A stretch of DNA of 64,000 nucleotides. Origin: Peptacetobacter hiranonis (lineage in GTDB: Bacteria > Bacillota > Clostridia > Peptostreptococcales > Peptostreptococcaceae). Shown one piece after another: positions 1-64,000 of the stretch. The notes beneath the pieces were generated by a model that had not been told where the DNA came from, made no database searches, and saw only the letters and a list, made by a program, of their open reading frames with translations. Position 1 is the first letter of the stretch. The number at the start of each line of letters is the position of its first letter. Made by a program: the position numbers and the translations under genes. The stretch lies in NCBI RefSeq assembly GCF_008151785.1, contig NZ_CP036523.1:1612001-1676000 (forward strand), given 5' to 3'.

Positions 1-2440
1 TTAAGGCCTCAAATTCTTTTCTATCTTTATCGTAAATATTTTTACTTTCTTCAAGAACTTTATTTAACCTCTCAACTTCTTCTCTAGTTTCTTCTGATTT
101 TTTATCTATTTCTTCTATTTTTTCATTTGCAGCTTTTAACTTAGATATAGTGTATTCCATATTAGAACTAATACTTTCTTTTTCTCTTTCTAATTTATCG
201 ATATTAGTTTTATACTCTGAAATTTTTTCCTCTAATTTTTTAATTTCTGCTTTTTTAAGAAGTATATTTTTTTCTATTGAGTTCTTTTCTGAAACAAGCT
301 TATCCTTTTCTGCATATAGCTTAGTTTTATCTTCTTTTAACTGTTTAAGTTCTGAGTCTTCTTTTTCTATACTTGCAGAAAGCTCATCTATTTTTTCTGA
401 ATACTCGCTTATAATTCTCTTTCTTGATAGTAGATTTGCACTATTTCTTACACTACCACCTGTTATAGATCCACCAGGTTTTAATATTTCTCCATCGAGA
501 GTAGCAATTTTTATCTTATATTTAGTATCTCTTGCGAACTGTATAGCCTGGTCTATATCCTCTATTACAACAGTTTTACCAAGTAAACCTTCTACTACAT
601 TTCTGTATTTTTCATCAAATTCTAATAGTTCTGATGCTACTCCTATAGGCTCGATTTTAGATTTTACATCTTTTAAATCTATCAAATTAGGAGTAACTAC
701 ATTTAATGGAAGGAATGTAACTCTACCGCTCTCTGTTTTCTTTAAGAATTCTATCGCTTCTTTAGCACATTCTTCATCTTCTGTTATTATATTCTGCATA
801 GCAGCTGCAAGTGATGCCTCTATTGCCTTTTCGTATTTCTCAGAAACAGAAATAACTTGAGCCACAGCCCCATCTATCCCTCTAAGTTTTTTATTTTTTA
901 ATACTTCTTTTACTCCACGATTGAAACCATCGTACTGATTTTCCATCTCTACGTAGATTTTTTTCTTAGATTCAAATTCATTTAATTTGTACTTGTTATC
1001 AGTTATATTTTTTTCTAAATCCGATATTTTATTAGATACTTCTTCTATCTTATTAGTATTATCAGCTATTTTTTTACCTATATTTTCAAATTCAGAATCT
1101 ATAACCCCAAGTTCTTCTTTTTCCTTTTCAATTGACTTAGAAGTATTTTTTATATTTTTCTCATTTTCATCTGTAGATTCATCTATTGTCCGCCATCTTT
1201 GATTCATATTATCTCGATTGGCCTCAAGAGAAGATACGTTGTTCGATATAGACTGTTTTTCATTTAATAGATTAATTCTATTATCTTTTAATTCATCTAT
1301 TTTTTTCTCGACATTATCTATATTTTCCTTTTGTTCTTTGTTTTTAGCTCCACTTTTCTCTAAAGCGGCTTCAAGTTCTTCTTTTTTAGAACTTAAAATT
1401 TCTATCTTCTGAAGAATTTCTTTTTTATCTTCGTCGTTCTTTTCAGATAGATTGCTAAGTTTTTCTATTTCTTCTTTTTTTCTATCTATTTCTCTTTTCT
1501 TGTTATTGCTCTTTTCTGTTATAAGATTTATATCTGACTCTTTCTGTGCAATTACCTCTTTTATTGAAGATATGTACTCATTTCCCTTTTCAATTTCTTC
1601 ATCTAAAACTTCAGACTCTAGTTTTAAATCTTCATATTCCTTTTCTAAAGTTTTACTTTTTTCTTCGCCAGTATTTATCTTATTTTCGCTTTCTTCTAAA
1701 GCAAGTTTTATTTCCCCAGCTTCTTTGTCTATCTTGTTTATTTCCCTTAAAAAGCTATTTACCTCTAGCTCTTTAAGTCTTCCAGATATTTCCAAGAATT
1801 TCTCAGCCTTTTCCTTTTGATTTTTCAATGGATTAATCTGTTTTTCTATTTCTATATAAATATCATTTATTCTCTCTAGATTTTCAGATGTATTTTTAAG
1901 ATTTCTTTCGGCCTCTTGTTTTTTATATCTGTATTTAGCTATTCCACAGGCTTCATCAAATACTTTTCTTCTAACACCAGGATTATTGCTCAGTATTTCG
2001 TCTACTTTACCCTGCTCTATAATTGAGTAACTGTCTTTTCCTATACCTGTATCTAAGAATAATTCTTTTATATCTTTTAATCTACATGGCTTCCCGTTTA
2101 AGAAGAACTGACTTTCACCGTTTCTATACGCTCTTCTTTTTATCGTAAGTTCAGTAAACTCTATATCTATTTCTCCATCTGAGTTATCAATTGTAAGAGA
2201 TACCTCACAGTAGTTCATCGGTTTTTTCTTGTCTGATCCAGCAAATATAACGTCTTCTAATTTATCCCCTCTAAGACTCTTTATACTCTGCTCTCCTAAA
2301 ACCCATCTCACAGCATCAGATATATTACTTTTTCCACTACCATTTGGTCCAACTATAGCTGTTATTCCATTTTTAAATACTATATCTGTCTTTTCTGGAA
2401 ATGATTTGAACCCTTTTAACTCGAGCTCTTTTAAATACAT
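1..2440 (-). CDS. smc: Chromosome partition protein SMC (N-terminal part, cut by window edge)
   Basis: This is the ATPase of the SMC-ScpAB condensin, which compacts and helps separate the chromosome. About 813 residues are present from the start. The N-terminal head has the Walker A motif GPNGSGKSN and the opening MYLKELELKGFKSF typical of SMC. A long Glu/Lys-rich coiled coil follows, then a Gly-containing hinge (around residues 510-640), and the return coiled coil runs off the window. The frame is open to base 1. The radical SAM and rnc genes lie upstream on the same strand, a common clostridial order, so an operon is likely. Confidence 0.95.
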   Translation of the reverse strand, partial: MYLKELELKGFKSFPEKTDIVFKNGITAIVGPNGSGKSNISDAVRWVLGEQSIKSLRGDKLEDVIFAGSDKKKPMNYCEVSLTIDNSDGEIDIEFTELTIKRRAYRNGESQFFLNGKPCRLKDIKELFLDTGIGKDSYSIIEQGKVDEILSNNPGVRRKVFDEACGIAKYRYKKQEAERNLKNTSENLERINDIYIEIEKQINPLKNQKEKAEKFLEISGRLKELEVNSFLREINKIDKEAGEIKLALEESENKINTGEEKSKTLEKEYEDLKLESEVLDEEIEKGNEYISSIKEVIAQKESDINLITEKSNNKKREIDRKKEEIEKLSNLSEKNDEDKKEILQKIEILSSKKEELEAALEKSGAKNKEQKENIDNVEKKIDELKDNRINLLNEKQSISNNVSSLEANRDNMNQRWRTIDESTDENEKNIKNTSKSIEKEKEELGVIDSEFENIGKKIADNTNKIEEVSNKISDLEKNITDNKYKLNEFESKKKIYVEMENQYDGFNRGVKEVLKNKKLRGIDGAVAQVISVSEKYEKAIEASLAAAMQNIITEDEECAKEAIEFLKKTESGRVTFLPLNVVTPNLIDLKDVKSKIEPIGVASELLEFDEKYRNVVEGLLGKTVVIEDIDQAIQFARDTKYKIKIATLDGEILKPGGSITGGSVRNSANLLSRKRIISEYSEKIDELSASIEKEDSELKQLKEDKTKLYAEKDKLVSEKNSIEKNILLKKAEIKKLEEKISEYKTNIDKLEREKESISSNMEYTISKLKAANEKIEEIDKKSEETREEVERLNKVLEESKNIYDKDRKEFEAL

Positions 2441-2481
2441 AATCTCATCTCCTCTCTCAGCTTAATTTTTATCATGAATAT

Positions 2482-3558
2482 CTATAATCCATAAATTTCT
2501 AGTAATTTTTTATTTATTTCATCTACAGATGCTTCAACTAATAATCCTTTTTCTCCGTATAATCTAAATGTATCTTTATCTATATCTTCTTCTTTTACTT
2601 TTAGATTCATATTTTTATTCTCTTTTAGATATTTTACGTTTGATTTTTTATTTCCTATAGCTTTTGATATGTTTTTCTTGTTAACAACTAAAGATATATT
2701 TTTTTCGTCGTTCTCTTCCGCTATATGTATAATGTAATCTCTTATAATTTCAGACTCTACTAGTTCTCTAAATGCTGGATGATATGGTCCGTCTATAACA
2801 TCCTTTCCAAGCTGTATGTCATCAGTTGCCTGAAGCCCAACTCTTATTACATTTATATTGTTTACATAGTATAAAACAAGCAGTTTCTTTACAATTCCTA
2901 TACTTTCCTCTAATGTAAATGGTTTATATGCCCCTGATTCAAGCCGTCTTTCAAGACCTGTTTCTTTTATTACTAAAGTAGGATAAATTCTTACGCAGAA
3001 TGGATCCATTTTTATAAATTCTCTAGCTGTAAATAAACATTTTTCTTCTGAATCGCTAGGAAGACCTACCATCATCTGAAGTCCTAGATTTATTCCATGT
3101 TTTTTTATCATTTCAGCACTTTTATAAACTACATTTGAGTTATGACCTCTTATACTATCTAAAAGAACTCTCTCATCTAATGACTGAACTCCAAGCTCTA
3201 TTATTGTAGTTCCGTATGATTTTACCATTTCTAATATTTCATCTGTTATACAGTCTGGTCTAGTAGACATTCTTATATCCTTAACTATTCCTCTATCCTT
3301 ATATTCTTTAGCAACTGCTAAAAGACTTCTCTGTATATCCATATCTATTGCGGTAAAACTTCCTCCAAAGAATGCTATTTCGACTTCAGCATCCTTATCT
3401 ATTGTAGGAAGACATTCTTCTATTATATCTCTAACTATTTCTGGAGTGACTGTAGTACATACTCCTGTTATCTTTTTCTGATTGCAAAATATGCAGTCGT
3501 TTGGACACCCCTGATGTGGTACAAAAATAGGTATTATTCTTTTTTTCATATTTTTCAC
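2482..3558 (-). CDS. Elp3-like radical SAM protein
   Basis: This is a radical SAM enzyme of the Elp3/YhcC-like group often found between rnc and smc in clostridia. The cluster motif CPNDCIFC (CX3CX2C) lies near residue 18 and would bind the 4Fe-4S cluster that cleaves S-adenosylmethionine. Further radical SAM core motifs are visible (FFGGSF near residue 64 and MSTRPD near residue 96). The substrate is not known. A tRNA-modification role would be a guess from Elp3 homology, and no acetyltransferase domain is evident in the 358 residues. It follows rnc by 1 bp and precedes smc by 41 bp. Confidence 0.85.
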   Translation of the reverse strand: MKNMKKRIIPIFVPHQGCPNDCIFCNQKKITGVCTTVTPEIVRDIIEECLPTIDKDAEVEIAFFGGSFTAIDMDIQRSLLAVAKEYKDRGIVKDIRMSTRPDCITDEILEMVKSYGTTIIELGVQSLDERVLLDSIRGHNSNVVYKSAEMIKKHGINLGLQMMVGLPSDSEEKCLFTAREFIKMDPFCVRIYPTLVIKETGLERRLESGAYKPFTLEESIGIVKKLLVLYYVNNINVIRVGLQATDDIQLGKDVIDGPYHPAFRELVESEIIRDYIIHIAEENDEKNISLVVNKKNISKAIGNKKSNVKYLKENKNMNLKVKEEDIDKDTFRLYGEKGLLVEASVDEINKKLLEIYGL

Positions 3559-4218
3559 CTATCTTTCACTATCTATTAAATTTGATATTGCCGCCTTTGC
3601 TGCAGCCTGTTCAGCTTCTTTTTTGCTCTTGCCCTTTCCTACACCTAGCTCTCTGTCTTCCACACCAACCATCATTATAAATGTCTTATTGTGGTCTGGA
3701 CCATCTTCATCTAGTAATTTATACCATATATTGCTAGAGCCATTTTTCTGTATTTCTTCCTGAAGCTGAGTTTTATAATCTCTAAATATTTTTCCGTCTA
3801 TTGAGTCTTTTATTATATCTGATAAATTAGATAGTATAAACTTAGATGCACTTTCTATTCCTCCATCTAAGTATATAGCTGCTATAACCGCTTCAAAAGC
3901 ATCTGCAAGTATAGATTTTCTCTCTCTACCACCAGTAGCCTCTTCACCTCTACCTAAAAGGATATAATCCCCTAGTCTTATATTTTTAGCTGCTTCACTA
4001 AGTGATCCTTCACAAACTATATTTGCTCTTAATTTTGTAAGTTCCCCTTCTGGAACTCCTGTTTCTTTTTTAAATATATGATCACTTATAACTAATCCAA
4101 GAACTGAATCTCCTAAAAATTCCATTCTTTCATTGTATTTAAATTTTTTATTTTCGTTTGAGTAAGAGCTATGTAAAATGGAACCTATAGAATGGACACT
4201 TGTAAAAAGGTGTTTCAT
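3559..4218 (-). pseudogene. rnc: RNase III, 5' end replaced by IS sequence
   Basis: RNase III cleaves double-stranded RNA during rRNA maturation. The catalytic signature NERMEFLGDSVLG and a C-terminal double-stranded RNA-binding domain ending in KSKKEAEQAAAKAAI are intact. The usual first 25-30 residues leading to the ALTHSSY motif are missing: the protein reads HSSYSNE preceded by about 14 residues encoded by the end of the IS element. The start codon at 4218 lies inside the IS and has only a weak ribosome binding site. The missing 5' part is not found on the other side of the IS, so this is more than a simple insertion. The chimera may or may not be active. Confidence 0.8.
4172..4199 (+). 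repeat. Left terminal inverted repeat of the IS3 element
   Basis: The sequence TGTAAAATGGAACCTATAG begins here and pairs imperfectly with the right end at 5605-5632. Read outward on the minus strand, this end supplies the start codon and first codons of the truncated rnc reading frame. Confidence 0.65.
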
Positions 4219-4265
4219 CTATAGGTTCTTTTTTTGTATAATTTTAATATAGAGGTGAGTAATTT

Positions 4266-5588
4266 ATGAGTAAAAAACAATTTAGTAAAGAAGAAACATT
4301 AGAGCTATCAAAAAATCCATTTGTAAAGAATGTAAGCTGTAAATCAATAACATATACAAATGAATTTAAAATACATTTCATAACAGAATACAATAAGGGA
4401 AAAAATCCAACACAGATATTTAAAGAAGCAGGTTTTGACACTAACATCATAGGTGCAAAACGTATTAAATGCGCTAGCGAGCGATGGAGAAAGTCATATA
4501 AAGAAAATGGTATTTTGGGACTAGATGATTCTAGAGTTAATAATTCTGGAAGACCAAGAAAAAGAAAATTAACAGATAAAGAGATAATAGATAAGAAGGA
4601 TGCTGAAATAGCATATCTTAAAGCAGAGCTAGAACTAGTAAAAAAGCTAGACTTCGAAGAAAGGCAGGTGATGAATAATAAGCTACCTTCGGTGAAAATA
4701 TTCAAATTAATTAATGATGTAATAAATAAATATTGTTTAAAAAAAATGATAAAACATCTATGTATTGTTGCAGGAGTATCTAGATCTGGATTTTATAACT
4801 ATTTAAAAAACAAGAATGTAATAAGCAAACAAGAAGAAAAGGATTTAGAAGCAAAAGAAATAATTCTTAAAGCATATAAGTTCAGAGGATACAAAAAAGG
4901 TTCTCGTTCAATAAAAATGATTTTAAAAAGTAAATTTAATATAATATTTAACAGAAAAAAAATTCAAAGAATAATGAAAAAATATGGAATTAAATGTCCT
5001 ATTCGCGAGTCAAATCCAGCTAAACGTATGGGAAAAGCAAGAAAAGAACATCACACAGTTCCTAATAAATTGAATAGAGAATTTAAACAAGGTATACCAG
5101 GAAAAGTACTTTTAACTGATATTACGTATATGCCGTACGGCAATGGGAAAACAGCATATTTATCAACTGTAAAAGATTCTTCTACGAATGAAATTTTATC
5201 GTATCATTTATCGAAGAATTTAAAAATGGATATTGTTATTTCAACTATTAACAATCTCATGTTATCAAATTCAGACAAATTACATAAAGATGCATTTATT
5301 CATTCTGATCAAGGAGTTCATTATACAAGTACTATTTTTCAGAACTTGTTAAAAAAATATAATTTAGGTCAATCTATGTCTAGAAAAGGTAATTGTTGGG
5401 ACAATGCTCCGCAGGAGTCATTCTTTGGTCATATGAAAGATGAAATAGATTATAAAAGTTGCAATACATTTGAAGAGTTAAAAAGTTTAATAGATGATTA
5501 TATGGATTATTATAATAATGATCGTTGTCAGTGGAATTTAAAACAGCTGACTCCTATTCAATATAGAAGTCAGCTGCTTGCTGCTTAA
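4266..5588 (+). CDS. IS3-family transposase, single-ORF form
   Basis: The 440-residue protein has an N-terminal helix-turn-helix region (about residues 30-100), a short coiled coil (about 112-135), an HTH_21 segment (about 180-240) and an rve integrase core. The DDE triad can be placed at TDITYM, HSDQGVHY and PQESFFGHMK, and the C-terminal YNNDRCQWNLKQLTPIQYR is typical. Most IS3 elements make OrfAB by frameshifting, whereas here both parts are in one frame. The gene is full length and looks active. It starts shortly after GAGGTGAG. Confidence 0.92.
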   Translation: MSKKQFSKEETLELSKNPFVKNVSCKSITYTNEFKIHFITEYNKGKNPTQIFKEAGFDTNIIGAKRIKCASERWRKSYKENGILGLDDSRVNNSGRPRKRKLTDKEIIDKKDAEIAYLKAELELVKKLDFEERQVMNNKLPSVKIFKLINDVINKYCLKKMIKHLCIVAGVSRSGFYNYLKNKNVISKQEEKDLEAKEIILKAYKFRGYKKGSRSIKMILKSKFNIIFNRKKIQRIMKKYGIKCPIRESNPAKRMGKARKEHHTVPNKLNREFKQGIPGKVLLTDITYMPYGNGKTAYLSTVKDSSTNEILSYHLSKNLKMDIVISTINNLMLSNSDKLHKDAFIHSDQGVHYTSTIFQNLLKKYNLGQSMSRKGNCWDNAPQESFFGHMKDEIDYKSCNTFEELKSLIDDYMDYYNNDRCQWNLKQLTPIQYRSQLLAA

Positions 5589-5604
5589 GACTTTTTTATA
5601 TATG

Positions 5605-5632
5605 TCCTTGACATAGGGACCATTTTAAAACA
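5605..5632 (-). repeat. Right terminal inverted repeat of the IS3 element
   Basis: Read on the minus strand it begins TGTTTTAAAATGGTCCC and continues CTATGTCAAGGACA, matching the left end apart from a 3-base insertion and scattered changes. Confidence 0.6.
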
Positions 5633-5664
5633 TGCAACAGCCTTATATTTTTTATATTACTTAT

Positions 5665-6555
5665 TTAAAACTCTACTCCAAGAATATCAAGTGCATCCTC
5701 AACACACTCTATCTCAAGAGGGAATCCTGGTCCCTTCTCTCCATCGATATCTGTACCTAAATCATCATCACAATCTATTCTAACTTTCTTAGTCTTGAAG
5801 TACAGTATTTCATTATCAGTTTCAAAATCTAAATGCTCTCCCTTTAATACACCTATCAAAACAGGAATAATCTTAGGTATAGGCATTCCTTTGAATATTA
5901 TAACATCTAAATATCCGTCATCTACCTCAGCCTTATACGCTAAATTTATATTTCCTGCTGTCTTTCCATTAAAGACAAGCATTAAATACATATTTCCAGA
6001 ATAACAAGTTTCTTCTGATTGAACGTCTATGTGAAATTCTCTCATAGATCTAGCTTCTTCAATTCCTTTTATATAGTATGTTATTCTTCCAAAAGAGTTT
6101 TTTATGTCGTTATTTATTTTCTGAGAAACATCTGTAAACATACCCGCACTAGCTACATTTACAAAATATTTGTTATTTACTTTTCCTAAATCTATCTTTT
6201 TAGGCTTTGAGCTTATAATTTTCTTAACCGCTTCTTCAGGATCATGTTCTAATCCAAGTGCATTTGCAAAGTCATTTGCCGTACCAGATGGAATTATACC
6301 AACTGGAAGATTTATATTTCTTCTTTTTAACTCATTTACCATTAAATCAATAGTCCCATCTCCACCACAAAAGACAACGTGATCATATGATTCGTCTAAA
6401 TCTTTGAAAGAAGACGATACTGGTATATCATAGTCTAGTCTATATGGGATTACTGTATATCCATTTCTTTGATATATTCTTATGATGCTATCTAATTTAG
6501 AAGCAAGTTTTTTTTCTCCAGAATTTGGATTATATATAAATTTTACTTTTTTCAT
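5665..6555 (-). CDS. Diacylglycerol/lipid kinase family protein (YegS/DgkB-like)
   Basis: This is a soluble lipid kinase that probably phosphorylates diacylglycerol or a related lipid at the membrane face. The nucleotide-binding motif GGDGT lies near residue 64 and the IPSGTANDFA motif near residue 84, both hallmarks of the DAGK catalytic domain. The C-terminal half matches the YegS beta-sandwich, with DGYLDV and DGE motifs. The length of 296 residues is normal. The gene lies 17 bp downstream of the LUD gene on the same strand, so the two are probably cotranscribed. Confidence 0.88.
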   Translation of the reverse strand: MKKVKFIYNPNSGEKKLASKLDSIIRIYQRNGYTVIPYRLDYDIPVSSSFKDLDESYDHVVFCGGDGTIDLMVNELKRRNINLPVGIIPSGTANDFANALGLEHDPEEAVKKIISSKPKKIDLGKVNNKYFVNVASAGMFTDVSQKINNDIKNSFGRITYYIKGIEEARSMREFHIDVQSEETCYSGNMYLMLVFNGKTAGNINLAYKAEVDDGYLDVIIFKGMPIPKIIPVLIGVLKGEHLDFETDNEILYFKTKKVRIDCDDDLGTDIDGEKGPGFPLEIECVEDALDILGVEF

Positions 6556-6571
6556 ACTTCCTCCTAAACTC

Positions 6572-7213
6572 CTAATATCCTAAACTTTCATTAAGGAATA
6601 TTACATGCATTCTATCTCCCTGAACCTGTCTTTTTATAGTAGTGTAATTGTCACAAATTCTATCTGGACTTGAACAATTTGCACACATACCTGTAGTTGC
6701 ACAAGGAGTTTTTCTATTTAATCTTTTTGTATTTGCTGGAGCTGCTATTGATTTTACTCTTTCTATTGCCTCAGCTTCATTTTTAACTATTTTGTTAGCA
6801 CCCACTATTACAATAACCTTATCTGGTCCATACATCATCGCAGCAACCCTATTCCCATTGCCATCTACATTGTAAAGTTCTCCATTTTCTGTTATAGCAT
6901 TAGTGCTTGTAAAATATGCATCTGCAAGGAATGATTTTCTAAATATTTCTTTTGTATCTGCTGGAGTTAGTCCTTTTTCATATCTATCAAGGAAAGTATA
7001 TCTTCCCTCTCTTAGATAATCTATTATCCCTGTTTCAAATAATGTCATTGACCCACCGCAAGCAACAACGGAATCTTTATCTACTATTTTTTCTATAGTT
7101 TCTATAAGTTCTTCCTTATTGTTTACAAGATATCCATTCATATTATTTGCTTCAAGAGCTTTTATTGTTTTTTCTATTCGTTTTTCATTTAACCATTCTA
7201 CATTTTTATCCAT
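6572..7213 (-). CDS. LUD-domain protein (LutC/YkgG-like)
   Basis: The protein belongs to the LUD (DUF162) family, whose best-known members take part in lactate utilisation. Family features visible are the GGSMTL motif, the TSTNAITENGELYNVDGNGNR segment and the acidic/Gly-rich VIVIVGANK. The C-terminal part has a Cys cluster (CATTGMCANCSSPDRIC) that could bind iron or an Fe-S cluster, as in the single-domain DUF1121-like branch. The ATG at 7213 is chosen because GAGGAA lies at a suitable distance. No lutA or lutB neighbour is present, so a role in lactate oxidation is not supported here. Confidence 0.8.
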   Translation of the reverse strand: MDKNVEWLNEKRIEKTIKALEANNMNGYLVNNKEELIETIEKIVDKDSVVACGGSMTLFETGIIDYLREGRYTFLDRYEKGLTPADTKEIFRKSFLADAYFTSTNAITENGELYNVDGNGNRVAAMMYGPDKVIVIVGANKIVKNEAEAIERVKSIAAPANTKRLNRKTPCATTGMCANCSSPDRICDNYTTIKRQVQGDRMHVIFLNESLGY

Positions 7214-7313
7214 GTCGAACACTTCCTCACCACAATTTTTTTAATTATAACTATACTATTTAATTAATTATAATTTTATTTTATATTATAATGATATCAT
7301 ATTTATGCAAAAT

Positions 7314-7853
7314 TTACTGAATTTTATCTTCATAGATTTTTATAATTTCATCAAAAGAATTTTCTATTTTGCTTTTATCATCAGAGTTAAAACTTCCATC
7401 TAATCCTAGTTTTATATCATTTTCAATTATATCTAATATTTGATTCATTCCCTCTAGTGAAGTTGGTATTTTTTTATATTCTGTATCTAGTTTTTCTTTT
7501 AACTCTTTATCTTCGCCGTCTTTATCAAGTTTAGAATATCTATCATCTAGATATACTTTTATTTCCTCTTTGTCTATTTTTTTAATCGCTTCTCTTTTTT
7601 CCTTTACATCATCTAAGATAGACTCTAATTCTTCTTTAGATACATTCCAATTATTTTCTTTTATTGGTGTTATAAAGTCATTGTACCATTCTAATTCAGA
7701 TTCAAATCTTAAATCAGTAAATTCGTCATTCATTTCTGATACTTCTCTTATTCTTTCTTCTGTAAGTTCTTCCTGCTCAGCATTAGTTTTTGCCTTGCTA
7801 CATCCTGATAAAACTAATGTCATCATCGCAAAAAGGATTATGATTTTTTTCAT
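7314..7853 (-). CDS. Putative lipoprotein, charged coiled-coil
   Basis: A type II signal peptide is visible, with a basic start (MKKI), a hydrophobic stretch and the lipobox LSGC, so the mature protein should be lipid-anchored at Cys18. The remaining 160 residues are rich in Glu, Lys and Asp and probably form helices. No known domain is recognised. The gene is followed by the LUD gene about 100 bp downstream and preceded by miaB 35 bp upstream, so it may be read with miaB. Confidence 0.65.
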   Translation of the reverse strand: MKKIIILFAMMTLVLSGCSKAKTNAEQEELTEERIREVSEMNDEFTDLRFESELEWYNDFITPIKENNWNVSKEELESILDDVKEKREAIKKIDKEEIKVYLDDRYSKLDKDGEDKELKEKLDTEYKKIPTSLEGMNQILDIIENDIKLGLDGSFNSDDKSKIENSFDEIIKIYEDKIQ

Positions 7854-7888
7854 TTAATCACTCTCTTCCTATTTTGGATTTTATTTTA

Positions 7889-9358
7889 TTATCTTACTAT
7901 CTCAACAACTTCTCCGTTTAATGAGAATGATCTCGGCTGAGTTATTTTTACATTTACTAATTTACCTATTAAATTATCTTCGTTACTGTCAAAGTTTACA
8001 GTTTTATTCTGTCTAGTTTTTCCAGTGTATCTATTTTTATCTTTTGCGCTTCTTCCTTCAACTAGTACTTCAACAACTTTATCCTGATAGCTATAGTTTA
8101 TATCATTAACTATTCTGTTAACATGTTCTAATACTTCATCAAATCTTCTATGTTTTTCATCTTCTGGAATCTGATCTTCCATTTTAGCTGCTGGAGTTCC
8201 TTCTCTTTTAGAGTATATAAATGTAAATGCTGAGTCATATTTAGTTTCTTCTATTACATCTATAGTGTCCTGAACATCTTCAAGAGTTTCACCTGGGAAT
8301 CCAACCATTATATCTGTACTGAATGCTATGTCAGGGATTTCTTTTCTAACTTTTCTTACTATGTTAAGGTAGTCTTCTTTTGTATAGTGTCTATTCATTT
8401 TCTTTAACAGAGCACTACTTCCGCACTGAACTGGAAGATGTAAGAATTCACATATTTTTTCACAGTCTCTCATTGCATATATAACTTCATCAGATAAGTC
8501 TTTTGGATGAGATGTCATGAATCTTATTCTTTCTAATCCTTCTATTTTATTAACTTCTCTTAAAAGCTCAGCAAATGTCATCGGGTTTTCAAGAGTTTTT
8601 CCATAAGAGTTTACGTTCTGTCCAAGTAAAGTTACTTCTTTTGTTCCATTTGCAACTAATTCTTTTATTTCATCAAGTATATCCTGAGGCTCTCTACTTC
8701 TTTCTCTACCTCTAGTGTAAGGAACTATGCAATATGTGCAGAAGTTGTTGCATCCATACATTATATTTACAAATGCTTTTAGTTCAAATTTTCTGTTACT
8801 GTGTAACCCTTCTATTACCTCTCCGTCTACATCCCAAACTTCGACTATATTTTTTCCAGTTGTCATCTGTTTATATAGTAGTTCTGGGAATCTATATAGG
8901 TTGTGAGTACCAAACATTAGGTTTACATGTTTGTGATTTTTTTTGATTTCTTCTACAACATGTGGCTGCTGCATCATACATCCACAAAGCGCTATTTTTA
9001 CGTCTGGATTTTTTCTTTTTGTGAATTTTAGCTGTCCTAAGTTTCCGTATACTTTCATTTCTGCATTTTCTCTTACTGCACAAGTGTTGTATATTATTAG
9101 GTCTGCTTTGTATAGTTTTTCAGTTCTTTCGTATCCCATTCTTTCAAGCATATATGCTAGTTCTTCTGAGTCGTGCTCATTCATCTGACACCCAAACGTA
9201 CCACAGCCCACGACAGGACGACGGTGTTTTTTCTTTGCCCACTGGTCATTAAGTTCTCTAACTTTATCCATGAACACTTCCTGTTCTTCTAGTTTTTTAG
9301 GGTCTAATACTTTCTGTCTTGGTTTCTTTACTTCTTTGTTTATGTTAATTGTTTCCAT
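7889..9358 (-). CDS. miaB: tRNA-2-methylthio-N6-dimethylallyladenosine synthase MiaB, hybrid phage/host gene
   Basis: MiaB adds a methylthio group to i6A37 in tRNAs that read UNN codons. The 489-residue protein has the UPF0004 domain with GCQMNEHDSE, the radical SAM motif CNNFCTYC near residue 206, and a C-terminal TRAM domain ending in SFSLNGEVVEIVR. The gene is a hybrid: codons 1 to about 60 lie inside the prophage and the rest is host. The displaced host 5' end is at 48931-49128 and is about 80 percent identical in protein over 60 residues. A ribosome binding site (AAGGAG) lies 7 bases before the ATG in both copies. Confidence 0.95.
   Translation of the reverse strand: METININKEVKKPRQKVLDPKKLEEQEVFMDKVRELNDQWAKKKHRRPVVGCGTFGCQMNEHDSEELAYMLERMGYERTEKLYKADLIIYNTCAVRENAEMKVYGNLGQLKFTKRKNPDVKIALCGCMMQQPHVVEEIKKNHKHVNLMFGTHNLYRFPELLYKQMTTGKNIVEVWDVDGEVIEGLHSNRKFELKAFVNIMYGCNNFCTYCIVPYTRGRERSREPQDILDEIKELVANGTKEVTLLGQNVNSYGKTLENPMTFAELLREVNKIEGLERIRFMTSHPKDLSDEVIYAMRDCEKICEFLHLPVQCGSSALLKKMNRHYTKEDYLNIVRKVRKEIPDIAFSTDIMVGFPGETLEDVQDTIDVIEETKYDSAFTFIYSKREGTPAAKMEDQIPEDEKHRRFDEVLEHVNRIVNDINYSYQDKVVEVLVEGRSAKDKNRYTGKTRQNKTVNFDSNEDNLIGKLVNVKITQPRSFSLNGEVVEIVR
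9179..9193. other. attL core inside miaB
   Basis: The sequence ATTCATCTGACACCC is identical at 48949-48963. On the minus strand it encodes the five residues G-C-Q-M-N (codons 56-60), which contain a cluster-binding cysteine of MiaB. Sequence similarity continues into the 5' side because the phage carries a miaB-like start, so the true crossover could be a few bases away. Confidence 0.8.
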
Positions 9359-9404
9359 TTTTTTCTCCTTTTCTATTTATAACTATCTTTTTTATTTTAT
9401 CATA

Positions 9405-9430
9405 TAAAAAAAATAGGGTATAGTCCCTAT
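9405..9430 (-). terminator. Terminator ahead of the phage copy of the miaB leader
   Basis: On the minus strand an ATAGGG...CCCTAT stem is followed by eight T residues. It lies just before the stretch shared with the host miaB leader and would stop late phage transcripts from entering miaB. Confidence 0.65.
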
Positions 9431-9923
9431 TTACTCAAATAAAATTTCTATTTTTTAATTTACTTTTAAATAATCATATAATACTTAGGCTAACAGAGCA
9501 TGTATAGCATTTATTAATAAATCTTCTGTACAATTAAATATAAATTCTATAATAAATAATATGTTTAGCATAATATTATCATCTCCAATCAAAATATTTT
9601 TTAAAATATTTTTCATATCAATTAGAATTATTTCTTTTATACACTCTGTTATCCCTTGCTCAGCAAGCCTAAATATTATATTAGGTCTATTTAGAATTAT
9701 ATCACTATTTTATATATAATTCCAATAAAAAAGAGGAGAACACCTCTGCTCTCCCCTTACTGTTATAATATATAGTTATGATTTTTTTAGATTTAAACAC
9801 TATAGCACCGCTGCATAGTTGTTTATTCTTATTCTATTTTATAATATTTTTTTAATTGGACTATTATATTTTTCTTTCTTTAGATTATTTTATTTTTTAT
9901 TAGTATTTCCGTTCTCTTAAATT
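9431..9923. other. Non-coding stretch between lysis genes and miaB
   Basis: This AT-rich region holds a terminator at 9726-9755. It also holds a possible 43-codon hydrophobic reading frame on the minus strand (9485-9616, starting MKNILKN), which has no convincing ribosome binding site and may be a gene remnant. No RNA gene or longer reading frame is seen. Confidence 0.5.
9726..9755 (-). terminator. Terminator after the endolysin gene
   Basis: On the minus strand the stem GGAGA...TCTCC is followed by a run of six T residues. It lies about 170 bp after the endolysin stop codon and probably ends the late transcript. Confidence 0.55.
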
Positions 9924-10721
9924 TTACAGCAACTTCGCTGCATTTTTGAATGTCTGGAATCTATTAGCATCTTCTGATTTACCGCCTATCTGAACAACTT
10001 CTTTAGCTTTCAGACCACTTATTTTGAAGTCAGATTCCTTCATCATTGGACACTTATGCTTCTGAGCTACAACAATAGCTGCAAACACATCTGCATCCCC
10101 ATGATATAATACGATTTTATCCACGTCTTTTACCTCCTTCTTTGGATTATATACTTTCCCCTGAAGAGCATCTGCTATTGCTTTTGCAATATTATCTCTA
10201 TTTGCTTTATATAGAGTAACATCATCTTTATCACAGCAAAAACAAACTTCTATGATCATAGACTTACCATGTGTTTCTTTTAAGAATCTTAATCCAGAAT
10301 GTGCTTTAACTCCTCTGTTTCTAAATCCAATTTTCGATATATTACTACATATAAGGTTTCCTTTTTCTTTTATTTCAGCTGCATGTTTTGAGCCAGAATA
10401 ATACCAAACCTCTGTACCTATAGTTGCACCATCACCAACATAGTCTTTATGATTCACATCATTAAAATGTATAGATATATCCCAATCAGCTCCTATATCA
10501 TTATGCTTATCTGCTAACTTGTCTAATACATCTCCCTGACTTGTTCCGTTATTTACGGTACAATTGTATGCCTTTCTATTATCTTTTTTCAGATATTCTA
10601 TAACTTTATTTGTAATATATCTGTCTTCTGTAGATTCGTACATATCAAGTTTTTTATTTACAGTACCACATCCAACTTTTCCGTCTGGATTGTGTCCTCC
10701 TGATATACTGAATGTTTCCAA
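9924..10721 (-). CDS. Phage endolysin, N-acetylmuramoyl-L-alanine amidase (Amidase_3)
   Basis: The enzyme cuts the bond between muramic acid and the stem peptide to lyse the host. The N-terminal 185 residues form an Amidase_3 domain; zinc ligands can be placed at SGGHNPDG (His9), SIHFND and the catalytic Glu in MIIEVCFC. The C-terminal 70 residues (KIVLYHGDADVFAAIVVAQ onward) resemble the C-terminal domain of clostridial endolysins such as CD27L, which binds the wall and is reported in that group to be made separately from an internal start or by cleavage. The holin gene ends 1 bp upstream. Confidence 0.9.
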   Translation of the reverse strand: METFSISGGHNPDGKVGCGTVNKKLDMYESTEDRYITNKVIEYLKKDNRKAYNCTVNNGTSQGDVLDKLADKHNDIGADWDISIHFNDVNHKDYVGDGATIGTEVWYYSGSKHAAEIKEKGNLICSNISKIGFRNRGVKAHSGLRFLKETHGKSMIIEVCFCCDKDDVTLYKANRDNIAKAIADALQGKVYNPKKEVKDVDKIVLYHGDADVFAAIVVAQKHKCPMMKESDFKISGLKAKEVVQIGGKSEDANRFQTFKNAAKLL

Positions 10722-10722
10722 T

Positions 10723-11139
10723 CTATTTCACCTCCTTTCCATTATTATTTTTTAACTGCTCTAATGCGTCCTGAATCTGCTGTGGAACTGGAACTCCAAG
10801 CTGAGTAGCATTTTCTATTATGCTAAGTGATTCATTACTTATATAGAAGAATGCGACTAATGTTCTAAACATATGCTCACCAGTTCCAAGCATTCTATCA
10901 AGAGCAACCCCAACTATTAGTATTAAAAGAATCATTATTTTCTTAAATAACCCTCGTGCACTTGTAGAACTTGATAGGTCTTTGTTGACATATCCTTTCA
11001 TTAGTCCAGTTGCATAATCAACAGCCATAAGTATTATTAAACTGTTCAAGACTATGTCCCATCCACCAAATAGGAATGTGACACACGTTCCAGCAACAGC
11101 TATAATTCCATTAAATATATCTGTGAATTTTGCCATCAC
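10723..11139 (-). CDS. Phage holin (holin_4 / TcdE type)
   Basis: This 138-residue membrane protein has three hydrophobic segments (about residues 10-30, 33-47 and 70-88) and the family motif AVDYATGLMKGY, followed by SSSTSARGLFKK. Members form pores that release or activate the endolysin. The C-terminus is hydrophilic. It directly precedes the endolysin gene, forming a two-gene lysis cassette. Confidence 0.9.
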   Translation of the reverse strand: MMAKFTDIFNGIIAVAGTCVTFLFGGWDIVLNSLIILMAVDYATGLMKGYVNKDLSSSTSARGLFKKIMILLILIVGVALDRMLGTGEHMFRTLVAFFYISNESLSIIENATQLGVPVPQQIQDALEQLKNNNGKEVK

Positions 11140-11162
11140 TCTCTCCTTTCTAGCTAAAAATA

Positions 11163-11204
11163 GGGCATAAAAAAAGAACCCTCTGGTTCTATCTATTTAT
11201 GCCC
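11163..11204 (-). terminator. Nested hairpin terminator ahead of the lysis cassette
   Basis: On the minus strand the core stem AGAACC-AGAG-GGTTCT is followed by seven T residues, a clear terminator. It is enclosed by a second pairing, GGGCATAAA with TTTATGCCC. The two pairings overlap in the T tract, so the outer one could compete with termination. It separates the tail genes from holin and endolysin. Confidence 0.7.
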
Positions 11205-11234
11205 TTCTCTCCTATAGAGTAGCTTAGCTTTTAT

Positions 11235-11408
11235 TTATACTATTTCTTCAGTTTTTTCTTTTAAAGAATTTGTTAGTGTTTCATACTCTTCCTGAGTTAT
11301 TCTTCCGTTTAAAAAGAATACATCAAATTTGTTCTGCAGCTCTTCGGCTTCAGCTTTTTTAAATTTTGATTTTCTTGCAACCTGTCTCTGTAATAAAATA
11401 TAAAGCAT
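11235..11408 (-). CDS. Small SHOCT-like phage protein
   Basis: This 57-residue reading frame starts after GGAG at a good distance. The C-terminal part, NGRITQEEYETLTNSLKE, resembles the SHOCT motif, a short helical pair found at the C-terminus of many small proteins. Small genes of this kind often sit between tail fibre and holin genes in clostridial phages (XkdX position). The function is unknown. Confidence 0.6.
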   Translation of the reverse strand: MLYILLQRQVARKSKFKKAEAEELQNKFDVFFLNGRITQEEYETLTNSLKEKTEEIV

Positions 11409-11438
11409 ATTACCATCTCCTTCTTTTGAAATTATATA

Positions 11439-11858
11439 TTAAAGTGATATTCCCTGAGCTGACAACTCAAGCAACGCCACTCTATAGGCATTATCTACTA
11501 TCATATCCTCTTGAAATTTTTCGTTTGATTCAAGTTTTTCAACTCGTTCATGTAGCGACGGCGTTTGCGGAATTTCTGGAGGATTAGGCTTTTCTCTATA
11601 TTCGAATACTATTTCTTTTTTAGCTACATCGACATGGTAACTTGTACACTCTGCAAATTCTGTCTTAAATTCACCAAACTGTAGTTCCATAAAATCTACT
11701 TCACTTTTGTTGTATTTACTAAGTTCAGAGTAGATTATCCAATCGTCCTCACTTGTTGTTGGATTAACCCAACCTTCTGCCTCTCCTGTGTCTAATATTA
11801 CACGTCCGTCTACTTTTAAATAGTAAATTCTTTTCCCAATATATTTGTATCCTGCCAT
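11439..11858 (-). CDS. Phage tail-associated protein of unknown function
   Basis: The 139-residue protein has a beta-rich N-terminal part (GYKYIGKRIYYLKVDGRVIL) and a C-terminal coiled coil (LHERVEKLESNEKFQEDMIVDNAYRVALLEL). It lies 15 bp after the tail gene at 11874 and is surely part of the late operon. A receptor-binding accessory or chaperone role is possible from position alone. Confidence 0.6.
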   Translation of the reverse strand: MAGYKYIGKRIYYLKVDGRVILDTGEAEGWVNPTTSEDDWIIYSELSKYNKSEVDFMELQFGEFKTEFAECTSYHVDVAKKEIVFEYREKPNPPEIPQTPSLHERVEKLESNEKFQEDMIVDNAYRVALLELSAQGISL

Positions 11859-11873
11859 TTTATCACTCCTTTT

Positions 11874-12440
11874 TTAGCCTATCGCTGTCCATTTTATTGG
11901 TGCTTTCATAAAAAAATACTCTGGATAATTGAGTTCTTTATACGCAGTCATAACAATAGTCGCCTCTTTACTTGTTATATTTTTTACAAAAACTTTTGTT
12001 TCTCTAATAGGGTATTTTAAATTACCTATTCCTGCTGACGTAGAAATATTGTAATTGTGTTTGCTATCTACACTAAGTCCATATGGTGCATACATTCCTT
12101 CTTCAATTGTTTTTGAATGATTCATATATTCAAATTTGAATATAATTCGTTTTGGTGTAAAATTAAGATTTAGTGGAATTTTCTTTTCAAACTGTAAATA
12201 TTCATTATTAATTAGAGTACCTTGACTATCATTATCTCTAACTTTTAAATCCGAATTATATTCTCCTTCTGCTATTTTTTTATACTGTCCAACCATAGTA
12301 TCCATTTTGTTAACTACATCTGCTAAATCTGTAGCCCGTTCTCCACCAAGCTCTACTAACTTGTTATCTATATTATTTGCTACTGTTTTTAAATTTTCTT
12401 TTTGTGTGTTTGTATTGTTTATGGTATTTTTTAAGTCCAC
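11874..12440 (-). CDS. Tail fibre-like protein, intact member of a four-gene family
   Basis: The N-terminal 45 residues form a coiled coil (DLKNTINNTNTQKENLKTVA, then NNIDNKLVELGGERATDLADVV) shared with the three genes upstream, followed by a beta-rich domain ending KWTAIG. At the place where the paralogues have a poly-G tract this gene has a plain GGTGGAGAACGG, so it is always in frame. It starts with GTG preceded by AGGTGAT. A role at the virion surface is inferred from position after the baseplate genes and from domain plan. Confidence 0.6.
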   Translation of the reverse strand: MDLKNTINNTNTQKENLKTVANNIDNKLVELGGERATDLADVVNKMDTMVGQYKKIAEGEYNSDLKVRDNDSQGTLINNEYLQFEKKIPLNLNFTPKRIIFKFEYMNHSKTIEEGMYAPYGLSVDSKHNYNISTSAGIGNLKYPIRETKVFVKNITSKEATIVMTAYKELNYPEYFFMKAPIKWTAIG

Positions 12441-12450
12441 TTTATCACCT

Positions 12451-12970
12451 CTATTCTATTAGAATTACATCTTCTATTTTTAAATTCCATCTTAGCCCAC
12501 TTTCGCTTACTCCAAGATATCTAATAGCCACGCTAAACTCTATTTCATTTCCATTACTTATTTTAAAATTGTCAAATTTAACACTTTGGCTGTACGGATT
12601 TGTATAGAATACCATTGCGTTACAATCATGTTTAGAATCTACTATGAAATATCCTTCATATTCTTGCTTGTTATCATCTCTTTTAGCTTGACATATTAAA
12701 AATGCTTCTTTTGGGTTAAAATCTACATTGAAACTAAAAGAAAGCGTTTTAATACTAGTATATAAACCCTTAAATTCTTTGTTTAAAGTTAGTATTGCTA
12801 TCTTTTTATAATTCTCTTTTAACATCTTATCAATTGCGTCAGGTACTGCATTTAAGGTATCAGCAATTGTACCCCCCCGATAAAATTCTTTCATTTATTT
12901 TATTCTTTGCAAGTTTTAAATCATTTTTGTATTTATTCGTATTATCTATTGTCCTTTTTAAATCTTCCAT
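12451..12970 (-). CDS. Tail fibre-like paralogue 1, frame-broken at a G7 tract (phase OFF)
   Basis: Translation from the ATG at 12970, which has a good GGAG, gives MEDLKRTIDNTNKYKNDL and continues to residue 33, where seven G residues shift the frame into TGA. With six or nine G the frame would continue into GTIADTLNAVPDAIDKML and the beta-rich domain, giving about 172 residues. The downstream part alone is open from an internal ATG at 12894 without a ribosome binding site. The open downstream frame of about 140 codons argues against decay. Confidence 0.7.
12872..12878 (-). repeat. Homopolymer tract G7 (coding strand)
   Basis: Seven consecutive C residues on the plus strand interrupt paralogue 1 at codon 31. 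In-frame lengths would be 6 or 9. Confidence 0.85.
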
Positions 12971-12983
12971 TGTTTACTCCTTT

Positions 12984-13492
12984 CTATCCAATTAAAGTTA
13001 CATTGATAATCTTTGTATAACCATACGAAGTACGAGCTTCACCATAGAGAGTTAATTTTTTCTTAACTTTATCATATTTTACATTTTTTCTTTCTAAATA
13101 TACACTAAAAAAGTTATGATTTATATCTAGTGTATCTTTTGTTAAAAAATTTCCATCTCCATAACCATAACCTCCATAATCTGTATCATATCCCTCAAAA
13201 TCAAATATGTAGTTTTTTGGTTCAAATTCTACTGAACTTAAATCTATTTCTACTTTTGCATCTACTTTTGGCATATTAGAATCATAAAAAACAAATTCTG
13301 CATTAACTCCTTTTAATATTGCTATCTTTTTATATTGTCCCAACATTTCCGTAATCCGTTTTGGAGTTTCGGCTAAACTTTTAATATCGCACCCCCCCCC
13401 CGTACTATGCTTTGTTTAATTTGGTTTGTTACTGTTTTTAAGTTATTTTTTAAAGTATCTGTTTTAGTTATTGTATTTTGTAAGTTTTCCAT
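12984..13492 (-). CDS. Tail fibre-like paralogue 2, frame-broken at a G10 tract (phase OFF)
   Basis: From the ATG at 13492 the product begins MENLQNTITKTDTLKNNL and reaches the Gly-coding tract at residue 31. With ten G residues it stops soon after (LKV stop). With eight or eleven G the frame runs into CDIKSLAETPKRITEMLGQY and a beta-rich domain to 12984, about 169 residues. The segment from the internal ATG at 13346 is open but has no ribosome binding site. Confidence 0.72.
13392..13401 (-). repeat. Homopolymer tract G10 (coding strand)
   Basis: Ten consecutive C residues on the plus strand lie at codons 31-34 of paralogue 2. In-frame lengths would be 8 or 11. Such a tract is very unusual in DNA this AT-rich. 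Confidence 0.88.
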
Positions 13493-13502
13493 TTTTTCAC
13501 TC

Positions 13503-13972
13503 CTAACCAATTAAAAAAATTTCGACAATCGAAAAGTTGCCGCTGTATGAACTGTTTATGTCAAATTCTACTTTTTCTTTTGAAAACTTCCAAGTATTTT
13601 GCATTATGTGAATTGTTGCTAAATTAGTAGGTTCAGTCGATGTAATCCAACCTGTAGATGGATTAGGTCCAAATTCTCCACCTTTGCGTATTTTTACAAA
13701 TGCATATTTAGGTATAAATTCTAAATTCGTATTTATTGTAATTATATTGCTAGTATAGCTTTTAAAAGAATACGAAATTTCTGGGTTAAATTTTAATATT
13801 GCTAGTTTACTATACTGTCCTAACATACTTTTAATATTATCAGGTATCTCATTTAAACTTTTAGAAGTGATGCCCCCCCCCGTACCACAGTTTCATTTAT
13901 TTTGTCCTTAGCTAACTTTACATTATTTAATAAAGTTTCTGTTTTAGTTATTGTGTTTTTAAGATTTTCCAT
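13503..13972 (-). CDS. Tail fibre-like paralogue 3, frame-broken at a G9 tract (phase OFF)
   Basis: From the ATG at 13972 the product begins MENLKNTITKTETLLNNV and meets the tract at residue 31. Nine G residues lead to a stop eight codons later. Ten or seven G would continue into ITSKSLNEIPDNIKSMLGQY and the rest, about 156 residues in all. The internal ATG at 13826 has no ribosome binding site. The N-terminal 30 residues closely match paralogue 2. Confidence 0.72.
13873..13881 (-). repeat. Homopolymer tract G9 (coding strand)
   Basis: Nine consecutive C residues on the plus strand lie at the same codon position as the tracts in the two neighbouring paralogues. In-frame lengths would be 7 or 10. 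Confidence 0.88.
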
Positions 13973-13982
13973 ATCCTACCTC

Positions 13983-14456
13983 CTATACTGTCGGTGTTCC
14001 TATCTCTGTCTCAAGTTCTGTATTAATTCCACTTAAACGTGCAACTTGTCCTGTTAGTTCTTGTTCTAATGATTGTGTCTTAGTCTCTAAAGCCTTAACT
14101 TTAGTAGCTAGTGCGTCTATCGCTTTCTGTACATCTGTAGCTCCTAACTTATGCGTGTCTGTGTATTTCACTTTGTTAGCTGACAAGTCTATGTTGTCTA
14201 CCTTGTTGTTTGTATCAACGATTTTATCGTCTATCTCGTCAAGCACCTTGTCTAGTGTAGTTCCTTCAAATTTGTTTTTAGCATCTATTATAGATATATT
14301 TGTATCTGCCAAATCTATGTTTTCTATAGCTGTCTTTAGATCTCCAACAGCTTTATCAACCTTCTGATTATCGTTATAAAAATCTTCTCTTCTTACTGTT
14401 TCATTACCTTCCCAGGCATTCAAACCTAAATTAGGTGTCGTTTTTGCACTCGGCAT
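13983..14456 (-). CDS. Phage tail fibre/coiled-coil protein
   Basis: The 157-residue protein starts MPSAKTTPNLGLNAWEGNETVRREDFYND, a beginning common in tail fibre genes of clostridial myophages. Long heptad-patterned helices follow. It overlaps the upstream gene by 1 bp and comes right after the P2 gpI-like gene. It probably forms a trimeric fibre stalk or connector; this is inference from sequence type and position. Confidence 0.65.
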   Translation of the reverse strand: MPSAKTTPNLGLNAWEGNETVRREDFYNDNQKVDKAVGDLKTAIENIDLADTNISIIDAKNKFEGTTLDKVLDEIDDKIVDTNNKVDNIDLSANKVKYTDTHKLGATDVQKAIDALATKVKALETKTQSLEQELTGQVARLSGINTELETEIGTPTV

Positions 14457-15052
14457 TATCTAACCGCCTCTTTCTTTTCTGTATATACTTCTAATTCGTT
14501 CCAAGTCAGATTAAGAGCATCCCACTCGTTCCAAGTCTTATTATACGAATCGAACTCATCCCAAGTAAGATAGCTATATTCATACTTATAATCCAAATGT
14601 GCAGGCTTTATTCTTTTAATTACTTTGTCTAGCTCATCAAGAGCTGCTGGAATACCTTTTGTTCCTATAAACTTAATAGTAAAAATATAATGCTCAAAAT
14701 CCTCTATCACATCACATTCTCCGTTCGAATATGCCTCAGCTACCTTCTTAATAACCTCAACTGTAGTAATATCTCTCCTTCTCATCTCGGCCATAACATT
14801 ACTTCTTCTAGTCTCATAGCTAAGTTTCTCGTTAGTTTCTAACTTCACCAAATCTTCCCAGAACTCAAGTCCCCATGTTGCAGTACTCACAAAAAACTGA
14901 TTAAAAAGATCCGTAAATGCTTCCTTCAACTTATCAATCTCTATATCCAAAGCATCCATGAAAGGTTTATCAATTTCATTCTGCAGAAGTTTTGGAAACT
15001 TAGAATAAATATTGCTCTTATCATAAAACCAATTATATTTCTTAAGCATCAC
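14456..15052 (-). CDS. Baseplate wedge/tail protein I-like (YmfQ/XkdU, DUF2313-like)
   Basis: The 198-residue protein matches the family in position (after the gpJ-like gene) and in features such as LLQNEIDKPFMDALDIEID near the start and LEFWEDLVKLETNEKLSYETRRSNVMAEMRRR in the middle. These proteins link the baseplate to the tail fibres. Its C-terminus has repeated TWDEF/TWNEW units. It overlaps the upstream gene by 11 bp. Confidence 0.8.
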   Translation of the reverse strand: MMLKKYNWFYDKSNIYSKFPKLLQNEIDKPFMDALDIEIDKLKEAFTDLFNQFFVSTATWGLEFWEDLVKLETNEKLSYETRRSNVMAEMRRRDITTVEVIKKVAEAYSNGECDVIEDFEHYIFTIKFIGTKGIPAALDELDKVIKRIKPAHLDYKYEYSYLTWDEFDSYNKTWNEWDALNLTWNELEVYTEKKEAVR

Positions 15053-16097
15053 TCACCACTCCATCCAAGTTCGCAACTGCTATCTGTTCATCTCCTACTA
15101 CTACATCTGAAGTAGCTCCATTTAACTTCAAGCCTTCTATATTAACTACCTCACCTATATTTGCTAGTAACCCAAGCACTTTAATATAAGCTATCTTTGT
15201 GCCTGCTTCCTTGAAATATTCATTAAGAGCTACCAAGAAGTCTGACTTAACATTCTCTAAAATAGAATTAGCTGCTAATGTAAGAGTAGCTGTTATGTTT
15301 ATATTCATAGCAGTCGGAGTTATAACTGTAGGATTAGCTCCAACTGGTTTCTTGCTCATTATATATTCCCTACAGTTTTTCAGAACTTCCTCATCGACCG
15401 CCGTATTACCTTCTCCAAAGATAACAACCTTAACAGTACTAGGACCATTCCAAAGACCAGTAGCTTTTGCATCTTTCACTCCATCAATGCTCCTTGCCCA
15501 TTGCTCATAGTCGGCCTCATTACCAGATGTTGCTTTATCGGTCATATAGATATCAAACCTCTCTCTAAAGTCATCATCTGACTCTCTCTCAGTACCACCC
15601 TTAAATGGAACTCGGTTATAAATCTTAGTAATATTGCTATTAGCCTCAACCAAATTAAACTCTGTATTAGCATTTAAGTTATACTTCAAACCTATCTCTG
15701 CAGCTTGTATAGGGCTACTATTTTGCTCATTGTCAGCTACTAGAGTAACATCTTTTATAACTGTATAAATCAGACCTGCATATTCTATTTTCGTACCATT
15801 TTCTATAGTAGCTCCTATAGTTCCCTCAAAATAAACCTCTCCTGTAGCACATTCTCCTAATTTTCTTTTAGGGCCAAATTCATTTATTCTCTCGTCAAGA
15901 AATTCGCCAAAGGTATTTTTAATAAATACTAGATCCTCCACCATATCCAATGCCGAATATGCTTGTGCCAAATCTGTAGCCATAGCAGATGCATTATTGT
16001 AAGTAGTAGAGCCTTCAATTTTCGCCAAATCAGTCTTTGTATTTGCTAAAATCCTATCTCTAATAACATCAACTGTTTCTGTTGCATATCTAGACAC
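15042..16097 (-). CDS. Baseplate J family protein (XkdT-like)
   Basis: The 351-residue protein is a P2 gpJ-type baseplate wedge component. Visible family features are the N-terminal SRYATETVDVIRDRIL, the GTKIEYAGLIYTV region, the RVPFKGGTERESDDDFRERF motif and the later PVGANPTVITPTA. It is followed by the gpI-like gene and preceded by the XkdS-like gene, the usual order in contractile-tail phages. Confidence 0.88.
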   Translation of the reverse strand: MSRYATETVDVIRDRILANTKTDLAKIEGSTTYNNASAMATDLAQAYSALDMVEDLVFIKNTFGEFLDERINEFGPKRKLGECATGEVYFEGTIGATIENGTKIEYAGLIYTVIKDVTLVADNEQNSSPIQAAEIGLKYNLNANTEFNLVEANSNITKIYNRVPFKGGTERESDDDFRERFDIYMTDKATSGNEADYEQWARSIDGVKDAKATGLWNGPSTVKVVIFGEGNTAVDEEVLKNCREYIMSKKPVGANPTVITPTAMNINITATLTLAANSILENVKSDFLVALNEYFKEAGTKIAYIKVLGLLANIGEVVNIEGLKLNGATSDVVVGDEQIAVANLDGVVSDA

Positions 16098-16521
16098 TTA
16101 GCTCCACCCCCTCATTATAAATAGTATCTATATTAAGATATAAACTAAGAGTATCTCTCTCAAAAGATGCATCTAACTTATTTATATTCTTAATATATGG
16201 ATTAATACTCAGAGCCTCTTTAATATATCTAGTAGCCTCCGATTCCGTATAACCTTTCGTATACTTATCTCCAACTAACTCGTCTAGCTCTGTTCCATAA
16301 TCACTTGTAAAAATTGGATACCTATATCTAGCTATCTTAATAGCCTTATAAATCCACGCTTTCAAAGCCTCATCTTTTTCAACTATCTTATATTCCTTAG
16401 TATTCTCATCTATAATTGGCTTATCTCGACGAAAATCCCAAGCTATTTCCTTAAAAATTTCAAGATCACTAGCTTCCTTCTTACTATCCGATAAAATAAA
16501 CGGATATAATTCATTCGACAT
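16090..16521 (-). CDS. Baseplate protein, XkdS-like (DUF2634)
   Basis: The 143-residue protein corresponds to the gp25-like lysozyme-fold sheath initiator of PBSX-type phages. KAWIYKAIKIARYRYPIFTSDYGTELDELVG is typical of DUF2634. It overlaps both neighbours by a few bases, so translation is probably coupled. Confidence 0.85.
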   Translation of the reverse strand: MSNELYPFILSDSKKEASDLEIFKEIAWDFRRDKPIIDENTKEYKIVEKDEALKAWIYKAIKIARYRYPIFTSDYGTELDELVGDKYTKGYTESEATRYIKEALSINPYIKNINKLDASFERDTLSLYLNIDTIYNEGVELSV

Positions 16522-16823
16522 TAGATACTCACCACCTTGTCGATTATTACAAATTTATCTCCTCTTGCTAACATTACTACTGTATCGCCAGTTTTTATTT
16601 CATATTTATAATCATTCTTGTACATAGGTTTTTTATCAAGTCTATCCTTTACTAGAGAAGATATTAGTAGATTTTCTTTTTCTAAAATAATATCTTTAAA
16701 CTTAATTTTCAGATTAGGGTATCCACTTTTTACCTCTCCAAGAAATACTTCTTCTTCCTTAGCATCTTTTATAAGCCCTTCTATAAGAGCTGCCAACTCT
16801 AACATTGGGTTATTATCTTTCAT
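16521..16823 (-). CDS. Tail protein, XkdR-like (DUF2577)
   Basis: The 100-residue protein fits DUF2577 in length, in position between the XkdQ-like and XkdS-like genes, and in its C-terminal KTGDTVVMLARGDKFVIIDKVV. The family is thought to be a baseplate hub part. The stop overlaps the next start. Confidence 0.78.
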   Translation of the reverse strand: MKDNNPMLELAALIEGLIKDAKEEEVFLGEVKSGYPNLKIKFKDIILEKENLLISSLVKDRLDKKPMYKNDYKYEIKTGDTVVMLARGDKFVIIDKVVSI

Positions 16824-16832
16824 TACTACCTC

Positions 16833-18524
16833 CTACAAGAACCTTCTAGCATTGTGGAAATCTCCTCTACTAGACAAACTACTTATCTTTACTACATCTC
16901 CAGTTTGTGGTGCGTGTATGTATTGCCCACCACCGACATACATTCCTACATGATGTACTTTACTTTTACCGAAGAATACCAAATCACCAGGTTGTAAGTT
17001 ACCTTTACTTACAGATTGGCCATACCTACTCTGTTCTGAAGATGTACGTGGAATTGATTTTCCCATCTGTTTGGCCACCCAATAGATTAATCCACTACAA
17101 TCAAAAGAATTAGGACCCGTTGCTCCCCATTTATATGGTTTACCAAGCTGACTTTTAGCTAATGTAACTGCTCTATTATTTCCACCTCCAGCAGAAGAAA
17201 ATCCTGTACCATTTCCAATTATAATTTCTCCATATTTTCTTCCCCAGGCATAAGCACTTTTCTTGTCTGGATAAAGCAAATCTATGTGATAAACTCCATT
17301 AACGACCTGTATCTTTCCTCCACGATCATTTACACGATATACCTTTCCATCATTGCTTGTACCAGTTCCACAAACTTGTATTTGCGTATTAAATGGAATT
17401 GATGGAGGTGCTGCACATGTATTAGAACTTGGATTAAGTCTCTCTCCGTTTGCTGCAACAAACCCTCCTTGAAGTTTATCGTTGCTTGGATAATATGCAG
17501 TGAATAGAGCTTTAACCTTTTTACCATTTAATATTCCACCACCAGATGCTCCATCGGCGTTCTCCTCTTTACCATCCTCAGCCTTCTCATCCATGATATT
17601 CTCAAAATTCAAAGTCAGACTGATTTCGTGATGGTTATTAGAATATGTATGCGTATCACTATCAATGTAAAACTTACCTACTAAGCCACTTACAGTATCC
17701 TTTACCATAACAGCATTTCCAGTAACACACGTTGCATCTCCAATCCCTTTCAGATTACACTTCTTATCAACGTCCTTAAATATCTCATTTATCTCATCGT
17801 TACTAAGACCGCCGTCCTTCATTTCCTTGACTTCCTGGATAACTCCATAAACGTCAATCAACTCTTTTTTATCCTTTACTTCTTTCTGATTTCCATTAGA
17901 ATCAGTGATAACTATTCTATCAACTATATTCTGAGCATCTATAGAATACTCAGAATCAATTAGGTTCTTTCCTTCCTCAAAGCCTACCTTAAGTACTGTA
18001 ACACCCTTTTCAATCAGATATACCTTCTGTCTAGTTATTGCGAACATATACTTTTTCTTACTACTCTTAGCCTCCTCAGTATATGCAGTCATGATAATAT
18101 CGTAAAAAGACTTGTTCACGAAAACCTTAGACATCTTAGTCTTTCCTTTTACGATATCACCTCTTACAAACTTATTCTTTTGTAATACTTCTGATGCTAT
18201 CTCATCAGCTCTCTTATTCGTAAAGTTGAAAGAGCCTTTACTCTTTGTAAGTCTCCACCCTTCATCAAGAGCTGTATACTTAAAAGTATCAGAGGAACTA
18301 TTCTTATCTATACTCAAAACAGTTCCTCTAAATACTTCCTCTTCCTCATCATAAAACTTTGCCATATCTCCATTAGCTATATTGAATCCTGCTGATCTTA
18401 TTGTACTGAACTCACATTTTCTTCCACACTGTTTAATATCTCCGCTAGTTGTTACACTCTCAGTAATATTTGTGATATCGTACTTGCTTCCGTCCTTTTT
18501 CTGAATTACCATCTTTATATTCAT
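16833..18524 (-). CDS. Baseplate hub XkdQ-like protein fused to 3D and NlpC/P60 domains
   Basis: The 563-residue protein has an XkdQ hub domain (about 1-330), a Gly-rich linker, a 3D domain (about 335-435, ALFTAYYP and VNDRGG) and a C-terminal NlpC/P60 peptidase. The catalytic Cys is in FDCSGLIYW and the His in VHHVGMYVG. It probably forms the tail tip and cuts the host peptide crosslink during entry. The PBSX homologue is shorter and lacks these two domains, so this is a fusion. It lies 1 bp upstream from the XkdP-like gene stop. Confidence 0.88.
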   Translation of the reverse strand: MNIKMVIQKKDGSKYDITNITESVTTSGDIKQCGRKCEFSTIRSAGFNIANGDMAKFYDEEEEVFRGTVLSIDKNSSSDTFKYTALDEGWRLTKSKGSFNFTNKRADEIASEVLQKNKFVRGDIVKGKTKMSKVFVNKSFYDIIMTAYTEEAKSSKKKYMFAITRQKVYLIEKGVTVLKVGFEEGKNLIDSEYSIDAQNIVDRIVITDSNGNQKEVKDKKELIDVYGVIQEVKEMKDGGLSNDEINEIFKDVDKKCNLKGIGDATCVTGNAVMVKDTVSGLVGKFYIDSDTHTYSNNHHEISLTLNFENIMDEKAEDGKEENADGASGGGILNGKKVKALFTAYYPSNDKLQGGFVAANGERLNPSSNTCAAPPSIPFNTQIQVCGTGTSNDGKVYRVNDRGGKIQVVNGVYHIDLLYPDKKSAYAWGRKYGEIIIGNGTGFSSAGGGNNRAVTLAKSQLGKPYKWGATGPNSFDCSGLIYWVAKQMGKSIPRTSSEQSRYGQSVSKGNLQPGDLVFFGKSKVHHVGMYVGGGQYIHAPQTGDVVKISSLSSRGDFHNARRFL

Positions 18525-19160
18525 TTACGGAATCACCAACTTCCAGCCATCAACAATTAAATTAGGATTTTTTACCTTATCCTTATTTGCATTAGCTATT
18601 TTCATATATTGACTACCATCTCCATAATACTTCTTAGCTAATCCCCAAAGAGTATCTCCACGTTTAACTATATGTGTTGTGCTGCTCTTTTTCTTTTTAG
18701 TATCTGTAGGTCTCTTTGTAGTAGTTGGCTTTTTAGTACTAGAGCTATTAGTAGCAGGAGCAATCTGAGGAATTTCTATCTCCTTATACTCTGTAAGAGA
18801 TAATGAGAAATATACATCTCCAAGACCATTTATTTTATAAGTTTTCTCAAAGGATTCCACTAAAAATTGCTTATTTATATCAGTTCCCGTCATTATAAAT
18901 CTAATCGGCTTTTTCTCTCTCTTAGCCGACTCTATATGATTTATAAAAGTTTCTGGCTGTGGAAATCCATTATACTGACAAAATGGTCTGTATCTGCTAG
19001 GGAAAAAGGAACTGAATGATAGAGTATCTAATTTTTCGCCACCATATAAACCTACTTCTCCAGAATTTACCAAAGAAATAGTATTAATATCCGCCCCAGT
19101 TTTTACAGATACCTCTTGTATGGGTACTGGTAGCCTTAAATCATCAATATAAAACTCCAT
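18525..19160 (-). CDS. LysM-containing tail protein, XkdP-like
   Basis: The 211-residue protein has an N-terminal domain with VSVKTGADINTISLVNSGEVGLYGGEKLDTLSFSSFFP, a Thr/Lys-rich linker and a C-terminal LysM module (HIVKRGDTLWGLAKKYYGDGSQYMKIANAN). It connects the tape measure and the hub, and the LysM part probably touches peptidoglycan. Confidence 0.88.
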   Translation of the reverse strand: MEFYIDDLRLPVPIQEVSVKTGADINTISLVNSGEVGLYGGEKLDTLSFSSFFPSRYRPFCQYNGFPQPETFINHIESAKREKKPIRFIMTGTDINKQFLVESFEKTYKINGLGDVYFSLSLTEYKEIEIPQIAPATNSSSTKKPTTTKRPTDTKKKKSSTTHIVKRGDTLWGLAKKYYGDGSQYMKIANANKDKVKNPNLIVDGWKLVIP

Positions 19161-19175
19161 ATTTCATCATCCTTC

Positions 19176-20924
19176 CTATGCAAAATTAAGCAATGCTATT
19201 CTTAGCATTTCCACGAACTGAGCCACTATATCATTAATATCCATATTGTTAGCTATATTGAATGAATCTGCTAATTTATTAATAGTTATATTTATTATGT
19301 TCTGCCCATTTCCAGAACTTACTGGTGTAGGCATAGCTCTATTAACCATTGCCCTACTCTCTCTATTAGTAAATACTTTAGAACCACTTGGCATCTGTAC
19401 AAGCTCTGGTCCATGTTCACCAACCACAGATAATCCACCGCTCCAATACTTAGTACCAGTAGCATTACCACCAAGGAACCTACTAACTCCGCCACTTATA
19501 AATCCAGTAACACTAGATAATGCGTTTCCTATTCCATCTATAAGAGGCTTCACAAAATTATAGGCTTTTTTAACTATATTCATTATGCTAGTAAATACTC
19601 TTTTAAAAGTATTCCCAACAGTAGTAAGCACACTTCCAACGTTTTTAAGAGATGGTGCAATAGCACTAATTGCACTTTTAACGTATGGAGCTACTGCAGA
19701 TACAATCTGAGATATTCCATTAAGAGCAACTGATGCGACACTTAACAACCCACTAAACACAGGCCACAATGCTTTTATAGCTTGCCCTATAACTGGAGCA
19801 ACAGTCTGTATAATACTTCCTACACTCTGCCAAACTTCCTGGAATATAGGCTGTAATACTGGCATTTGTGAACTTAAAAAGCTAACAGCTCCACCTATCC
19901 CTTGCCCTATAGCATTTCCTATAGCGGTAAATGTAGGTAAAGCTCCTTGTAGCATAGAAGTAATTCCCGTCATAGCAGGAACTAAGCTCTGTAATATCCC
20001 TGTACCCATTTCAGCTAGACCAGTCTGTAAGTTCCCTACCATTGTAGAGAATGCTCCAGCTCCACTCTGTGCTAATTTAGCTGAACCACCAGAATATAAT
20101 TTAGAAAGTTCCTCCCTAGTCTTTTTAGGATCATCTGTGCTTGACCCCTTATAGCCAAACTCTTTTAGTCTTTCCATTTCGCCCATATCGGCATCAGCTA
20201 GAGCCTCCATTGCATCACTAACTGTCTTTCCAGGATTAAGAGCTGCCATATCCTCAGCTAATTTCAAAGTCTTCATAGCCTCTTTTGTAGAGCCCTTACT
20301 TATCTGTAATGCTCTTGTCCCTGCTTTCATAACCTCATCTGTGGTAAATGGTGTCGCATTAGCATTTTTTCTAAGTGCTTTAGTGTAGTTAGCACTCATT
20401 TTGCTTATCTGTGCTGCACTCTTGTCCTTGTTGTTAACTCCCATGAAATGACTAACAGAAATCTGTTGCTTTTCTAAATCCATAGCCGACTTGACTGATG
20501 TCACCAAGGCGGTTACTGCAATAGTAATTGGAGCTCTAAATGCAGATAACTTAGACTTAATAGCTCCTATCATAGAACTAGCTTTATCCTTTAGAGCTAC
20601 AATTGGCTTGACTGACATCCTTCCTACTGCTTTTGCTGTATTTTTTATCTTGTCTAGCTTTTCTTTTGCCAACTGTGTATTAGCTACAACCTTAACTATC
20701 CGAGACCTTTTATCTTTAAATTTTGTTCTAAGCTTTTTTAACTCTTTATGAGCCTTAGTAGCATCTAATCTTGCAGTATATTTTTCTTTTGCTGTTTTTC
20801 TAAGATTATCTCTAGTGCTTTTCAACTCTCTCTGGAACTGTTTCTGTTCTCTTCTTATCTCTCTCATAGTTCCAGACATATTATCTTTTAGTGAAATTAC
20901 TGCACTAATATACTTTTTTCCCAT
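19176..20924 (-). CDS. Tail tape measure protein (short)
   Basis: The 582-residue protein sets tail length. It has a basic coiled-coil N-terminus (to about residue 110), a TP901-type core with hydrophobic Gly/Ala-rich segments (about 115-460), and a conserved C-terminal GEHGPELVQMPSGSKVFTNRES motif. The length predicts a tail of under 100 nm, which is an inference from the usual ratio. The gene starts immediately after the frameshifted chaperone extension ends. Confidence 0.88.
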   Translation of the reverse strand: MGKKYISAVISLKDNMSGTMREIRREQKQFQRELKSTRDNLRKTAKEKYTARLDATKAHKELKKLRTKFKDKRSRIVKVVANTQLAKEKLDKIKNTAKAVGRMSVKPIVALKDKASSMIGAIKSKLSAFRAPITIAVTALVTSVKSAMDLEKQQISVSHFMGVNNKDKSAAQISKMSANYTKALRKNANATPFTTDEVMKAGTRALQISKGSTKEAMKTLKLAEDMAALNPGKTVSDAMEALADADMGEMERLKEFGYKGSSTDDPKKTREELSKLYSGGSAKLAQSGAGAFSTMVGNLQTGLAEMGTGILQSLVPAMTGITSMLQGALPTFTAIGNAIGQGIGGAVSFLSSQMPVLQPIFQEVWQSVGSIIQTVAPVIGQAIKALWPVFSGLLSVASVALNGISQIVSAVAPYVKSAISAIAPSLKNVGSVLTTVGNTFKRVFTSIMNIVKKAYNFVKPLIDGIGNALSSVTGFISGGVSRFLGGNATGTKYWSGGLSVVGEHGPELVQMPSGSKVFTNRESRAMVNRAMPTPVSSGNGQNIINITINKLADSFNIANNMDINDIVAQFVEMLRIALLNFA

Positions 20925-21107
20925 TTATTCACCTCCACCTAAGAAGGCATTATAAAATTCTATCTTTTTATCTTCTTCTACTCTCATAGAAGCTAAATAA
21001 AAGAGCTTATCAACATAACTCATATTGATAAGCTCATCTAATCTATGCCCACGATTTATATAGTGGGCATACATCTCTAAAAATCCATCTCTTTTTATTA
21101 CTTTTTT
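20925..21107 (-). CDS. Tail assembly chaperone extension, reached by -1 frameshift
   Basis: This frame has no good start of its own. It is entered from the upstream gene by slipping one base back on A AAA AAG. It then reads VIKRDGFLEMYAHYINRGH and about 40 more residues, ending GGGE just before the tape measure start. This matches the gpG/gpGT plan in which a fraction of ribosomes make a longer chaperone that helps tape measure and tube assembly. Confidence 0.78.
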   Translation of the reverse strand, partial: KKVIKRDGFLEMYAHYINRGHRLDELINMSYVDKLFYLASMRVEEDKKIEFYNAFLGGGE

Positions 21108-21481
21108 AGTTCTTCAACTTCTTCTACTCCATCATATCCACTCATAGCTACTAGTTTTCTAGCTATATCAGCTACTTCAAAGGTATCAAATATCTCAAAT
21201 AATATATCTGTTGGTTCTTTTATCTTATCTTTGAAGGCTTCTAATACTTCTGGGGAATGTAAATTAGGTTCTTTTAGACATTCATATACTAAATAGCTAT
21301 CTGCAAACTCTTCATCCATCTCCTGCACATCAAAAAGTAGCTCTTTATCTGGTTTTTCAACTACTATACATGCGTCTATTGATTTTACATATAACTTTTT
21401 AATTTCTTTTTTCTTATTTTTAAAAAACTCTTTTCTTTTTAATATATCTTCTATAGTTATTACTTCCATATTTCTAGCCAT
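21098..21481 (-). CDS. Tail assembly chaperone (XkdN-like, gpG equivalent)
   Basis: The 127-residue acidic protein lies between tail tube and tape measure genes, the fixed position of tail chaperones. Features include IEDILKRKEFFKNKKKEIKKLYV and EIFDTFEVADIARKLVAMSGY. It ends EELKK, where the codons CTA AAA AAG contain a perfect slippery heptamer. It is likely to coat the tape measure protein during assembly. Confidence 0.8.
   Translation of the reverse strand: MARNMEVITIEDILKRKEFFKNKKKEIKKLYVKSIDACIVVEKPDKELLFDVQEMDEEFADSYLVYECLKEPNLHSPEVLEAFKDKIKEPTDILFEIFDTFEVADIARKLVAMSGYDGVEEVEELKK
21101..21107 (-). promoter_or_regulatory. Programmed -1 frameshift site A AAA AAG
   Basis: The heptamer is in the correct phase (codons CTA AAA AAG TAA) directly before the zero-frame stop. 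The -1 frame is open for about 60 codons downstream. No strong pseudoknot was identified by eye. Confidence 0.75.
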
Positions 21482-21497
21482 TTTTACTCTCCTTATA

Positions 21498-21944
21498 TTA
21501 TGCTGCTAATATTTCATCTGGCATATCTGAATCAGATGGTGTAAATCCAAATGATGTTTCTTCTTCAATTTTTGAACCTTTTTCAAAGCTCATAAGAGTT
21601 AATTCATTTAGCCAAACATTTCTTAATATACAAGTTTCTGTCTGTTTTGCTATAGCGTTAGGAGATTTTAGCTGACCCATAAGTTCGCTTCTTGGGTCTT
21701 CACCTCTCTTAATTGCTTCAAGATATGCTTTTTTACCTCTACTGTATACTTTTGTGAATTTCATAGTACCTTCACCAGTTAGAGATACCAAGTTTGAGTC
21801 GTTGTCTATTCCTATGATTACATCTTCTCTATTTATAGTTATCTTAGCTTCAAATGATGCTATCTCAGCTATTAAATATCCATTCCACCATAGTTTCCCA
21901 TGAGTTCCATTTATAACATTTGAACCATTATATTTTCCAGCCAT
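21498..21944 (-). CDS. Tail tube protein, XkdM-like
   Basis: The 148-residue protein matches the XkdM (DUF2001) tube family: MAGKYNGSNVINGTHGKLWWNGYLIAEIASFEAKI at the start, then KFTKVYSRGKK and a C-terminal FGFTPSDSDMPDEI. It forms the inner tube of the contractile tail and follows the sheath gene by 13 bp. Confidence 0.9.
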   Translation of the reverse strand: MAGKYNGSNVINGTHGKLWWNGYLIAEIASFEAKITINREDVIIGIDNDSNLVSLTGEGTMKFTKVYSRGKKAYLEAIKRGEDPRSELMGQLKSPNAIAKQTETCILRNVWLNELTLMSFEKGSKIEEETSFGFTPSDSDMPDEILAA

Positions 21945-21957
21945 AAACTAATCCTCC

Positions 21958-23031
21958 TTACATATAAAGTTCTAGTTTTAAATCTTCCATTGCGTCGGCT
22001 ATTCTGAATTTTGCGTAACCAAATACATAAGAGCCAGTATTAAATTCTTTTAATTCTTGCTCTGTCATTGTAGTTACATCTACACCAGTTCCTTTTATCC
22101 ACTTCTTCTGAGCCTCAAATGCCACATCAGCTTCATTAATCACATTAGGATCTAAAAGCTCCTGTTTCCGAAGTGAATCTAAATAGCCTTTTATTGCACC
22201 AAAAAAGAGAACCTTATTCGGATAAGTATTCATTACTTTTCCAACATAGTAGTTCTCCCATGTATCCTGAATATCGGCTTTTATTAAGTCTGCCGTATCT
22301 AATATTTTTATCTTTTTAAAATCTTCTATCTCTCCAAGGCCAACCTCTGTCATAGCGGTTACACCTCTGACGAATTTTATTTTTTCGCCATCGTTAGTTA
22401 AGATTAATTCTCCATTATCAACTGCTGCATTTTCATCTTCATGTACAGTTATTTCTGTAACCTCTTCTAGCACATGATATGTGATTGACTGTGTACTAGG
22501 TAGACCTGCTAGTATACCAGCAACCCTTGCAGTATATGCCTCAGTTGAATAAGCTTTATCCTTTACCTTTATTCCCTTAGTAGTAAAGTTGATTAAACCT
22601 TTTTCTGTTTTAGACTTCACTCCAGTAAGAACAGCTTTGTAAGTTCTTCCTTTTTTTCTCATCTTAGTAATCCAAGCTTCTACCTTAGCAACACTATCAC
22701 TAGGTATTTCTGGAACTGCTAGATAATTAAATTTGAAGTACTCTAATTTTTCTAATCCTTTATCTAGAGTTTTATCGCCTGCTGCGAAGTCATCTATTAC
22801 TTCAACTATTACCTTGCTTGGTTCTCCAAGGAATGTAAGTCTTAGAAAATCGTAGTTATCTTCAGTCCAATCACTTTCTTTTACTTCATCAAAGCTTTTG
22901 TATGTTACTGTTTTTCCTTTTACAGTTCCAGTTGTGTCTTTAAGTACTAGAGCAACTACTCCTCTTGCACTTCTCCAACTCATATCTAAAGCTTTTCTTC
23001 TAAATTCAATCAGACATTCTGGTATTCCCAT
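21958..23031 (-). CDS. Tail sheath protein, XkdK-like
   Basis: The 357-residue protein is the contractile sheath subunit, which marks this phage as a myovirus. Family features are FRRKALDMSWRSARGVVALVLKD at the start, AGILAGLPSTQSITYHVL in the middle, and a C-terminal insertion ending YGYAKFRIADAMEDLKLELYM-like (here FGYAKFRIADAMEDL). It is about 80-100 residues shorter than PBSX XkdK, as in many clostridial phages. Confidence 0.88.
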   Translation of the reverse strand: MGIPECLIEFRRKALDMSWRSARGVVALVLKDTTGTVKGKTVTYKSFDEVKESDWTEDNYDFLRLTFLGEPSKVIVEVIDDFAAGDKTLDKGLEKLEYFKFNYLAVPEIPSDSVAKVEAWITKMRKKGRTYKAVLTGVKSKTEKGLINFTTKGIKVKDKAYSTEAYTARVAGILAGLPSTQSITYHVLEEVTEITVHEDENAAVDNGELILTNDGEKIKFVRGVTAMTEVGLGEIEDFKKIKILDTADLIKADIQDTWENYYVGKVMNTYPNKVLFFGAIKGYLDSLRKQELLDPNVINEADVAFEAQKKWIKGTGVDVTTMTEQELKEFNTGSYVFGYAKFRIADAMEDLKLELYM

Positions 23032-23033
23032 AC

Positions 23034-23444
23034 TTATACGCCCTCCATTTCTAATATTTGCATCTTCACATAGTCCTTTTCCTCAAACATATTCATATCT
23101 TTATCTATAGTTGTGTCTATTCTGTATTGAAGTACGTTATCTATCATATCTATGCTTATTTCACTTATACTTATTGCATCCTCACCAGCTAGATTTATAG
23201 TGTAGTCAGAAAATATCTCATTGAGTTTATCTGTCATTTTTAATAGTTCTAGCTGCTTTTTATCCGTTGGAAAATAATGTATTGTAATAGCAATCATCGT
23301 TGAAGATTCGCTATTGGCTATCACCATTAACTGCACAAAAAAAGCAGGTCTTTCAAACCCGCTTCTAATATCATCTGATACTATTGGTATATTCAATGGC
23401 TTTAATTTTTCATTAACAGCTCTTGCTATATCTACTAACTTCAT
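23034..23444 (-). CDS. Tail terminator/completion protein (DUF6838-like)
   Basis: The 136-residue protein lies between the HK97 gp10-like and sheath genes. Its start MKLVDIARAVNEKLK and the FPTDKKQLELLKMTDKLNEIF segment fit phage tail terminators of PBSX-type phages. Function rests on position and general likeness. Confidence 0.65.
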   Translation of the reverse strand: MKLVDIARAVNEKLKPLNIPIVSDDIRSGFERPAFFVQLMVIANSESSTMIAITIHYFPTDKKQLELLKMTDKLNEIFSDYTINLAGEDAISISEISIDMIDNVLQYRIDTTIDKDMNMFEEKDYVKMQILEMEGV

Positions 23445-23447
23445 TTG

Positions 23448-23900
23448 CTATTCCTTTAAGTCAAATATTTCATCGACTAATTTTTCTATTCTTGCATCTA
23501 TCTTAGGTTGCTGATGAGTCATTGTGTTCTTCAACATGTGAACTCCTTCTGCATAACCTATTACTTTTCTACTACTTTTTTTCTTTCCATGAGTGACTAT
23601 ATCGTGGCCATACTCAATCAAGTGTGCATGTGGAGCATTATTTCTCAATGCTCCAAAAGTCTTTCCTGGTTTATCCATCTTTTGTATTTTCCAACTATCT
23701 CTTAGATGCTTACTATTTTTATATTTTTTATTTTTCTTTTCAGCCCATGGAGTTCTAGCTATTACCTCTGCTTTACATTCTCCTAAGCTTTTATCTACAA
23801 GTTTATCTGCTTTTTCTGGATATTCTTTACATATTTTGTAATACATTTTTTCTGTAAAATCATCCAATCCATCGCATTTGAAATCAGTTCCACTACTCAT
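23448..23900 (-). CDS. HK97 gp10-like neck protein
   Basis: The 150-residue protein has the family pattern: a helical N-terminus, EVIARTPW, LRDSWKI, and NNAPHAHLIEYGHDI followed by a C-terminal helix. These proteins join head and tail. It overlaps the upstream head-closure gene by 8 bp. Confidence 0.82.
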   Translation of the reverse strand: MSSGTDFKCDGLDDFTEKMYYKICKEYPEKADKLVDKSLGECKAEVIARTPWAEKKNKKYKNSKHLRDSWKIQKMDKPGKTFGALRNNAPHAHLIEYGHDIVTHGKKKSSRKVIGYAEGVHMLKNTMTHQQPKIDARIEKLVDEIFDLKE

Positions 23901-24234
23901 CGTAATTACCTTCTTTCAGTACTTTTACATCTATATGCGTTTCGTACATATCTAGCTCATCTATATTGTTTACATGTGCTATTCTATATACTACATTTTT
24001 GTAAACTATTCTCATATCTTCAGTAATATCTTCTCTGTATCTGACTTTAAATCTGTAAGTCTCCTCAATACCTTCTTTTCCTAAAGATTCAACAGTATTA
24101 TTTCTCAATCTAATCTTTTCAGCCCAAGTACTCTTATAATCTTTCCAATCTTTATTTACAGATCCTATTTCATTCTCAACATTTTCTTTTCGCTGGAATG
24201 TTATATAATGCCTCATTTTACCAATCTTCATCAC
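23893..24234 (-). CDS. Head closure protein (SPP1 gp16 / head-tail adaptor)
   Basis: The 113-residue protein starts MKIGKMRHYITFQRKENVENEIGSV, typical of phage head-tail joining proteins, and has the beta-rich ETYRFKVRYREDITEDMRIVYKN core. It overlaps its upstream neighbour by 4 bp. Confidence 0.82.
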   Translation of the reverse strand: MMKIGKMRHYITFQRKENVENEIGSVNKDWKDYKSTWAEKIRLRNNTVESLGKEGIEETYRFKVRYREDITEDMRIVYKNVVYRIAHVNNIDELDMYETHIDVKVLKEGNYDE

Positions 24235-24527
24235 TTCACCCTATAATCATTACACATTGCAAGCTGTGCAACGATGTTATCTAATACATTTTGAGTTTTT
24301 AGTGATGCCTGCTCAGTACTACCTCTGCTCTCAAAGAGCTCTGCTACATACTTATAAACGTATATAGCAGATAGTCTTGAGCTTTCAAGCTGAATACTAG
24401 TCAATCCAGTTTGATTTTTTAGCATTTCCTCAGCGGATTCTATAAGAGCTGTTATAAATTCATCTTCCTCGGTGTAATCGGCATCAATTCTTAGATACTT
24501 TTTTACGTCTGCTAGTGCTACTAACAT
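24231..24527 (-). CDS. Head-tail connector protein (gp6/gp15-like)
   Basis: The 98-residue, mostly helical protein begins MLVALADVKKYLRIDADYTEEDEFITALIESAEEML, a signature of the phage gp6-like connector family that sits under the portal. The ribosome binding site GAAGGTG lies just upstream. Confidence 0.85.
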   Translation of the reverse strand: MLVALADVKKYLRIDADYTEEDEFITALIESAEEMLKNQTGLTSIQLESSRLSAIYVYKYVAELFESRGSTEQASLKTQNVLDNIVAQLAMCNDYRVK

Positions 24528-24594
24528 CTTTTACACCTTCTTCTTCCGTAGTAGACTCTGTTTCTTCAGTAGCCTCTACTTCTACTTTAAGCAT
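24484..24594 (-). CDS. Possible small acidic/basic phage protein overlapping the connector gene
   Basis: A 36-codon frame begins MLKVEVEATEETESTTEEEG and ends with a basic RRKKVSKN. It starts 9 bp downstream of the capsid stop, without a strong ribosome binding site, and overlaps the connector gene in another frame. Similar short genes occur here in some phages, but this one may be only leader sequence. Confidence 0.3.
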   Translation of the reverse strand: MLKVEVEATEETESTTEEEGVKDVSSTSRRKKVSKN

Positions 24595-24602
24595 ACTTGG
24601 GA

Positions 24603-25805
24603 TTACCGCTTTTTTAGGATTACAAGAGAATCTTTATTAGTTACTTTACCATCAACTAACATAGCTGTTTTAGTTACTTCATCATCTGTTTCTTCATCTA
24701 TGTATTTTCTTATTCCCATATTGAATGCAGTATTTAGAGTATAGTCTTTAAAGTTGAATATAAATGCAAATATTTTAGTAGCTCCTAAAGTACTTGAGAA
24801 TGAGTCAACATGCTTAGTTATGTGTACTCTTCTTCCTAGTAAGTATCTAGTTATTTTTCCATCTATACCATGGTCAACTCTAGCAACTAACTGCCCATTG
24901 CTATCAGTTATTCCTATGAACTGCATGAAAGTCTTTTTAGACATACACCATTCTGCAGTCTCTTCATATTCTTCTGGTATTGCCGCTTCTGCATCAAGTA
25001 GAGTTTTTAACTCTATAGCCGTAACTTCAAGAGCCTGACCTTCATTTGCTTCTTCTTTTAATATCCCTTTTGGTTTTCCAGAACCATCTCCATTTATTAT
25101 TGCTTCTTCTAAAGCTTTTATCATAGCATCAGCTATGTTTTCAACTAAGTTAGATTCAAATGAAGCTAGTGTTAAGTTTGCAACCTCTAAAGTAACTGAT
25201 ACTGCACATCTTAACTTGTGATAACCAAATATTACTTTTCCATAGTCTTTTTTCTGTTTATCAGAACCAGCTCCTTCAGCAACCCAAGTTGCAACTGGTT
25301 TTAATTTTTCAACTGGTATCTCTATACCACCAGGTACATTAGTTCTGTTAACTAAAGCTAATATGTTTCCGCTATTTTCTAATTTTTTTATTATCTTCTG
25401 AGATATTTCAGTTGGTATAAGTATTCCAACATCTGTAGATTTAGATGGTCCTGTTGCATTTAAGGCTGTTAATTCATTGCTTTTTTCACCTTTTACAACA
25501 TAATTCATAAATGCATTTCTATAATCTAATGTATTTAGAGCATCATCTTCTATATTTTTAGATTTTTCTATAGTTGAGTCTATTACCGAGTTACCTTTTC
25601 CAGTAAAGTCAACAAAATCATCTATTGTTTTGTTTCTTAATGCGTTTAAATTAGCATTAGCTTTACCTTCTTCTTCAAATTTAGCATCTAAGTTAGCTAT
25701 TTCTTCCATTTTTGCATTAGCTTCCTCAACTTTATTGGCTTCTATTAAGTTTTCAGCCTCTAATATCATCGTACTTCTTTTATTTTTATATTCTTTAAGA
25801 TTCAT
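24603..25805 (-). CDS. Major capsid protein, HK97 family
   Basis: The 400-residue protein has an N-terminal coiled-coil delta/scaffold segment (about residues 1-105) and the HK97 fold, with ILIPTEISQKIIKKLENSG, VAEGAG and IINGDGSGKPKGIL motifs. The scaffold part should be cleaved by the protease encoded just upstream. The C-terminus ends in DSLVILKKR. Confidence 0.93.
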   Translation of the reverse strand: MNLKEYKNKRSTMILEAENLIEANKVEEANAKMEEIANLDAKFEEEGKANANLNALRNKTIDDFVDFTGKGNSVIDSTIEKSKNIEDDALNTLDYRNAFMNYVVKGEKSNELTALNATGPSKSTDVGILIPTEISQKIIKKLENSGNILALVNRTNVPGGIEIPVEKLKPVATWVAEGAGSDKQKKDYGKVIFGYHKLRCAVSVTLEVANLTLASFESNLVENIADAMIKALEEAIINGDGSGKPKGILKEEANEGQALEVTAIELKTLLDAEAAIPEEYEETAEWCMSKKTFMQFIGITDSNGQLVARVDHGIDGKITRYLLGRRVHITKHVDSFSSTLGATKIFAFIFNFKDYTLNTAFNMGIRKYIDEETDDEVTKTAMLVDGKVTNKDSLVILKKR

Positions 25806-26523
25806 ACTTACCTCCCAATTTAAGTAAATTCAATTTAGCTGTAGCTTTATTAAGCTCATTAGCTTTTTTATTTTCCATATCTTCAAGGTACTTTGGTTTT
25901 TTGATAAAATTACCGATAACATCAGACTTACAAGCTACTGCTTCCATATCTTCCACTTTGATGTCAAAATAGTCCATGGCCTCTTCACTCGTCATCCATG
26001 TTTCAGCATTTACCATAGTTTCGATTTCCTCAAGTTTACTTTTATCTTTCAGATTTTCTCTGTAAATCTGCATAATACACTCCTGAAGTTTGTCCAATGT
26101 TTCAGACATTCCTTTCAGCTCATCAGCATTTAAAGACTGATTGTAAATATAAACTGATGGTTTATGAATCATCATACTAGACCCAGTTCTCATTACCACC
26201 TCATCACCAGCTAAAGCTATAACGGATGCTATGCTTGCTGCAAGTCCATCTACATATACAGTCTTATGACCTTTGAAGTTCTTTAACATATTGTAAATAG
26301 TTATGCCAGCAAAGACCGAACCACCACCAGAGTTTATATGTATTTCTAGATCCTTATCTTCACATCCATTTAAAAAGTTTTTAACCGATTCTGGATACTG
26401 GTCTGTATCATCCCATGCACCCCACCAACTACTCACGATATCTCCATAAAAATACAGTACTGCTTTATTATTGGTTATATTTTTTACACTCAGAAAATCT
26501 TTAAGATTGTCAACTTTATTCAT
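25795..26523 (-). CDS. Head maturation protease, ClpP-like (S14)
   Basis: The protein is a ClpP-fold serine protease that removes the scaffold domain of the capsid protein. INSGGGSVFAG, LAASIASVIALAGDEV (catalytic Ser) and MMIHKPSV (catalytic His) are visible. The start at 26523 is chosen because AGGAGG lies 8 bases upstream. It overlaps the portal gene by 8 bp and the capsid gene start by 11 bp. Confidence 0.92.
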   Translation of the reverse strand: MNKVDNLKDFLSVKNITNNKAVLYFYGDIVSSWWGAWDDTDQYPESVKNFLNGCEDKDLEIHINSGGGSVFAGITIYNMLKNFKGHKTVYVDGLAASIASVIALAGDEVVMRTGSSMMIHKPSVYIYNQSLNADELKGMSETLDKLQECIMQIYRENLKDKSKLEEIETMVNAETWMTSEEAMDYFDIKVEDMEAVACKSDVIGNFIKKPKYLEDMENKKANELNKATAKLNLLKLGGKYES

Positions 26524-27688
26524 CTCCATCACCTCCTTCTACAGTAGTATCTATAGTTGCGGTATCTAACCTTCTAATAGGTTTATCTCCGCCTTCTATT
26601 GGTGTTAAGTTCAGAACTTCTCTCCATTCATTTGGAGTCATAGCTCCTCTATCTACCATTGCTTGCAAGTTCAATTTTGTTTGCATACTTGCATACTGAA
26701 GTGATACAGATTCAAATACTATCCTATTTCCAAAGCCTCTTTCACGTCTGGTAAATAGCTTTCTTGTAAATTCATTTGATAACTGAATTGCTATAGGCTC
26801 TAATACTGACTCATAAAAAGCATTCCACTCATCTTCTGAGTATTTACTCTGTACGATATTTTCATTGACATTAAAAAAATCGTATAGTCTCATTTTTGCA
26901 TTAGTCATCTGTAATGCATTTGGGACATACGATTCATTTTTGACCTGTTCAACATCATACTTAGGGTCGGTTGCTGCTGCTCCTCCGTTATTCTTGTCTA
27001 TATTAAGATATGAGTCCACAAACTTCTGAGTCTGTTTTTCTATATCCTCTTCTTTTAAGACTTGTTTGAATTTTAAAAGCCATTTTATGACGTTACTATT
27101 TTTAATAGCTTTTACAACACCTTGGTCTGTTGTGTTTATAACTTCCATTAGAGATTTCAAAGCATCCTTTGGTGATGTACCAAATATATCATTACCATTG
27201 AAGTCAGTTCTAAGATGTATTATTCTGTCATACGGATACTTGACCTTATTTCCATTAGGCAAATGAAAGACTAATTTCAAGACTCCATTATCATATTCAG
27301 CTTCTACTCCATTAGCCTCAACTGGATAAATCTGATTTGGTAGGCCATACTCATCTGAAGTTATAACTGCAAATGCATTTCCGTTTAACAAGAACTGACT
27401 AACCATCTTTTCAAGAAATACCTGAGAAGACATCAATGGATTAGGTTCTTCGATTAAAAATCTCATGTATGGTTCTGGATTTATTACCAAATTTCCATCC
27501 TGACTTCTAATATGCTTTGGTGTCATTTTTCCTACTGCCTTCACGATGGGACGAATAGTAGCTCTTACTATGTCAGATTTATACAAGACTCCATTCCAAG
27601 TATAGAATCCATTTCCTCTTTCTTGTATAAGCTCTACTTTGGTTCTACTAGGAGCTTCTTTAGTTTTAAATATATTAAAAAATTTCAC
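26516..27688 (-). CDS. Portal protein, HK97 family
   Basis: The 390-residue protein forms the dodecameric ring for DNA entry. RATIRPIVKAVGKMTPKHIR, LIEEPNPLMSSQVFLEKMVSQFLLNGNAF and the stem region with VNENIVQSKYSEDEWNAFYES are typical of phage portals of the HK97/SPP1 clan. It sits between the terminase and protease genes as expected. Confidence 0.92.
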   Translation of the reverse strand: MKFFNIFKTKEAPSRTKVELIQERGNGFYTWNGVLYKSDIVRATIRPIVKAVGKMTPKHIRSQDGNLVINPEPYMRFLIEEPNPLMSSQVFLEKMVSQFLLNGNAFAVITSDEYGLPNQIYPVEANGVEAEYDNGVLKLVFHLPNGNKVKYPYDRIIHLRTDFNGNDIFGTSPKDALKSLMEVINTTDQGVVKAIKNSNVIKWLLKFKQVLKEEDIEKQTQKFVDSYLNIDKNNGGAAATDPKYDVEQVKNESYVPNALQMTNAKMRLYDFFNVNENIVQSKYSEDEWNAFYESVLEPIAIQLSNEFTRKLFTRRERGFGNRIVFESVSLQYASMQTKLNLQAMVDRGAMTPNEWREVLNLTPIEGGDKPIRRLDTATIDTTVEGGDGDE

Positions 27689-27700
27689 TTATTCACCTCC

Positions 27701-29386
27701 TTACAGTAGATTTTCATAATCGCTACGTTTATCTTTTAGAACTACATACGCATCTAAAAGAGCTGCGGCCATATCTATTCTTCTACGTTTATTATTCGTC
27801 TTACATGGCTGAATGTTTTCATTCTTATCAATGTCAATGGCCACATTTGATAAGCACCATTTCATTATTGGGTTGTTGTTATAGTTGATTATTTTAGATT
27901 TCAAGTCTGCTTTTAACTGATACATTGGTTCAGACAGAGTCTTTTTCCCCTGATGAACTGGTACCATAGCCTCTTTACCAAAATATCCAGCCATTTCTTC
28001 AGCCCAGTATGAAGCTGACCATGCATCATATCCAATCCATGGTAAATAAATTCCATATTCATCTCTAACTTCATTAAACCAAGCTGTCACATATTTTGGA
28101 TGAACCTTGTTACCAGGACACGTTCTCATAAGTCCCTGCTCTACCCATAAATCATATGGAATTTTATCTTCCTGAGTTCTTTCTTCTAAGAGATCCTCTG
28201 GTAGCCATGCCATACATAGACAGTAAATAGTTTCTTCTCCAGGACGCATAAAAATAACGACTGCACAAGTTAAGTCAGTCGTTTTACTCAAGTCTGTTCC
28301 GCCTATTCCATAATTTACATTCATAGTTGTAATATCAAATAGGTCTTTATTATTCAGTTCTTCAAATGTTAGCCATGTTTCAGAAGATGTTTCTCTGATA
28401 TTGAAATCTTTTGTAAGTAGATTTTTGACCAATAAAGGATTAGCTTTTGCCTTATTCACTTTACTAGTCAAGTTATCTAGTTTCTTGATAGTTCCTAGTC
28501 CAGGATTAGCTTTTGCATAGCAACTTTCATCTGTCCACTCTGTTCTACTATCAAGCTCATAAATAACTGGTAACACTCTCTCATCGTGATAACCATCTGG
28601 GTCACCATAACCATTTAGAATCAATTCACATTCATCGTATTTCATATCGTAAACTGATTCTCTTATTGTACCTGCAGTTGTAGTAATAAATATCATAGGC
28701 TCTTCTCTCGATGAAGTACCATCAACTATAACGTCATACAAGTTCTTGTCCTTCCATGCGTGTATCTCATCAAGTAAAGCTCCATGAACATTCAATCCAT
28801 CCAATGAATCTGAGTCACGTCCAAGTGGCTTGAATATACTTTCATTTACTTCAGATGTCATTTCTGCTACTAATGGCTTTATTCTTTTTAATAATACTGG
28901 TGATTTTTTCACCATTTTCTTAGACTCAAGCCATATTATTTTTGCCTGGTCTTTCTTGCTGGCAACCGCATATATCTCTGCTCCACCTTCTCCATCAGCT
29001 ATCATCAAATACAATCCAATAGCCGCTGCTAAAGTAGATTTTCCATTTTTTCTGGCGACAATCAAAATAACTTCTCTGTATTTTCTAGTTCCATCTATCT
29101 TATGGACAATACCAAACATAGCTGCAACAAGAGCCTTTTGCCATAGCTCCATTATGAAACTCTTACCAGCAACACTCCCTTTACTATGTTTACAGAAACC
29201 TTCTATGAATTTGATTGCATGCAGTGCCTTCTGAGGATTATATTCCCATTCGCCTTCCTCATCATTTATAACTCTTACAAGTTCCTTATAAACAATCTTG
29301 ACTTTATTTGATACAACGACCTCACCTTTTTCAATCTGATTGTGATACTCAATGATTGGGTTGTAGTTATTCGGATAATTTTTCAT
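27701..29386 (-). CDS. Terminase large subunit
   Basis: The 561-residue packaging motor has an ATPase domain with the Walker A-like segment ARKNGKST near residue 111, Walker B-like hydrophobic strand GALLDEIHAW, and a C-terminal nuclease domain beginning near YGIGGTDLSKTTDLT with acidic residues (GYDAWS). It belongs to the Terminase_1 (phage HK97-like) family. It starts right after the small subunit gene. Confidence 0.94.
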   Translation of the reverse strand: MKNYPNNYNPIIEYHNQIEKGEVVVSNKVKIVYKELVRVINDEEGEWEYNPQKALHAIKFIEGFCKHSKGSVAGKSFIMELWQKALVAAMFGIVHKIDGTRKYREVILIVARKNGKSTLAAAIGLYLMIADGEGGAEIYAVASKKDQAKIIWLESKKMVKKSPVLLKRIKPLVAEMTSEVNESIFKPLGRDSDSLDGLNVHGALLDEIHAWKDKNLYDVIVDGTSSREEPMIFITTTAGTIRESVYDMKYDECELILNGYGDPDGYHDERVLPVIYELDSRTEWTDESCYAKANPGLGTIKKLDNLTSKVNKAKANPLLVKNLLTKDFNIRETSSETWLTFEELNNKDLFDITTMNVNYGIGGTDLSKTTDLTCAVVIFMRPGEETIYCLCMAWLPEDLLEERTQEDKIPYDLWVEQGLMRTCPGNKVHPKYVTAWFNEVRDEYGIYLPWIGYDAWSASYWAEEMAGYFGKEAMVPVHQGKKTLSEPMYQLKADLKSKIINYNNNPIMKWCLSNVAIDIDKNENIQPCKTNNKRRRIDMAAALLDAYVVLKDKRSDYENLL

Positions 29387-29746
29387 TTATATCTTAGAAT
29401 TTAAAAAATCATCAAAGCCATCATCCACTACTGCTACCTCTTTTGGTAGAAGGTTAATCAATTTATCACTTAAATTCGTATATCTCTGAATCATAGTGTT
29501 ATAAATTTTAACTGCTGGATGCTCTCTGATGATTGTGTAATCTCCCTGACACATTTCGTCTATAGTTCCAAATTCATTTATCTGTTCTTTTAGTTCTTGT
29601 AAGGTTATTCTCATAAAGGCTGACTCAGAAATAAGCCCCTCAGCGACTTTTTTCTTTTTCTCGTCTATATCCTTAAAAATTCTTTTAAGTCTATTTTCCT
29701 CTTTCTTAATCTTTTCTTCTTTCGTCAATTCCTTTTTTGTTGTCAT
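29387..29746 (-). CDS. Terminase small subunit (P27 family-like)
   Basis: The 119-residue protein is basic and helical at the start (KKELTKEEKIKKEENRLKRIF) and has REHPAVKIYNTMIQRYTNLSDKLINLLPKE, the typical P27-family C-terminal pattern. It recognises phage DNA for packaging and lies directly before the large subunit gene. Confidence 0.85.
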   Translation of the reverse strand: MTTKKELTKEEKIKKEENRLKRIFKDIDEKKKKVAEGLISESAFMRITLQELKEQINEFGTIDEMCQGDYTIIREHPAVKIYNTMIQRYTNLSDKLINLLPKEVAVVDDGFDDFLNSKI

Positions 29747-29759
29747 AAATCACCTTAAA

Positions 29760-29904
29760 TTATTTCCCATTTTTATAGTTTTGAAAATAGTAAAAAATGG
29801 GGGTGGGGGTTATGTGAGATACCCTGTGCGTTGTTTGTATGTAGGACAAGCGGTCGTAGGGAATGACAACACTTATCAATTAATGGGGGGACTATTGGTC
29901 TAAT
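29760..29904. other. Candidate cohesive-end (cos) region
   Basis: This 145-bp gap between the HNH and small terminase genes is unusually G-rich on the plus strand (GGGGGTGGGGG, then CCCTGTGCG, AAGCGGTCGTAGGG and GGGGGGA) compared with its AT-rich surroundings, and codes for nothing. In cos phages with an HNH gene next to the terminase genes, cos lies near here. The exact ends cannot be read from sequence. Confidence 0.4.
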
Positions 29905-30201
29905 TTATTTCCCAGACTCTACTAAGTCTCCTGCTGCATTAAATGTTAATCCTTCTCTAGTCCATGAATACTTCTCAAAGTGTTCACGATTATGACACTC
30001 TTGACACAAGACTTCTAAGTTCGCCCAGTTAAGTGTTACTTCAGGATCATTTATATTCCCTGGATGAATATAATTCTTATGATGAACTATATCTCCATTA
30101 GCTCCACATCTCTCACAGATTCCTAACTTATATTTGAAATAGGAATCCCTACACTTTTTCCATTCTTTACTCTTATAAAACTTCTTCGCATAATCCTTCA
30201 T
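29905..30201 (-). CDS. HNH endonuclease, packaging-associated
   Basis: The 98-residue protein has the HNH/zinc pattern: CERCGANGDIVHHKNYIHPGN, then WANLEVLCQECHNREH. Four Cys residues in two CXXC pairs bind zinc. HNH proteins beside terminase genes assist cos cleavage in HK97-type phages. Confidence 0.9.
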   Translation of the reverse strand: MKDYAKKFYKSKEWKKCRDSYFKYKLGICERCGANGDIVHHKNYIHPGNINDPEVTLNWANLEVLCQECHNREHFEKYSWTREGLTFNAAGDLVESGK

Positions 30202-30390
30202 ATTTACCTCGTTGAATGTATCATATCTTATATTCTGTTACATTCACTTTTTATTTATTTTTTATATTTGCAATCAAGTGTTTTCAAATGTTTAAATGAT
30301 ATCATTTCACACCTCTAAAAATATCAATGTAACGTGACCTCATTATGATACATTGAATACATTTTTATAAAAAAGTTTATGCCCTTTTTT
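30202..30390. other. Intergenic region ahead of the packaging genes
   Basis: This 190-bp AT-rich gap between the small tyrosine recombinase and HNH genes contains no reading frame. It contains the palindromic ATGATATCAT and is a reasonable place for the late promoter that the ArpU-like protein may control, but no convincing promoter was assigned. Confidence 0.35.
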
Positions 30391-30939
30391 TTAAAAATAT
30401 CTCATATCATTCATAGCTTTCATAATAACATCCTGCTCTATACCTATGTATCTGAGCGTAATATTTGGACTTGAATGATTGAATATCTTCTGCAGTAGAG
30501 CTATATCTTTTGTTTTCTTGTAGTAATGATAGCCAAATGTTTTTCGCATTGAATGAGTTCCTAAGTCTTCAATTCCATACATCTCACCTAGCTCTCTTAT
30601 AATCCTATATGCTTGAGTTCTACCAATTGGACTGTTCTTACCTTTTCTACTCTTTATCAAATAATCTAAATCTTTTTTATCTGTAATATAACTATTCAAG
30701 GTTTTTCTTAATATAGGATTTATTGGTATCGGCTTATCTTTACCAGTCTTTTCTTCGGTGATCTTTATATACTTCTTATTTCTAACATCCTTAACCCTTA
30801 ACTTTAATATGTCAGATATGCGGAGCCCTCCATAAATTCCTAGTTCAAACATTACTAGATTTCTTTCATTCGTCGATTTTAAGTAGTCGCACATATCTTC
30901 TAAGACACGTTTGTCTCTTATAGGTTCAACGGACTCCAT
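30391..30939 (-). CDS. Tyrosine recombinase, catalytic domain only
   Basis: The 182-residue protein consists of the phage integrase catalytic domain. It has GGLRISDIL (Arg I), THSMRKTFG (HXXR), the second His in FNHSSPNI, and the Tyr in LRYIGI, so the residue set is complete. The N-terminal core-binding domain is missing. Such short recombinases are common beside the terminase genes of Firmicutes phages. Integration itself is better assigned to the serine recombinase at 44933. Confidence 0.85.
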   Translation of the reverse strand: MESVEPIRDKRVLEDMCDYLKSTNERNLVMFELGIYGGLRISDILKLRVKDVRNKKYIKITEEKTGKDKPIPINPILRKTLNSYITDKKDLDYLIKSRKGKNSPIGRTQAYRIIRELGEMYGIEDLGTHSMRKTFGYHYYKKTKDIALLQKIFNHSSPNITLRYIGIEQDVIMKAMNDMRYF

Positions 30940-31081
30940 TGCTCTTCACCTTTCTTTTCTTCTTTCTTTTCTCTTTCTCAAAGTGGTCAAACTTTGGTTT
31001 CTTACTCATCTCTCTCAATGTCTTAAACTCTTCATCGGTGAGTTCGGCTGCTTTTATTTCTCCAGCATCCCTCCACTTCAT
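30926..31081 (-). CDS. Small basic phage protein
   Basis: A 51-codon frame follows a strong AAGGAGGTG and begins MKWRDAGEIKAAELTDEEFKTLREM, ending in a very basic tail (KEKRKKKRKVKS). It overlaps the start of the recombinase gene by 14 bp. The function is unknown; the charge suggests nucleic acid binding. Confidence 0.55.
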   Translation of the reverse strand: MKWRDAGEIKAAELTDEEFKTLREMSKKPKFDHFEKEKRKKKRKVKSNGVR

Positions 31082-31187
31082 GGCAACACCTCCTTGAGAT
31101 AAGCACGAAAAAAGGCAGTCCTAAGACCACCTTCCTTCTCCCTTTTGTAATTGTTTATTATATATATGGTTATAATTTTGTTCACTA

Positions 31188-31706
31188 TCATTTTACTACT
31201 GTTTTTTCGTCTTTTTCGGACATAAATCGGACATCTTTCGGACATTTTGCCAAGACTGTTCCACCAAATAGAGCTATTGTAACCTTGTAAACTGCTACAT
31301 CTCTTATTCTTCTTAGCTGACGTTCAGAATAATCTAGTTTCATACTCATACTAACCCAACTCTTTCCCTCTATAAGACTCATTTGAACTACCCTTCTATG
31401 TATCTCATCCAGAGAGCTCATAGCTGTATCTATCTTAAAAATCATATGTTTAGTATTTTCTAATTCATTTTTAACTTTCAGTCTTCTCTCCATTAATTTA
31501 AGAGCATCTTTCTCAGTTGGATTACCTAATCCAGAACTCTGAACTTTTATAGAGTCATACTCTATAGCTGGCAATGTAGCTATCATATTTGCCAACATCT
31601 TATTTTCTTTTTCAAGAATTTTTATATTAGCTTTTAGCTGCTTATAACTTCTAAGAGTTTTTTCTGTATGTCTTATAAATTCTTTTTCTATTTTGGTTAC
31701 AGTCAT
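31188..31706 (-). CDS. ArpU/RinA-like late transcription regulator
   Basis: The 172-residue protein has N-terminal helices and a sigma-region-4-like helix-turn-helix near residues 105-140 (EIHRRVVQMSLIEGKSWVSMSMKLDYSERQLRRIRD). Proteins of this kind sit just before the packaging genes in Gram-positive phages and switch on late transcription. Family assignment is from this motif and position. Confidence 0.75.
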   Translation of the reverse strand: MTVTKIEKEFIRHTEKTLRSYKQLKANIKILEKENKMLANMIATLPAIEYDSIKVQSSGLGNPTEKDALKLMERRLKVKNELENTKHMIFKIDTAMSSLDEIHRRVVQMSLIEGKSWVSMSMKLDYSERQLRRIRDVAVYKVTIALFGGTVLAKCPKDVRFMSEKDEKTVVK

Positions 31707-31718
31707 TACGGCTCCTTT

Positions 31719-31847
31719 CTATCTTGAGAAGCCTTTTAACATTCCATCCCTCACTACAAAACATAGTTTTATATCCTTGTATATTTCAAAAGCTTCTTCA
31801 AGTGTTATATCTTTTATGTTTATAATTTTTATATCTTTCATTTTCAT
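31719..31847 (-). CDS. Small phage protein, 42 residues
   Basis: A 42-codon frame begins MKMKDIKIINIKDITLEEAFEIYKDIKL and ends FSR, preceded by GGAG. Similar short helical proteins are common upstream of ArpU-type genes. The function is unknown. Confidence 0.5.
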   Translation of the reverse strand: MKMKDIKIINIKDITLEEAFEIYKDIKLCFVVRDGMLKGFSR

Positions 31848-31861
31848 ATGCTCCTATCTAA

Positions 31862-31890
31862 TTGATATTATTAGTTGAGCATGATATAAT
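31862..31890 (+). promoter_or_regulatory. Plus-strand sigma-A promoter for small RNA 1
   Basis: TTGATA at 31862-31867 and TATAAT at 31885-31890 are separated by exactly 17 bp. The promoter points against the surrounding minus-strand genes, toward a terminator 40 bp downstream, with no reading frame between. Confidence 0.75.
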
Positions 31891-31896
31891 TATCTT

Positions 31897-31963
31897 ACTA
31901 GTTGATAATGACATCATGCTCATGATGTTGGAGATTGTATTGCCAGTACAATCTCCTTTTTTT
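31897..31963 (+). ncRNA. Putative small RNA 1 in the prophage
   Basis: A transcript from the promoter at 31862 would be about 65 nt. It contains one hairpin (ACATCATG/CATGATGT) and ends in a strong terminator, GGAGATTGTA paired with TACAATCTCC and followed by seven T residues. It lies between two small minus-strand genes and has no start codon with a ribosome binding site. A second RNA of the same layout lies at 36266. Confidence 0.6.
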
Positions 31964-31968
31964 ATTGC

Positions 31969-32124
31969 CTAACTTTCAACTTCTATTTCCTTTATACTCA
32001 TTACTCCGTTCCATTCTTTCCCTGATATATACTCTCTAGCTTTATCATAGCTACTAAATACTTTTTCTAATTCTCTTTCACCCATTGACTCTTTAAATAC
32101 TAAAAATATACTCATCAACTTCAT
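31969..32124 (-). CDS. Small phage protein, 51 residues
   Basis: The frame begins MKLMSIFLVFKESMGERELEKVFSSYDKAREYISGKEW and ends in an acidic beta-like stretch. GGAAGAG lies before the start, and the start overlaps the stop of the upstream coiled-coil gene. The function is unknown. Confidence 0.55.
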   Translation of the reverse strand: MKLMSIFLVFKESMGERELEKVFSSYDKAREYISGKEWNGVMSIKEIEVES

Positions 32125-32513
32125 TACTCTTCCTCCATTTTTATATATATTTTTGTTTCATATTTCTTTTCTAGTTCCTCTATTTTTTCATTTATTTTCT
32201 TAGCATATTTCTTTTTTATTCTATCGCTCTTAGCATTAAATAAACGACCTCTTTCTTTATCGATTCTATCAAGTATCAATCCACATGATCTAAGAATGCG
32301 GTCTTTTTTTTCAATTTCAAATTCTAAATCTCTAATATCCTCCTGAAGGTCTTTTATCTCTTGCTCCATCTCTTGCTGGAAACCTATACTTATCTGAAAT
32401 CTATGCTCGCATTTACTTATAAGTTCATCCTTTTCAAGCAACTTCATCTCATAATACTCTCTCAACTCTTGTTTCATCTTGTTCACTTGACTAGTAGTAA
32501 ATAATCCAAACAT
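32124..32513 (-). CDS. Phage coiled-coil protein of unknown function
   Basis: The 129-residue protein is almost entirely charged coiled coil (EQEIKDLQEDIRDLEFEIEKKDRIL and later KINEKIEELEKKYETKIYIKMEEE). Its stop and start overlap those of its neighbours, showing tight packing in the early operon. No family is recognised. Confidence 0.6.
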   Translation of the reverse strand: MFGLFTTSQVNKMKQELREYYEMKLLEKDELISKCEHRFQISIGFQQEMEQEIKDLQEDIRDLEFEIEKKDRILRSCGLILDRIDKERGRLFNAKSDRIKKKYAKKINEKIEELEKKYETKIYIKMEEE

Positions 32514-32794
32514 TACTCAACCTCCTTTACTTCCCAGACAGCTCTTCTGTCCCAACCTCTGTTTTCTAATTTTGCATTATGCTTTTCAAATCCTGCTGCT
32601 ATTTCTTTAGCTGTAAATCCTCTTGTTTCAAAATATGATAATATAGTCTGAATTACATCAAACCCTTCTTCCAATATTTCCTCATCGCTATCATCTATAG
32701 ATGCTTTTGAAAACTCACTGAACTCTTCCCAACATTTCAAAAGTGCTTCAAGTTCTGACCAATCCCTGTCTTGCTCTAACTGATATATATACAT
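32513..32794 (-). CDS. MazG-like nucleotide pyrophosphohydrolase-like phage protein
   Basis: The 93-residue protein resembles small phage MazG-like proteins: CWEEFSEFSKA, an acidic EEILEEGFDVIQTILSYFETRGF, then FEKHNAKLENRGW. Family members hydrolyse nucleoside triphosphates or alarmones using Glu/Asp-bound magnesium. It lies directly after the SSB gene. Confidence 0.7.
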   Translation of the reverse strand: MYIYQLEQDRDWSELEALLKCWEEFSEFSKASIDDSDEEILEEGFDVIQTILSYFETRGFTAKEIAAGFEKHNAKLENRGWDRRAVWEVKEVE

Positions 32795-32806
32795 CTGTTT
32801 CCCTCC

Positions 32807-33208
32807 TTAAAATGGTACGTCGTCTTCATCAACTGCTCCATAATTTTCTGGAACTTCTGATGGAGCATTCTGTTCTATATTTTCTTTCTTGCCTGGCTTA
32901 GCCAACATTCTTATCTTATTTCCACTAACCTTAGAATAATATCTTGTTTCTCCATCTTTTTCATACTTCTCTATTCTTAATGATCCAAGAAACTCAACTA
33001 AACATCCTTTAAGACACCAGTTTGAAATATACTCTGCTACCTTACCCATTGCCTCACAAGGAATGAAATCTGTATCTCTTGTGTTATCCTTTTTTAAGAA
33101 GTCCCTCTCAACTGCAATTGTAAACGATGCTACTGGAGTTCCACTTCCAGGAATGTATCTAAGTTCTGGGTCTCTAACTATTCGACCTACTAAAACTACA
33201 CTATTCAT
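32807..33208 (-). CDS. ssb: Single-stranded DNA-binding protein
   Basis: The 133-residue protein has an OB fold beginning MNSVVLVGRIVRDPELRYIPGSGTPVASFTIAVER, and the conserved acidic tip DEDDVPF that recruits replication proteins. It is phage-encoded and sits in the replication module. Confidence 0.93.
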   Translation of the reverse strand: MNSVVLVGRIVRDPELRYIPGSGTPVASFTIAVERDFLKKDNTRDTDFIPCEAMGKVAEYISNWCLKGCLVEFLGSLRIEKYEKDGETRYYSKVSGNKIRMLAKPGKKENIEQNAPSEVPENYGAVDEDDVPF

Positions 33209-33218
33209 AATCTTCCTC

Positions 33219-33593
33219 CTACTTTAATAAAGACTCAAAATATTCATATAACCCATCTGTTTCTTCCTCTGGTAACTTACTCATAAACTTTTTAAAGTCT
33301 TCTTTCAATCTTTCTTCACCAAATTTATTTGAAGCTGAGTTTAATAAGTCTTTTGCATCACCCTTTGACATTGAATATAAATTCTTAAGAATTTCTTGTT
33401 TTATAACTGTTGAAATTACTTTTTTCTGTACATCTTTTTCAAACATACCATCTAATACACTATCAACAAAGTTTGTTGACATATGTATACCAATATTTAT
33501 TAAATTATTTGTTATATCATTTAAATTTCCACGCACTGCTATATTTCCAAATTCTATCCCTTTATCATCTACTTTTAAATTACACTTAATCAT
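33219..33593 (-). CDS. Phage protein of unknown function
   Basis: The 124-residue protein has a beta-like N-terminus (MIKCNLKVDDKGIEFGNIAVRG) and a helical remainder ending EEETDGLYEYFESLLK. It lies between the gene at 33608 and ssb. No family is recognised. Confidence 0.6.
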   Translation of the reverse strand: MIKCNLKVDDKGIEFGNIAVRGNLNDITNNLINIGIHMSTNFVDSVLDGMFEKDVQKKVISTVIKQEILKNLYSMSKGDAKDLLNSASNKFGEERLKEDFKKFMSKLPEEETDGLYEYFESLLK

Positions 33594-33607
33594 TTCTATC
33601 TCTCCTT

Positions 33608-33931
33608 CTAACCAATTAAATCTTTTATTTTATATATTTTCCCTTCATCCTCAAGCTCTAAAAAGTCAGCATATCTAGGCTCTACCTTTATCCCATAAAC
33701 AACTGTCCTTCCATTTGCTCCAACCTTTGCATGTGTATAACCTACATACTTCAAAGCTATCAGTCTATTTCTAACATACCTACTATCACACTCTTTTTTA
33801 TCGTACTTCTGTCTTATCTTTTCAGGATCTTCTTTGTACACTACAACATCACCCCACCTTACATTGTCAACATTCCTAATCGTACTAAATACAGTACAAT
33901 TTCCTATTCCTTTCAAATCCACCTTACTCAC
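33608..33931 (-). CDS. Phage protein of unknown function
   Basis: The 107-residue protein begins MSKVDLKGIGNCTVFSTIRNVDNVRWGDVVVY and has a basic YDKKECDSRYVRNRLIALKYVGYTHAKVG segment that may bind nucleic acid. It lies 5 bp after the helicase gene, so a replication role is possible but unproven. Confidence 0.6.
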   Translation of the reverse strand: MSKVDLKGIGNCTVFSTIRNVDNVRWGDVVVYKEDPEKIRQKYDKKECDSRYVRNRLIALKYVGYTHAKVGANGRTVVYGIKVEPRYADFLELEDEGKIYKIKDLIG

Positions 33932-33936
33932 CTCTT

Positions 33937-35283
33937 CTAAAATGGTGCTATATCATCCAACTCACCTTGCTCAAGGAGCTTATCCAAATCATACTTATAA
34001 ACTCTATTCAACTCCTCATCAGAGTGATACAACCTCTTCCTATCTGAATCAAAGAATAGCTTAAGTCTACAATCGACCTTACCAGTAACCCTATTCTTCA
34101 AAACTGTTAGAAATGTCTCATCGGTGCCTCTCTCATCGTCGACTACTCTATTTAAAAACAACTCATAGTCACACAAATTCACTATCTCACTAGCACCGCT
34201 GACATCAAACATGTCTATATTTCTCTCTTTGGTTTTCTTAGGATGAGCTACCAGAATAATTACCAAACCATATTTCTTAGCTAAGTTTTTCAAATCTCTA
34301 ACAAGTAACTTCTGAGACTCATACTTATCAACTTGATTATCCATACTCAAAGTCATTAAGTTATCAATCACAAACATTCTTACTCCATGTTTCAGCCATA
34401 AATGTTCAATCACACCACACATATTTTTTTCGTTTGCGATAACATCTTCAGAGTAAATAAACAACTTTCCCCTTATCCACTCTCTTATTAATTCTCTAGC
34501 CTGTTCTGATGGAGCATTGAACTTAGCTCCATACATAGTTTGATATTTTTTAATATCACATTCTGAAACTACACATTTCCTAAACCAATCCATAACAGTC
34601 TTACTTGGCAATTCCCCAGAATAAAGCATTGCCTTCTGACCAACATCAATTGCACTAGCTAAAAACTGGTTAATAATTGTCGACTTCCCTGCTCCTGGTT
34701 TACCAGATAGAACTGTAAGAGTTCCGTATCTGAATCCGTCCATAACACCATCTAATTTTCTAAATCCAGTTGGAATATTTTTATAATCCTCATAACTGTC
34801 ATCAATATCAGCAGCATCAACATAACTACTCTGAGCTGAGCTATTCTTTGAAATAATACTTTTAAGTTCATCAACATCTGACTGAATTTCAGTTATTTGC
34901 TTTGAGTTGATATTATTTAATAGCTCCTGAGCTTGTGTCTGTATCTCTCTCACCAAATACTTCTCTTTCAAGATCTGGATATGAGTATCTATATTCCGAG
35001 TCGTAGTCACTATAGATACCAAACTTGTAAGATATGTAACTCCTCCTATAGAATTAAGTGTTCCTCGTTTCTCAAGCTCATCTGTCAGAGTAATCATATC
35101 GACTGCCTTGTTTTGATTTAATATATTTATCATCGCATTGAATATTTCTTTGTGTGCTGCGTGATAAAATAAATCAGCTTTTATCTCTCTAGCTTTAAAG
35201 GTTACAGAGTTTTCTACTAGGAATGCTCCTAATACGGATTGCTCTGCTTTAGTATCAATTACTGGAGCATTCAACTCCTTCAC
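33937..35283 (-). CDS. dnaB: Replicative DNA helicase DnaB
   Basis: The 448-residue hexameric helicase has the DnaB N-terminal domain (PVIDTKAEQSVLGAFLVE) and the RecA-like C-terminal ATPase with Walker A GKPGAGKST near residue 195 and Walker B MFVIDNL. It follows the initiator gene by 9 bp. Confidence 0.94.
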   Translation of the reverse strand: MKELNAPVIDTKAEQSVLGAFLVENSVTFKAREIKADLFYHAAHKEIFNAMINILNQNKAVDMITLTDELEKRGTLNSIGGVTYLTSLVSIVTTTRNIDTHIQILKEKYLVREIQTQAQELLNNINSKQITEIQSDVDELKSIISKNSSAQSSYVDAADIDDSYEDYKNIPTGFRKLDGVMDGFRYGTLTVLSGKPGAGKSTIINQFLASAIDVGQKAMLYSGELPSKTVMDWFRKCVVSECDIKKYQTMYGAKFNAPSEQARELIREWIRGKLFIYSEDVIANEKNMCGVIEHLWLKHGVRMFVIDNLMTLSMDNQVDKYESQKLLVRDLKNLAKKYGLVIILVAHPKKTKERNIDMFDVSGASEIVNLCDYELFLNRVVDDERGTDETFLTVLKNRVTGKVDCRLKLFFDSDRKRLYHSDEELNRVYKYDLDKLLEQGELDDIAPF

Positions 35284-35292
35284 CTCCTACTC

Positions 35293-36216
35293 TTACAAAT
35301 CTGTAAATCTACTAAAAGAACTTTCAACTGCAGACTCAACTGCTTTTTCTATTTTCTTTTGAGAAATCGGCATTTCGTTTAAGTATGCCTCAAACTTAGT
35401 ACCGAAAAGTGTCTCTGGTCTTAAGTACTGGTTCATCCTTTCATCGTTTAACCATGACCGACACTTATTATCAATTACCTTTTTAAAATCTTCTAAAGTA
35501 AATCCTTCATTCAGACGAGCATCTATAAAGCGACGTGTCTTATCAGAATTATGCTTGTAGTTTTTATTAGCTTTTTTGTTAAGGTACTCGACTATATCTA
35601 TATATATATTTATATATATATCTTTGTTCCGACGTTTACGTCGTGTCCGAGAGCACGTTTTCGTCTTGTCGGAGAAGACGTTTACGTCAGACCCCCTTCC
35701 GACGTTTTCGTTTTGTCGCACAAGACGTTTACGTCTAGCCCACTCGACGTTTACGTCGCACCCTTCTGACGCATTCGTCATACCCTCTTCTGAAAAAATT
35801 TCTTCTCTCATTTCGTAAAATTTATCTGTAAAAGTGAAATAACTTCTAGTACCTTCTGCAGTATTTTTTACAACCTTGCTTTTTAAAAGTCCTAAATATT
35901 TTCTCTGACGCATATCCTTTTGAGTTCTCTCAGAACAAGACTCAAACTTCTCATCAAAATCTTCTGGTTTTTCACATAGATTATGAATTATAATTCTAGC
36001 CAATCTTTCTTTTGAAATATTTAGTATTGGAATATCATCAAGAACCTTGTTGTAGAATATCCAATGATACATCTTTCCATCTTCTTCACAGAAGTATGTC
36101 GCAGTTTTACCAGAATTGATAATATCCTCAATATCTCTGAGAATAAGAGCCTCATCCAGAGAAACACCTTGCCTCATCAGCTCCTCTTGCTTAAACCCTA
36201 AAACCTCTACTCTCAT
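35293..36216 (-). CDS. Phage replication initiator with Phg_2220_C domain
   Basis: The protein has an N-terminal winged-helix-like part, a basic central linker encoded by the iterons, and a C-terminal conserved phage domain (VEYLNKKANKNYKHNSDKTR, then the LNEGFTLEDFKKVIDNK and YLRPETLFGTKFEAYLNE motifs). It is expected to bind the origin inside its own gene and load DnaB. The ATG at 36216 is chosen for its spacing from AGGGTGG. Confidence 0.85.
   Translation of the reverse strand: MRVEVLGFKQEELMRQGVSLDEALILRDIEDIINSGKTATYFCEEDGKMYHWIFYNKVLDDIPILNISKERLARIIIHNLCEKPEDFDEKFESCSERTQKDMRQRKYLGLLKSKVVKNTAEGTRSYFTFTDKFYEMREEIFSEEGMTNASEGCDVNVEWARRKRLVRQNENVGRGSDVNVFSDKTKTCSRTRRKRRNKDIYINIYIDIVEYLNKKANKNYKHNSDKTRRFIDARLNEGFTLEDFKKVIDNKCRSWLNDERMNQYLRPETLFGTKFEAYLNEMPISQKKIEKAVESAVESSFSRFTDL
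35592..35780. other. Putative phage replication origin
   Basis: Seven related repeats around GACGTTTACGTC lie at about 35631, 35654, 35677, 35701, 35725, 35746 and 35768, roughly 22-24 bp apart, or two helical turns. A run of alternating A and T (35592-35624) lies directly beside them as an unwinding element. The array is inside the initiator gene, as in lambda O. Confidence 0.75.
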
Positions 36217-36230
36217 TTCATTCACCACCC

Positions 36231-36259
36231 TTGAAAATTATATTTTTGTGTGATACACT
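36231..36259 (+). promoter_or_regulatory. Plus-strand promoter for small RNA 2
   Basis: TTGAAA at 36231-36236 and TACACT at 36254-36259 are separated by 17 bp. The promoter points toward a terminator about 45 bp downstream, against the early operon. Confidence 0.6.
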
Positions 36260-36265
36260 CAAATC

Positions 36266-36335
36266 AGTCAATGTTAATTTAAGTGAACCACCTTGTTCAC
36301 GATTGGAGATCTGCTGGTAACAGGTCTCCTTTTTA
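36266..36335 (+). ncRNA. Putative small RNA 2 in the prophage
   Basis: A transcript of about 70 nt would contain a perfect hairpin, GTGAAC-CACCTT-GTTCAC, then a terminator stem GGAGATCTG/CAGGTCTCC followed by T residues. The layout and the terminator sequence TTGGAGA...TCTCCTTTTT are the same as in small RNA 1. It lies in the gap between the initiator and antirepressor genes. Confidence 0.6.
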
Positions 36336-37052
36336 TTTTTTTCCCACATGTGGTCTAAAAAATTTCTTAAGAATAAATAACTGTCCTCTCTGAGTAATAA
36401 GCACAACTGGATTTTTATTATTCTTATAAAAGCTATACTCACAAATCCCTCTCTCAAGAGCATATTGAGTAGGCTCTTTCCCATTCTTCAAAAGAATGTT
36501 CCACATCTTCAAAATTTCTTTCAGACCTCTCTCACTTATCGCTTTACCTTCACTGCTTATAAGCTTTGCCATACCTCTAAGAGTAATCGAATTAGTTCGA
36601 CCAACTATTCTCTCAAGAATTTCCTCAGTAGCTTTGAAATTTTCTTCCAAAAGAAGAATGTCCCTGCTCTCAGCTTTCTGTGTATTATCCAAATAGGTCT
36701 TAATCCTTAAATCCCTCAAGGCTAATGAAAAATTCTTCCTAAAATTCTTTGCGTGTTCATTTTCCACCTTAAAAGCTAACCAGTAGAAAAAGCTCTCTGG
36801 TATGTAATCACCTTTTTCCCACTTGTGGGAAAAACCATATTCTTGACTATATTTGTTTATTCTATCTAGTCTCATATTTCTGTATTCCTTACCATTTGAC
36901 TTAGTTATCTTAACAAGTCCTAACACTTCTGCAGCATCTTCAATACTGATTGATATTGTCATATCTTCATTTTGTACTGCCTGTATATCTTCAAAATTAA
37001 ATAGACTAACAAGCTCTCTATCTTGTGGAGCTACTATTACTTCTGCTGGCAT
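36333..37052 (-). CDS. Phage antirepressor-like protein with KilAC-type C-terminus
   Basis: The 239-residue protein has an N-terminal Bro/ANT-like region (ISIEDAAEVLGLVKITKSNGKEYRNMRLDRINKY) and a C-terminal KilAC-like domain (SITLRGMAKLISSEGKAISERGLKEILKMWNILLKNGKEPTQYALERG). Such proteins act on phage repressors or on DNA early in infection. Two copies of the TTTCCCA palindrome lie inside its coding sequence, encoding FSHKWEK and the last residues FRPHVGKK. It has a GGAGG ribosome binding site. Confidence 0.72.
   Translation of the reverse strand: MPAEVIVAPQDRELVSLFNFEDIQAVQNEDMTISISIEDAAEVLGLVKITKSNGKEYRNMRLDRINKYSQEYGFSHKWEKGDYIPESFFYWLAFKVENEHAKNFRKNFSLALRDLRIKTYLDNTQKAESRDILLLEENFKATEEILERIVGRTNSITLRGMAKLISSEGKAISERGLKEILKMWNILLKNGKEPTQYALERGICEYSFYKNNKNPVVLITQRGQLFILKKFFRPHVGKK
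36338..36357. repeat. TTTCCCA palindrome copy 1 (partial)
   Basis: The sequence TTTTTCCCACATGTGGTC keeps the left half and centre of the family repeat. It lies at the last codons of the antirepressor gene. Confidence 0.55.
36814..36834. repeat. TTTCCCA palindrome copy 2
   Basis: TTTTCCCACTTGTGGGAAAA lies inside the antirepressor coding sequence. Confidence 0.7.
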
Positions 37053-37069
37053 CTCAAACCCTCCTTGCC

Positions 37070-37089
37070 TTTTCCCAGATGTGGGAAAA
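37070..37089. repeat. TTTCCCA palindrome copy 3
   Basis: TTTTCCCAGATGTGGGAAAA lies between the stop of the membrane protein gene and the ribosome binding site of the antirepressor gene. Confidence 0.75.
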
Positions 37090-37090
37090 T

Positions 37091-37312
37091 TTATTTTGTA
37101 GTAGTTGTTTTTCTTCTTCTAGTAGTCGCTGGTTTCTTTTCTTCTTCAGCTTCCTTTGCTTCTAGCTCTTTACTCTCTTTTATAGTCTTTAAAAGAATAC
37201 TAAAGAACATACCGAAAAATGTATATCCAAATGCAAAAAGCATTAAGTTGAACTCTCCAGCTACAAGCTGATATGCTGCTAATGAAAATGCTAAAATATA
37301 AGTTGCTTTCAT
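37091..37312 (-). CDS. Small phage membrane protein
   Basis: The 73-residue protein has two hydrophobic segments (about residues 3-20 and 24-44) and a charged C-terminal tail (KESKELEAKEAEEEKKPATTRRRKTTTTK). It is flanked on both sides by TTTCCCA palindromes. The function is unknown; superinfection exclusion or a holin-like role would be speculation. Confidence 0.6.
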   Translation of the reverse strand: MKATYILAFSLAAYQLVAGEFNLMLFAFGYTFFGMFFSILLKTIKESKELEAKEAEEEKKPATTRRRKTTTTK

Positions 37313-37333
37313 ATTGTTTACCTCTCTTTCATT

Positions 37334-37351
37334 TTTCCCAGATGTGGGAAA
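37334..37351. repeat. TTTCCCA palindrome copy 4
   Basis: TTTCCCAGATGTGGGAAA fills the gap between the stop codon at 37352 and the ribosome binding site of the membrane protein gene. Confidence 0.75.
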
Positions 37352-37549
37352 TTACATATTTCTTTCTTTATCTCCAAATAACTCTTCTCTTATCTTTCTT
37401 ACTTCATCCCAATCAATAGGAGCTACAAATGGAGTGATGTCTATTCTTGGTACTTCTCTGTAAGCTTTCATAGCCTCTTCCTTTGTGTATATGCCATGTC
37501 TGTTTAAGTTTTTCCAGATACGTTCCATTCTTTCTTCATGAGTTTCCAT
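37352..37549 (-). CDS. Small phage protein of unknown function
   Basis: The 65-residue protein begins METHEERMERIWKNLNRHGIYTKEEAMKAYRE and ends FGDKERNM. The ATG at 37549 follows GAGGTGA. A helix-turn-helix-like pattern is possible in the first half, but no family is recognised. Confidence 0.55.
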   Translation of the reverse strand: METHEERMERIWKNLNRHGIYTKEEAMKAYREVPRIDITPFVAPIDWDEVRKIREELFGDKERNM

Positions 37550-37554
37550 AAATC

Positions 37555-38040
37555 TCACCTCTTTATCTTTTCAAGTGCTATTTTTAGATTTACTACATCC
37601 TTCATCAGTTTAGTCAATGTAGTGATTGCTTGATCAGCCACTTCAATTTCATCATCAGTAATCTGTCCGTCCTCTAATATCTTCAACAAAACATCTTTTG
37701 CATTATTTGCCTGGCTTAGAGATCCCATTAACATGATTGATGCTTTATACATATCTGAGTCGCTTTCTAAGTTAAAACTGCAACCAAACTTTTTACCAAT
37801 AGGGCATACATTGTTGCAATAGTGATTGATTAGATATGGAGCTTCATAAACCTCAGCCATTTTTATTACTTCTTCTGGGTGTGCATCCGTCTTATCACTC
37901 TCTATATTAAAAATTCTGCATTTATTGATACTTGTAAGTAGAGCTGCATCTTCTCTATTAGAGAAAAACTTATTTTTATCTATAGCTGATATTCTTGCTT
38001 TGTAGTAAATGTTGTTTCCTACTGTTGCCACCTTGCTCAT
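37555..38040 (-). CDS. XRE-like phage regulator with Cys cluster
   Basis: The 161-residue protein has the pattern NIYYKARISAIDKNKFFSNREDAALL with a following AEVYEAPYLINHYCNNVCPIG, as in a family of clostridial phage helix-turn-helix proteins. A Cys cluster (CNNVCPIGKKFGC) could bind metal. The C-terminal half is a helical bundle. It probably regulates early genes. Confidence 0.68.
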   Translation of the reverse strand: MSKVATVGNNIYYKARISAIDKNKFFSNREDAALLTSINKCRIFNIESDKTDAHPEEVIKMAEVYEAPYLINHYCNNVCPIGKKFGCSFNLESDSDMYKASIMLMGSLSQANNAKDVLLKILEDGQITDDEIEVADQAITTLTKLMKDVVNLKIALEKIKR

Positions 38041-38062
38041 TATTATCACCTCGCTTTAGTGA

Positions 38063-38215
38063 TTAATCTTGTTGAGTTATTTTTATTAATTTAGGAATTT
38101 CTTCTACTGCGTGCTGAATCCGACGAAGTAGTGTGTTTATATAATCCACTTTTTCTTGAAACTCCTTATCGTCAATCTCTAGCTTAACTTTTACAGTTAA
38201 TTCCTTTTCTTTCAT
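38063..38215 (-). CDS. Small phage protein, 50 residues
   Basis: The frame begins MKEKELTVKVKLEIDDKEFQEKVDYINTLLRRIQHAVEEIP and ends QQD. It starts directly after the stop of the gene at 38217, using the ribosome binding region AGAGAGG at the end of that gene. The function is unknown. Confidence 0.55.
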   Translation of the reverse strand: MKEKELTVKVKLEIDDKEFQEKVDYINTLLRRIQHAVEEIPKLIKITQQD

Positions 38216-38294
38216 TTTAAAAATCCTCTCTTTCCCCATTAGTGAAAGTCTTGATTGATATAGATGGAAATCTTTCTTTTATCGCTCTTAACAT
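38213..38294. repeat. Direct repeat of about 80 bp, copy 1
   Basis: The sequence is about 93 percent identical to 38953-39034. It covers the last 25 codons of one regulator gene and the start of the next gene. Confidence 0.75.
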
Positions 38295-38726
38295 ATTGTC
38301 TGACATTTTTAATTTTCCACTTTCTACTTTTTTTAAATCGTATGGGTTTATACATGTATTTTTAGCAAATTCATAAAGACTTTCACCTACTATTCCTCTT
38401 AGAATGAATAAATTTTTTGATATTTTATTAGGAAAATCTTCCTCTAAAAGAGTTTCCATTCTAAGTTGCTCTTCTTTATCAAGCTGCTCTTTTTTTATTT
38501 CCATACTTTTTTCAAATTCTTTTAACTCTTTTGTTTTGAAAAATATAAACACATTTGTATATATGCCTTCTTGCACAAATTCTATTTTTTCTACTGTCCC
38601 GCCTCTACGTGAATTTATATTTGCTATAACCGCTAGTAGCTCAGCGTGCAGAAATCTATTATTTGGATTTCCATAACAATCCTTATTACTTATATACTTA
38701 ACTGATTGATAATACTGTTCTTCCAT
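38217..38726 (-). CDS. XRE-like phage protein, paralogue A
   Basis: The 169-residue protein ends in a helix-turn-helix-like domain (NLFILRGIVGESLYEFAKNT through KVESGKLKMSDNMLRAIKERFPSISIKTFTNGEREDF). The C-terminal 70 residues are closely similar to the protein at 38957. The N-terminal half has a beta strand and coiled coil. It may bind DNA. Confidence 0.62.
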   Translation of the reverse strand: MEEQYYQSVKYISNKDCYGNPNNRFLHAELLAVIANINSRRGGTVEKIEFVQEGIYTNVFIFFKTKELKEFEKSMEIKKEQLDKEEQLRMETLLEEDFPNKISKNLFILRGIVGESLYEFAKNTCINPYDLKKVESGKLKMSDNMLRAIKERFPSISIKTFTNGEREDF

Positions 38727-38739
38727 TTCTATTTCTCCT

Positions 38740-38955
38740 TTACTTATCCAATGCTCCAGATAAATCTTTAAAATATCTGTTTAAATCTGTATCTATTGCT
38801 TTATCTAACATCTCATCTGTTGTTGGTGTAGATAGACCTAAATGTTTCTCTGCCTTATGAATAAACTCTCTATAAGTTTCTGTATTACTAGAGTTTGTAT
38901 CTACATCACAAATTCTTTTATCTAGTAACTCTTTTGTTAATTTGAAACCTGACAT
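38740..38955 (-). CDS. Small phage protein of unknown function
   Basis: The 71-residue protein begins MSGFKLTKELLDKRICDVDTNSSNTETYREFIHKAEKHLGL. The ATG at 38955 is preferred because the longer frame runs into the upstream gene. It lies between the two similar XRE-like genes. No family is recognised. Confidence 0.5.
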   Translation of the reverse strand: MSGFKLTKELLDKRICDVDTNSSNTETYREFIHKAEKHLGLSTPTTDEMLDKAIDTDLNRYFKDLSGALDK

Positions 38956-39034
38956 TTTAAAAATCCTCTCTTTCTCCATTAGTGAAAGTCTTGATTGATA
39001 TACATGGAAATCTTTTCTTTATAGCTCTTAACAT
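38953..39034. repeat. Direct repeat of about 80 bp, copy 2
   Basis: This is the second copy of the repeat at 38213-38294. The pair suggests duplication of a regulator-plus-small-gene unit and could recombine. Confidence 0.75.
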
Positions 39035-39505
39035 CTCATCTGTAATTTCCTTTTTTCCACTTTCTACATTTCTAATATCAGATTCTTCTATTCTTGTTCT
39101 CCAAGCAAATTCATATTCACTTTCATCTAAAATAGCTCTTAATATCCTTAAATTTTTTGCTATTTCATTAGGGAAATCTTCTTTTTCACTTCTTCTTTTT
39201 GCATACTCTATACGTCTTTTAAAATTTTCTTCTTTTAGTTTATTTGCTTCTTCTAATTCTTCTTCTGACAATTGATATCTATAAGTTATAAGTACATCTG
39301 TACATCCATCATTATCATTCAAATATTTTATATGTTTTATTTCTGTAGAAGGATCCCTATTAACTTTTTCAAGGAAATCATCAATATTATTGTTTAATTG
39401 ATAATTATCTTGTTTACCGGTAAACCCTATACCGGAAAATCTTATATTTCCCCAATACCAATCTTTCTTTGGAAGCTGTCCTTTTAGCAACATTAAATCA
39501 TCCAT
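38957..39505 (-). CDS. XRE-like phage protein, paralogue B
   Basis: The 182-residue protein has a C-terminal helix-turn-helix-like domain (NLRILRAILDESEYEFAWRT through KRFPCISIKTFTNGEREDF) shared with paralogue A. Its N-terminal half (LLKGQLPKKDWYWGNIRFSGIGF) is different. The ATG at 39505 follows GAGGTGAT. Confidence 0.6.
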   Translation of the reverse strand: MDDLMLLKGQLPKKDWYWGNIRFSGIGFTGKQDNYQLNNNIDDFLEKVNRDPSTEIKHIKYLNDNDGCTDVLITYRYQLSEEELEEANKLKEENFKRRIEYAKRRSEKEDFPNEIAKNLRILRAILDESEYEFAWRTRIEESDIRNVESGKKEITDEMLRAIKKRFPCISIKTFTNGEREDF

Positions 39506-39591
39506 TTTTATCACCTCTTTTTTTAGCCGTTAAGACCTCTATCGTCTATATTTTGATATTTATCTTTTTAGATAGCCATTTTAAAATACAA

Positions 39592-39792
39592 TTAATAGTT
39601 GAATTTTTCCCCAAAAAAAATTTCTTCTATTGTTGAATTGAAAAAATCCGCTATTTCTTTAGCTTTAGATAAACTTGGTTTTGCTTTACCTAATTCTATT
39701 CTGCTATATGCTTGTTGCGTTATTCCAAGGATTTTAGCAAGTTCTTTTTGAGAAAGCTTTTTTTCTTCACGCATTTTTTTTAATTTTGACAA
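39592..39792 (-). CDS. Cro-like XRE regulator
   Basis: The 66-residue protein is a single helix-turn-helix domain (KMREEKKLSQKELAKILGITQQAYSRIELGKAKPSLSKAKEIADFF). It starts with TTG, eight bases after AAAGGAGG. It is divergent from the CI-like gene, so it is the probable Cro protein or early regulator of the lytic switch. Confidence 0.85.
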   Translation of the reverse strand: MSKLKKMREEKKLSQKELAKILGITQQAYSRIELGKAKPSLSKAKEIADFFNSTIEEIFFGEKFNY

Positions 39793-39815
39793 GAAAGTTT
39801 CCTCCTTTCTTTTTT

Positions 39816-39830
39816 ACAATGATTTATTGT
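39816..39830. promoter_or_regulatory. Operator-like repeat O1
   Basis: ACAATGATTTATTGT is an inverted repeat (ACAAT/ATTGT) in the cro leader, matching O2 and O3. Confidence 0.55.
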
Positions 39831-39839
39831 TTAATTGAA

Positions 39840-39868
39840 GTATATCACAACCATTTATTGTATTCAAG
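39840..39868 (-). promoter_or_regulatory. Early lytic (cro) promoter
   Basis: On the minus strand TTGAAT and TATACT are separated by 17 bp, followed about 50 bp later by the cro start. The promoter overlaps O2. Confidence 0.7.
39847..39861. promoter_or_regulatory. Operator-like repeat O2
   Basis: ACAACCATTTATTGT lies within the spacer between the cro -35 and -10 boxes, so bound repressor would block transcription. Confidence 0.6.
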
Positions 39869-39885
39869 ATATTTTTTTATTTTTT

Positions 39886-39900
39886 ACACCATTTAATTGT
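39886..39900. promoter_or_regulatory. Operator-like repeat O3
   Basis: ACACCATTTAATTGT is the third copy and lies nearest the CI-like gene. Confidence 0.5.
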
Positions 39901-39906
39901 ATTTAT

Positions 39907-39935
39907 TTGTATTATACACTTTAAAATTGTATTAT
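39907..39935 (+). promoter_or_regulatory. Probable repressor-maintenance promoter
   Basis: TTGTAT and TATTAT are separated by 17 bp and point to the CI-like gene. Transcription would start at or just before the ribosome binding site, giving a very short leader. Other -10 choices nearby are possible. Confidence 0.4.
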
Positions 39936-39957
39936 GATTATGAAAGGAGTTGTTGAA

Positions 39958-40578
39958 ATGGCTAATTTACAAGATAGATTGAAAAGTTTAAGAAAAGAAA
40001 ATAAATACACTCAAGAAGATATTGGCAAATTTTTAAATATGACTACTAGTGGATACGGATACTATGAACAAGGTAAAAATAAACCTCCACTTGAAATTCT
40101 ACAAAAGTTAGCCTCTCTTTATTCTGTTTCACTAGATTATCTACTTGGTAATGATGACGTTAGATTAAAAAATGAAATAAAAATAGATAATGTTGTTAAG
40201 CTTCCAGTTTTAGGATCAGTAAGAGCTGGAACTGGTGGATGGGCAATTGAAGAAGTTATCGGTCATGAATATGCTTTTAACCTTTGTGCTGATACATCTG
40301 ATTATTACTACCTGAAAGTTAAAGGTGACAGTATGGAGCCACGAATATCAGAAGGTGACTTAGCTCTTGTTAAGAAACAATCTGATGTTGAGTCTGGTGA
40401 CTTAGCAATTGTATTAATAAATGGAGATGAAGGTGTTATCAAAAAAGTTATAAAAAGAGATGATTGTTTAGAGCTACATTCATTCAATGCATATTATCCA
40501 GTTAGAGTATTTTCTGGACAAGCTCTTCAAGATGTTAAAATAATTGGTAAAGTAATTAATACAACTAGACATTGGTAA
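39958..40578 (+). CDS. CI-like repressor with LexA-type autopeptidase
   Basis: The 206-residue protein has an N-terminal helix-turn-helix (KENKYTQEDIGKFLNMTTSGYGYYEQGK) and a C-terminal S24 peptidase. The cleavage site is Ala90-Gly91 (VRAGTGG), catalytic Ser125 is in GDSMEP, and the catalytic Lys is in GVIKK. It should keep the prophage silent and self-cleave when RecA is activated. The ATG at 39958 has AAAGGAG upstream and is preferred to the earlier in-frame ATG. Confidence 0.92.
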   Translation: MANLQDRLKSLRKENKYTQEDIGKFLNMTTSGYGYYEQGKNKPPLEILQKLASLYSVSLDYLLGNDDVRLKNEIKIDNVVKLPVLGSVRAGTGGWAIEEVIGHEYAFNLCADTSDYYYLKVKGDSMEPRISEGDLALVKKQSDVESGDLAIVLINGDEGVIKKVIKRDDCLELHSFNAYYPVRVFSGQALQDVKIIGKVINTTRHW

Positions 40579-40603
40579 ATTTTTAAAACGAGGTGATTAT
40601 ATT

Positions 40604-41434
40604 ATGGGTATATTTAGCTTCTTCAAAAAAGCAAGAGAAACTATGAGAGAAATTAATGAGGAAATAAAGAAAGAGGATGCTTTTAAAGAATTTGTTTTCT
40701 CTATTGGTGATGACTTATATGAAGTTGATGAAAAAAATCCTTATGCTGGAACATTTAAAGAAGTTCCTCTATTTAAAATGGAAGAACCGACTGAAGAGTT
40801 TTTAAAATCATTAGCTAGAAAGCCAGATAAAGAAGTTGATTATTGGAAATTTATAAAACATAGTGGAACAACTAAAGATCCAGAATGTTATATTGTATTT
40901 GATTTAGAAACTACAGGTTTAGAAGCTCATAAAGAAGCTATAACAGAAATAGCTGCTATTAAATTTGATTATGATGAGCCTGTAGAATATTTCCATACAT
41001 ATGTTAATCCAAAGAAAAAAATACGAGAAAAAATAACTGACTTAACTGGTATAACAAATGAGATGGTAGCTTCTGCTCCTCCTATAGAGTATGTACTACC
41101 TAATTTCTTAAAGTTTATAGATAAATATACACTTATATCTCATAATGTGTCTTTTGATATGTCTTTTATATTAGACCCTATGTACAATTTAGGATATAAA
41201 AAACCTGGTAATAAGGCTATAGATACATTGGCTCTAGCTAGAAGATTTATGAAGGATGAAGATACAGGAAAAAGACTTTCTAGTTATAAACTGGAAGACC
41301 TTAAATATCAATTAGGATTACCACTAGATGTTTATGATATAAAATCTCATAATGCTTTATATGATACAAAAGTTGCTTATTTCTTATATAAAAATTGTCG
41401 TGAGTTAAAAGAAGAATATTATAAATATAAATAA
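40604..41434 (+). CDS. DnaQ-like 3'-5' exonuclease
   Basis: The 276-residue protein has an N-terminal helical region and a DEDDh exonuclease domain: FDLETTGL (Exo I), ISHNVSFDMSF (Exo II) and SHNALYDTKVAY (Exo III). It is similar to the PolC/DNA polymerase III epsilon exonuclease. It lies directly after the repressor and is probably expressed in the lysogen, so it may act in lysogenic conversion or defence rather than phage replication. Confidence 0.85.
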   Translation: MGIFSFFKKARETMREINEEIKKEDAFKEFVFSIGDDLYEVDEKNPYAGTFKEVPLFKMEEPTEEFLKSLARKPDKEVDYWKFIKHSGTTKDPECYIVFDLETTGLEAHKEAITEIAAIKFDYDEPVEYFHTYVNPKKKIREKITDLTGITNEMVASAPPIEYVLPNFLKFIDKYTLISHNVSFDMSFILDPMYNLGYKKPGNKAIDTLALARRFMKDEDTGKRLSSYKLEDLKYQLGLPLDVYDIKSHNALYDTKVAYFLYKNCRELKEEYYKYK

Positions 41435-41445
41435 AAAATAGATAC

Positions 41446-41465
41446 TTTTCCCAAATGTGGGAAAT
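41446..41465. repeat. TTTCCCA palindrome copy 5
   Basis: TTTTCCCAAATGTGGGAAAT lies 11 bp after the exonuclease stop codon. Confidence 0.7.
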
Positions 41466-41825
41466 TTAAAGAGCGATAAACTAATATCGCTCTTTACTTA
41501 TATATCACTTCTAGCTGAGGAGCTTGGACACCATTACAAGACATACGGAAATATCATTGACCTAAACAACATAGATAATATGAAACAAGAAAACAAAGCT
41601 CGAAACTTTGCTTATGATAAGCTAGTTGGAGTTCCTGGTATCGTAAAAGCTTATTTAAAAGGTTGTAGAAATATTTCTGAAATGGCTGATTACTTAAACG
41701 TAACAGAATCATTTTTGCGTGATGCTATTGGATATTACTCTAATAAATATGGAGACAGACCTATTAGTTTTGAAAACTATAAAATAATATTTGTACCTAC
41801 ACTTATTATTTTCAAAAATATTTAA
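41457..41825 (+). pseudogene. ImmA/IrrE-like metallopeptidase remnant
   Basis: The C-terminal part of an ImmA-type protein is recognisable: LLAEELGHHYKTYG holds the EXXH-type zinc site, and FAYDKLV...YLKGCRNISEMADYLNVTESFLRDAIGYY follows. The N-terminal part is missing, because the frame runs back into the hairpin and the TTTCCCA palindrome, with only a GTG lacking a ribosome binding site. ImmA proteins cleave phage repressors, so this copy is probably dead. Confidence 0.65.
41468..41495 (+). terminator. Hairpin after the exonuclease gene, first copy
   Basis: AAAGAGCGAT pairs with ATCGCTCTTT around an AAACTAAT loop. A nearly identical 28-bp sequence occurs at 41829-41856. T residues after the stem are few, so termination may be partial. 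Confidence 0.55.
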
Positions 41826-41828
41826 CAA

Positions 41829-41856
41829 AAAGAGCGGTAAACTAATACTGCTCTTT
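41829..41856 (+). terminator. Hairpin after the ImmA remnant, second copy
   Basis: AAAGAGCGGT pairs imperfectly with ACTGCTCTTT around the same AAACTAAT loop as the copy at 41468. The two copies flank the ImmA remnant as direct repeats. Confidence 0.55.
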
Positions 41857-41871
41857 GATAGCATATAAGAC

Positions 41872-41891
41872 TTTTCCCAGATGCGGGAAAA
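41872..41891. repeat. TTTCCCA palindrome copy 6
   Basis: TTTTCCCAGATGCGGGAAAA lies just before the ribosome binding site of the small membrane protein gene at 41917. Confidence 0.72.
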
Positions 41892-41916
41892 TAAAAGAAT
41901 AAGGAGATGATTAATC

Positions 41917-42153
41917 GTGGAAAAAGTTAGTTTATTTTTATCAATTATTGTTAGCATATTGAATATAGCTGCTTTCTTTTGCACAAAAAAAGAAAAAAAT
42001 GAATGTCTTAAAATAAAAAATGATATAGAAGGTATTCTAAGCAATAATGTAAATATAATTAACAACCGTAATAGTAATATATCTAGTGATACATACAATT
42101 TGGATACAATAAAAAAAATCGATAATAGAAATAAATTTAATATGAACCATTAA
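41917..42153 (+). CDS. Small single-pass membrane protein, candidate effector of the ABC-3C cassette
   Basis: The 78-residue protein starts with GTG after AAGGAGATG. One membrane segment spans residues 5-22, followed by a basic stretch (KKEKNECLKIKND) and a polar tail. Residues 52-68 (NSNISSDTYNLDTIKKI) match residues 9-25 of the next protein at about 11 of 17 positions. A membrane-acting role with the tail as a docking or templating motif is inferred. It lies 15 bp before the next gene. Confidence 0.6.
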   Translation: MEKVSLFLSIIVSILNIAAFFCTKKEKNECLKIKNDIEGILSNNVNIINNRNSNISSDTYNLDTIKKIDNRNKFNMNH

Positions 42154-42168
42154 AAAGAAGGTGATTGC

Positions 42169-42744
42169 ATGACTAATATAAGTAAAAATTTTAATAGTAA
42201 TATATCTAATGATACATATCATATAGATAAAGTTAAAAATCTTGAAATTATTCAAGCCAATAGCCCAGAAGAATATTCCGATGTTAGTAAGATTATTAAA
42301 ACTATGATTTCCAGACGAAGTGAAAGGAAAATAGAGGAAAAACCTAGAAAATCATATAGTATATGTGATAAAATGGAATTTAATAATTTAACAGGTAATA
42401 TAACTTACAAAATTGAGAATTTACATATTTATAAATTTGATTTGGTAGTAGATGTTATTGAATCTCTAGAAGAATTTGAGACAGAAATTCGAAGTGAGTT
42501 ATTTGAATATTACTGGTCTATATATCTAGAAGTATTAGATAAATTTTCTATAGATTTAAAAGATTATGCTAAAATAAGAGAACATTCTTCAAAAATTTAT
42601 TTAGAAATACAACAATATATAGAATCTGACTTGTATTCTCTAAAAAATTGTAATATAGCAAAAAATAAACTAAAAACATATTCAGAAGCTATTACAGCAT
42701 TTGTTTTTTATAGTTGTAAATTTTTATTACCTGTATCTGAATAA
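42169..42744 (+). CDS. ABC-3C system first component (C-terminal-domain-like protein)
   Basis: The 191-residue protein has the short motif NSNISNDTYHIDKVKNL at residues 9-25 and a helical C-terminal region (FDLVVDVIESLEEFETEIRSELFEYYWSIYLEVL onward). It resembles the conserved C-terminal domains of ABC-three-component effector proteins. No enzymatic domain is seen, which differs from most ABC-3C first components. The ribosome binding site is GAAGGTG. Assignment rests on the next two genes. Confidence 0.5.
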   Translation: MTNISKNFNSNISNDTYHIDKVKNLEIIQANSPEEYSDVSKIIKTMISRRSERKIEEKPRKSYSICDKMEFNNLTGNITYKIENLHIYKFDLVVDVIESLEEFETEIRSELFEYYWSIYLEVLDKFSIDLKDYAKIREHSSKIYLEIQQYIESDLYSLKNCNIAKNKLKTYSEAITAFVFYSCKFLLPVSE

Positions 42745-42760
42745 TGAAAGGGGTTTTTTT

Positions 42761-42991
42761 ATGATTGTTGATTTTGATAAAAAACCTTCTAAATCTATTA
42801 TCTATACTACTTCTATAGTGTTAGAATATCTAAAGAATAAAAATAATTGTTTAAATATTGAAAATATCCTTGAATATTCATTAGAAAAAGGAGTCGATTA
42901 CGCTCTTTTCTTTTTATCTATAGATTGGTTATTTTTAATAGGTGTTGTTAAAAATATTAATGATAGAAATGAGTTGGTTTTATGCGATTAA
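42761..42991 (+). CDS. ABC-3C system middle component (MC6-like)
   Basis: The 76-residue protein begins MIVDFDKKPSKSIIYTTSIVLEYLKNKNN and ends in GVVKNINDRNELVLCD, the pattern of ABC-3C middle components: small, winged-helix-like, and placed between the first component and the ATPase. It starts after GAAAGGGG and overlaps the ATPase gene by 10 bp, so the two are coupled. Confidence 0.65.
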   Translation: MIVDFDKKPSKSIIYTTSIVLEYLKNKNNCLNIENILEYSLEKGVDYALFFLSIDWLFLIGVVKNINDRNELVLCD

Positions 42992-44643
42992 AAAAATTAG
43001 AAGTTATCAATACCATTGATAATACTTTAATAAGAGAAATTATTTTTAATAAAAATGGATTATCTTTATTTGTTGACGATACAAATAAAGGCAGTGGTAG
43101 TAATATTGGAAAAAGTACCGCTGCTAAGGTAATAGATTTATGCCTTGGAGCCAAAAGTACATCTGATATTTACAAAGAAGATGATACTGGTGAAAATGAG
43201 GTAGTTAAAAATTTTATTATAAGAAATAAAGTTAGAGCTAAATTATATACTGAAATTGATGGAATGGAATACATTTTTGGAAGAGACTTATTTCCAAGAG
43301 GTAAATGCTTTATAAATGAAGAAATCTGTAAAAGTTCTGATAAATTTAGAGATGATTTAAATTCAATAATTTTTGATAATAATAATAGTAAACCAACATT
43401 TAGACAGTTAATATCTAAATTTATAAGACTAGATGATATAAATGAAAATAATTTATTAAAATATATACCTAGTACATCAAATTTAACTTATCATCTAGTT
43501 TATAGTTTTCTTTTAAAACTCAATACTGAAAATTATGACTCATATGATGCTCTAGAAACAAATAAATCTTTACAAAAGGAAATTAATGTTATTTTGAAAA
43601 AAAATGCGGTATCAAGCCCGGAAGAACTAGAAACAAAAGTTATGCTATTAAATTCTAGCTTAGAGGATCTTAAAGAAACTTATAAAAACTTAAGTGTTTT
43701 TGATGATTTTGAGAACAAAAGAAAACATATAAACGAATTAACTCATAAAATAAATTTGCTTGAAGAAGAAATTGATTATTTAACTTTGAGAAAAAATATT
43801 TTAGATGATAAAATTAATAAAGAAAATGCAAAAATTTCAAATATAGACCATTCTTCTTTAAAAAAATTATATGATGAAACTGTTAGTATCAATTTAGAAA
43901 ATACTCTAAAATCATTTAAAGAACTTGAAGATTTTCACAATGGAATGATAAACAAGAGAATTGACATATTAGATAAAAATCAGATAGAAATTCAAAATAG
44001 AATATGTGAATTAGATATAAAATTAAAATCTTTAAAAGAAGAATTTGAACAAAACTATACTACATTTGATTTTGAATTTGCTAATAAATTTGAAGAGCAT
44101 TTTGATACCTATAATCAGACTAAAGAAAATTATATTGTAGCAAAAGATGATTATCAATATGTTTTAAAATTAAATAAAGAAATAAATGATAATTTAAAAA
44201 TAGCAAATAATTCAAATACACATAAAGAAAGCTTAAAAGATATAGAAATGAATTTTAATAACTATTTTTCGTTATTAACTAATGATATACTTGGAGAAAA
44301 ATTCGCTTTATGTATAACAGACGATAAAGAAAAATTCCCTCTTAGTATAACTGGTTTAAACGGAAAGCTTGGAACTGGTACTAAGAAAGCTATGATTTCT
44401 TGTTTCGATTTAGCTCTAATTGAATATGCGATAGATAAAAAAATTAAAATGCCTTATTTTGAAATTCATGACAAAATGGAAAATATTCCTTTATCTGAAT
44501 TAGAAAATATTATAAAAAAATCTAGAACTTTAGATAGCCAATATATATTCCCTATTTTAAGAGATAGAATTAAAGATCTTGGAGTATCCGATAGCGAAAT
44601 TGTACTTAAGTTATCTAAAGAGGAAAAGTTCTTTTTAATATAA
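42982..44643 (+). CDS. ABC-3C system ATPase (SMC-like, DUF2326)
   Basis: The 553-residue protein is an SMC/Rad50-type ATPase. The Walker A is SNIGKST near residue 39 in the DUF2326-type context FVDDTNKGSGSNIGKS. Long coiled coils follow (about 190-420), and the C-terminal head has LNGKLGTGTKKAMISCFDLAL and a Walker B-like MPYFEIHDKMENI. In ABC-3C systems this subunit is thought to sense DNA or phage structures and release the effector. Its place beside the repressor fits defence against other phages. Confidence 0.78.
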   Translation: MRLKKLEVINTIDNTLIREIIFNKNGLSLFVDDTNKGSGSNIGKSTAAKVIDLCLGAKSTSDIYKEDDTGENEVVKNFIIRNKVRAKLYTEIDGMEYIFGRDLFPRGKCFINEEICKSSDKFRDDLNSIIFDNNNSKPTFRQLISKFIRLDDINENNLLKYIPSTSNLTYHLVYSFLLKLNTENYDSYDALETNKSLQKEINVILKKNAVSSPEELETKVMLLNSSLEDLKETYKNLSVFDDFENKRKHINELTHKINLLEEEIDYLTLRKNILDDKINKENAKISNIDHSSLKKLYDETVSINLENTLKSFKELEDFHNGMINKRIDILDKNQIEIQNRICELDIKLKSLKEEFEQNYTTFDFEFANKFEEHFDTYNQTKENYIVAKDDYQYVLKLNKEINDNLKIANNSNTHKESLKDIEMNFNNYFSLLTNDILGEKFALCITDDKEKFPLSITGLNGKLGTGTKKAMISCFDLALIEYAIDKKIKMPYFEIHDKMENIPLSELENIIKKSRTLDSQYIFPILRDRIKDLGVSDSEIVLKLSKEEKFFLI

Positions 44644-44671
44644 AGTTTCCCATATCTGGGAAACTTTTTTT
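44642..44671 (+). terminator. Terminator of the ABC-3C cassette, also TTTCCCA palindrome copy 7
   Basis: AAGTTTCCCA pairs perfectly with TGGGAAACTT and is followed by T residues. It lies directly after the ATPase stop codon. The core TTTCCCATATCTGGGAAA belongs to the palindrome family. Confidence 0.75.
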
Positions 44672-44766
44672 ATCTCTATATCATATTTTTATCTATTTTT
44701 TCATCTCTATTTTAAGACGTTAAAAACACCAAACGTATGTTTTAATACATTTAGGAGGTGGATTTA

Positions 44767-44955
44767 ATGTTTAAACTTTACAAAATAAAAATCAAAATAT
44801 CACTACTAACATTGACTAACAAATCTTTATACTATCTGAAAAAACTATTAAACATAAAAGTAGTTGAAGACCTTTACGTTTCAAGCTACTACAAAATAAT
44901 ATCTCTATTTTCTGAGCTTGAGAGTGTTATAAATGAAAGCAGCTCTTTACGTTAG
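44767..44955 (+). CDS. Small basic protein overlapping the integrase gene
   Basis: The 62-residue protein begins MFKLYKIKIKISLLTLTNKSLYYLKKLLN after a strong AGGAGG. It overlaps the integrase start by 23 bp, so the two are translationally coupled. A role as recombination directionality factor is possible from position, size and charge but is not shown. Confidence 0.55.
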   Translation: MFKLYKIKIKISLLTLTNKSLYYLKKLLNIKVVEDLYVSSYYKIISLFSELESVINESSSLR

Positions 44956-46603
44956 AGTATCGACAACTTATCAGATAGATAAAGATTCGTTACCAGTTCA
45001 ACGTCAGGATTTAATCAACTACGCAAAATATGCTTTTAATATCGACGACTATAAAATATTTGAGGATGCAGGGTTCTCTGGTAAAAATACTAATAGACCA
45101 GCATTTCAAAATATGATGGATAGAATAAGATCAAGAGAGTTCTCTCACCTTTTTGTATGGAAAATAGATAGGGTAAGTCGTAATCTTTTAGACTTCTGTG
45201 ATATGTATGAAGAACTGAAAAAATATAACTGTACTTTCGTTTCTAAGAACGAACAATTCGACACCAGTTCAGCGATGGGTGAGGCAATGCTTAAAATAAT
45301 ACTTGTATTCGCCGAACTTGAAAGAAAATTAACTTCTGAGAGGGTTACTTCAATAATGCTTGCAAGAGCCGAAAAAGGACTATGGAATGGAGCTAATGTT
45401 CCTCTAGGATATTCCTATGATGAGGAAACTAAGTATCCTGTAATAAATGAGAATGAGGCTAAAACGATTAGATTTATATTTGATATGTACGAAAAAAGAC
45501 AGTCTACTGCTGCTATATCAAAATACTTAAATGAAAATAATGTACATACAAAACGTGGTGGTAGTTGGACTAGTAAAGGTATTGGAGATATAATCCATAA
45601 CCCATTCTACTATGGAACGTTAAGATATAACTATCGTGAGTCAGCACGAGGTAAAAAGAAGTCTGAGGATGAATGGATTGTAAAAGAAAACAACCATGAA
45701 GGAATTATATCAAAGGAGCAATGGTTACGTTGTAATAAGATTATAGAAGAAAATGCTAAAAAGAATGCTTCCAGATTTAGAAGTATGAATCAGATTCAGC
45801 ATATCTTCGGTGGACTTATTTATTGTAAGACTTGTGGAGCTAAATATATCTGTTCTTTGGATAAGCCTCGTAAGGATGGTTATAAACCTAGTAGATATAT
45901 ATGCGGTGGAAAAATAAAAGGAGTTATCTGTGACAATAAAATTGTAACTGATGTTACTATAGGTGATTTTATGCTCCAGTACGTTTTGAATTTCATTAGC
46001 TGCATAAACAAAATTCCTTCTAATCTTGAAGATTTAGAAAATAGACTTTTAGGTAATTATGATGTGTGCCTGGACTATGACTCTTTATATGATACTTTTT
46101 CTATGCTGGCATATATAAAACAAATGAGAAAAAATAATTATAAGTATGAGGATCTAGATAAGATAGTTGATTTTGAGAAGGTAAAAAGTAATAAATCTGA
46201 GATAGATTCTCTTCTTGAAAATAAATCTAAACTTGAAAGAGCTGCAGAACGTCTTACTAATCTTTATTTATATGATGATGTTCCTATGTCTGAGAGAGAG
46301 TTTTATAAACGTAAAACTGAGATAGAAGACAAGCTATCTGAAGTAAATGAAAAACTAAATGCTTTGAATAATGAAAAGAATAAACCTAAGATAACTGACT
46401 TAGGATTTATGGATGAGATGGATGACTTACTTCTTAGACTAGACTTTACTGGCTCTTCTTTAAGGGAATTGACTATGAATAACGATAGGAAAATATTGAA
46501 GGACTTCTTTGAAACGATAATTGAAAAAATAATAGTCTGTGATAAAAGAGTTGACTCTATAGTTTTTAGAAATGGATTAGTACATAAATTTTACTATAAA
46601 TAA
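44933..46603 (+). CDS. int: Large serine recombinase (phage integrase)
   Basis: The 556-residue protein has the resolvase domain with catalytic Ser10 in LYVRVSTTYQ, the recombinase domain (PLGYSYDEETKYPVINENEAKTIRFIFDMYE), a zinc ribbon (CKTCGAKYIC with a later Cys pair) and a C-terminal coiled coil. Such enzymes join a phage attP to one chromosomal attB without host factors. It is the likely integrase for the miaB site; it lies about 2.3 kb from attR. Confidence 0.94.
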   Translation: MKAALYVRVSTTYQIDKDSLPVQRQDLINYAKYAFNIDDYKIFEDAGFSGKNTNRPAFQNMMDRIRSREFSHLFVWKIDRVSRNLLDFCDMYEELKKYNCTFVSKNEQFDTSSAMGEAMLKIILVFAELERKLTSERVTSIMLARAEKGLWNGANVPLGYSYDEETKYPVINENEAKTIRFIFDMYEKRQSTAAISKYLNENNVHTKRGGSWTSKGIGDIIHNPFYYGTLRYNYRESARGKKKSEDEWIVKENNHEGIISKEQWLRCNKIIEENAKKNASRFRSMNQIQHIFGGLIYCKTCGAKYICSLDKPRKDGYKPSRYICGGKIKGVICDNKIVTDVTIGDFMLQYVLNFISCINKIPSNLEDLENRLLGNYDVCLDYDSLYDTFSMLAYIKQMRKNNYKYEDLDKIVDFEKVKSNKSEIDSLLENKSKLERAAERLTNLYLYDDVPMSEREFYKRKTEIEDKLSEVNEKLNALNNEKNKPKITDLGFMDEMDDLLLRLDFTGSSLRELTMNNDRKILKDFFETIIEKIIVCDKRVDSIVFRNGLVHKFYYK

Positions 46604-46635
46604 AAAGAGGGCTAGTGTTTTACTAGTCCTCTTTT
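46603..46635. terminator. Bidirectional terminator between integrase and the attR cassette
   Basis: AAAAGAGG-GCTAGT pairs with ACTAG-T-CCTCTTTT, with T residues on both strands. It ends the integrase transcript on the plus strand and the convergent cassette on the minus strand. Confidence 0.8.
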
Positions 46636-47567
46636 ACTTCTATATTAACTTTTTCAATTTTATCATCAGCTATATTATTTTTTTTGATTTTTTCAATTTT
46701 ATCATTTATATCATCAGCTATTACTTTTAAAAATTCATTGTACTTTTCTTCATTCCAATTATCACTATCTTTTTCTAAGTTATATTCTTGATTAATAATA
46801 GGCATTATTTCTAAATATGTTAGAAGTGTTAATTTAACAAATTTCTCATCCTCATTATCATAATCTAAATCTCCATTATATGACATTGTTCCTACAGATA
46901 TTAACTCTTTTTGTAATAAAAGATTTAAACTTTGATGAATACTATATTTTAATTCCAATTCTATATTTCTTAAACACTTACTTTCTAACAAGAAGGATAA
47001 TGTGCTCAAAAGATTCATAACTGATTCGCCTCTAGCCATTACTTTTGTCTGTGAATCATTTGAATCACCTTCAAAATATTTTATAGATTGAAGATATAAA
47101 TCTGACAAATTATTGCTTTCTGTTTCAATACAAGTATTTCCTAAATAAATTCTACTTATTAACCATAATAATAAGTCATCATCTATCTTAGGCATATTTT
47201 TTTCTATCTCTAATCTTTTATCATATCCTAAAATACGCCTTAAGAAAGTTCTTGATCTGCTATTTTTATCTATAATATAATTTATTGATTCTCCAATCGA
47301 ATAAATTATAATCCTATTAGATTTATGAAAATCTTCATTATTATCACTTTTTTCTGTATAATTAAACCTTATACAATTATATTGTATATTTTTACCATTT
47401 AATTTAATCTCTTTATTTGTTTCAAATAATTTATCTATATTACAATCATACCATTGTCCACTATCATTAATAATTTCACAATTTTTTTCTATTTCTTCTA
47501 TTACTTCATCTATACTTTTTTTATATTTATCATGCCAACGTGTAGTCTTTTCAACGAATTTCATCAT
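46623..47567 (-). CDS. Third gene of the attR cassette, unknown protein
   Basis: The 314-residue protein is mostly helical with a basic/acidic C-terminal tail (INDKIEKIKKNNIADDKIEKVNIEVKED). Possible landmarks are INDSGQWYDCNIDKLFETN near residue 34 and MARGESVMNLLSTLSFLLE near residue 183. No known domain is recognised. It is the last of three genes on one transcript between integrase and attR, a usual place for lysogenic conversion or defence genes. Confidence 0.55.
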   Translation of the reverse strand: MMKFVEKTTRWHDKYKKSIDEVIEEIEKNCEIINDSGQWYDCNIDKLFETNKEIKLNGKNIQYNCIRFNYTEKSDNNEDFHKSNRIIIYSIGESINYIIDKNSRSRTFLRRILGYDKRLEIEKNMPKIDDDLLLWLISRIYLGNTCIETESNNLSDLYLQSIKYFEGDSNDSQTKVMARGESVMNLLSTLSFLLESKCLRNIELELKYSIHQSLNLLLQKELISVGTMSYNGDLDYDNEDEKFVKLTLLTYLEIMPIINQEYNLEKDSDNWNEEKYNEFLKVIADDINDKIEKIKKNNIADDKIEKVNIEVKED

Positions 47568-47583
47568 ATATTTTACCTCTTTA

Positions 47584-48192
47584 CTATAAAGTAATTTTAA
47601 ATTTATTATTTCGTAAATTTATAAAAAATCTATTTAATTTGTTGCCACAAACTAATTCAGGTTTTATTTCTATATTCCCACCTAGGTTTTCATATGTATC
47701 TTTTGTAAACGAAATCAAAAATTCTTTTTCTATATTTCCGCTTCCTTGTACTAATTTACTCATATCTATAACATAACTACCTTCATCATCAACATATGCA
47801 ATTTCTCCATTACTTTGTATAGTAAAAAATGAATTTTGAGGAATTTTTATTTTAGCTTTTTTTATTATTTTAGTATTTCCATTAAAAGATACTATCATAT
47901 TTATTTCTGATAGTCCCAATTTATTAACCGATATTTTAGGTATTGATGTAATTTCTGGAACGGTATATTTTTGATAAAAAACTATTTCTAGATTACATTT
48001 ATAACTTGTTATCTTTTCTGAAATATATTCCAATAAAAGGTCTATAAAAATCATATATAATGCTAAACATGTAGCAAATGCATCTCCCGGAGAAATAAAC
48101 GGAATTTTTGAAATTAAATTAAAAGAATTAGTTAGATATATAGAAATAATAACTTTTATAAATTCTTTTACCCCTTTTAAAAAAAATTTCAT
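47584..48192 (-). CDS. Second gene of the attR cassette, two-helix membrane protein with beta-rich domain
   Basis: The 202-residue protein has two hydrophobic segments (about residues 10-32 and 36-58) and then about 130 residues of beta-rich sequence (IVFYQKYTVPEITSIPKISVNKLGLSEINMIVSF onward). The plan of two membrane helices plus a beta domain recalls 2TM-beta effectors such as Cap15, but no nucleotide cyclase is present, so this is only likeness in architecture. It lies 3 bp after the first gene. Confidence 0.55.
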   Translation of the reverse strand: MKFFLKGVKEFIKVIISIYLTNSFNLISKIPFISPGDAFATCLALYMIFIDLLLEYISEKITSYKCNLEIVFYQKYTVPEITSIPKISVNKLGLSEINMIVSFNGNTKIIKKAKIKIPQNSFFTIQSNGEIAYVDDEGSYVIDMSKLVQGSGNIEKEFLISFTKDTYENLGGNIEIKPELVCGNKLNRFFINLRNNKFKITL

Positions 48193-48195
48193 ATT

Positions 48196-48687
48196 TTACT
48201 TGAACATTCCTTCTTCTATTATTTTAATAATTTCTTTCTCTATAGCCAAATAACTTTCTTCGTTAACAGCTAATATTCCATTTGCCTGTATAAAAAATTT
48301 AGTAAACAAATTATTATACTTTCCTTTAAAATATATTCTTTTTATTTCTATAGAAGTTTCTTCTGCTAGAAACTCCAATTTTTTAATTAATTTAACACGA
48401 TTTTCTTTTAGCTTACTTTCATTTTTTATTATTGCTTGAATATCAAAATAATCATCATCTTCTTCCATAAATTCTATATTATAAAGTATAAAATCTTTTT
48501 TAATAAATGAATCAATTATTTTTATCATTAGCTCTGAGGTTATTATAATTTGTCTATAGCCATTTGAGCGCTGGTTCTTTACAAAATGATAGTAGAATGC
48601 TTCTTTTTCTTTGTCATAGTCAACACAAACTACTTTTCTAGTTCCATCAAATACCTTACTAAAAACTTTAGATTTTCTATCAGCCAT
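48196..48687 (-). CDS. First gene of the attR cassette, unknown protein
   Basis: The 163-residue protein begins MADRKSKVFSKVFDGTRKVVCVDYDKEKEAFYYHF and has mixed alpha/beta character with KIIDSFIKKDFILYNIEFMEEDDDYFDIQAII in the middle. It has a strong AAAGGAGGG ribosome binding site. No family is recognised. Confidence 0.55.
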   Translation of the reverse strand: MADRKSKVFSKVFDGTRKVVCVDYDKEKEAFYYHFVKNQRSNGYRQIIITSELMIKIIDSFIKKDFILYNIEFMEEDDDYFDIQAIIKNESKLKENRVKLIKKLEFLAEETSIEIKRIYFKGKYNNLFTKFFIQANGILAVNEESYLAIEKEIIKIIEEGMFK

Positions 48688-48774
48688 AATTATAATACCC
48701 TCCTTTCAAAAAAATAAAAGTAGCTTTAAGCTACCCATCTGATAAAATAATAGTGGGAACTTAAACCCTAACTA

Positions 48775-48803
48775 TCTATAAAAAATTTTGTCTTGTATGT
48801 CAA
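48775..48803 (-). promoter_or_regulatory. Promoter of the attR three-gene cassette
   Basis: On the minus strand TTGACA and TATAGA are separated by 17 bp. The leader of about 80 nt contains a GTAGC-TTAAA-GCTAC hairpin followed by T residues just before the ribosome binding site, which could attenuate expression. Confidence 0.65.
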
Positions 48804-48843
48804 GTAAAATTATACTATAAATTAACTTTTTTTTCAATCAAAA

Positions 48844-48860
48844 TATCACTATATGTGATA
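48844..48860. promoter_or_regulatory. Perfect 17-bp inverted repeat upstream of the cassette promoter
   Basis: TATCAC-TATAT-GTGATA is symmetric and lies about 40 bp upstream of the -35 box. It looks like a binding site for a dimeric regulator, or it may belong to the attachment region. Confidence 0.5.
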
Positions 48861-48889
48861 CTATAAATATATATTATTTCTATAACAAA

Positions 48890-48930
48890 TAAAAAAGGAC
48901 ATTAGCGAATACATTGAAATCACTAATGTC
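48890..48930 (-). terminator. Terminator closing the displaced miaB 5' fragment
   Basis: On the minus strand GACATTAG pairs with CTAATGTC and is followed by T residues. It begins directly after the new stop codon of the truncated miaB, so the phage end silences transcription coming from the host miaB promoter. Confidence 0.7.
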
Positions 48931-49128
48931 TTATTTCGTGTTTAGGTAATTCATCTGACACCCGAATGTACATAACCCCATGACAGGACGACGACCTTTC
49001 TCTTTTGCCCATTTATCATTCAAATCTCTGACCTTATCCATATAAGTTTCCTGTACTTCTAATTTATGTGGGTCCATTACTTTCTGTCTTGGTTTCTTTA
49101 CTTCTTTGTTTATGTTAATTGTTTCCAT
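48931..49128 (-). pseudogene. miaB: Displaced host 5' end of miaB
   Basis: The first 60 codons encode METININKEVKKPRQKVMDP and continue to TFGCQMN, then five phage-encoded residues (YLNTK) and a stop. It is about 80 percent identical to the phage-borne start at 9179-9358, and the 40-bp leaders are also nearly identical. On excision this fragment would rejoin the miaB body and restore the original gene. Confidence 0.88.
48949..48963. other. attR core
   Basis: ATTCATCTGACACCC, identical to attL at 9179-9193. To the left lies phage sequence and to the right the host miaB start. Confidence 0.8.
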
Positions 49129-49184
49129 TTTTTTCTCCTTTTCTATTTATAACATCCTTTTTATTTTATCATAATGCAAAAAAT

Positions 49185-49215
49185 AAAAAAAGAGAAGAAC
49201 AAAAGTGTTCTCCTC
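49185..49215 (-). terminator. Terminator upstream of the host miaB leader
   Basis: On the minus strand GAGGAGAACA pairs with TGTTCTTCTC and is followed by seven T residues. It probably ends the transcript of the gene at 49395. Confidence 0.7.
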
Positions 49216-49394
49216 AAATATAATATTATAATCATTCTTTTTCTAAATTTATCCACATTAAAATTTATCTACATTAAAATTAATTTAAAAAACTATATTT
49301 TCATATTCTACTTACATACATAGATTATATAGCTTTTATTTCTTGCTAAAATAAAAACTATTATAACTATGTATATATTCTTTATGAAATTCTT

Positions 49395-49982
49395 TTAATT
49401 ATTTTGTAATCCTAAAAAACGATTATACCGATCTTCATCTGAACATAGTTTTAAAAATTCTATTTCTCTCTTTATAATAAGTTTTTCTATTTCTGTATCA
49501 ACTTTTTTAACTTTTTCTCTAATTAATGATTCTACTAAATCAGTTAATGGTTCTCCTAAAGATTTTTTGAAATTAAAACCTAATATTTGCAATATAGTAA
49601 TTGTTTCTTTAGAAATAATAGATTTTATTATTTCTAATCCTTCTTTTATTTTTTCTTTTTCTTCCTCTTCAAAAGCAGTTTTTTTCAATATCTGTTCAGC
49701 AAGAGGGATTATATTTTCTATAATATACTCTATTTCATTATCAGTTATCTTTTGTGTTATTATTTTTTCTTGGTAAGCCTGTGCTATTTGTATTAAATTA
49801 TTTTTATCTGATATTAGTTCATTTATTATCTCTTCTAACTTTATAATAGTTTCCTCATTATCACCCTTTTTCTTAGCAACGTTTATCTTATCAAAAATTG
49901 ATTCAACGCTTCTATTTCCAACTATATTAGCCAACTCCATACCTAATGTTAAAATTTCTTTTGAGACCATTAATACACACAT
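49395..49982 (-). CDS. Coiled-coil protein of unknown function
   Basis: The 195-residue protein is almost all charged helix (EETIIKLEEIINELISDKNNLIQIAQAYQEKI and later KKVDTEIEKLIIKREIEFLKLC). No known family is recognised. It lies just outside attR and has low GC and weak ribosome binding signals, so it may be accessory DNA. Confidence 0.5.
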   Translation of the reverse strand: MCVLMVSKEILTLGMELANIVGNRSVESIFDKINVAKKKGDNEETIIKLEEIINELISDKNNLIQIAQAYQEKIITQKITDNEIEYIIENIIPLAEQILKKTAFEEEEKEKIKEGLEIIKSIISKETITILQILGFNFKKSLGEPLTDLVESLIREKVKKVDTEIEKLIIKREIEFLKLCSDEDRYNRFLGLQNN

Positions 49983-50011
49983 CCATTCTAATTAATAAAT
50001 TTTTTAATCAT

Positions 50012-51127
50012 CTAATATAACTCTCTATAAATCTCCATCATCTCTTCAACATCAAACTTCACATAGCTCTGATTCAACAGACGCTGCTGACTCTTCTCAA
50101 CACTAACAGCAAAGCTCTCTATCTCATCTTCCTTCATACCATAATCTCTAAGAGGCTTTCTAACGATAACCTTTTCAAGCAGCTTCTCAATCTCAGGATA
50201 AACATCATCTGGATCGCATCCCATAACACTACCTAAAAACTCATTAAGCTCTTTAATAAATCCTGTTGGATTTGCAGCCTGATAATGCTTAAACACTGCT
50301 GTCAAGAACTGATAATTAGCCTCTCCATGTGTAACATGGTACACTCCACTTAAAGGATAGCTCAACCGATGCACTGCCCCTGTTCCAGCATTTGCAAATG
50401 ATATACCCGCTAAGTTAGAAGCAACTAAAAACTCTTCTAACAAATTAAATCTATACTCTTGCCCATTTTCTGTGATAAGTTTGAAACCTTTTAAAAGCAT
50501 CTCCATTGCCTTAGTTGCAAACATTCTTGTATATAAATTGGCTTTTGGTGAAACATAACTTTCAATTGCATGAATTAGTGCATCAATTGCGCTAGTTGCA
50601 AAGAAATCATAAGAAAGCTCAGTTAAAAACTCTGGTATTATTATTGCATAATCTGGGAATATTGATGGATCCGCAAGCCCTATTTTTGTACCCATTTCGA
50701 CAAATTCAGCTATAGATACACTACTAACTTCACTTCCTGCACCACAAGTGGTTGGAACTGCTATTATAGGTAGTTCCTTTTCTAGTGGTATTTTTCTCTG
50801 ATAGTAGTCTGCTGCATCTCCATTTCCAGCTAAAACAAGTATTTTAGCCATATCTATAACTGCTCCACCACCGATTGCTATTACACGATTGCAGCCAGAT
50901 TTTCTAAAATCCTCTAAAAGAGCATTTACCATTACATCTGTAGGCTCACCTTTTCCATAATCGCTCTTAAAGAACACCTTTGCTTTAAGCCCCATATCTG
51001 AAAAGTATTTATTATAAATTGTCTTTGTAGCTAAAATAAAGTCACTTTCTCCTATCTCAAACTCCCTAACAAACTCTTCACAGCTTTTATACTGATTTAC
51101 CTGAGTTATATTTTGAAACATTTTCAT
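50012..51127 (-). CDS. Iron-containing alcohol dehydrogenase, probable 4-hydroxybutyrate dehydrogenase
   Basis: The 371-residue enzyme has the NAD-binding GGGAVIDMAKIL motif near residue 87, PTTCGAGSEVSSVS, and metal-binding His residues in DALIHAIESYVS and VTHGEANYQF. The start MKMFQNITQVNQYKSCEEFV and the length match 4-hydroxybutyrate dehydrogenases of clostridial 4-aminobutyrate/succinate fermentation. Other group III alcohol dehydrogenases cannot be excluded, and no other gene of the pathway is nearby. Confidence 0.8.
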   Translation of the reverse strand: MKMFQNITQVNQYKSCEEFVREFEIGESDFILATKTIYNKYFSDMGLKAKVFFKSDYGKGEPTDVMVNALLEDFRKSGCNRVIAIGGGAVIDMAKILVLAGNGDAADYYQRKIPLEKELPIIAVPTTCGAGSEVSSVSIAEFVEMGTKIGLADPSIFPDYAIIIPEFLTELSYDFFATSAIDALIHAIESYVSPKANLYTRMFATKAMEMLLKGFKLITENGQEYRFNLLEEFLVASNLAGISFANAGTGAVHRLSYPLSGVYHVTHGEANYQFLTAVFKHYQAANPTGFIKELNEFLGSVMGCDPDDVYPEIEKLLEKVIVRKPLRDYGMKEDEIESFAVSVEKSQQRLLNQSYVKFDVEEMMEIYRELY

Positions 51128-51192
51128 AATATAATTTCTCCCCTCTAATACTATCCTTTTTATTTATAATTATTATAGTTTTCTTAAACTAT

Positions 51193-51414
51193 TTATATAT
51201 CCATTTCATTTAATATTCTTTTTAATTCTCTTAATTCATCAGCCGATAGAGTAACTCCTTTACCCATCTTCTCATGTCCTGGTGCCCAATCTCTTATATC
51301 ATATTTTGGCGCTCTATCATTCCAACTGATTAGATTTATCTCCTTAGTCCATCCAGAACTATTTTCTGAAACAACTCCAACCTCTTTAACTATATTGTAT
51401 TTTATCCCCGCCAT
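51193..51414 (-). CDS. PC4/YdbC-type ssDNA-binding protein
   Basis: The 73-residue protein begins MAGIKYNIVKEVGVVSENSSGWTKEINLISWNDRAPKYDIRDW and ends GVTLSADELRELKRIL, the YdbC family pattern. These proteins are dimeric PC4-like folds that bind single-stranded nucleic acids and may affect transcription. The ATG at 51414 is chosen over an upstream start because GAAGGGGTG precedes it. Confidence 0.82.
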   Translation of the reverse strand: MAGIKYNIVKEVGVVSENSSGWTKEINLISWNDRAPKYDIRDWAPGHEKMGKGVTLSADELRELKRILNEMDI

Positions 51415-51678
51415 ATAAATCACCCCTTCAAAATTAATATCTAAATAGATTATACTACAATTCCACAAATTTTATAGAAGTTATATTTACAAAAGTACTA
51501 CTTATCACATTTATAAAACTACTTAATTTATAAACTCACTTAACCAATAGTTAAATTTTTTGATTAAAAGTTGAAAACAGCTCCATTGTCCCCAGCTAAC
51601 ACTTTTGATATCATAATCTTAATAAGAAATGCATTTCATACAAAATACAGATTTCTACATAACAAAGGACGTGACTTT

Positions 51679-52767
51679 ATGAACATAAATCAAATAATAA
51701 AAGAAAAAAGAAAAGCTCTTTCTCTAACTCAAGAACAACTTGCTAACCAGCTTGGTGTATCTACTCCAGCCGTTAGTAAATGGGAAAGTGGAGCTTCTTA
51801 CCCAGATATAACAATACTTCCAAATCTTGCAAAAATATTAAAAACAGATATAAACACTTTACTATCATTCCAATCAGATTTATCCGATGAAGAAATAAAT
51901 AATCGGATAAAAGATTTATCAAGCTTTGCACTTAATCACACTATAGATGAAATATTTGAAAAATCAATGGATATAATTTCAGAGTATCCAAACTGCTACA
52001 AACTAATACTAAATGTAGCTTTATCTTTAGATGGCTTTGCAATATTTAAAGTAGGAAACTCTGATTTAGATAAGCTTGAAAAATTATCACTAAAAGTAGA
52101 AGAATTATATCGAAAAGTTATGGACTCTACAGATGTAAATATAAAAAGTCTTGCTCGGCAACAGTTAATATTTAAAGAAGTTAATAGAAAAAATTTTGAT
52201 AAAGCAGAAGAACTTTTAGAAACCATTCCTGATAAACTAATGGTTGATAAATCAGAACTTAAAACCAGAGTGGAATTCGCTAAAGGTAACTTAAACGAAG
52301 CTAAAAAAGCTGCTCAAGAAAAGTTGTACGCACTTGCTTCAGATGTAAATTCTCAATTATTACTTCTTTTAGATATAGAACTCAATCAAGGAAATATAGA
52401 AACAGCTAAATATATCACTGACGTATCTTGTAATCTATGCAAAACACTAGATATTTGGGAATATACAGCAAACTTAGGTAAATTCCAATTCTACATTAAA
52501 ACTAAAAATGCTGATGCTTTTGTAGAAACACTTTCAGCACTTATAGAAACATATGGTGACATATTTAAACAAAATAACTCTCCTCTATATAGTGAAATTA
52601 ACCTGGTTAAAGATAACTATGATGATAATTTTACTAATAATTTTATAGACACATTTATGTCTACTATAATAAAATCTCTTGAAACAGATGATGAACTTGA
52701 CTTTGTGAAAGATAATCCAAAATTCAAAGAAATCATAGCATCAGCTATAACAAAATCGAATAGATAA
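51679..52767 (+). CDS. XRE-family regulator with TPR-like C-terminus
   Basis: The 362-residue protein has an N-terminal helix-turn-helix (MNINQIIKEKRKALSLTQEQLANQLGVSTPAVSKWESGASYPDITILPNLA) and helical repeats for the rest, resembling TPR units. Proteins of this type often respond to peptides or cell state. The ATG at 51679 follows AAAGGACGTG, while the longer frame has no such signal. Confidence 0.82.
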   Translation: MNINQIIKEKRKALSLTQEQLANQLGVSTPAVSKWESGASYPDITILPNLAKILKTDINTLLSFQSDLSDEEINNRIKDLSSFALNHTIDEIFEKSMDIISEYPNCYKLILNVALSLDGFAIFKVGNSDLDKLEKLSLKVEELYRKVMDSTDVNIKSLARQQLIFKEVNRKNFDKAEELLETIPDKLMVDKSELKTRVEFAKGNLNEAKKAAQEKLYALASDVNSQLLLLLDIELNQGNIETAKYITDVSCNLCKTLDIWEYTANLGKFQFYIKTKNADAFVETLSALIETYGDIFKQNNSPLYSEINLVKDNYDDNFTNNFIDTFMSTIIKSLETDDELDFVKDNPKFKEIIASAITKSNR

Positions 52768-52778
52768 ATTTGTAAAAA

Positions 52779-52826
52779 TAGTCTACTGTTTTCCCTAAAC
52801 AACTGATACAGTAGTCTATTTTTTTA
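52779..52826 (+). terminator. Terminator of the XRE/TPR regulator gene
   Basis: CTACTGT pairs with ACAGTAG across a loop and is followed by seven T residues. Confidence 0.6.
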
Positions 52827-53056
52827 TCCAAAATTTTTCATGCCAAAATATACTTGATATATTTTTAATTTTCTAAAAACATAATGACTATCTCAAGAAA
52901 ACGATATATAATATAAGAAGATAACATAATAAAATAAACTGAAAAATAATATTTTTTTATAAAAACAAAAAAGTTTGTTAAATTTATTCACATTGTCAAA
53001 TTAAAAACAAGCTTATGTATTAAACTATTAATTTATAACTTTAGGAGGATGAAAAG

Positions 53057-53578
53057 ATGGGACTAATTGCAAATTATCAAGAAATTAATACAGAAGACCT
53101 TGACAGAATTGTCGAAACTATTGAATCTGAAGTCGAAATAAACTTATATAGAGAACTAGATAATTTAGCTAACAATGAATCTTTAAACCAGTACAACATG
53201 GATAAAATGTGGGATTCTTTAAACTTTTTAATAACAGAGGAAACTCACGAAGACTTATCTTTTAAGAGCTTAGTAACAGATGCTATTTTTGGTAGCTGCC
53301 AATTCCCTGACGATATGGTAGATATATACCTTGCATTTGTAGCTCCAGATGGTGTATGTGATGTTGCTGATGCACTAAATGACATAGATATAGATGAGTA
53401 TCTTGACGAATTTGATATGAAAAAATTCGCTAAGCATGAAGTATACCCTAACATTTGGGAACATGAAGATGAAAAAGAATTGATAAAAGCGGATTTAAAA
53501 ACTTGTTTTGAAGATCTTAAAGAGTTCTACACTGAAACAGCTAAAAACGGAAACTGTGCTCTAGTATTTATAGGATAG
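53057..53578 (+). CDS. DUF1877 (YfbM-like) family protein
   Basis: The 173-residue protein begins MGLIANYQEINTEDLDRIVETIE and has KMWDSLNFLITEETHEDLSFKSLVTDAIFG, the YfbM/DUF1877 pattern. The function of the family is not known. TAGGAGG lies 10 bases before the start. Confidence 0.78.
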   Translation: MGLIANYQEINTEDLDRIVETIESEVEINLYRELDNLANNESLNQYNMDKMWDSLNFLITEETHEDLSFKSLVTDAIFGSCQFPDDMVDIYLAFVAPDGVCDVADALNDIDIDEYLDEFDMKKFAKHEVYPNIWEHEDEKELIKADLKTCFEDLKEFYTETAKNGNCALVFIG

Positions 53579-53621
53579 TATTATAAAATAACTAAAATAG
53601 TATTAAATTACTTTTAACGAT

Positions 53622-53657
53622 AAAAAAGACGGCGAATTACTTCAACCGTCTTTTTTT
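53622..53657. terminator. Bidirectional terminator
   Basis: AAAGACGG pairs with CCGTCTTT, with A and T runs on both sides. It separates the convergent DUF1877 and uracil-DNA glycosylase genes. Confidence 0.85.
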
Positions 53658-53664
53658 ATTCCAT

Positions 53665-54240
53665 TTATTCATTATCTTCGCTTATTATTCCAAGCTCGTC
53701 GATTTTCTTTTTAATTTCTTTTAAATCCTCAAACGCCGTTCTTTTCTTTGCTGCATCTCTAAGTAAAGCTGACGGATGGTATGTTGCAATCATCCAACAG
53801 TTCTTTTTCTTGTACCAAATACCATGCTCTTTAGTTATTCTAAACTTAGAATCGATAATAGACTGAGCTGCTATTCTTCCTAAACATACAATAATCTGTG
53901 GTTTTATTAGAGCAAACTGGTATCTTAAATACTCTATACAGCAATTTTTTTCGTCTGGCTCTGGATCTCTATTACCAGGTGGTCTACATTTTACAACATT
54001 TGCAATATAAACATCGTTTCTACTAAGGTCTATACAAGCAAGCATTTTATCTAGTAGTTGTCCAGCTGGTCCAACAAAAGGTACTCCAGAAAGGTCTTCC
54101 TTTTCACCAGGCCCCTCTCCAATAAGAAGTATCTTTGCCTTTCTATTTCCTCCACCTACAACTACATTTGTCCTGTTTTCAGCAAGTCTACATCTATTAC
54201 AGGTTTTGCAAGCAGATTCTAGTATTTCCCATGAAAACAT
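53665..54240 (-). CDS. Type-4 uracil-DNA glycosylase (Fe-S)
   Basis: The enzyme removes uracil from DNA. The Fe-S ligands start with CKTCNRCRL near the N-terminus, and later Cys residues are in CCIEYLRY-like and MIATYHPSALL segments. The active-site motif is GEGPGEKEDLSGVPFVGPAGQLLD. The ATG at 54240 is preferred by its AGGTGATAGG signal. The length of 191 residues is normal. Confidence 0.9.
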   Translation of the reverse strand: MFSWEILESACKTCNRCRLAENRTNVVVGGGNRKAKILLIGEGPGEKEDLSGVPFVGPAGQLLDKMLACIDLSRNDVYIANVVKCRPPGNRDPEPDEKNCCIEYLRYQFALIKPQIIVCLGRIAAQSIIDSKFRITKEHGIWYKKKNCWMIATYHPSALLRDAAKKRTAFEDLKEIKKKIDELGIISEDNE

Positions 54241-54279
54241 ACCTATCACCTAGCCTAATTTAAATTAATAAATTCATTA

Positions 54280-54765
54280 TTATTTATGGTCATGTCCACA
54301 ATCACAGTCGTGGTCATGGCATCCACAGTCACAATCAGCTGCGTGTTCTGCTTCATGAGCTTTTACTTCTTCTTCCATAGCTTTAAATTCCTGTACCATA
54401 ACTTCATATTCAGGTAAATCTTTTTCTTCGTTTTCTTCACCTCTCCAGTCAGCGTACATCATCTGATCTCCATTAGTTAAAACTACTCTTCCTGATAAAG
54501 TTACATCGTCTATTTCTTCAAGTCTTTCTATGTGTTTTTCAAGAGCATCTCCTTCCATTGGAGCATCTTCATCTAAACACTGAACTACCATTACTGGAGC
54601 ATAGTATCCCTCTTCATCTACAACGTTAACTAAAACGTCTATTTCACCTTCCATACCTTCTGCAAATTCAGCTAGTGGCACATTAGTATCTATCATATCT
54701 AGTGGCACATATAAATTTTCTGTTAAGTATTTTATTACTCTATCCTGAACTAATTCTTTTGACAT
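54280..54765 (-). CDS. HsdR N-terminal-like protein with His/Cys-rich tail
   Basis: Residues 1-70 (VQDRVIKYLTENLYVPLDMIDTNVPLAEFAEGMEGEIDVLVNVV) resemble the HSDR_N nuclease-like domain, though the usual catalytic Lys pattern is weak (VVQCLDED in place of VVECK). The C-terminal 20 residues are rich in His, Cys and Asp in CDCGCHD-type repeats and probably bind metal. It lies upstream of the uracil-DNA glycosylase gene by about 40 bp. Nuclease activity is doubtful. Confidence 0.65.
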   Translation of the reverse strand: MSKELVQDRVIKYLTENLYVPLDMIDTNVPLAEFAEGMEGEIDVLVNVVDEEGYYAPVMVVQCLDEDAPMEGDALEKHIERLEEIDDVTLSGRVVLTNGDQMMYADWRGEENEEKDLPEYEVMVQEFKAMEEEVKAHEAEHAADCDCGCHDHDCDCGHDHK

Positions 54766-55111
54766 TTTTTATTCCTCCTAAAATTTTTTAAATTATTTTA
54801 ATTTCATATAATTATTTTACCACATTCTCTTTATACTTAACATTTTTATTTATACTTTCAAATATTTTTTCTACCTTTAAATTCTATTATTTTTATTGAA
54901 TTAAAAATTATTTTTATTATCATAATAATAGTAGAACAATCTTTTTTTAATGAATAATTTGTAACTTATTTATTCATTTTATTTACAATTCACTATTCTT
55001 TTGTAACCTTAATAACATAATTGTAATCGCATTATTCAAAAAAATAGTGTATATTAAGTATAGTGAATGTGCAGTGTACCTCACTGCAAATTTATTTTTA
55101 GGAGGTTTAAT
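54766..55111. other. Intergenic region with DUF1002 gene promoter
   Basis: This is an AT-rich divergent region of about 350 bp. A plausible plus-strand promoter is TTCAAA with TATAGT 18 bp downstream, ending near 55066. No RNA gene is seen. Confidence 0.45.
55070..55088 (+). promoter_or_regulatory. 5' leader hairpin of the DUF1002 mRNA
   Basis: TGCAGTG pairs perfectly with CACTGCA around TACCT at or near the likely transcript start. Such 5' stems often protect mRNA from decay. It lies 24 bp before the ATG. Confidence 0.5.
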
Positions 55112-56230
55112 ATGAAGATTAAACAGAAATTATCTGCAATAGCACTTTCAGCTACAATGATATTAAGCAGTCTTTCTATAGCTTTTGCGGATGGATCAAA
55201 AGTCGTTACTATTGGAGCCGACTTAAATGCTCAGCAGAGACAGATGATGTTAGATTACTTCGGAGTTTCTGAGAATGAAGCAATGATTATAAACGTAACA
55301 AATGCAGAGGAAAGAAAATATCTTCAGGGCGTTGCAACTGATGCACAGTTAGGTAGAAGAACTATTTCTTGTGCTTATGTTGAACCAACTGCTGGAAAAG
55401 ATGGTATCAATGTAAAAACAGCTAACCTTACTTGGGTTACAAGCTCAATGATAGCTTCAACACTTACTACTGCAGGTCTTACAAGTGCCAATGTAATAGC
55501 TGCTGCACCATATGCAGTTAGTGGTACTGGAGCATTAACAGGTGTTATAAAAGCATTTGAAGATGCTTCTGGAGAAAAACTAGATGAAACTAAAAAAGAA
55601 CTTGCCAATGAAGAGCTTGTTACTACTGGTGATTTAGGTGATGAAATCGGTCAGGATAAAGCTGCTGGTGTTGTAAATGACGTTAAAAATGAGGTAATAA
55701 AAGAAGGAACTAGCGATACTACTCAAATTGCCGACATAATAAACAACGTTACTAATAACTACAACGTAACTCTTACACCAGAACAAATTCGGGCACTTAC
55801 ATCTTTAATGGAAAAAATTGGTGCTCAGAACTACAACTACAACGATATAAAAGTTACATTAGAAAATGTTAAATTTAATATAAACGAAAATCTATCAGCT
55901 ATAGGTGAAAATGTAGACACAGTTGGTTTATTTGAAAAAATAAAACATTGGTTTGCTAACCTAGGTGGTGGAGCTGACACTGGTATATTAGAACAGACTG
56001 ATGAATCAGCTCTTGGATCTGATGCTGTTGTAAATGCTACTCAGGACAAAGTTGAAGAAGCTGCAAATGCTGCACTTAATAAAGCTGGTGAATTAGCAAG
56101 CCAGGCTGCCGACAAAGCTGGAGAAGCTGCAGATAAAGCAAAAGAGGCTTATGACAAAGCTGAAGAACAGGGATTATTTGATAAAATAAGAGCTTGGTTC
56201 GAAAATGTTTTAAGTGGATTTGGTAACTAA
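55112..56230 (+). CDS. Exported DUF1002 protein with repeated amphipathic segments
   Basis: The 372-residue protein has a signal peptide (MKIKQKLSAIALSATMILSSL, likely cleavage after AFA) and a DUF1002 domain (about 28-200, VVTIGADLNAQQRQMMLDYFGV). Two similar amphipathic Trp-containing segments, GLFEKIKHWFANLGG near residue 271 and GLFDKIRAWFENVLSGF at the C-terminus, are joined by an Ala-rich helix. The second part may bind membrane or wall. The start is at 55112 after TTAGGAGG. Confidence 0.82.
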   Translation: MKIKQKLSAIALSATMILSSLSIAFADGSKVVTIGADLNAQQRQMMLDYFGVSENEAMIINVTNAEERKYLQGVATDAQLGRRTISCAYVEPTAGKDGINVKTANLTWVTSSMIASTLTTAGLTSANVIAAAPYAVSGTGALTGVIKAFEDASGEKLDETKKELANEELVTTGDLGDEIGQDKAAGVVNDVKNEVIKEGTSDTTQIADIINNVTNNYNVTLTPEQIRALTSLMEKIGAQNYNYNDIKVTLENVKFNINENLSAIGENVDTVGLFEKIKHWFANLGGGADTGILEQTDESALGSDAVVNATQDKVEEAANAALNKAGELASQAADKAGEAADKAKEAYDKAEEQGLFDKIRAWFENVLSGFGN

Positions 56231-56269
56231 TTATATATATTTGCTAACTATTAGCTAAAGGATAATACT

Positions 56270-57097
56270 ATGAAAAATAAATTCAAAAAAATTATTGCGC
56301 TTCTAAGTGTTTGCACTATATCAGCACTTGGATTTGTAGGATGTACTTCAAACAAAGACATCATGTATTCTAATATGCAGGATACAAAATCTAGAGAAGA
56401 AGTTTTCTCAGAATTAAAAAAACATGATGTATCAGACAATCAGATAAATAAATTAATTGAATGGATGGATGACTTCAACTCTTATGTAAAAGATGGTCAA
56501 TTATCTAATGGCCTTAAAAAAATGGATGGAGATTTAGTCGATTACTCTACTCTTGAGCTTAAAGACATGCCTTCATACTATGTAAATTGTAGATTAACAT
56601 CATTTATGATTATGAAAAATGCTTTAACTACAAACTGTAAACCAGATGACTCTGATACATATTTAATGCTAGACTTAGATGCCATAGATACTGATAAGCC
56701 AATTTCTATGACTGAGCAGGAAAAGCTAAATTACACTACTCTATTTAACTGGATTCCTCTTGATGATGCAAAAACATTAGAACAGCACGAGGAAAAAATA
56801 GAAACAGCGTTAAAAGATAGGGATATTAAAATAGACGAATCTAAAGGATTATCTATTATAAATATCTACGTTCACTCTACCTTTGACAATGTTCGTTTTG
56901 TAGGCCACATTGGTGTACTTATGGATACCAAAGACGGACTTTTATTCGTCGAAAAATACGGGCCAGATACTCCATTCCAGGCTACAAAATTCCACAATAG
57001 AGAAGAATTAAAAAAATATCTACTAGCTAGACCTGACTTATACGGTGAAAAAGACGAAGTAGCTCCAATAATAACAGAAAACAATAAAGTAATATAA
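56270..57097 (+). CDS. DUF4300 family lipoprotein
   Basis: A lipoprotein signal peptide ends in FVGC, so Cys25 is lipidated. The rest matches DUF4300: MPSYYVNCRLTSFMIMKNAL, then VRFVGHIGVLMDTKDGLLFVEKYGPDTPFQATKF. Family function is unknown. It lies 40 bp after the DUF1002 gene and may share its transcript. Confidence 0.82.
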   Translation: MKNKFKKIIALLSVCTISALGFVGCTSNKDIMYSNMQDTKSREEVFSELKKHDVSDNQINKLIEWMDDFNSYVKDGQLSNGLKKMDGDLVDYSTLELKDMPSYYVNCRLTSFMIMKNALTTNCKPDDSDTYLMLDLDAIDTDKPISMTEQEKLNYTTLFNWIPLDDAKTLEQHEEKIETALKDRDIKIDESKGLSIINIYVHSTFDNVRFVGHIGVLMDTKDGLLFVEKYGPDTPFQATKFHNREELKKYLLARPDLYGEKDEVAPIITENNKVI

Positions 57098-57101
57098 AAA
57101 C

Positions 57102-57142
57102 AAAAGGGATGTTGTAACTTATGGTTTCAACACCCCTTTTTT
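57102..57142. terminator. Bidirectional terminator
   Basis: AAAAGGG-A-TGTTG pairs with CAACA-C-CCCTTTT, with A/T runs on each side, between the convergent DUF4300 and sensor kinase genes. Confidence 0.8.
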
Positions 57143-57145
57143 ATA

Positions 57146-58507
57146 TCAACTCTCATATATATGTAGATAAATACTAACTACAAATTTTTCTTCTTCCTCT
57201 TTTATTCTAATATCCCCACCATACTTATTTATAGAAGATTTTATACTTTCTATACCTATCCCATGATAAAACTTATCCTTCTTAGATGTGATAAATCTAC
57301 CTTTATTATCTCTACTAGAATGAATATTTTTAGACTTACTATTCTCACATCTTATAACAAAATATCCTTTTATACTCGTCGTTCTCAATGTAATATATCT
57401 CTTTTGATCCTCATCTATCTTAGCACACGCTTCTATAGCATTATCAATCAAATTTGAAAAAATACTACTTATATCAATCATCTCCATAAAATCACATTCT
57501 CTAAAATCTATAAGTGTATTAAACTCTATCTCATTTTTTAGGCATTCTTTATTTTTCTCAAATAAAATAATATCTAATAACGTATTTCCAGTGTTATACA
57601 CACGGCTATTTTCCTTAACTTCTTTCTCTATACTATATATATACTCGTCTATTTCTGAGCTATTACTTTTCATAGATTTTATATTTTTTATATGGTTGTT
57701 CATATCGTGATATACTTGCCTCATTTTTTTCTGGTTTTCTTCCATATCTAAGTAGTACTTATACTGCATTTTTAATTTCTCATTCACAATCTGCATTTTT
57801 GCATTTTCTTTTTCTAATTTCACATAATTTACAAATATAAATATCAAAATCATATTTATTATTACTAAAATATACGGAAATACAGATTCTATAAATCCGG
57901 ATAAATTTATAGTAGATAACATTTTATCGTATTCTATATTATTCTCTACCAAAATTTCATAAAAATCCTCAATTTTACTTGAAAATGTATTTAAAAATAC
58001 AATTATCAAAGCATTTGTAATCACCGCCAATGATATGTATATTTTGTATTTATTTTTATTATAAAAGTCATTTAATCTATTATAGAAACATACACCTATA
58101 AAAATAATCGTAGAACTTATTATTAAGTCCATTAAACATGTAGTATAGGCATTGTATCTTAGTGACATAGATATCATCCAATAAATAGAAGACTCTAGCA
58201 GAATATATAAAAAACTGTAGATAAATGAGATTATAATCGTATTTCTAGCATCTAAATCATATATAAACCTACAAATCAAGTTAAGCATAATTATAATAGC
58301 AGCTAATATTTGAAATCTTACCATTCCAAAAGGAAGCCCTATAAATATAATTGTTATTGCTGTTACAATATAACTAACTATACTTCTAAAATCTTTTCCT
58401 AATTTTAAATAATATCCTCTTTTATTCATAAATATTAAAAAACTAATTACAAATAACAACATATTTACAGAAGATAAAATCCTATATACATTATACAAAT
58501 CTAACAT
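57146..58507 (-). CDS. AgrC-like sensor histidine kinase
   Basis: The 453-residue protein has six or seven N-terminal membrane helices (residues 1-235), a coiled coil, the phosphoacceptor region MRQVYHDMNNHIKNI, and a GHKL ATPase with SNLIDNAIEAC (N box) and HGIGIESIKSSINKYGGDI (G box). It senses an external signal, possibly a peptide, and would phosphorylate the adjacent LytTR regulator. No agrB or agrD is present. It overlaps the regulator gene by 7 bp. Confidence 0.9.
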   Translation of the reverse strand: MLDLYNVYRILSSVNMLLFVISFLIFMNKRGYYLKLGKDFRSIVSYIVTAITIIFIGLPFGMVRFQILAAIIIMLNLICRFIYDLDARNTIIISFIYSFLYILLESSIYWMISMSLRYNAYTTCLMDLIISSTIIFIGVCFYNRLNDFYNKNKYKIYISLAVITNALIIVFLNTFSSKIEDFYEILVENNIEYDKMLSTINLSGFIESVFPYILVIINMILIFIFVNYVKLEKENAKMQIVNEKLKMQYKYYLDMEENQKKMRQVYHDMNNHIKNIKSMKSNSSEIDEYIYSIEKEVKENSRVYNTGNTLLDIILFEKNKECLKNEIEFNTLIDFRECDFMEMIDISSIFSNLIDNAIEACAKIDEDQKRYITLRTTSIKGYFVIRCENSKSKNIHSSRDNKGRFITSKKDKFYHGIGIESIKSSINKYGGDIRIKEEEEKFVVSIYLHIYES

Positions 58508-59197
58508 AACTTATCCTCTATCAAATCAAAGAACTTATCTTTTATTTCTTTATATTTATTCCTACTCAAAGGAACTTCCTCATCATTTTCAAGAATAGCA
58601 GTATATCTTTTTACACTCTTTATATATTCTAAATTCACAAGGTAACTCTTGTGGCATCTGATAAACGTATCACTATTTATTTCACTTTCAAAATTACTCA
58701 TAGTACCTTTTGTTTCATAAATACCGTTTAGTGTATGAACAGTTATATCATTTCTCTGAACTTCTATATACATTATATCTTTTAAACTAAGCTTTACCCT
58801 TGCATCGCCTTCTTTTATTACAATGCTTTTTTTCAATAGATTTATATCATTTAAACAATTTATTAAACTAGTTTTCAAATCATCGTATTTAACAGGCTTT
58901 AGCAAATATCTATATGCTTTCACCTCATATCCTTCTAAAGCATATTCTACAAATGAAGTAATGAATATTATCTCTACTTTATCATCTACTTTCCTAATCT
59001 CTCTAGCAGTTTCCATCCATTTGTATGTCCATTAAAATTATATCTGCGTCATTTTTATATGCCTCTATTAAACTCTCACCAGAATTATATATTTTTATTT
59101 CATATTCTATATTTAAATTGCCTAAAATATCTACAACTTTAGATTTTACAAACTCTTGATCATTCTTATCGTTTTCGCATATTACTATATTTACCAA
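58501..59197 (-). pseudogene. LytTR response regulator (AgrA-like), frameshifted
   Basis: Two reading frames together encode one AgrA-type regulator: a receiver start (TTG at 59197 after GGAGG, VNIVICENDKNDQEF...IILMDIQMDG) and, in another frame, the rest of the receiver (METAREIRK...FITSFVEYALEGYEVKAYRYLLKPV) plus a LytTR DNA-binding domain (IMYIEVQRNDITVHTLNG...FIRCHKSYLVN). The break is near 59005-59016, where ATGGATGGAAACT lacks the bases for the usual DGMNGMETA-type loop. The kinase gene is intact, so this may be a recent mutation. Confidence 0.8.
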
Positions 59198-59273
59198 TTT
59201 TTCCTCCACTACATAAGTTAATTTTATAATATTCAATTTAATCTTATCTTACACATTTACTTATGTCAATTGG

Positions 59274-59318
59274 CGAAAAAAAGAAGTGACTATACATCCA
59301 CTTACGCTTTTAGTCACT
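59274..59318 (-). terminator. Terminator of the ABC transporter operon
   Basis: On the minus strand AGTGACTA pairs perfectly with TAGTCACT and is followed by TCTTTTTTT. It ends the transcript from 63.7 kb to 59.5 kb and isolates the agr-like genes. Confidence 0.75.
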
Positions 59319-59362
59319 CCTTTCTTATTTACTTAATTTTTTTGTTATCATATTAAAATATT

Positions 59363-59540
59363 GTCGCAATCTATATTTCAGCAACCAAAAATTTTGTATG
59401 CAAACATGAATTAAATTGCTCGACAATTCTGCAAGCGCCCCACAACCGCTAAATGTGTTACATAAATGTGTGGGGCGCTGAAGCCTGGAGAGCAATTAAT
59501 CGTGTTGGATGCAAAATTTGTTGCTGAAAATAATTGCGAC
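59363..59540. repeat. Long imperfect palindrome (178 bp)
   Basis: The outer arms GTCGCAAT and ATTGCGAC are followed by long complementary stretches (TTTCAGCAAC with GTTGCTGAAA, AATTGCTC with GAGCAATT). The GC-rich core AGCGCCCCACA pairs with TGTGGGGCGCT around a loop of about 24 bases. It contains no reading frame and lies in the trailer of the ABC operon. It could be a MITE-type element or a structured RNA. Confidence 0.75.
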
Positions 59541-59553
59541 ACCATGTATTTTA

Positions 59554-61257
59554 CTATGATGCCCTTCCATTATTCATATTTATCACTCTATCTGCAATTT
59601 TCATTGTAGATTTTCTATGAGATACAATTACAATCGTCTTTTTATCTCTTTCTTCATTTAACACCTTTAAAATAGCTCCTTCATTTAAACTATCCAAATT
59701 ACTAGTAGGCTCATCTAGCAGAATAATGTCGCTATCATGTAAAAATGCTCTAGCTATACCTATTCTCTGTCTTTCCCCACCAGAAAGCTGATGATGTCCT
59801 TCACCTATTATAGTGTCGTATCCGTTTGGAAGACTTTCAATAAACTCGTGTATATTAGCCTTCTTACAAGCCTCTATCACACCTTCATCAGATGCATTTA
59901 AATTAGCAAGTTTTACATTATTTTTTATACTATCTACAAATAAATATGTATCTTGTATTACATAACTTTCAGAATTTCTTAAATCACTAGTATTCCAATC
60001 TTTTATATTTATTCCAGATATATTTATCTCCCCTGATGATGTATCAAAGAATCTCATCATAAGTTTAAGCAATGTAGATTTCCCAGATCCACTCTTTCCA
60101 GAAATACCTACAATCTCTCCCTTTGCAATATTCATACTAACATCATCTAAAATAACTTCATCTGGATTTGTATTATATGCAAAGTTTACATTTTTACATT
60201 CAATTAATTTTGAATTATTTTCATCGCTTTCATGTAATTTTCCTGCGATAGACATACTTTCATTTCCTTCAACTTCTTCTATTAAAGGAGTTTCTTCAAG
60301 TATATTTAATATTCTATCTCCACTCGCAAATGTATGAAGAAGATTGTTTGCAAGATTGCTAAGTGCTGTAACTGGTCCAAAAGATCCTAATAGTCCTATA
60401 GTACATATCACTGTACCCTCGTTACTAATCATTCCTTTTGAATTTAGATACACACAAGTCAAAAGCATAATTAAAGAAAATCCTATTATCAAGCTATCAC
60501 AATTTCCTCTTGATCTACCTTCACATTTCTTTAAATCATCGTTTAATTCTGCCAAGTAGTCGCTCTGTCTATCTATTTCTTCAATTCTATCTTTTCCGTA
60601 TCCATACTGAATAACTTCTCTAAGACCTCTTATACTGTCTAATAAGTATGTGTTTATCTCACCAAACCGTCCTCTATATGTACTTCCTGCTTTTTTCCCC
60701 ATGTTGCTGGTTATCATAGGAAGTATTGCACCTACAGATATATAAGCCACAAGTGCAATAAGTGCAGCAATTACACTGTACTGAGCAAAGAACACCACCA
60801 TTATAAGACAAGTTATAAATGCTATACATACAGGTGAAATTGTATGTGCATAGAATACCTCTAAAAGCTCTATATCACTAGTTATTATAGATATTAAGTT
60901 TCCCTTATCTTTTCCTTCTAGCTTTGCTGGAGCTAATTTTCTAAGTGCTTTAAATACTTTATCTCTTATTATAGCAAGTAGTTTAAATGCTATATAATGG
61001 TTTGAAGCCTGTTCTCCATATCTAAGTGCACCTCTTAAAACTGCCATAATTCCAACAGCTATAAATACAGTTTTTAAACTTATACTACTCTCTCCAATTA
61101 TAGAAAGTAATCCATATCCACCCATTATCGCTATAAATATAGCACATAAAAATCCTACTACACCAAGCAGTATAGCCATTATCATTATAGGAAGCATCGG
61201 CTTAACAAGCCCTATAAGCTGCATAACAATCTGCATTCCACTTCTTTTTCTTTCCAT
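59554..61257 (-). CDS. ABC transporter, fused membrane and ATPase domains (second subunit)
   Basis: The 567-residue protein has six membrane helices (residues 15-310) and a complete ATPase: Walker A GKSGSGKST near 383, signature LSGGERQRIGIARA, Walker B DIILLDEPTS, and the H-loop His in IVIVSHRKST. It is an exporter-fold half-transporter that should pair with the protein encoded upstream. Its ATG overlaps the in-frame stop of that gene (TAATG). Iron or haem-linked transport is suggested by neighbours only. Confidence 0.9.
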   Translation of the reverse strand: MERKRSGMQIVMQLIGLVKPMLPIMIMAILLGVVGFLCAIFIAIMGGYGLLSIIGESSISLKTVFIAVGIMAVLRGALRYGEQASNHYIAFKLLAIIRDKVFKALRKLAPAKLEGKDKGNLISIITSDIELLEVFYAHTISPVCIAFITCLIMVVFFAQYSVIAALIALVAYISVGAILPMITSNMGKKAGSTYRGRFGEINTYLLDSIRGLREVIQYGYGKDRIEEIDRQSDYLAELNDDLKKCEGRSRGNCDSLIIGFSLIMLLTCVYLNSKGMISNEGTVICTIGLLGSFGPVTALSNLANNLLHTFASGDRILNILEETPLIEEVEGNESMSIAGKLHESDENNSKLIECKNVNFAYNTNPDEVILDDVSMNIAKGEIVGISGKSGSGKSTLLKLMMRFFDTSSGEINISGINIKDWNTSDLRNSESYVIQDTYLFVDSIKNNVKLANLNASDEGVIEACKKANIHEFIESLPNGYDTIIGEGHHQLSGGERQRIGIARAFLHDSDIILLDEPTSNLDSLNEGAILKVLNEERDKKTIVIVSHRKSTMKIADRVINMNNGRAS

Positions 61258-62941
61258 TACATAGCCTCCTCTCTAACATATAATTCTAATTCTTTCTGAG
61301 CTGTGTACATTTTTTCGTACCGTCCTTTTTTTTCATAAGCTCACTGTGAGTTCCTTTTTCTATAATATTTCCCGAATCCATCATGTATATCTCTTCACTT
61401 TCTACATCTATATTACTTGTTGCCTCGTCAAATATGTATATCTCGCTATCGTGAAGTAATGCTCTAGCTATACAAAGTCTCTGTCTTTGTCCCCCTGATA
61501 AATTACTCGCTTGCTCAGCAATCTTAGTTTCTAATCCTTCTAATGTAGAGAAGAATTCGTATAAGTTTACTGATTTTAACGCATCCAATAATTTATCGTC
61601 TTTTATATCATGTCTTCCCATAAGAAGATTTTTCCTAACTGTTCCTTTAAATAAATAATTTTGGAATGAAACCATAGTCATTAGTTTCATCTTTTCATCT
61701 GTGCTTATTTCTTCTGAATTTCTATTTTTTATAGATAATTTTCCAGAATTTATTTTGTTGTAACCCATTAAAATAGAAGCTAATGTACTCTTTCCACATC
61801 CAGATTCCCCTACAATAGATACAAATGAATTTTTAGGTATTTCAAATGATATTCCCTTTATAACATTTTTACCTTCTTCATATCCAAATTCTATATTTTC
61901 TCCTGATATATATGTTTTATCTTCTGTATTTTTATCCACAGATACTTCTTTTACATTATTAGAATATTCTTTTTCTACGTTTGAATCTTCTTCCATATCT
62001 ATAAGTCTAAACATTTTTTCACTTGCAGCCATACCATTCATAGCTATGTGGAAGAATGATCCAAGTAATCTAAGTGGTATAAAGAACTCAGCAGATAAAA
62101 GTATTATCGCAAGTGCCTGAGAGAAATCTATATTTCCCTGTGCAAATTCTAAACTTGCAAATACAACCCCTAGCGCACTTCCTCCGTATGCAATTAAGTC
62201 CATCAATGTAACTGAGTTTAGCTGCATTGTAAGGACCTTCATTGTTATTCTTCTAAAGTTTTCTGCGTCTACATTCATTTCTTCATTTTTGAATTCATCG
62301 CTCTGATATACCTTCAATGTTGTAAGTCCCTGCATATTATCTAGAAAATGATCTCCAAGCTGAACATAGCTTCCCCAATATTTTGCAAGTAATTTCTTTG
62401 CAAATTTCTGTATCCGTATTATTGATATTGGTATAAGTGGAACGCATATAAACAGTACAAATGCTGTCTTTAAGCTCATAAATGATACAAGTACAAATAA
62501 TGTCATCGGTGCTAATAAACTGTAAAATAACTGTGGTAAATATTTACTAAAGTATATTTCTAGCTGCTCAACACCCTCCGCAGATACTTGTAGTATTTCT
62601 GATGTAGAGAATTTATCTTGATATTTATCTCCTATTTTTAATAGTTTTTCATAAATCATATGTCTTAGCTTGCTCTTTACTACCTTACTTGACTCACCTG
62701 AACATACTGATTCTTTATACATAACAATATGTCTTATCGCCATAACTACAATAGATATAATAGCTGTTTTTATTATTTCCCCTGTTTCTGCTCCTCCATT
62801 TATAGCCTTTTGAAGTAGGCTAGTCAGTGTAAACACCATGACTATATTACATAATAGTGCTATCCACTGTAAAAATACCTGTAGTTTTATGTATTTTTTA
62901 GTATCCCCCATTTCATTTATAAGTCTTTTATTTATCATCAT
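61257..62941 (-). pseudogene. ABC transporter first subunit, damaged ATPase domain
   Basis: The membrane domain (residues 1-300), Walker A GESGCGKST, signature LSGGQRQRLCIARA and Walker B IYIFDEATSNID are present. The stretch after VESEE jumps straight to IYMMDSGNIIEKG, so about 30 residues containing the D-loop follow-on and the H-loop His are missing. Near the end an A8 run (61326-61333) shifts the frame to an early stop at 61286. One more A would restore GRYEKMYTAQKELELYVREEAM and a TAATG overlap with the next gene. Confidence 0.8.
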
Positions 62942-62990
62942 ATCTTTAAATCTCCTATCAACCTAACCTTTATCATGCTTTAAATTTTAA

Positions 62991-63353
62991 TTATGCCCTA
63001 ATTGTTTTAACCTTGAATATAAAGTAATAATACTTAAATGCTATAAGAGCTAAGATTGTCATTCTTCCGTATATATTGTTCATTGAAAAGAATGCTCCTA
63101 AAAGCAATATAGATGCAAAAGCTAATATATAAACCTTTGTATTCATTTTCATCTCTCTATTATTTACAAAGTCCTCAAGATGATTTTTATAAAGCTTTGT
63201 TTTCTTAAACCAAGCATCTAGTTTTTTGCTTCCTTTTGCAAAGCAAACTGCTGCAACAAGTAAAAATGGTGTCGTAGGAAGTACCGGAAGTACAATTCCT
63301 ATAGATCCTATAATCATCGCCACAAACCCCAAAACAACATATACTATTTTCAT
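62991..63353 (-). CDS. DUF454 (YbaN-like) membrane protein
   Basis: The 120-residue protein has the DUF454 pattern: GSIGIVLPVLPTTPFLLVAAVCFAKGSKKLDAWF and LYKNHLEDFVNNREM, with three or four membrane helices. The family often lies beside iron or haem transport genes. The ATG at 63353 overlaps the stop of the upstream gene by 4 bp and is preferred to the longer frame. Confidence 0.85.
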   Translation of the reverse strand: MKIVYVVLGFVAMIIGSIGIVLPVLPTTPFLLVAAVCFAKGSKKLDAWFKKTKLYKNHLEDFVNNREMKMNTKVYILAFASILLLGAFFSMNNIYGRMTILALIAFKYYYFIFKVKTIRA

Positions 63354-63730
63354 ATCAAAACTCCTCCTATGTGTATTATTATTAAAATAGCCGATACACC
63401 AGCCAATAATCTGTGTAAAATTGCCCATTTTTCTTTATTAATTTTTCTAAATATTATTAAAATTGACATCATCAGTATAAACATCCAAGCTATTTTTCCA
63501 GACATCATCCCTTCTGTAGCTCCATTTTTTATAGCAACAATTCCATGAATTAGAGATAATATTAAAAATATAATTGCCAAGATACTGTGATTTTTCTTTA
63601 GCTGGCAGTATATTCTGTTCTTTATTCTCTCCTTTTTAGAATTAGATAACTTTATCTTACTTAGTGGATATATCGCCATCAACCCGATAAATATTATCGT
63701 GGCTATTATTGATAGTGTCGTACTCAACAT
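63350..63730 (-). CDS. Four-helix membrane protein, possible haem-binding
   Basis: The 126-residue protein has four membrane segments with His residues in LKKNHSILAIIFLILSLIHG and ILHRLLAGVSAILIIIHIG, placed as in cytochrome-b561/ferric reductase-like proteins. Haem binding is inferred from those His positions. It is the first gene of the operon with DUF454 and the ABC transporter, and a Fur-box-like site lies upstream. Confidence 0.62.
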   Translation of the reverse strand: MLSTTLSIIATIIFIGLMAIYPLSKIKLSNSKKERIKNRIYCQLKKNHSILAIIFLILSLIHGIVAIKNGATEGMMSGKIAWMFILMMSILIIFRKINKEKWAILHRLLAGVSAILIIIHIGGVLI

Positions 63731-63780
63731 ATTATTTTTTAATTCCTTTCTCTTTTTTATAAATGATATTTAATAGTTAT

Positions 63781-63795
63781 TGATATTTAATATCA
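63781..63795. promoter_or_regulatory. Fur-box-like operator
   Basis: TGATATT-T-AATATCA is a perfect 7-1-7 inverted repeat that differs from the Firmicutes Fur consensus TGATAATNATTATCA at two symmetric positions. It lies about 50 bp upstream of the operon start. A second related half-site (AAATGATATTTAATA) is adjacent. Confidence 0.5.
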
Positions 63796-63882
63796 TTTAT
63801 GACATTATTATTTTATCACTATTGAAATTATTTCGCAATAACTTTTAGTATTAGTTGATAATATTTTTCAATAAATAAGCAT

Positions 63883-63926
63883 AAAAAAAGACTGCCACAA
63901 GTTATTATTGCAACAGTCATTTTTTA
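63883..63926. terminator. Bidirectional-type terminator near the right edge
   Basis: GACTG...CAGTC with an extended pairing partner is flanked by A7 on the left and T6 on the right. On the minus strand it ends the gene at 63934. Confidence 0.7.
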
Positions 63927-63933
63927 TGCTTAT

Positions 63934-64000
63934 TTATTCTTTTCTTCTTCAAAGTAAGGATTTGGGACACTTACTATGATTACTTTTGTCACCTTATTAG
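63934..64000 (-). CDS. 3' end of a gene cut by the window edge
   Basis: The last 21 codons are visible, ending VIIVSVPNPYFEEEKNK before TAA, in the frame open to base 64000. The short stretch does not identify a family. Confidence 0.5.

Follow-up and report, generated by a model that had tools for sequence, protein, structure and literature searches.

Poly-G tracts at a shared codon in tandem tail-tip genes of a Peptacetobacter hiranonis prophage: candidate phase-variation switches

Three consecutive tail-tip genes in a prophage of Peptacetobacter hiranonis are each broken by a poly-G tract that begins in the same codon, with a long open frame continuing on the far side. We consider slipped-strand phase variation of alternative, probably receptor-binding, tail-tip proteins to be the best explanation of this arrangement and a likely one, and we infer both the switching and the receptor binding. 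Phase variation by slippage had been proposed in a first-pass annotation of the same DNA, and it gains support here from an in-frame G7 tract in a homologous gene, from a tract that is G9 in one assembly and G10 in another, and from the similar gene layout of Campylobacter phage CP81.

A complete-looking prophage and its tail-tip array

The window, meaning the whole 64,000-nucleotide stretch analyzed here (NZ_CP036523.1, positions 1,612,001 to 1,676,000), contains an intact-looking prophage of about 40 kb and myovirus type. It is bounded by exact 76-bp repeats (attL 9308-9383, attR 49078-49153), and Pfam matches within it comprise terminase, portal, protease, capsid, sheath, tube, baseplate J, Gp48, holin, amidase, an S24 repressor, and a serine recombinase. 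Because structural, lysis, repressor, and recombinase genes are all present, the prophage looks complete as judged from its gene content. The repeats span the miaB ribosome-binding site and first codons, with weaker similarity running on past the attR copy, and the prophage seems to carry a miaB 5' end of its own; a 76-bp shared core is unusually long for a large serine recombinase. Near the repressor region, the open reading frames at 38217-38726 and 38957-39514 end in near-identical C-termini (RAIK-RFP-ISIKTFTNGEREDF) and represent a recent duplication.

The tail-end genes of this prophage include an array of four tandem paralogues on the minus strand, with starts as follows: C (13972), B (13492), A (12970), and a tractless gene (12440). 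The array lies downstream of the baseplate J-like gene, the Gp48/YmfQ-like gene, which marks where the structural operon reaches the tail tip, and a coiled-coil tail protein gene. The features are as follows.

9308..49153, no strand: prophage, flanked by 76-bp direct repeats and located at the 5' end of miaB
15042..16097, minus: baseplate J-like protein (PF04865, 1.6e-58)
14456..15052, minus: Gp48/YmfQ-like baseplate protein (PF10076, 4.8e-31; phrog_521 tail protein, 1.3e-56)
13983..14456, minus: upstream tail protein with a coiled coil; a 54% identical relative adjoins the array of a second prophage
13503..13972, minus: tail-tip paralogue C, with a ribosome-binding site and ATG at 13972; frame broken at a G9 tract
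13873..13881, minus: tract C, G9; also G9 in the IMG/VR copy
12984..13492, minus: tail-tip paralogue B; frame broken at a G10 tract
13392..13401, minus: tract B, G10; G9 in the IMG/VR copy
12451..12970, minus: tail-tip paralogue A; frame broken at a G7 tract
12872..12878, minus: tract A, G7; also G7 in the IMG/VR copy
11874..12440, minus: intact tractless paralogue, GTG start, 188 aa; hinge coded GGTGGA, not poly-G

The gene that follows the array (11439-11858) matches PHROG 3321, labeled rhodanese-related sulfurtransferase (1.4e-25), which is unexpected for a small tail-end gene; a close copy lies in the second prophage (L085 11000-11386).

Frames broken at codon 31 and the rarity of G runs

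Genes A, B, and C start at ATG codons (12970, 13492, and 13972), each with a strong, well-placed ribosome-binding site, and in all three the first G of the tract falls in codon 31. This bears out the first-pass description of three tandem paralogues with G7, G10, and G9 tracts at one codon position, including the span assigned to them, and the in-frame lengths that it gave (6/9, 8/11, and 7/10) agree with our recomputed values. From start to stop the genes measure 520, 509, and 470 nt, none divisible by three; the N-terminal frame reaches a stop within a few codons past the tract, and another frame is open downstream for 139, 135, and 122 codons, respectively. For each gene, 5000 first-order Markov sequences included no open frame of that length, and codon usage, scored with the neighboring phage genes as reference, was positive among the three sense frames in the downstream frame only (36.8, 40.9, and 22.8 bits for A, B, and C). 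The annotation had cited these stop-free frames against decay, a point that their length and codon bias reinforce.

A profile built from the four intact paralogues detects both halves of each broken gene. The N-terminal halves of A, B, and C match it at positions 1-36, 1-38, and 1-35, and the C-terminal halves match it from positions 32, 28, and 33 in the other frame, with the junction at the tract. In the DNA alignment of the paralogues, every unambiguous indel in the conserved sequence on either side of the tract has a length divisible by three; the tract itself varies from 7 to 10. The tractless paralogues, among them the gene at 11874-12440, correctly described at first pass as tractless and intact, use ordinary codons for this hinge (GGTGGA, AAGGGA), and GGG makes up 8.7% of the glycine codons in neighboring genes. 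Each of the three genes thus holds a homopolymer within its reading frame, with coding sequence on both sides that some tract lengths would join, as in a contingency locus. Separate expression of the C-terminal domains from internal starts was considered and rejected, the nearby in-frame ATG codons having no good ribosome-binding site.

Long G runs were said to be rare in this DNA, and they are so at genome scale. Within the window, runs of at least seven G gave 8 overlapping matches, all in tracts A-C, against 0.38 expected by shuffling. The whole 2.52 Mb genome has 10 distinct runs of this length, four of which belong to the tail-tip gene family (binomial probability about 8e-11, calculated post hoc); half of the ten lie inside genes, and four of those five are tail-tip paralogues. 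The remaining six comprise three just 5' of a start codon, one in a terminator-like hairpin, one intergenic, and one that is in frame within a transporter-like gene. Across 71 other genomes of the bacterial family, runs of at least nine G are rare, and most of them are intergenic or coincide with ribosome-binding sites; coding poly-G switches are therefore uncommon there. A G9 run in the host genome (G000:C1:2258019-2258027; L011 1501-1509) lies about 5 bases 5' of the TTG codon that starts a MATE-type transporter gene, where it is a possible translational phase switch of the host.

An in-frame homologue, a second assembly, and competing explanations

The first-pass annotation had proposed comparing tract lengths with those of related prophages, and this comparison yielded an in-frame relative. 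A second prophage in the same genome (L085, G000:C1:1305000-1324999) carries a related tail module in which gene D (L085 12382-12858) is followed by two tractless paralogues. Gene D has a G7 tract at the same codon as A-C, in frame, and encodes an intact protein of 158 aa; D shows the joined reading frame and the existence of an in-frame tract state in the family. A structure model of D, of low confidence (mean pLDDT 57), places the tract and hinge where a 28-residue helix ends and a beta domain follows. Genes C and D are near-identical in DNA on both sides of the tract and diverge farther downstream, a pattern that suggests exchange between the two prophages.

Comparison with another assembly showed a tract that differs in length. 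IMG/VR records UViG_642979371_000001 and UViG_642979371_000003 align to the two prophages over 31,993 and 18,289 bases with zero substitutions, and across these 50,282 bases a single G sets the assemblies apart, in tract B, which is G9 in IMG/VR and G10 here. Given the zero substitutions and this single one-base difference, the IMG/VR assembly apparently derives from the same strain. The changed site is the longest G run, and about 190 A/T runs of at least six are identical between the assemblies. Genes A, B, and C are out of frame in both, with no ON allele of A-C in either.

Beyond this strain the family was sought widely. DNA and protein searches of annotated phages returned no relative; viral contigs scanned with each C-terminal domain, the N-terminal part, and the neighboring tail protein gave only the two same-strain records, apart from one contig with a weak 32-residue match to the neighboring tail protein; and genome searches at the family, order, and class levels found no other carrier. 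Weak matches in genomes G101, G019, and G004 were set aside as other proteins (G101 and G004 were inspected), as were 27 contigs, besides our own, that a viral-contig motif scan for TVV(R/S) plus G7 returned, all of them unrelated. After these viral-contig, phage, and genome searches, the family is known from one strain only.

Of the alternatives to switching, we regard decay as unlikely, though it would account for several observations. Chance expansion of G runs may have broken three redundant tail genes in an unselected prophage, with no switching role; a dormant prophage needs no tail genes, A-C are all off in both assemblies, and a single strain is known. Decay would nonetheless have had to strike three times at one codon, with a type of run nearly absent from coding DNA elsewhere in the genome, and to leave no further frame damage across 122-139 codons in each gene and a prophage that otherwise looks intact. 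Error in sequencing or assembling homopolymers, by which intact genes would merely seem broken, is a concern for long G runs, which are error-prone, and the disagreement over tract B might be laid to it. The two assemblies agree, however, on an out-of-frame length for tract A (G7) and for tract C (G9), so the broken state is not an error, and B is out of frame in both; we judge this explanation very improbable for the breaks. The G10/G9 difference in B is probably real, although a miscalled base in a run of this length could also produce it.

Recoding at the G run, by programmed ribosomal frameshifting or by transcriptional slippage, would leave the gene as it is and yield a small, constant full-length output. 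Frameshifting is common in phage tail genes, and the G-rich slippery runs close to the gene starts, with both flanking frames intact, would suit it. The correction needed is nonetheless +1 in A, -1 in B, -1 in C, and none in D, which is simply in frame, and the correction for B flips from -1 to +1 between assemblies. Because the corrections differ among the genes and between the copies of B, no single programmed shift fits, and the homologues share no one shift direction. The ribosomal alternative raised at first pass is thereby disfavored; transcriptional slippage, able to go both ways, is less strongly excluded. Taken together, we consider such recoding improbable, a little more so than decay, and we retain slipped-strand phase variation as the preferred reading.

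Proposed switching and comparison with known systems

Under slipped-strand phase variation, the array would encode alternative short tail-tip or fiber proteins of a contractile-tailed temperate phage. Each is predicted to begin with an N-terminal coiled coil of about 30 residues, presumed to dock, and to continue through a Gly-rich hinge into a C-terminal domain that is variable, rich in beta structure, and presumed to bind a receptor; in three of the four array genes the hinge would be encoded by the poly-G run. The C-terminal domains gave no informative family match in Pfam or PHROG and have no solved or annotated relatives, so their receptor-binding role is proposed from operon position and analogy. 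Slipped-strand mispairing during replication would alter tract length and so toggle each gene between a full-length tail-tip protein of about 155-175 residues (ON) and a coiled-coil fragment of about 36-45 residues that has no C-terminal domain (OFF), and gain or loss of one hinge glycine would probably be tolerated. The tractless gene at 11874 would always be on, presumably keeping the phage infective in any state. Lysogens and their progeny would then be mixtures with different C-terminal domains on the tail, altering adsorption range. This scheme supposes that ON forms of A-C arise, that their proteins sit on the virion, and that they bind receptors. A G7 tract is expected to slip much less than G9-G10, making C and B the likelier active switches; A may be nearly locked off.

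More tentatively, and with somewhat less than even confidence, we suggest that these elements together form a combinatorial tail-tip set in a temperate phage of gut Clostridia: one constant gene and three independently flipping poly-G genes would allow up to eight states, modules would be shared with the switchable gene of the co-resident prophage, and each burst would carry differing tail-tip sets. The placement of the tract near codon 30 would then be convergent with that in Campylobacter phages, and switching by slippage a general phage strategy. If switching occurs as proposed, it would explain variation in adsorption range without an invertase or retroelement, and frameshifted tail genes that annotation lists as pseudogenes may be working switches.

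Coding poly-G tracts do have a precedent in phages. In Campylobacter phages, hypermutable polyG tracts are reported to cause phase-variable expression of receptor-binding proteins (Sorensen et al. 2021, Cell Rep 35:109214, as cited in PMC10579305 and PMC8766974). Campylobacter phage CP81 (Fletchervirus, FR823450) belongs to a phage group with such reported switching of tail proteins. Its ORF109 has an in-frame G12 after an N-terminal part of about 30 residues and encodes 300 aa, and the next gene, ORF110/111, which has a similar N-terminus, is interrupted at a G7 tract and stays open for 228 codons beyond it. This tandem pair (L196 23881, 24838) is annotated as separate hypothetical proteins. 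CP81 thus resembles our array in having tandem paralogues with a coding poly-G near codon 30, just past a short conserved N-terminal part. BLASTP of D against ORF109 gave a best E value of 1.7, and the two are analogous only. CP81 is also a virulent phage of about 130 kb, and its Gram-negative host has poly-G phase variation of its own, in contrast to the temperate Clostridia phage of about 40 kb described here. A further difference is that here three consecutive genes are broken and a second prophage carries a homologue.

Other phages diversify their tail tips by different means. The inversion systems Mu Gin, P1 Cin, p15B Min, and bifidophage Rin (PMC6109161) likewise choose reversibly among alternative tail-tip C-termini, each joined to an N-terminal or attachment part that stays constant. 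These DNA-inversion switches differ in that each gene here would toggle alone by slippage, and several may be on together; beside the array, no invertible segment and no invertase were noted. The retroelement of Bordetella phage BPP-1 works by reverse-transcriptase mutagenesis of codons. That diversity-generating element, cited in PMC10579305, likewise diversifies a receptor-binding tail protein, through residue variation rather than the on/off switching proposed here, and inspection of the window's open reading frames by eye noted no reverse transcriptase. Among bacterial contingency genes, slipped-strand frameshifting of a coding G run similarly toggles a surface function, as in C. jejuni cj1421 (PMC5808241); such genes act on the host surface, whereas the switched gene here belongs to a phage tail.

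A literature search for tract-switched phage tails in Clostridia, covering few subscription papers, found none. The first-pass suggestion that clustered switching of phage tail genes was undescribed in this group therefore stands, within the reach of these searches, for this bacterial group only and could not be extended to phages at large, given the Campylobacter precedent reported by Sorensen et al. (2021). PolyG-switched phage tail proteins are thus already known from Campylobacter phages, and their probable occurrence in a temperate Clostridia phage is apparently new for this bacterial group. If the switching is real, the poly-G device is not peculiar to Campylobacter phages, whose hosts use the same trick, and would have arisen separately in a temperate phage of AT-rich Clostridia whose own genome contains almost no coding poly-G.
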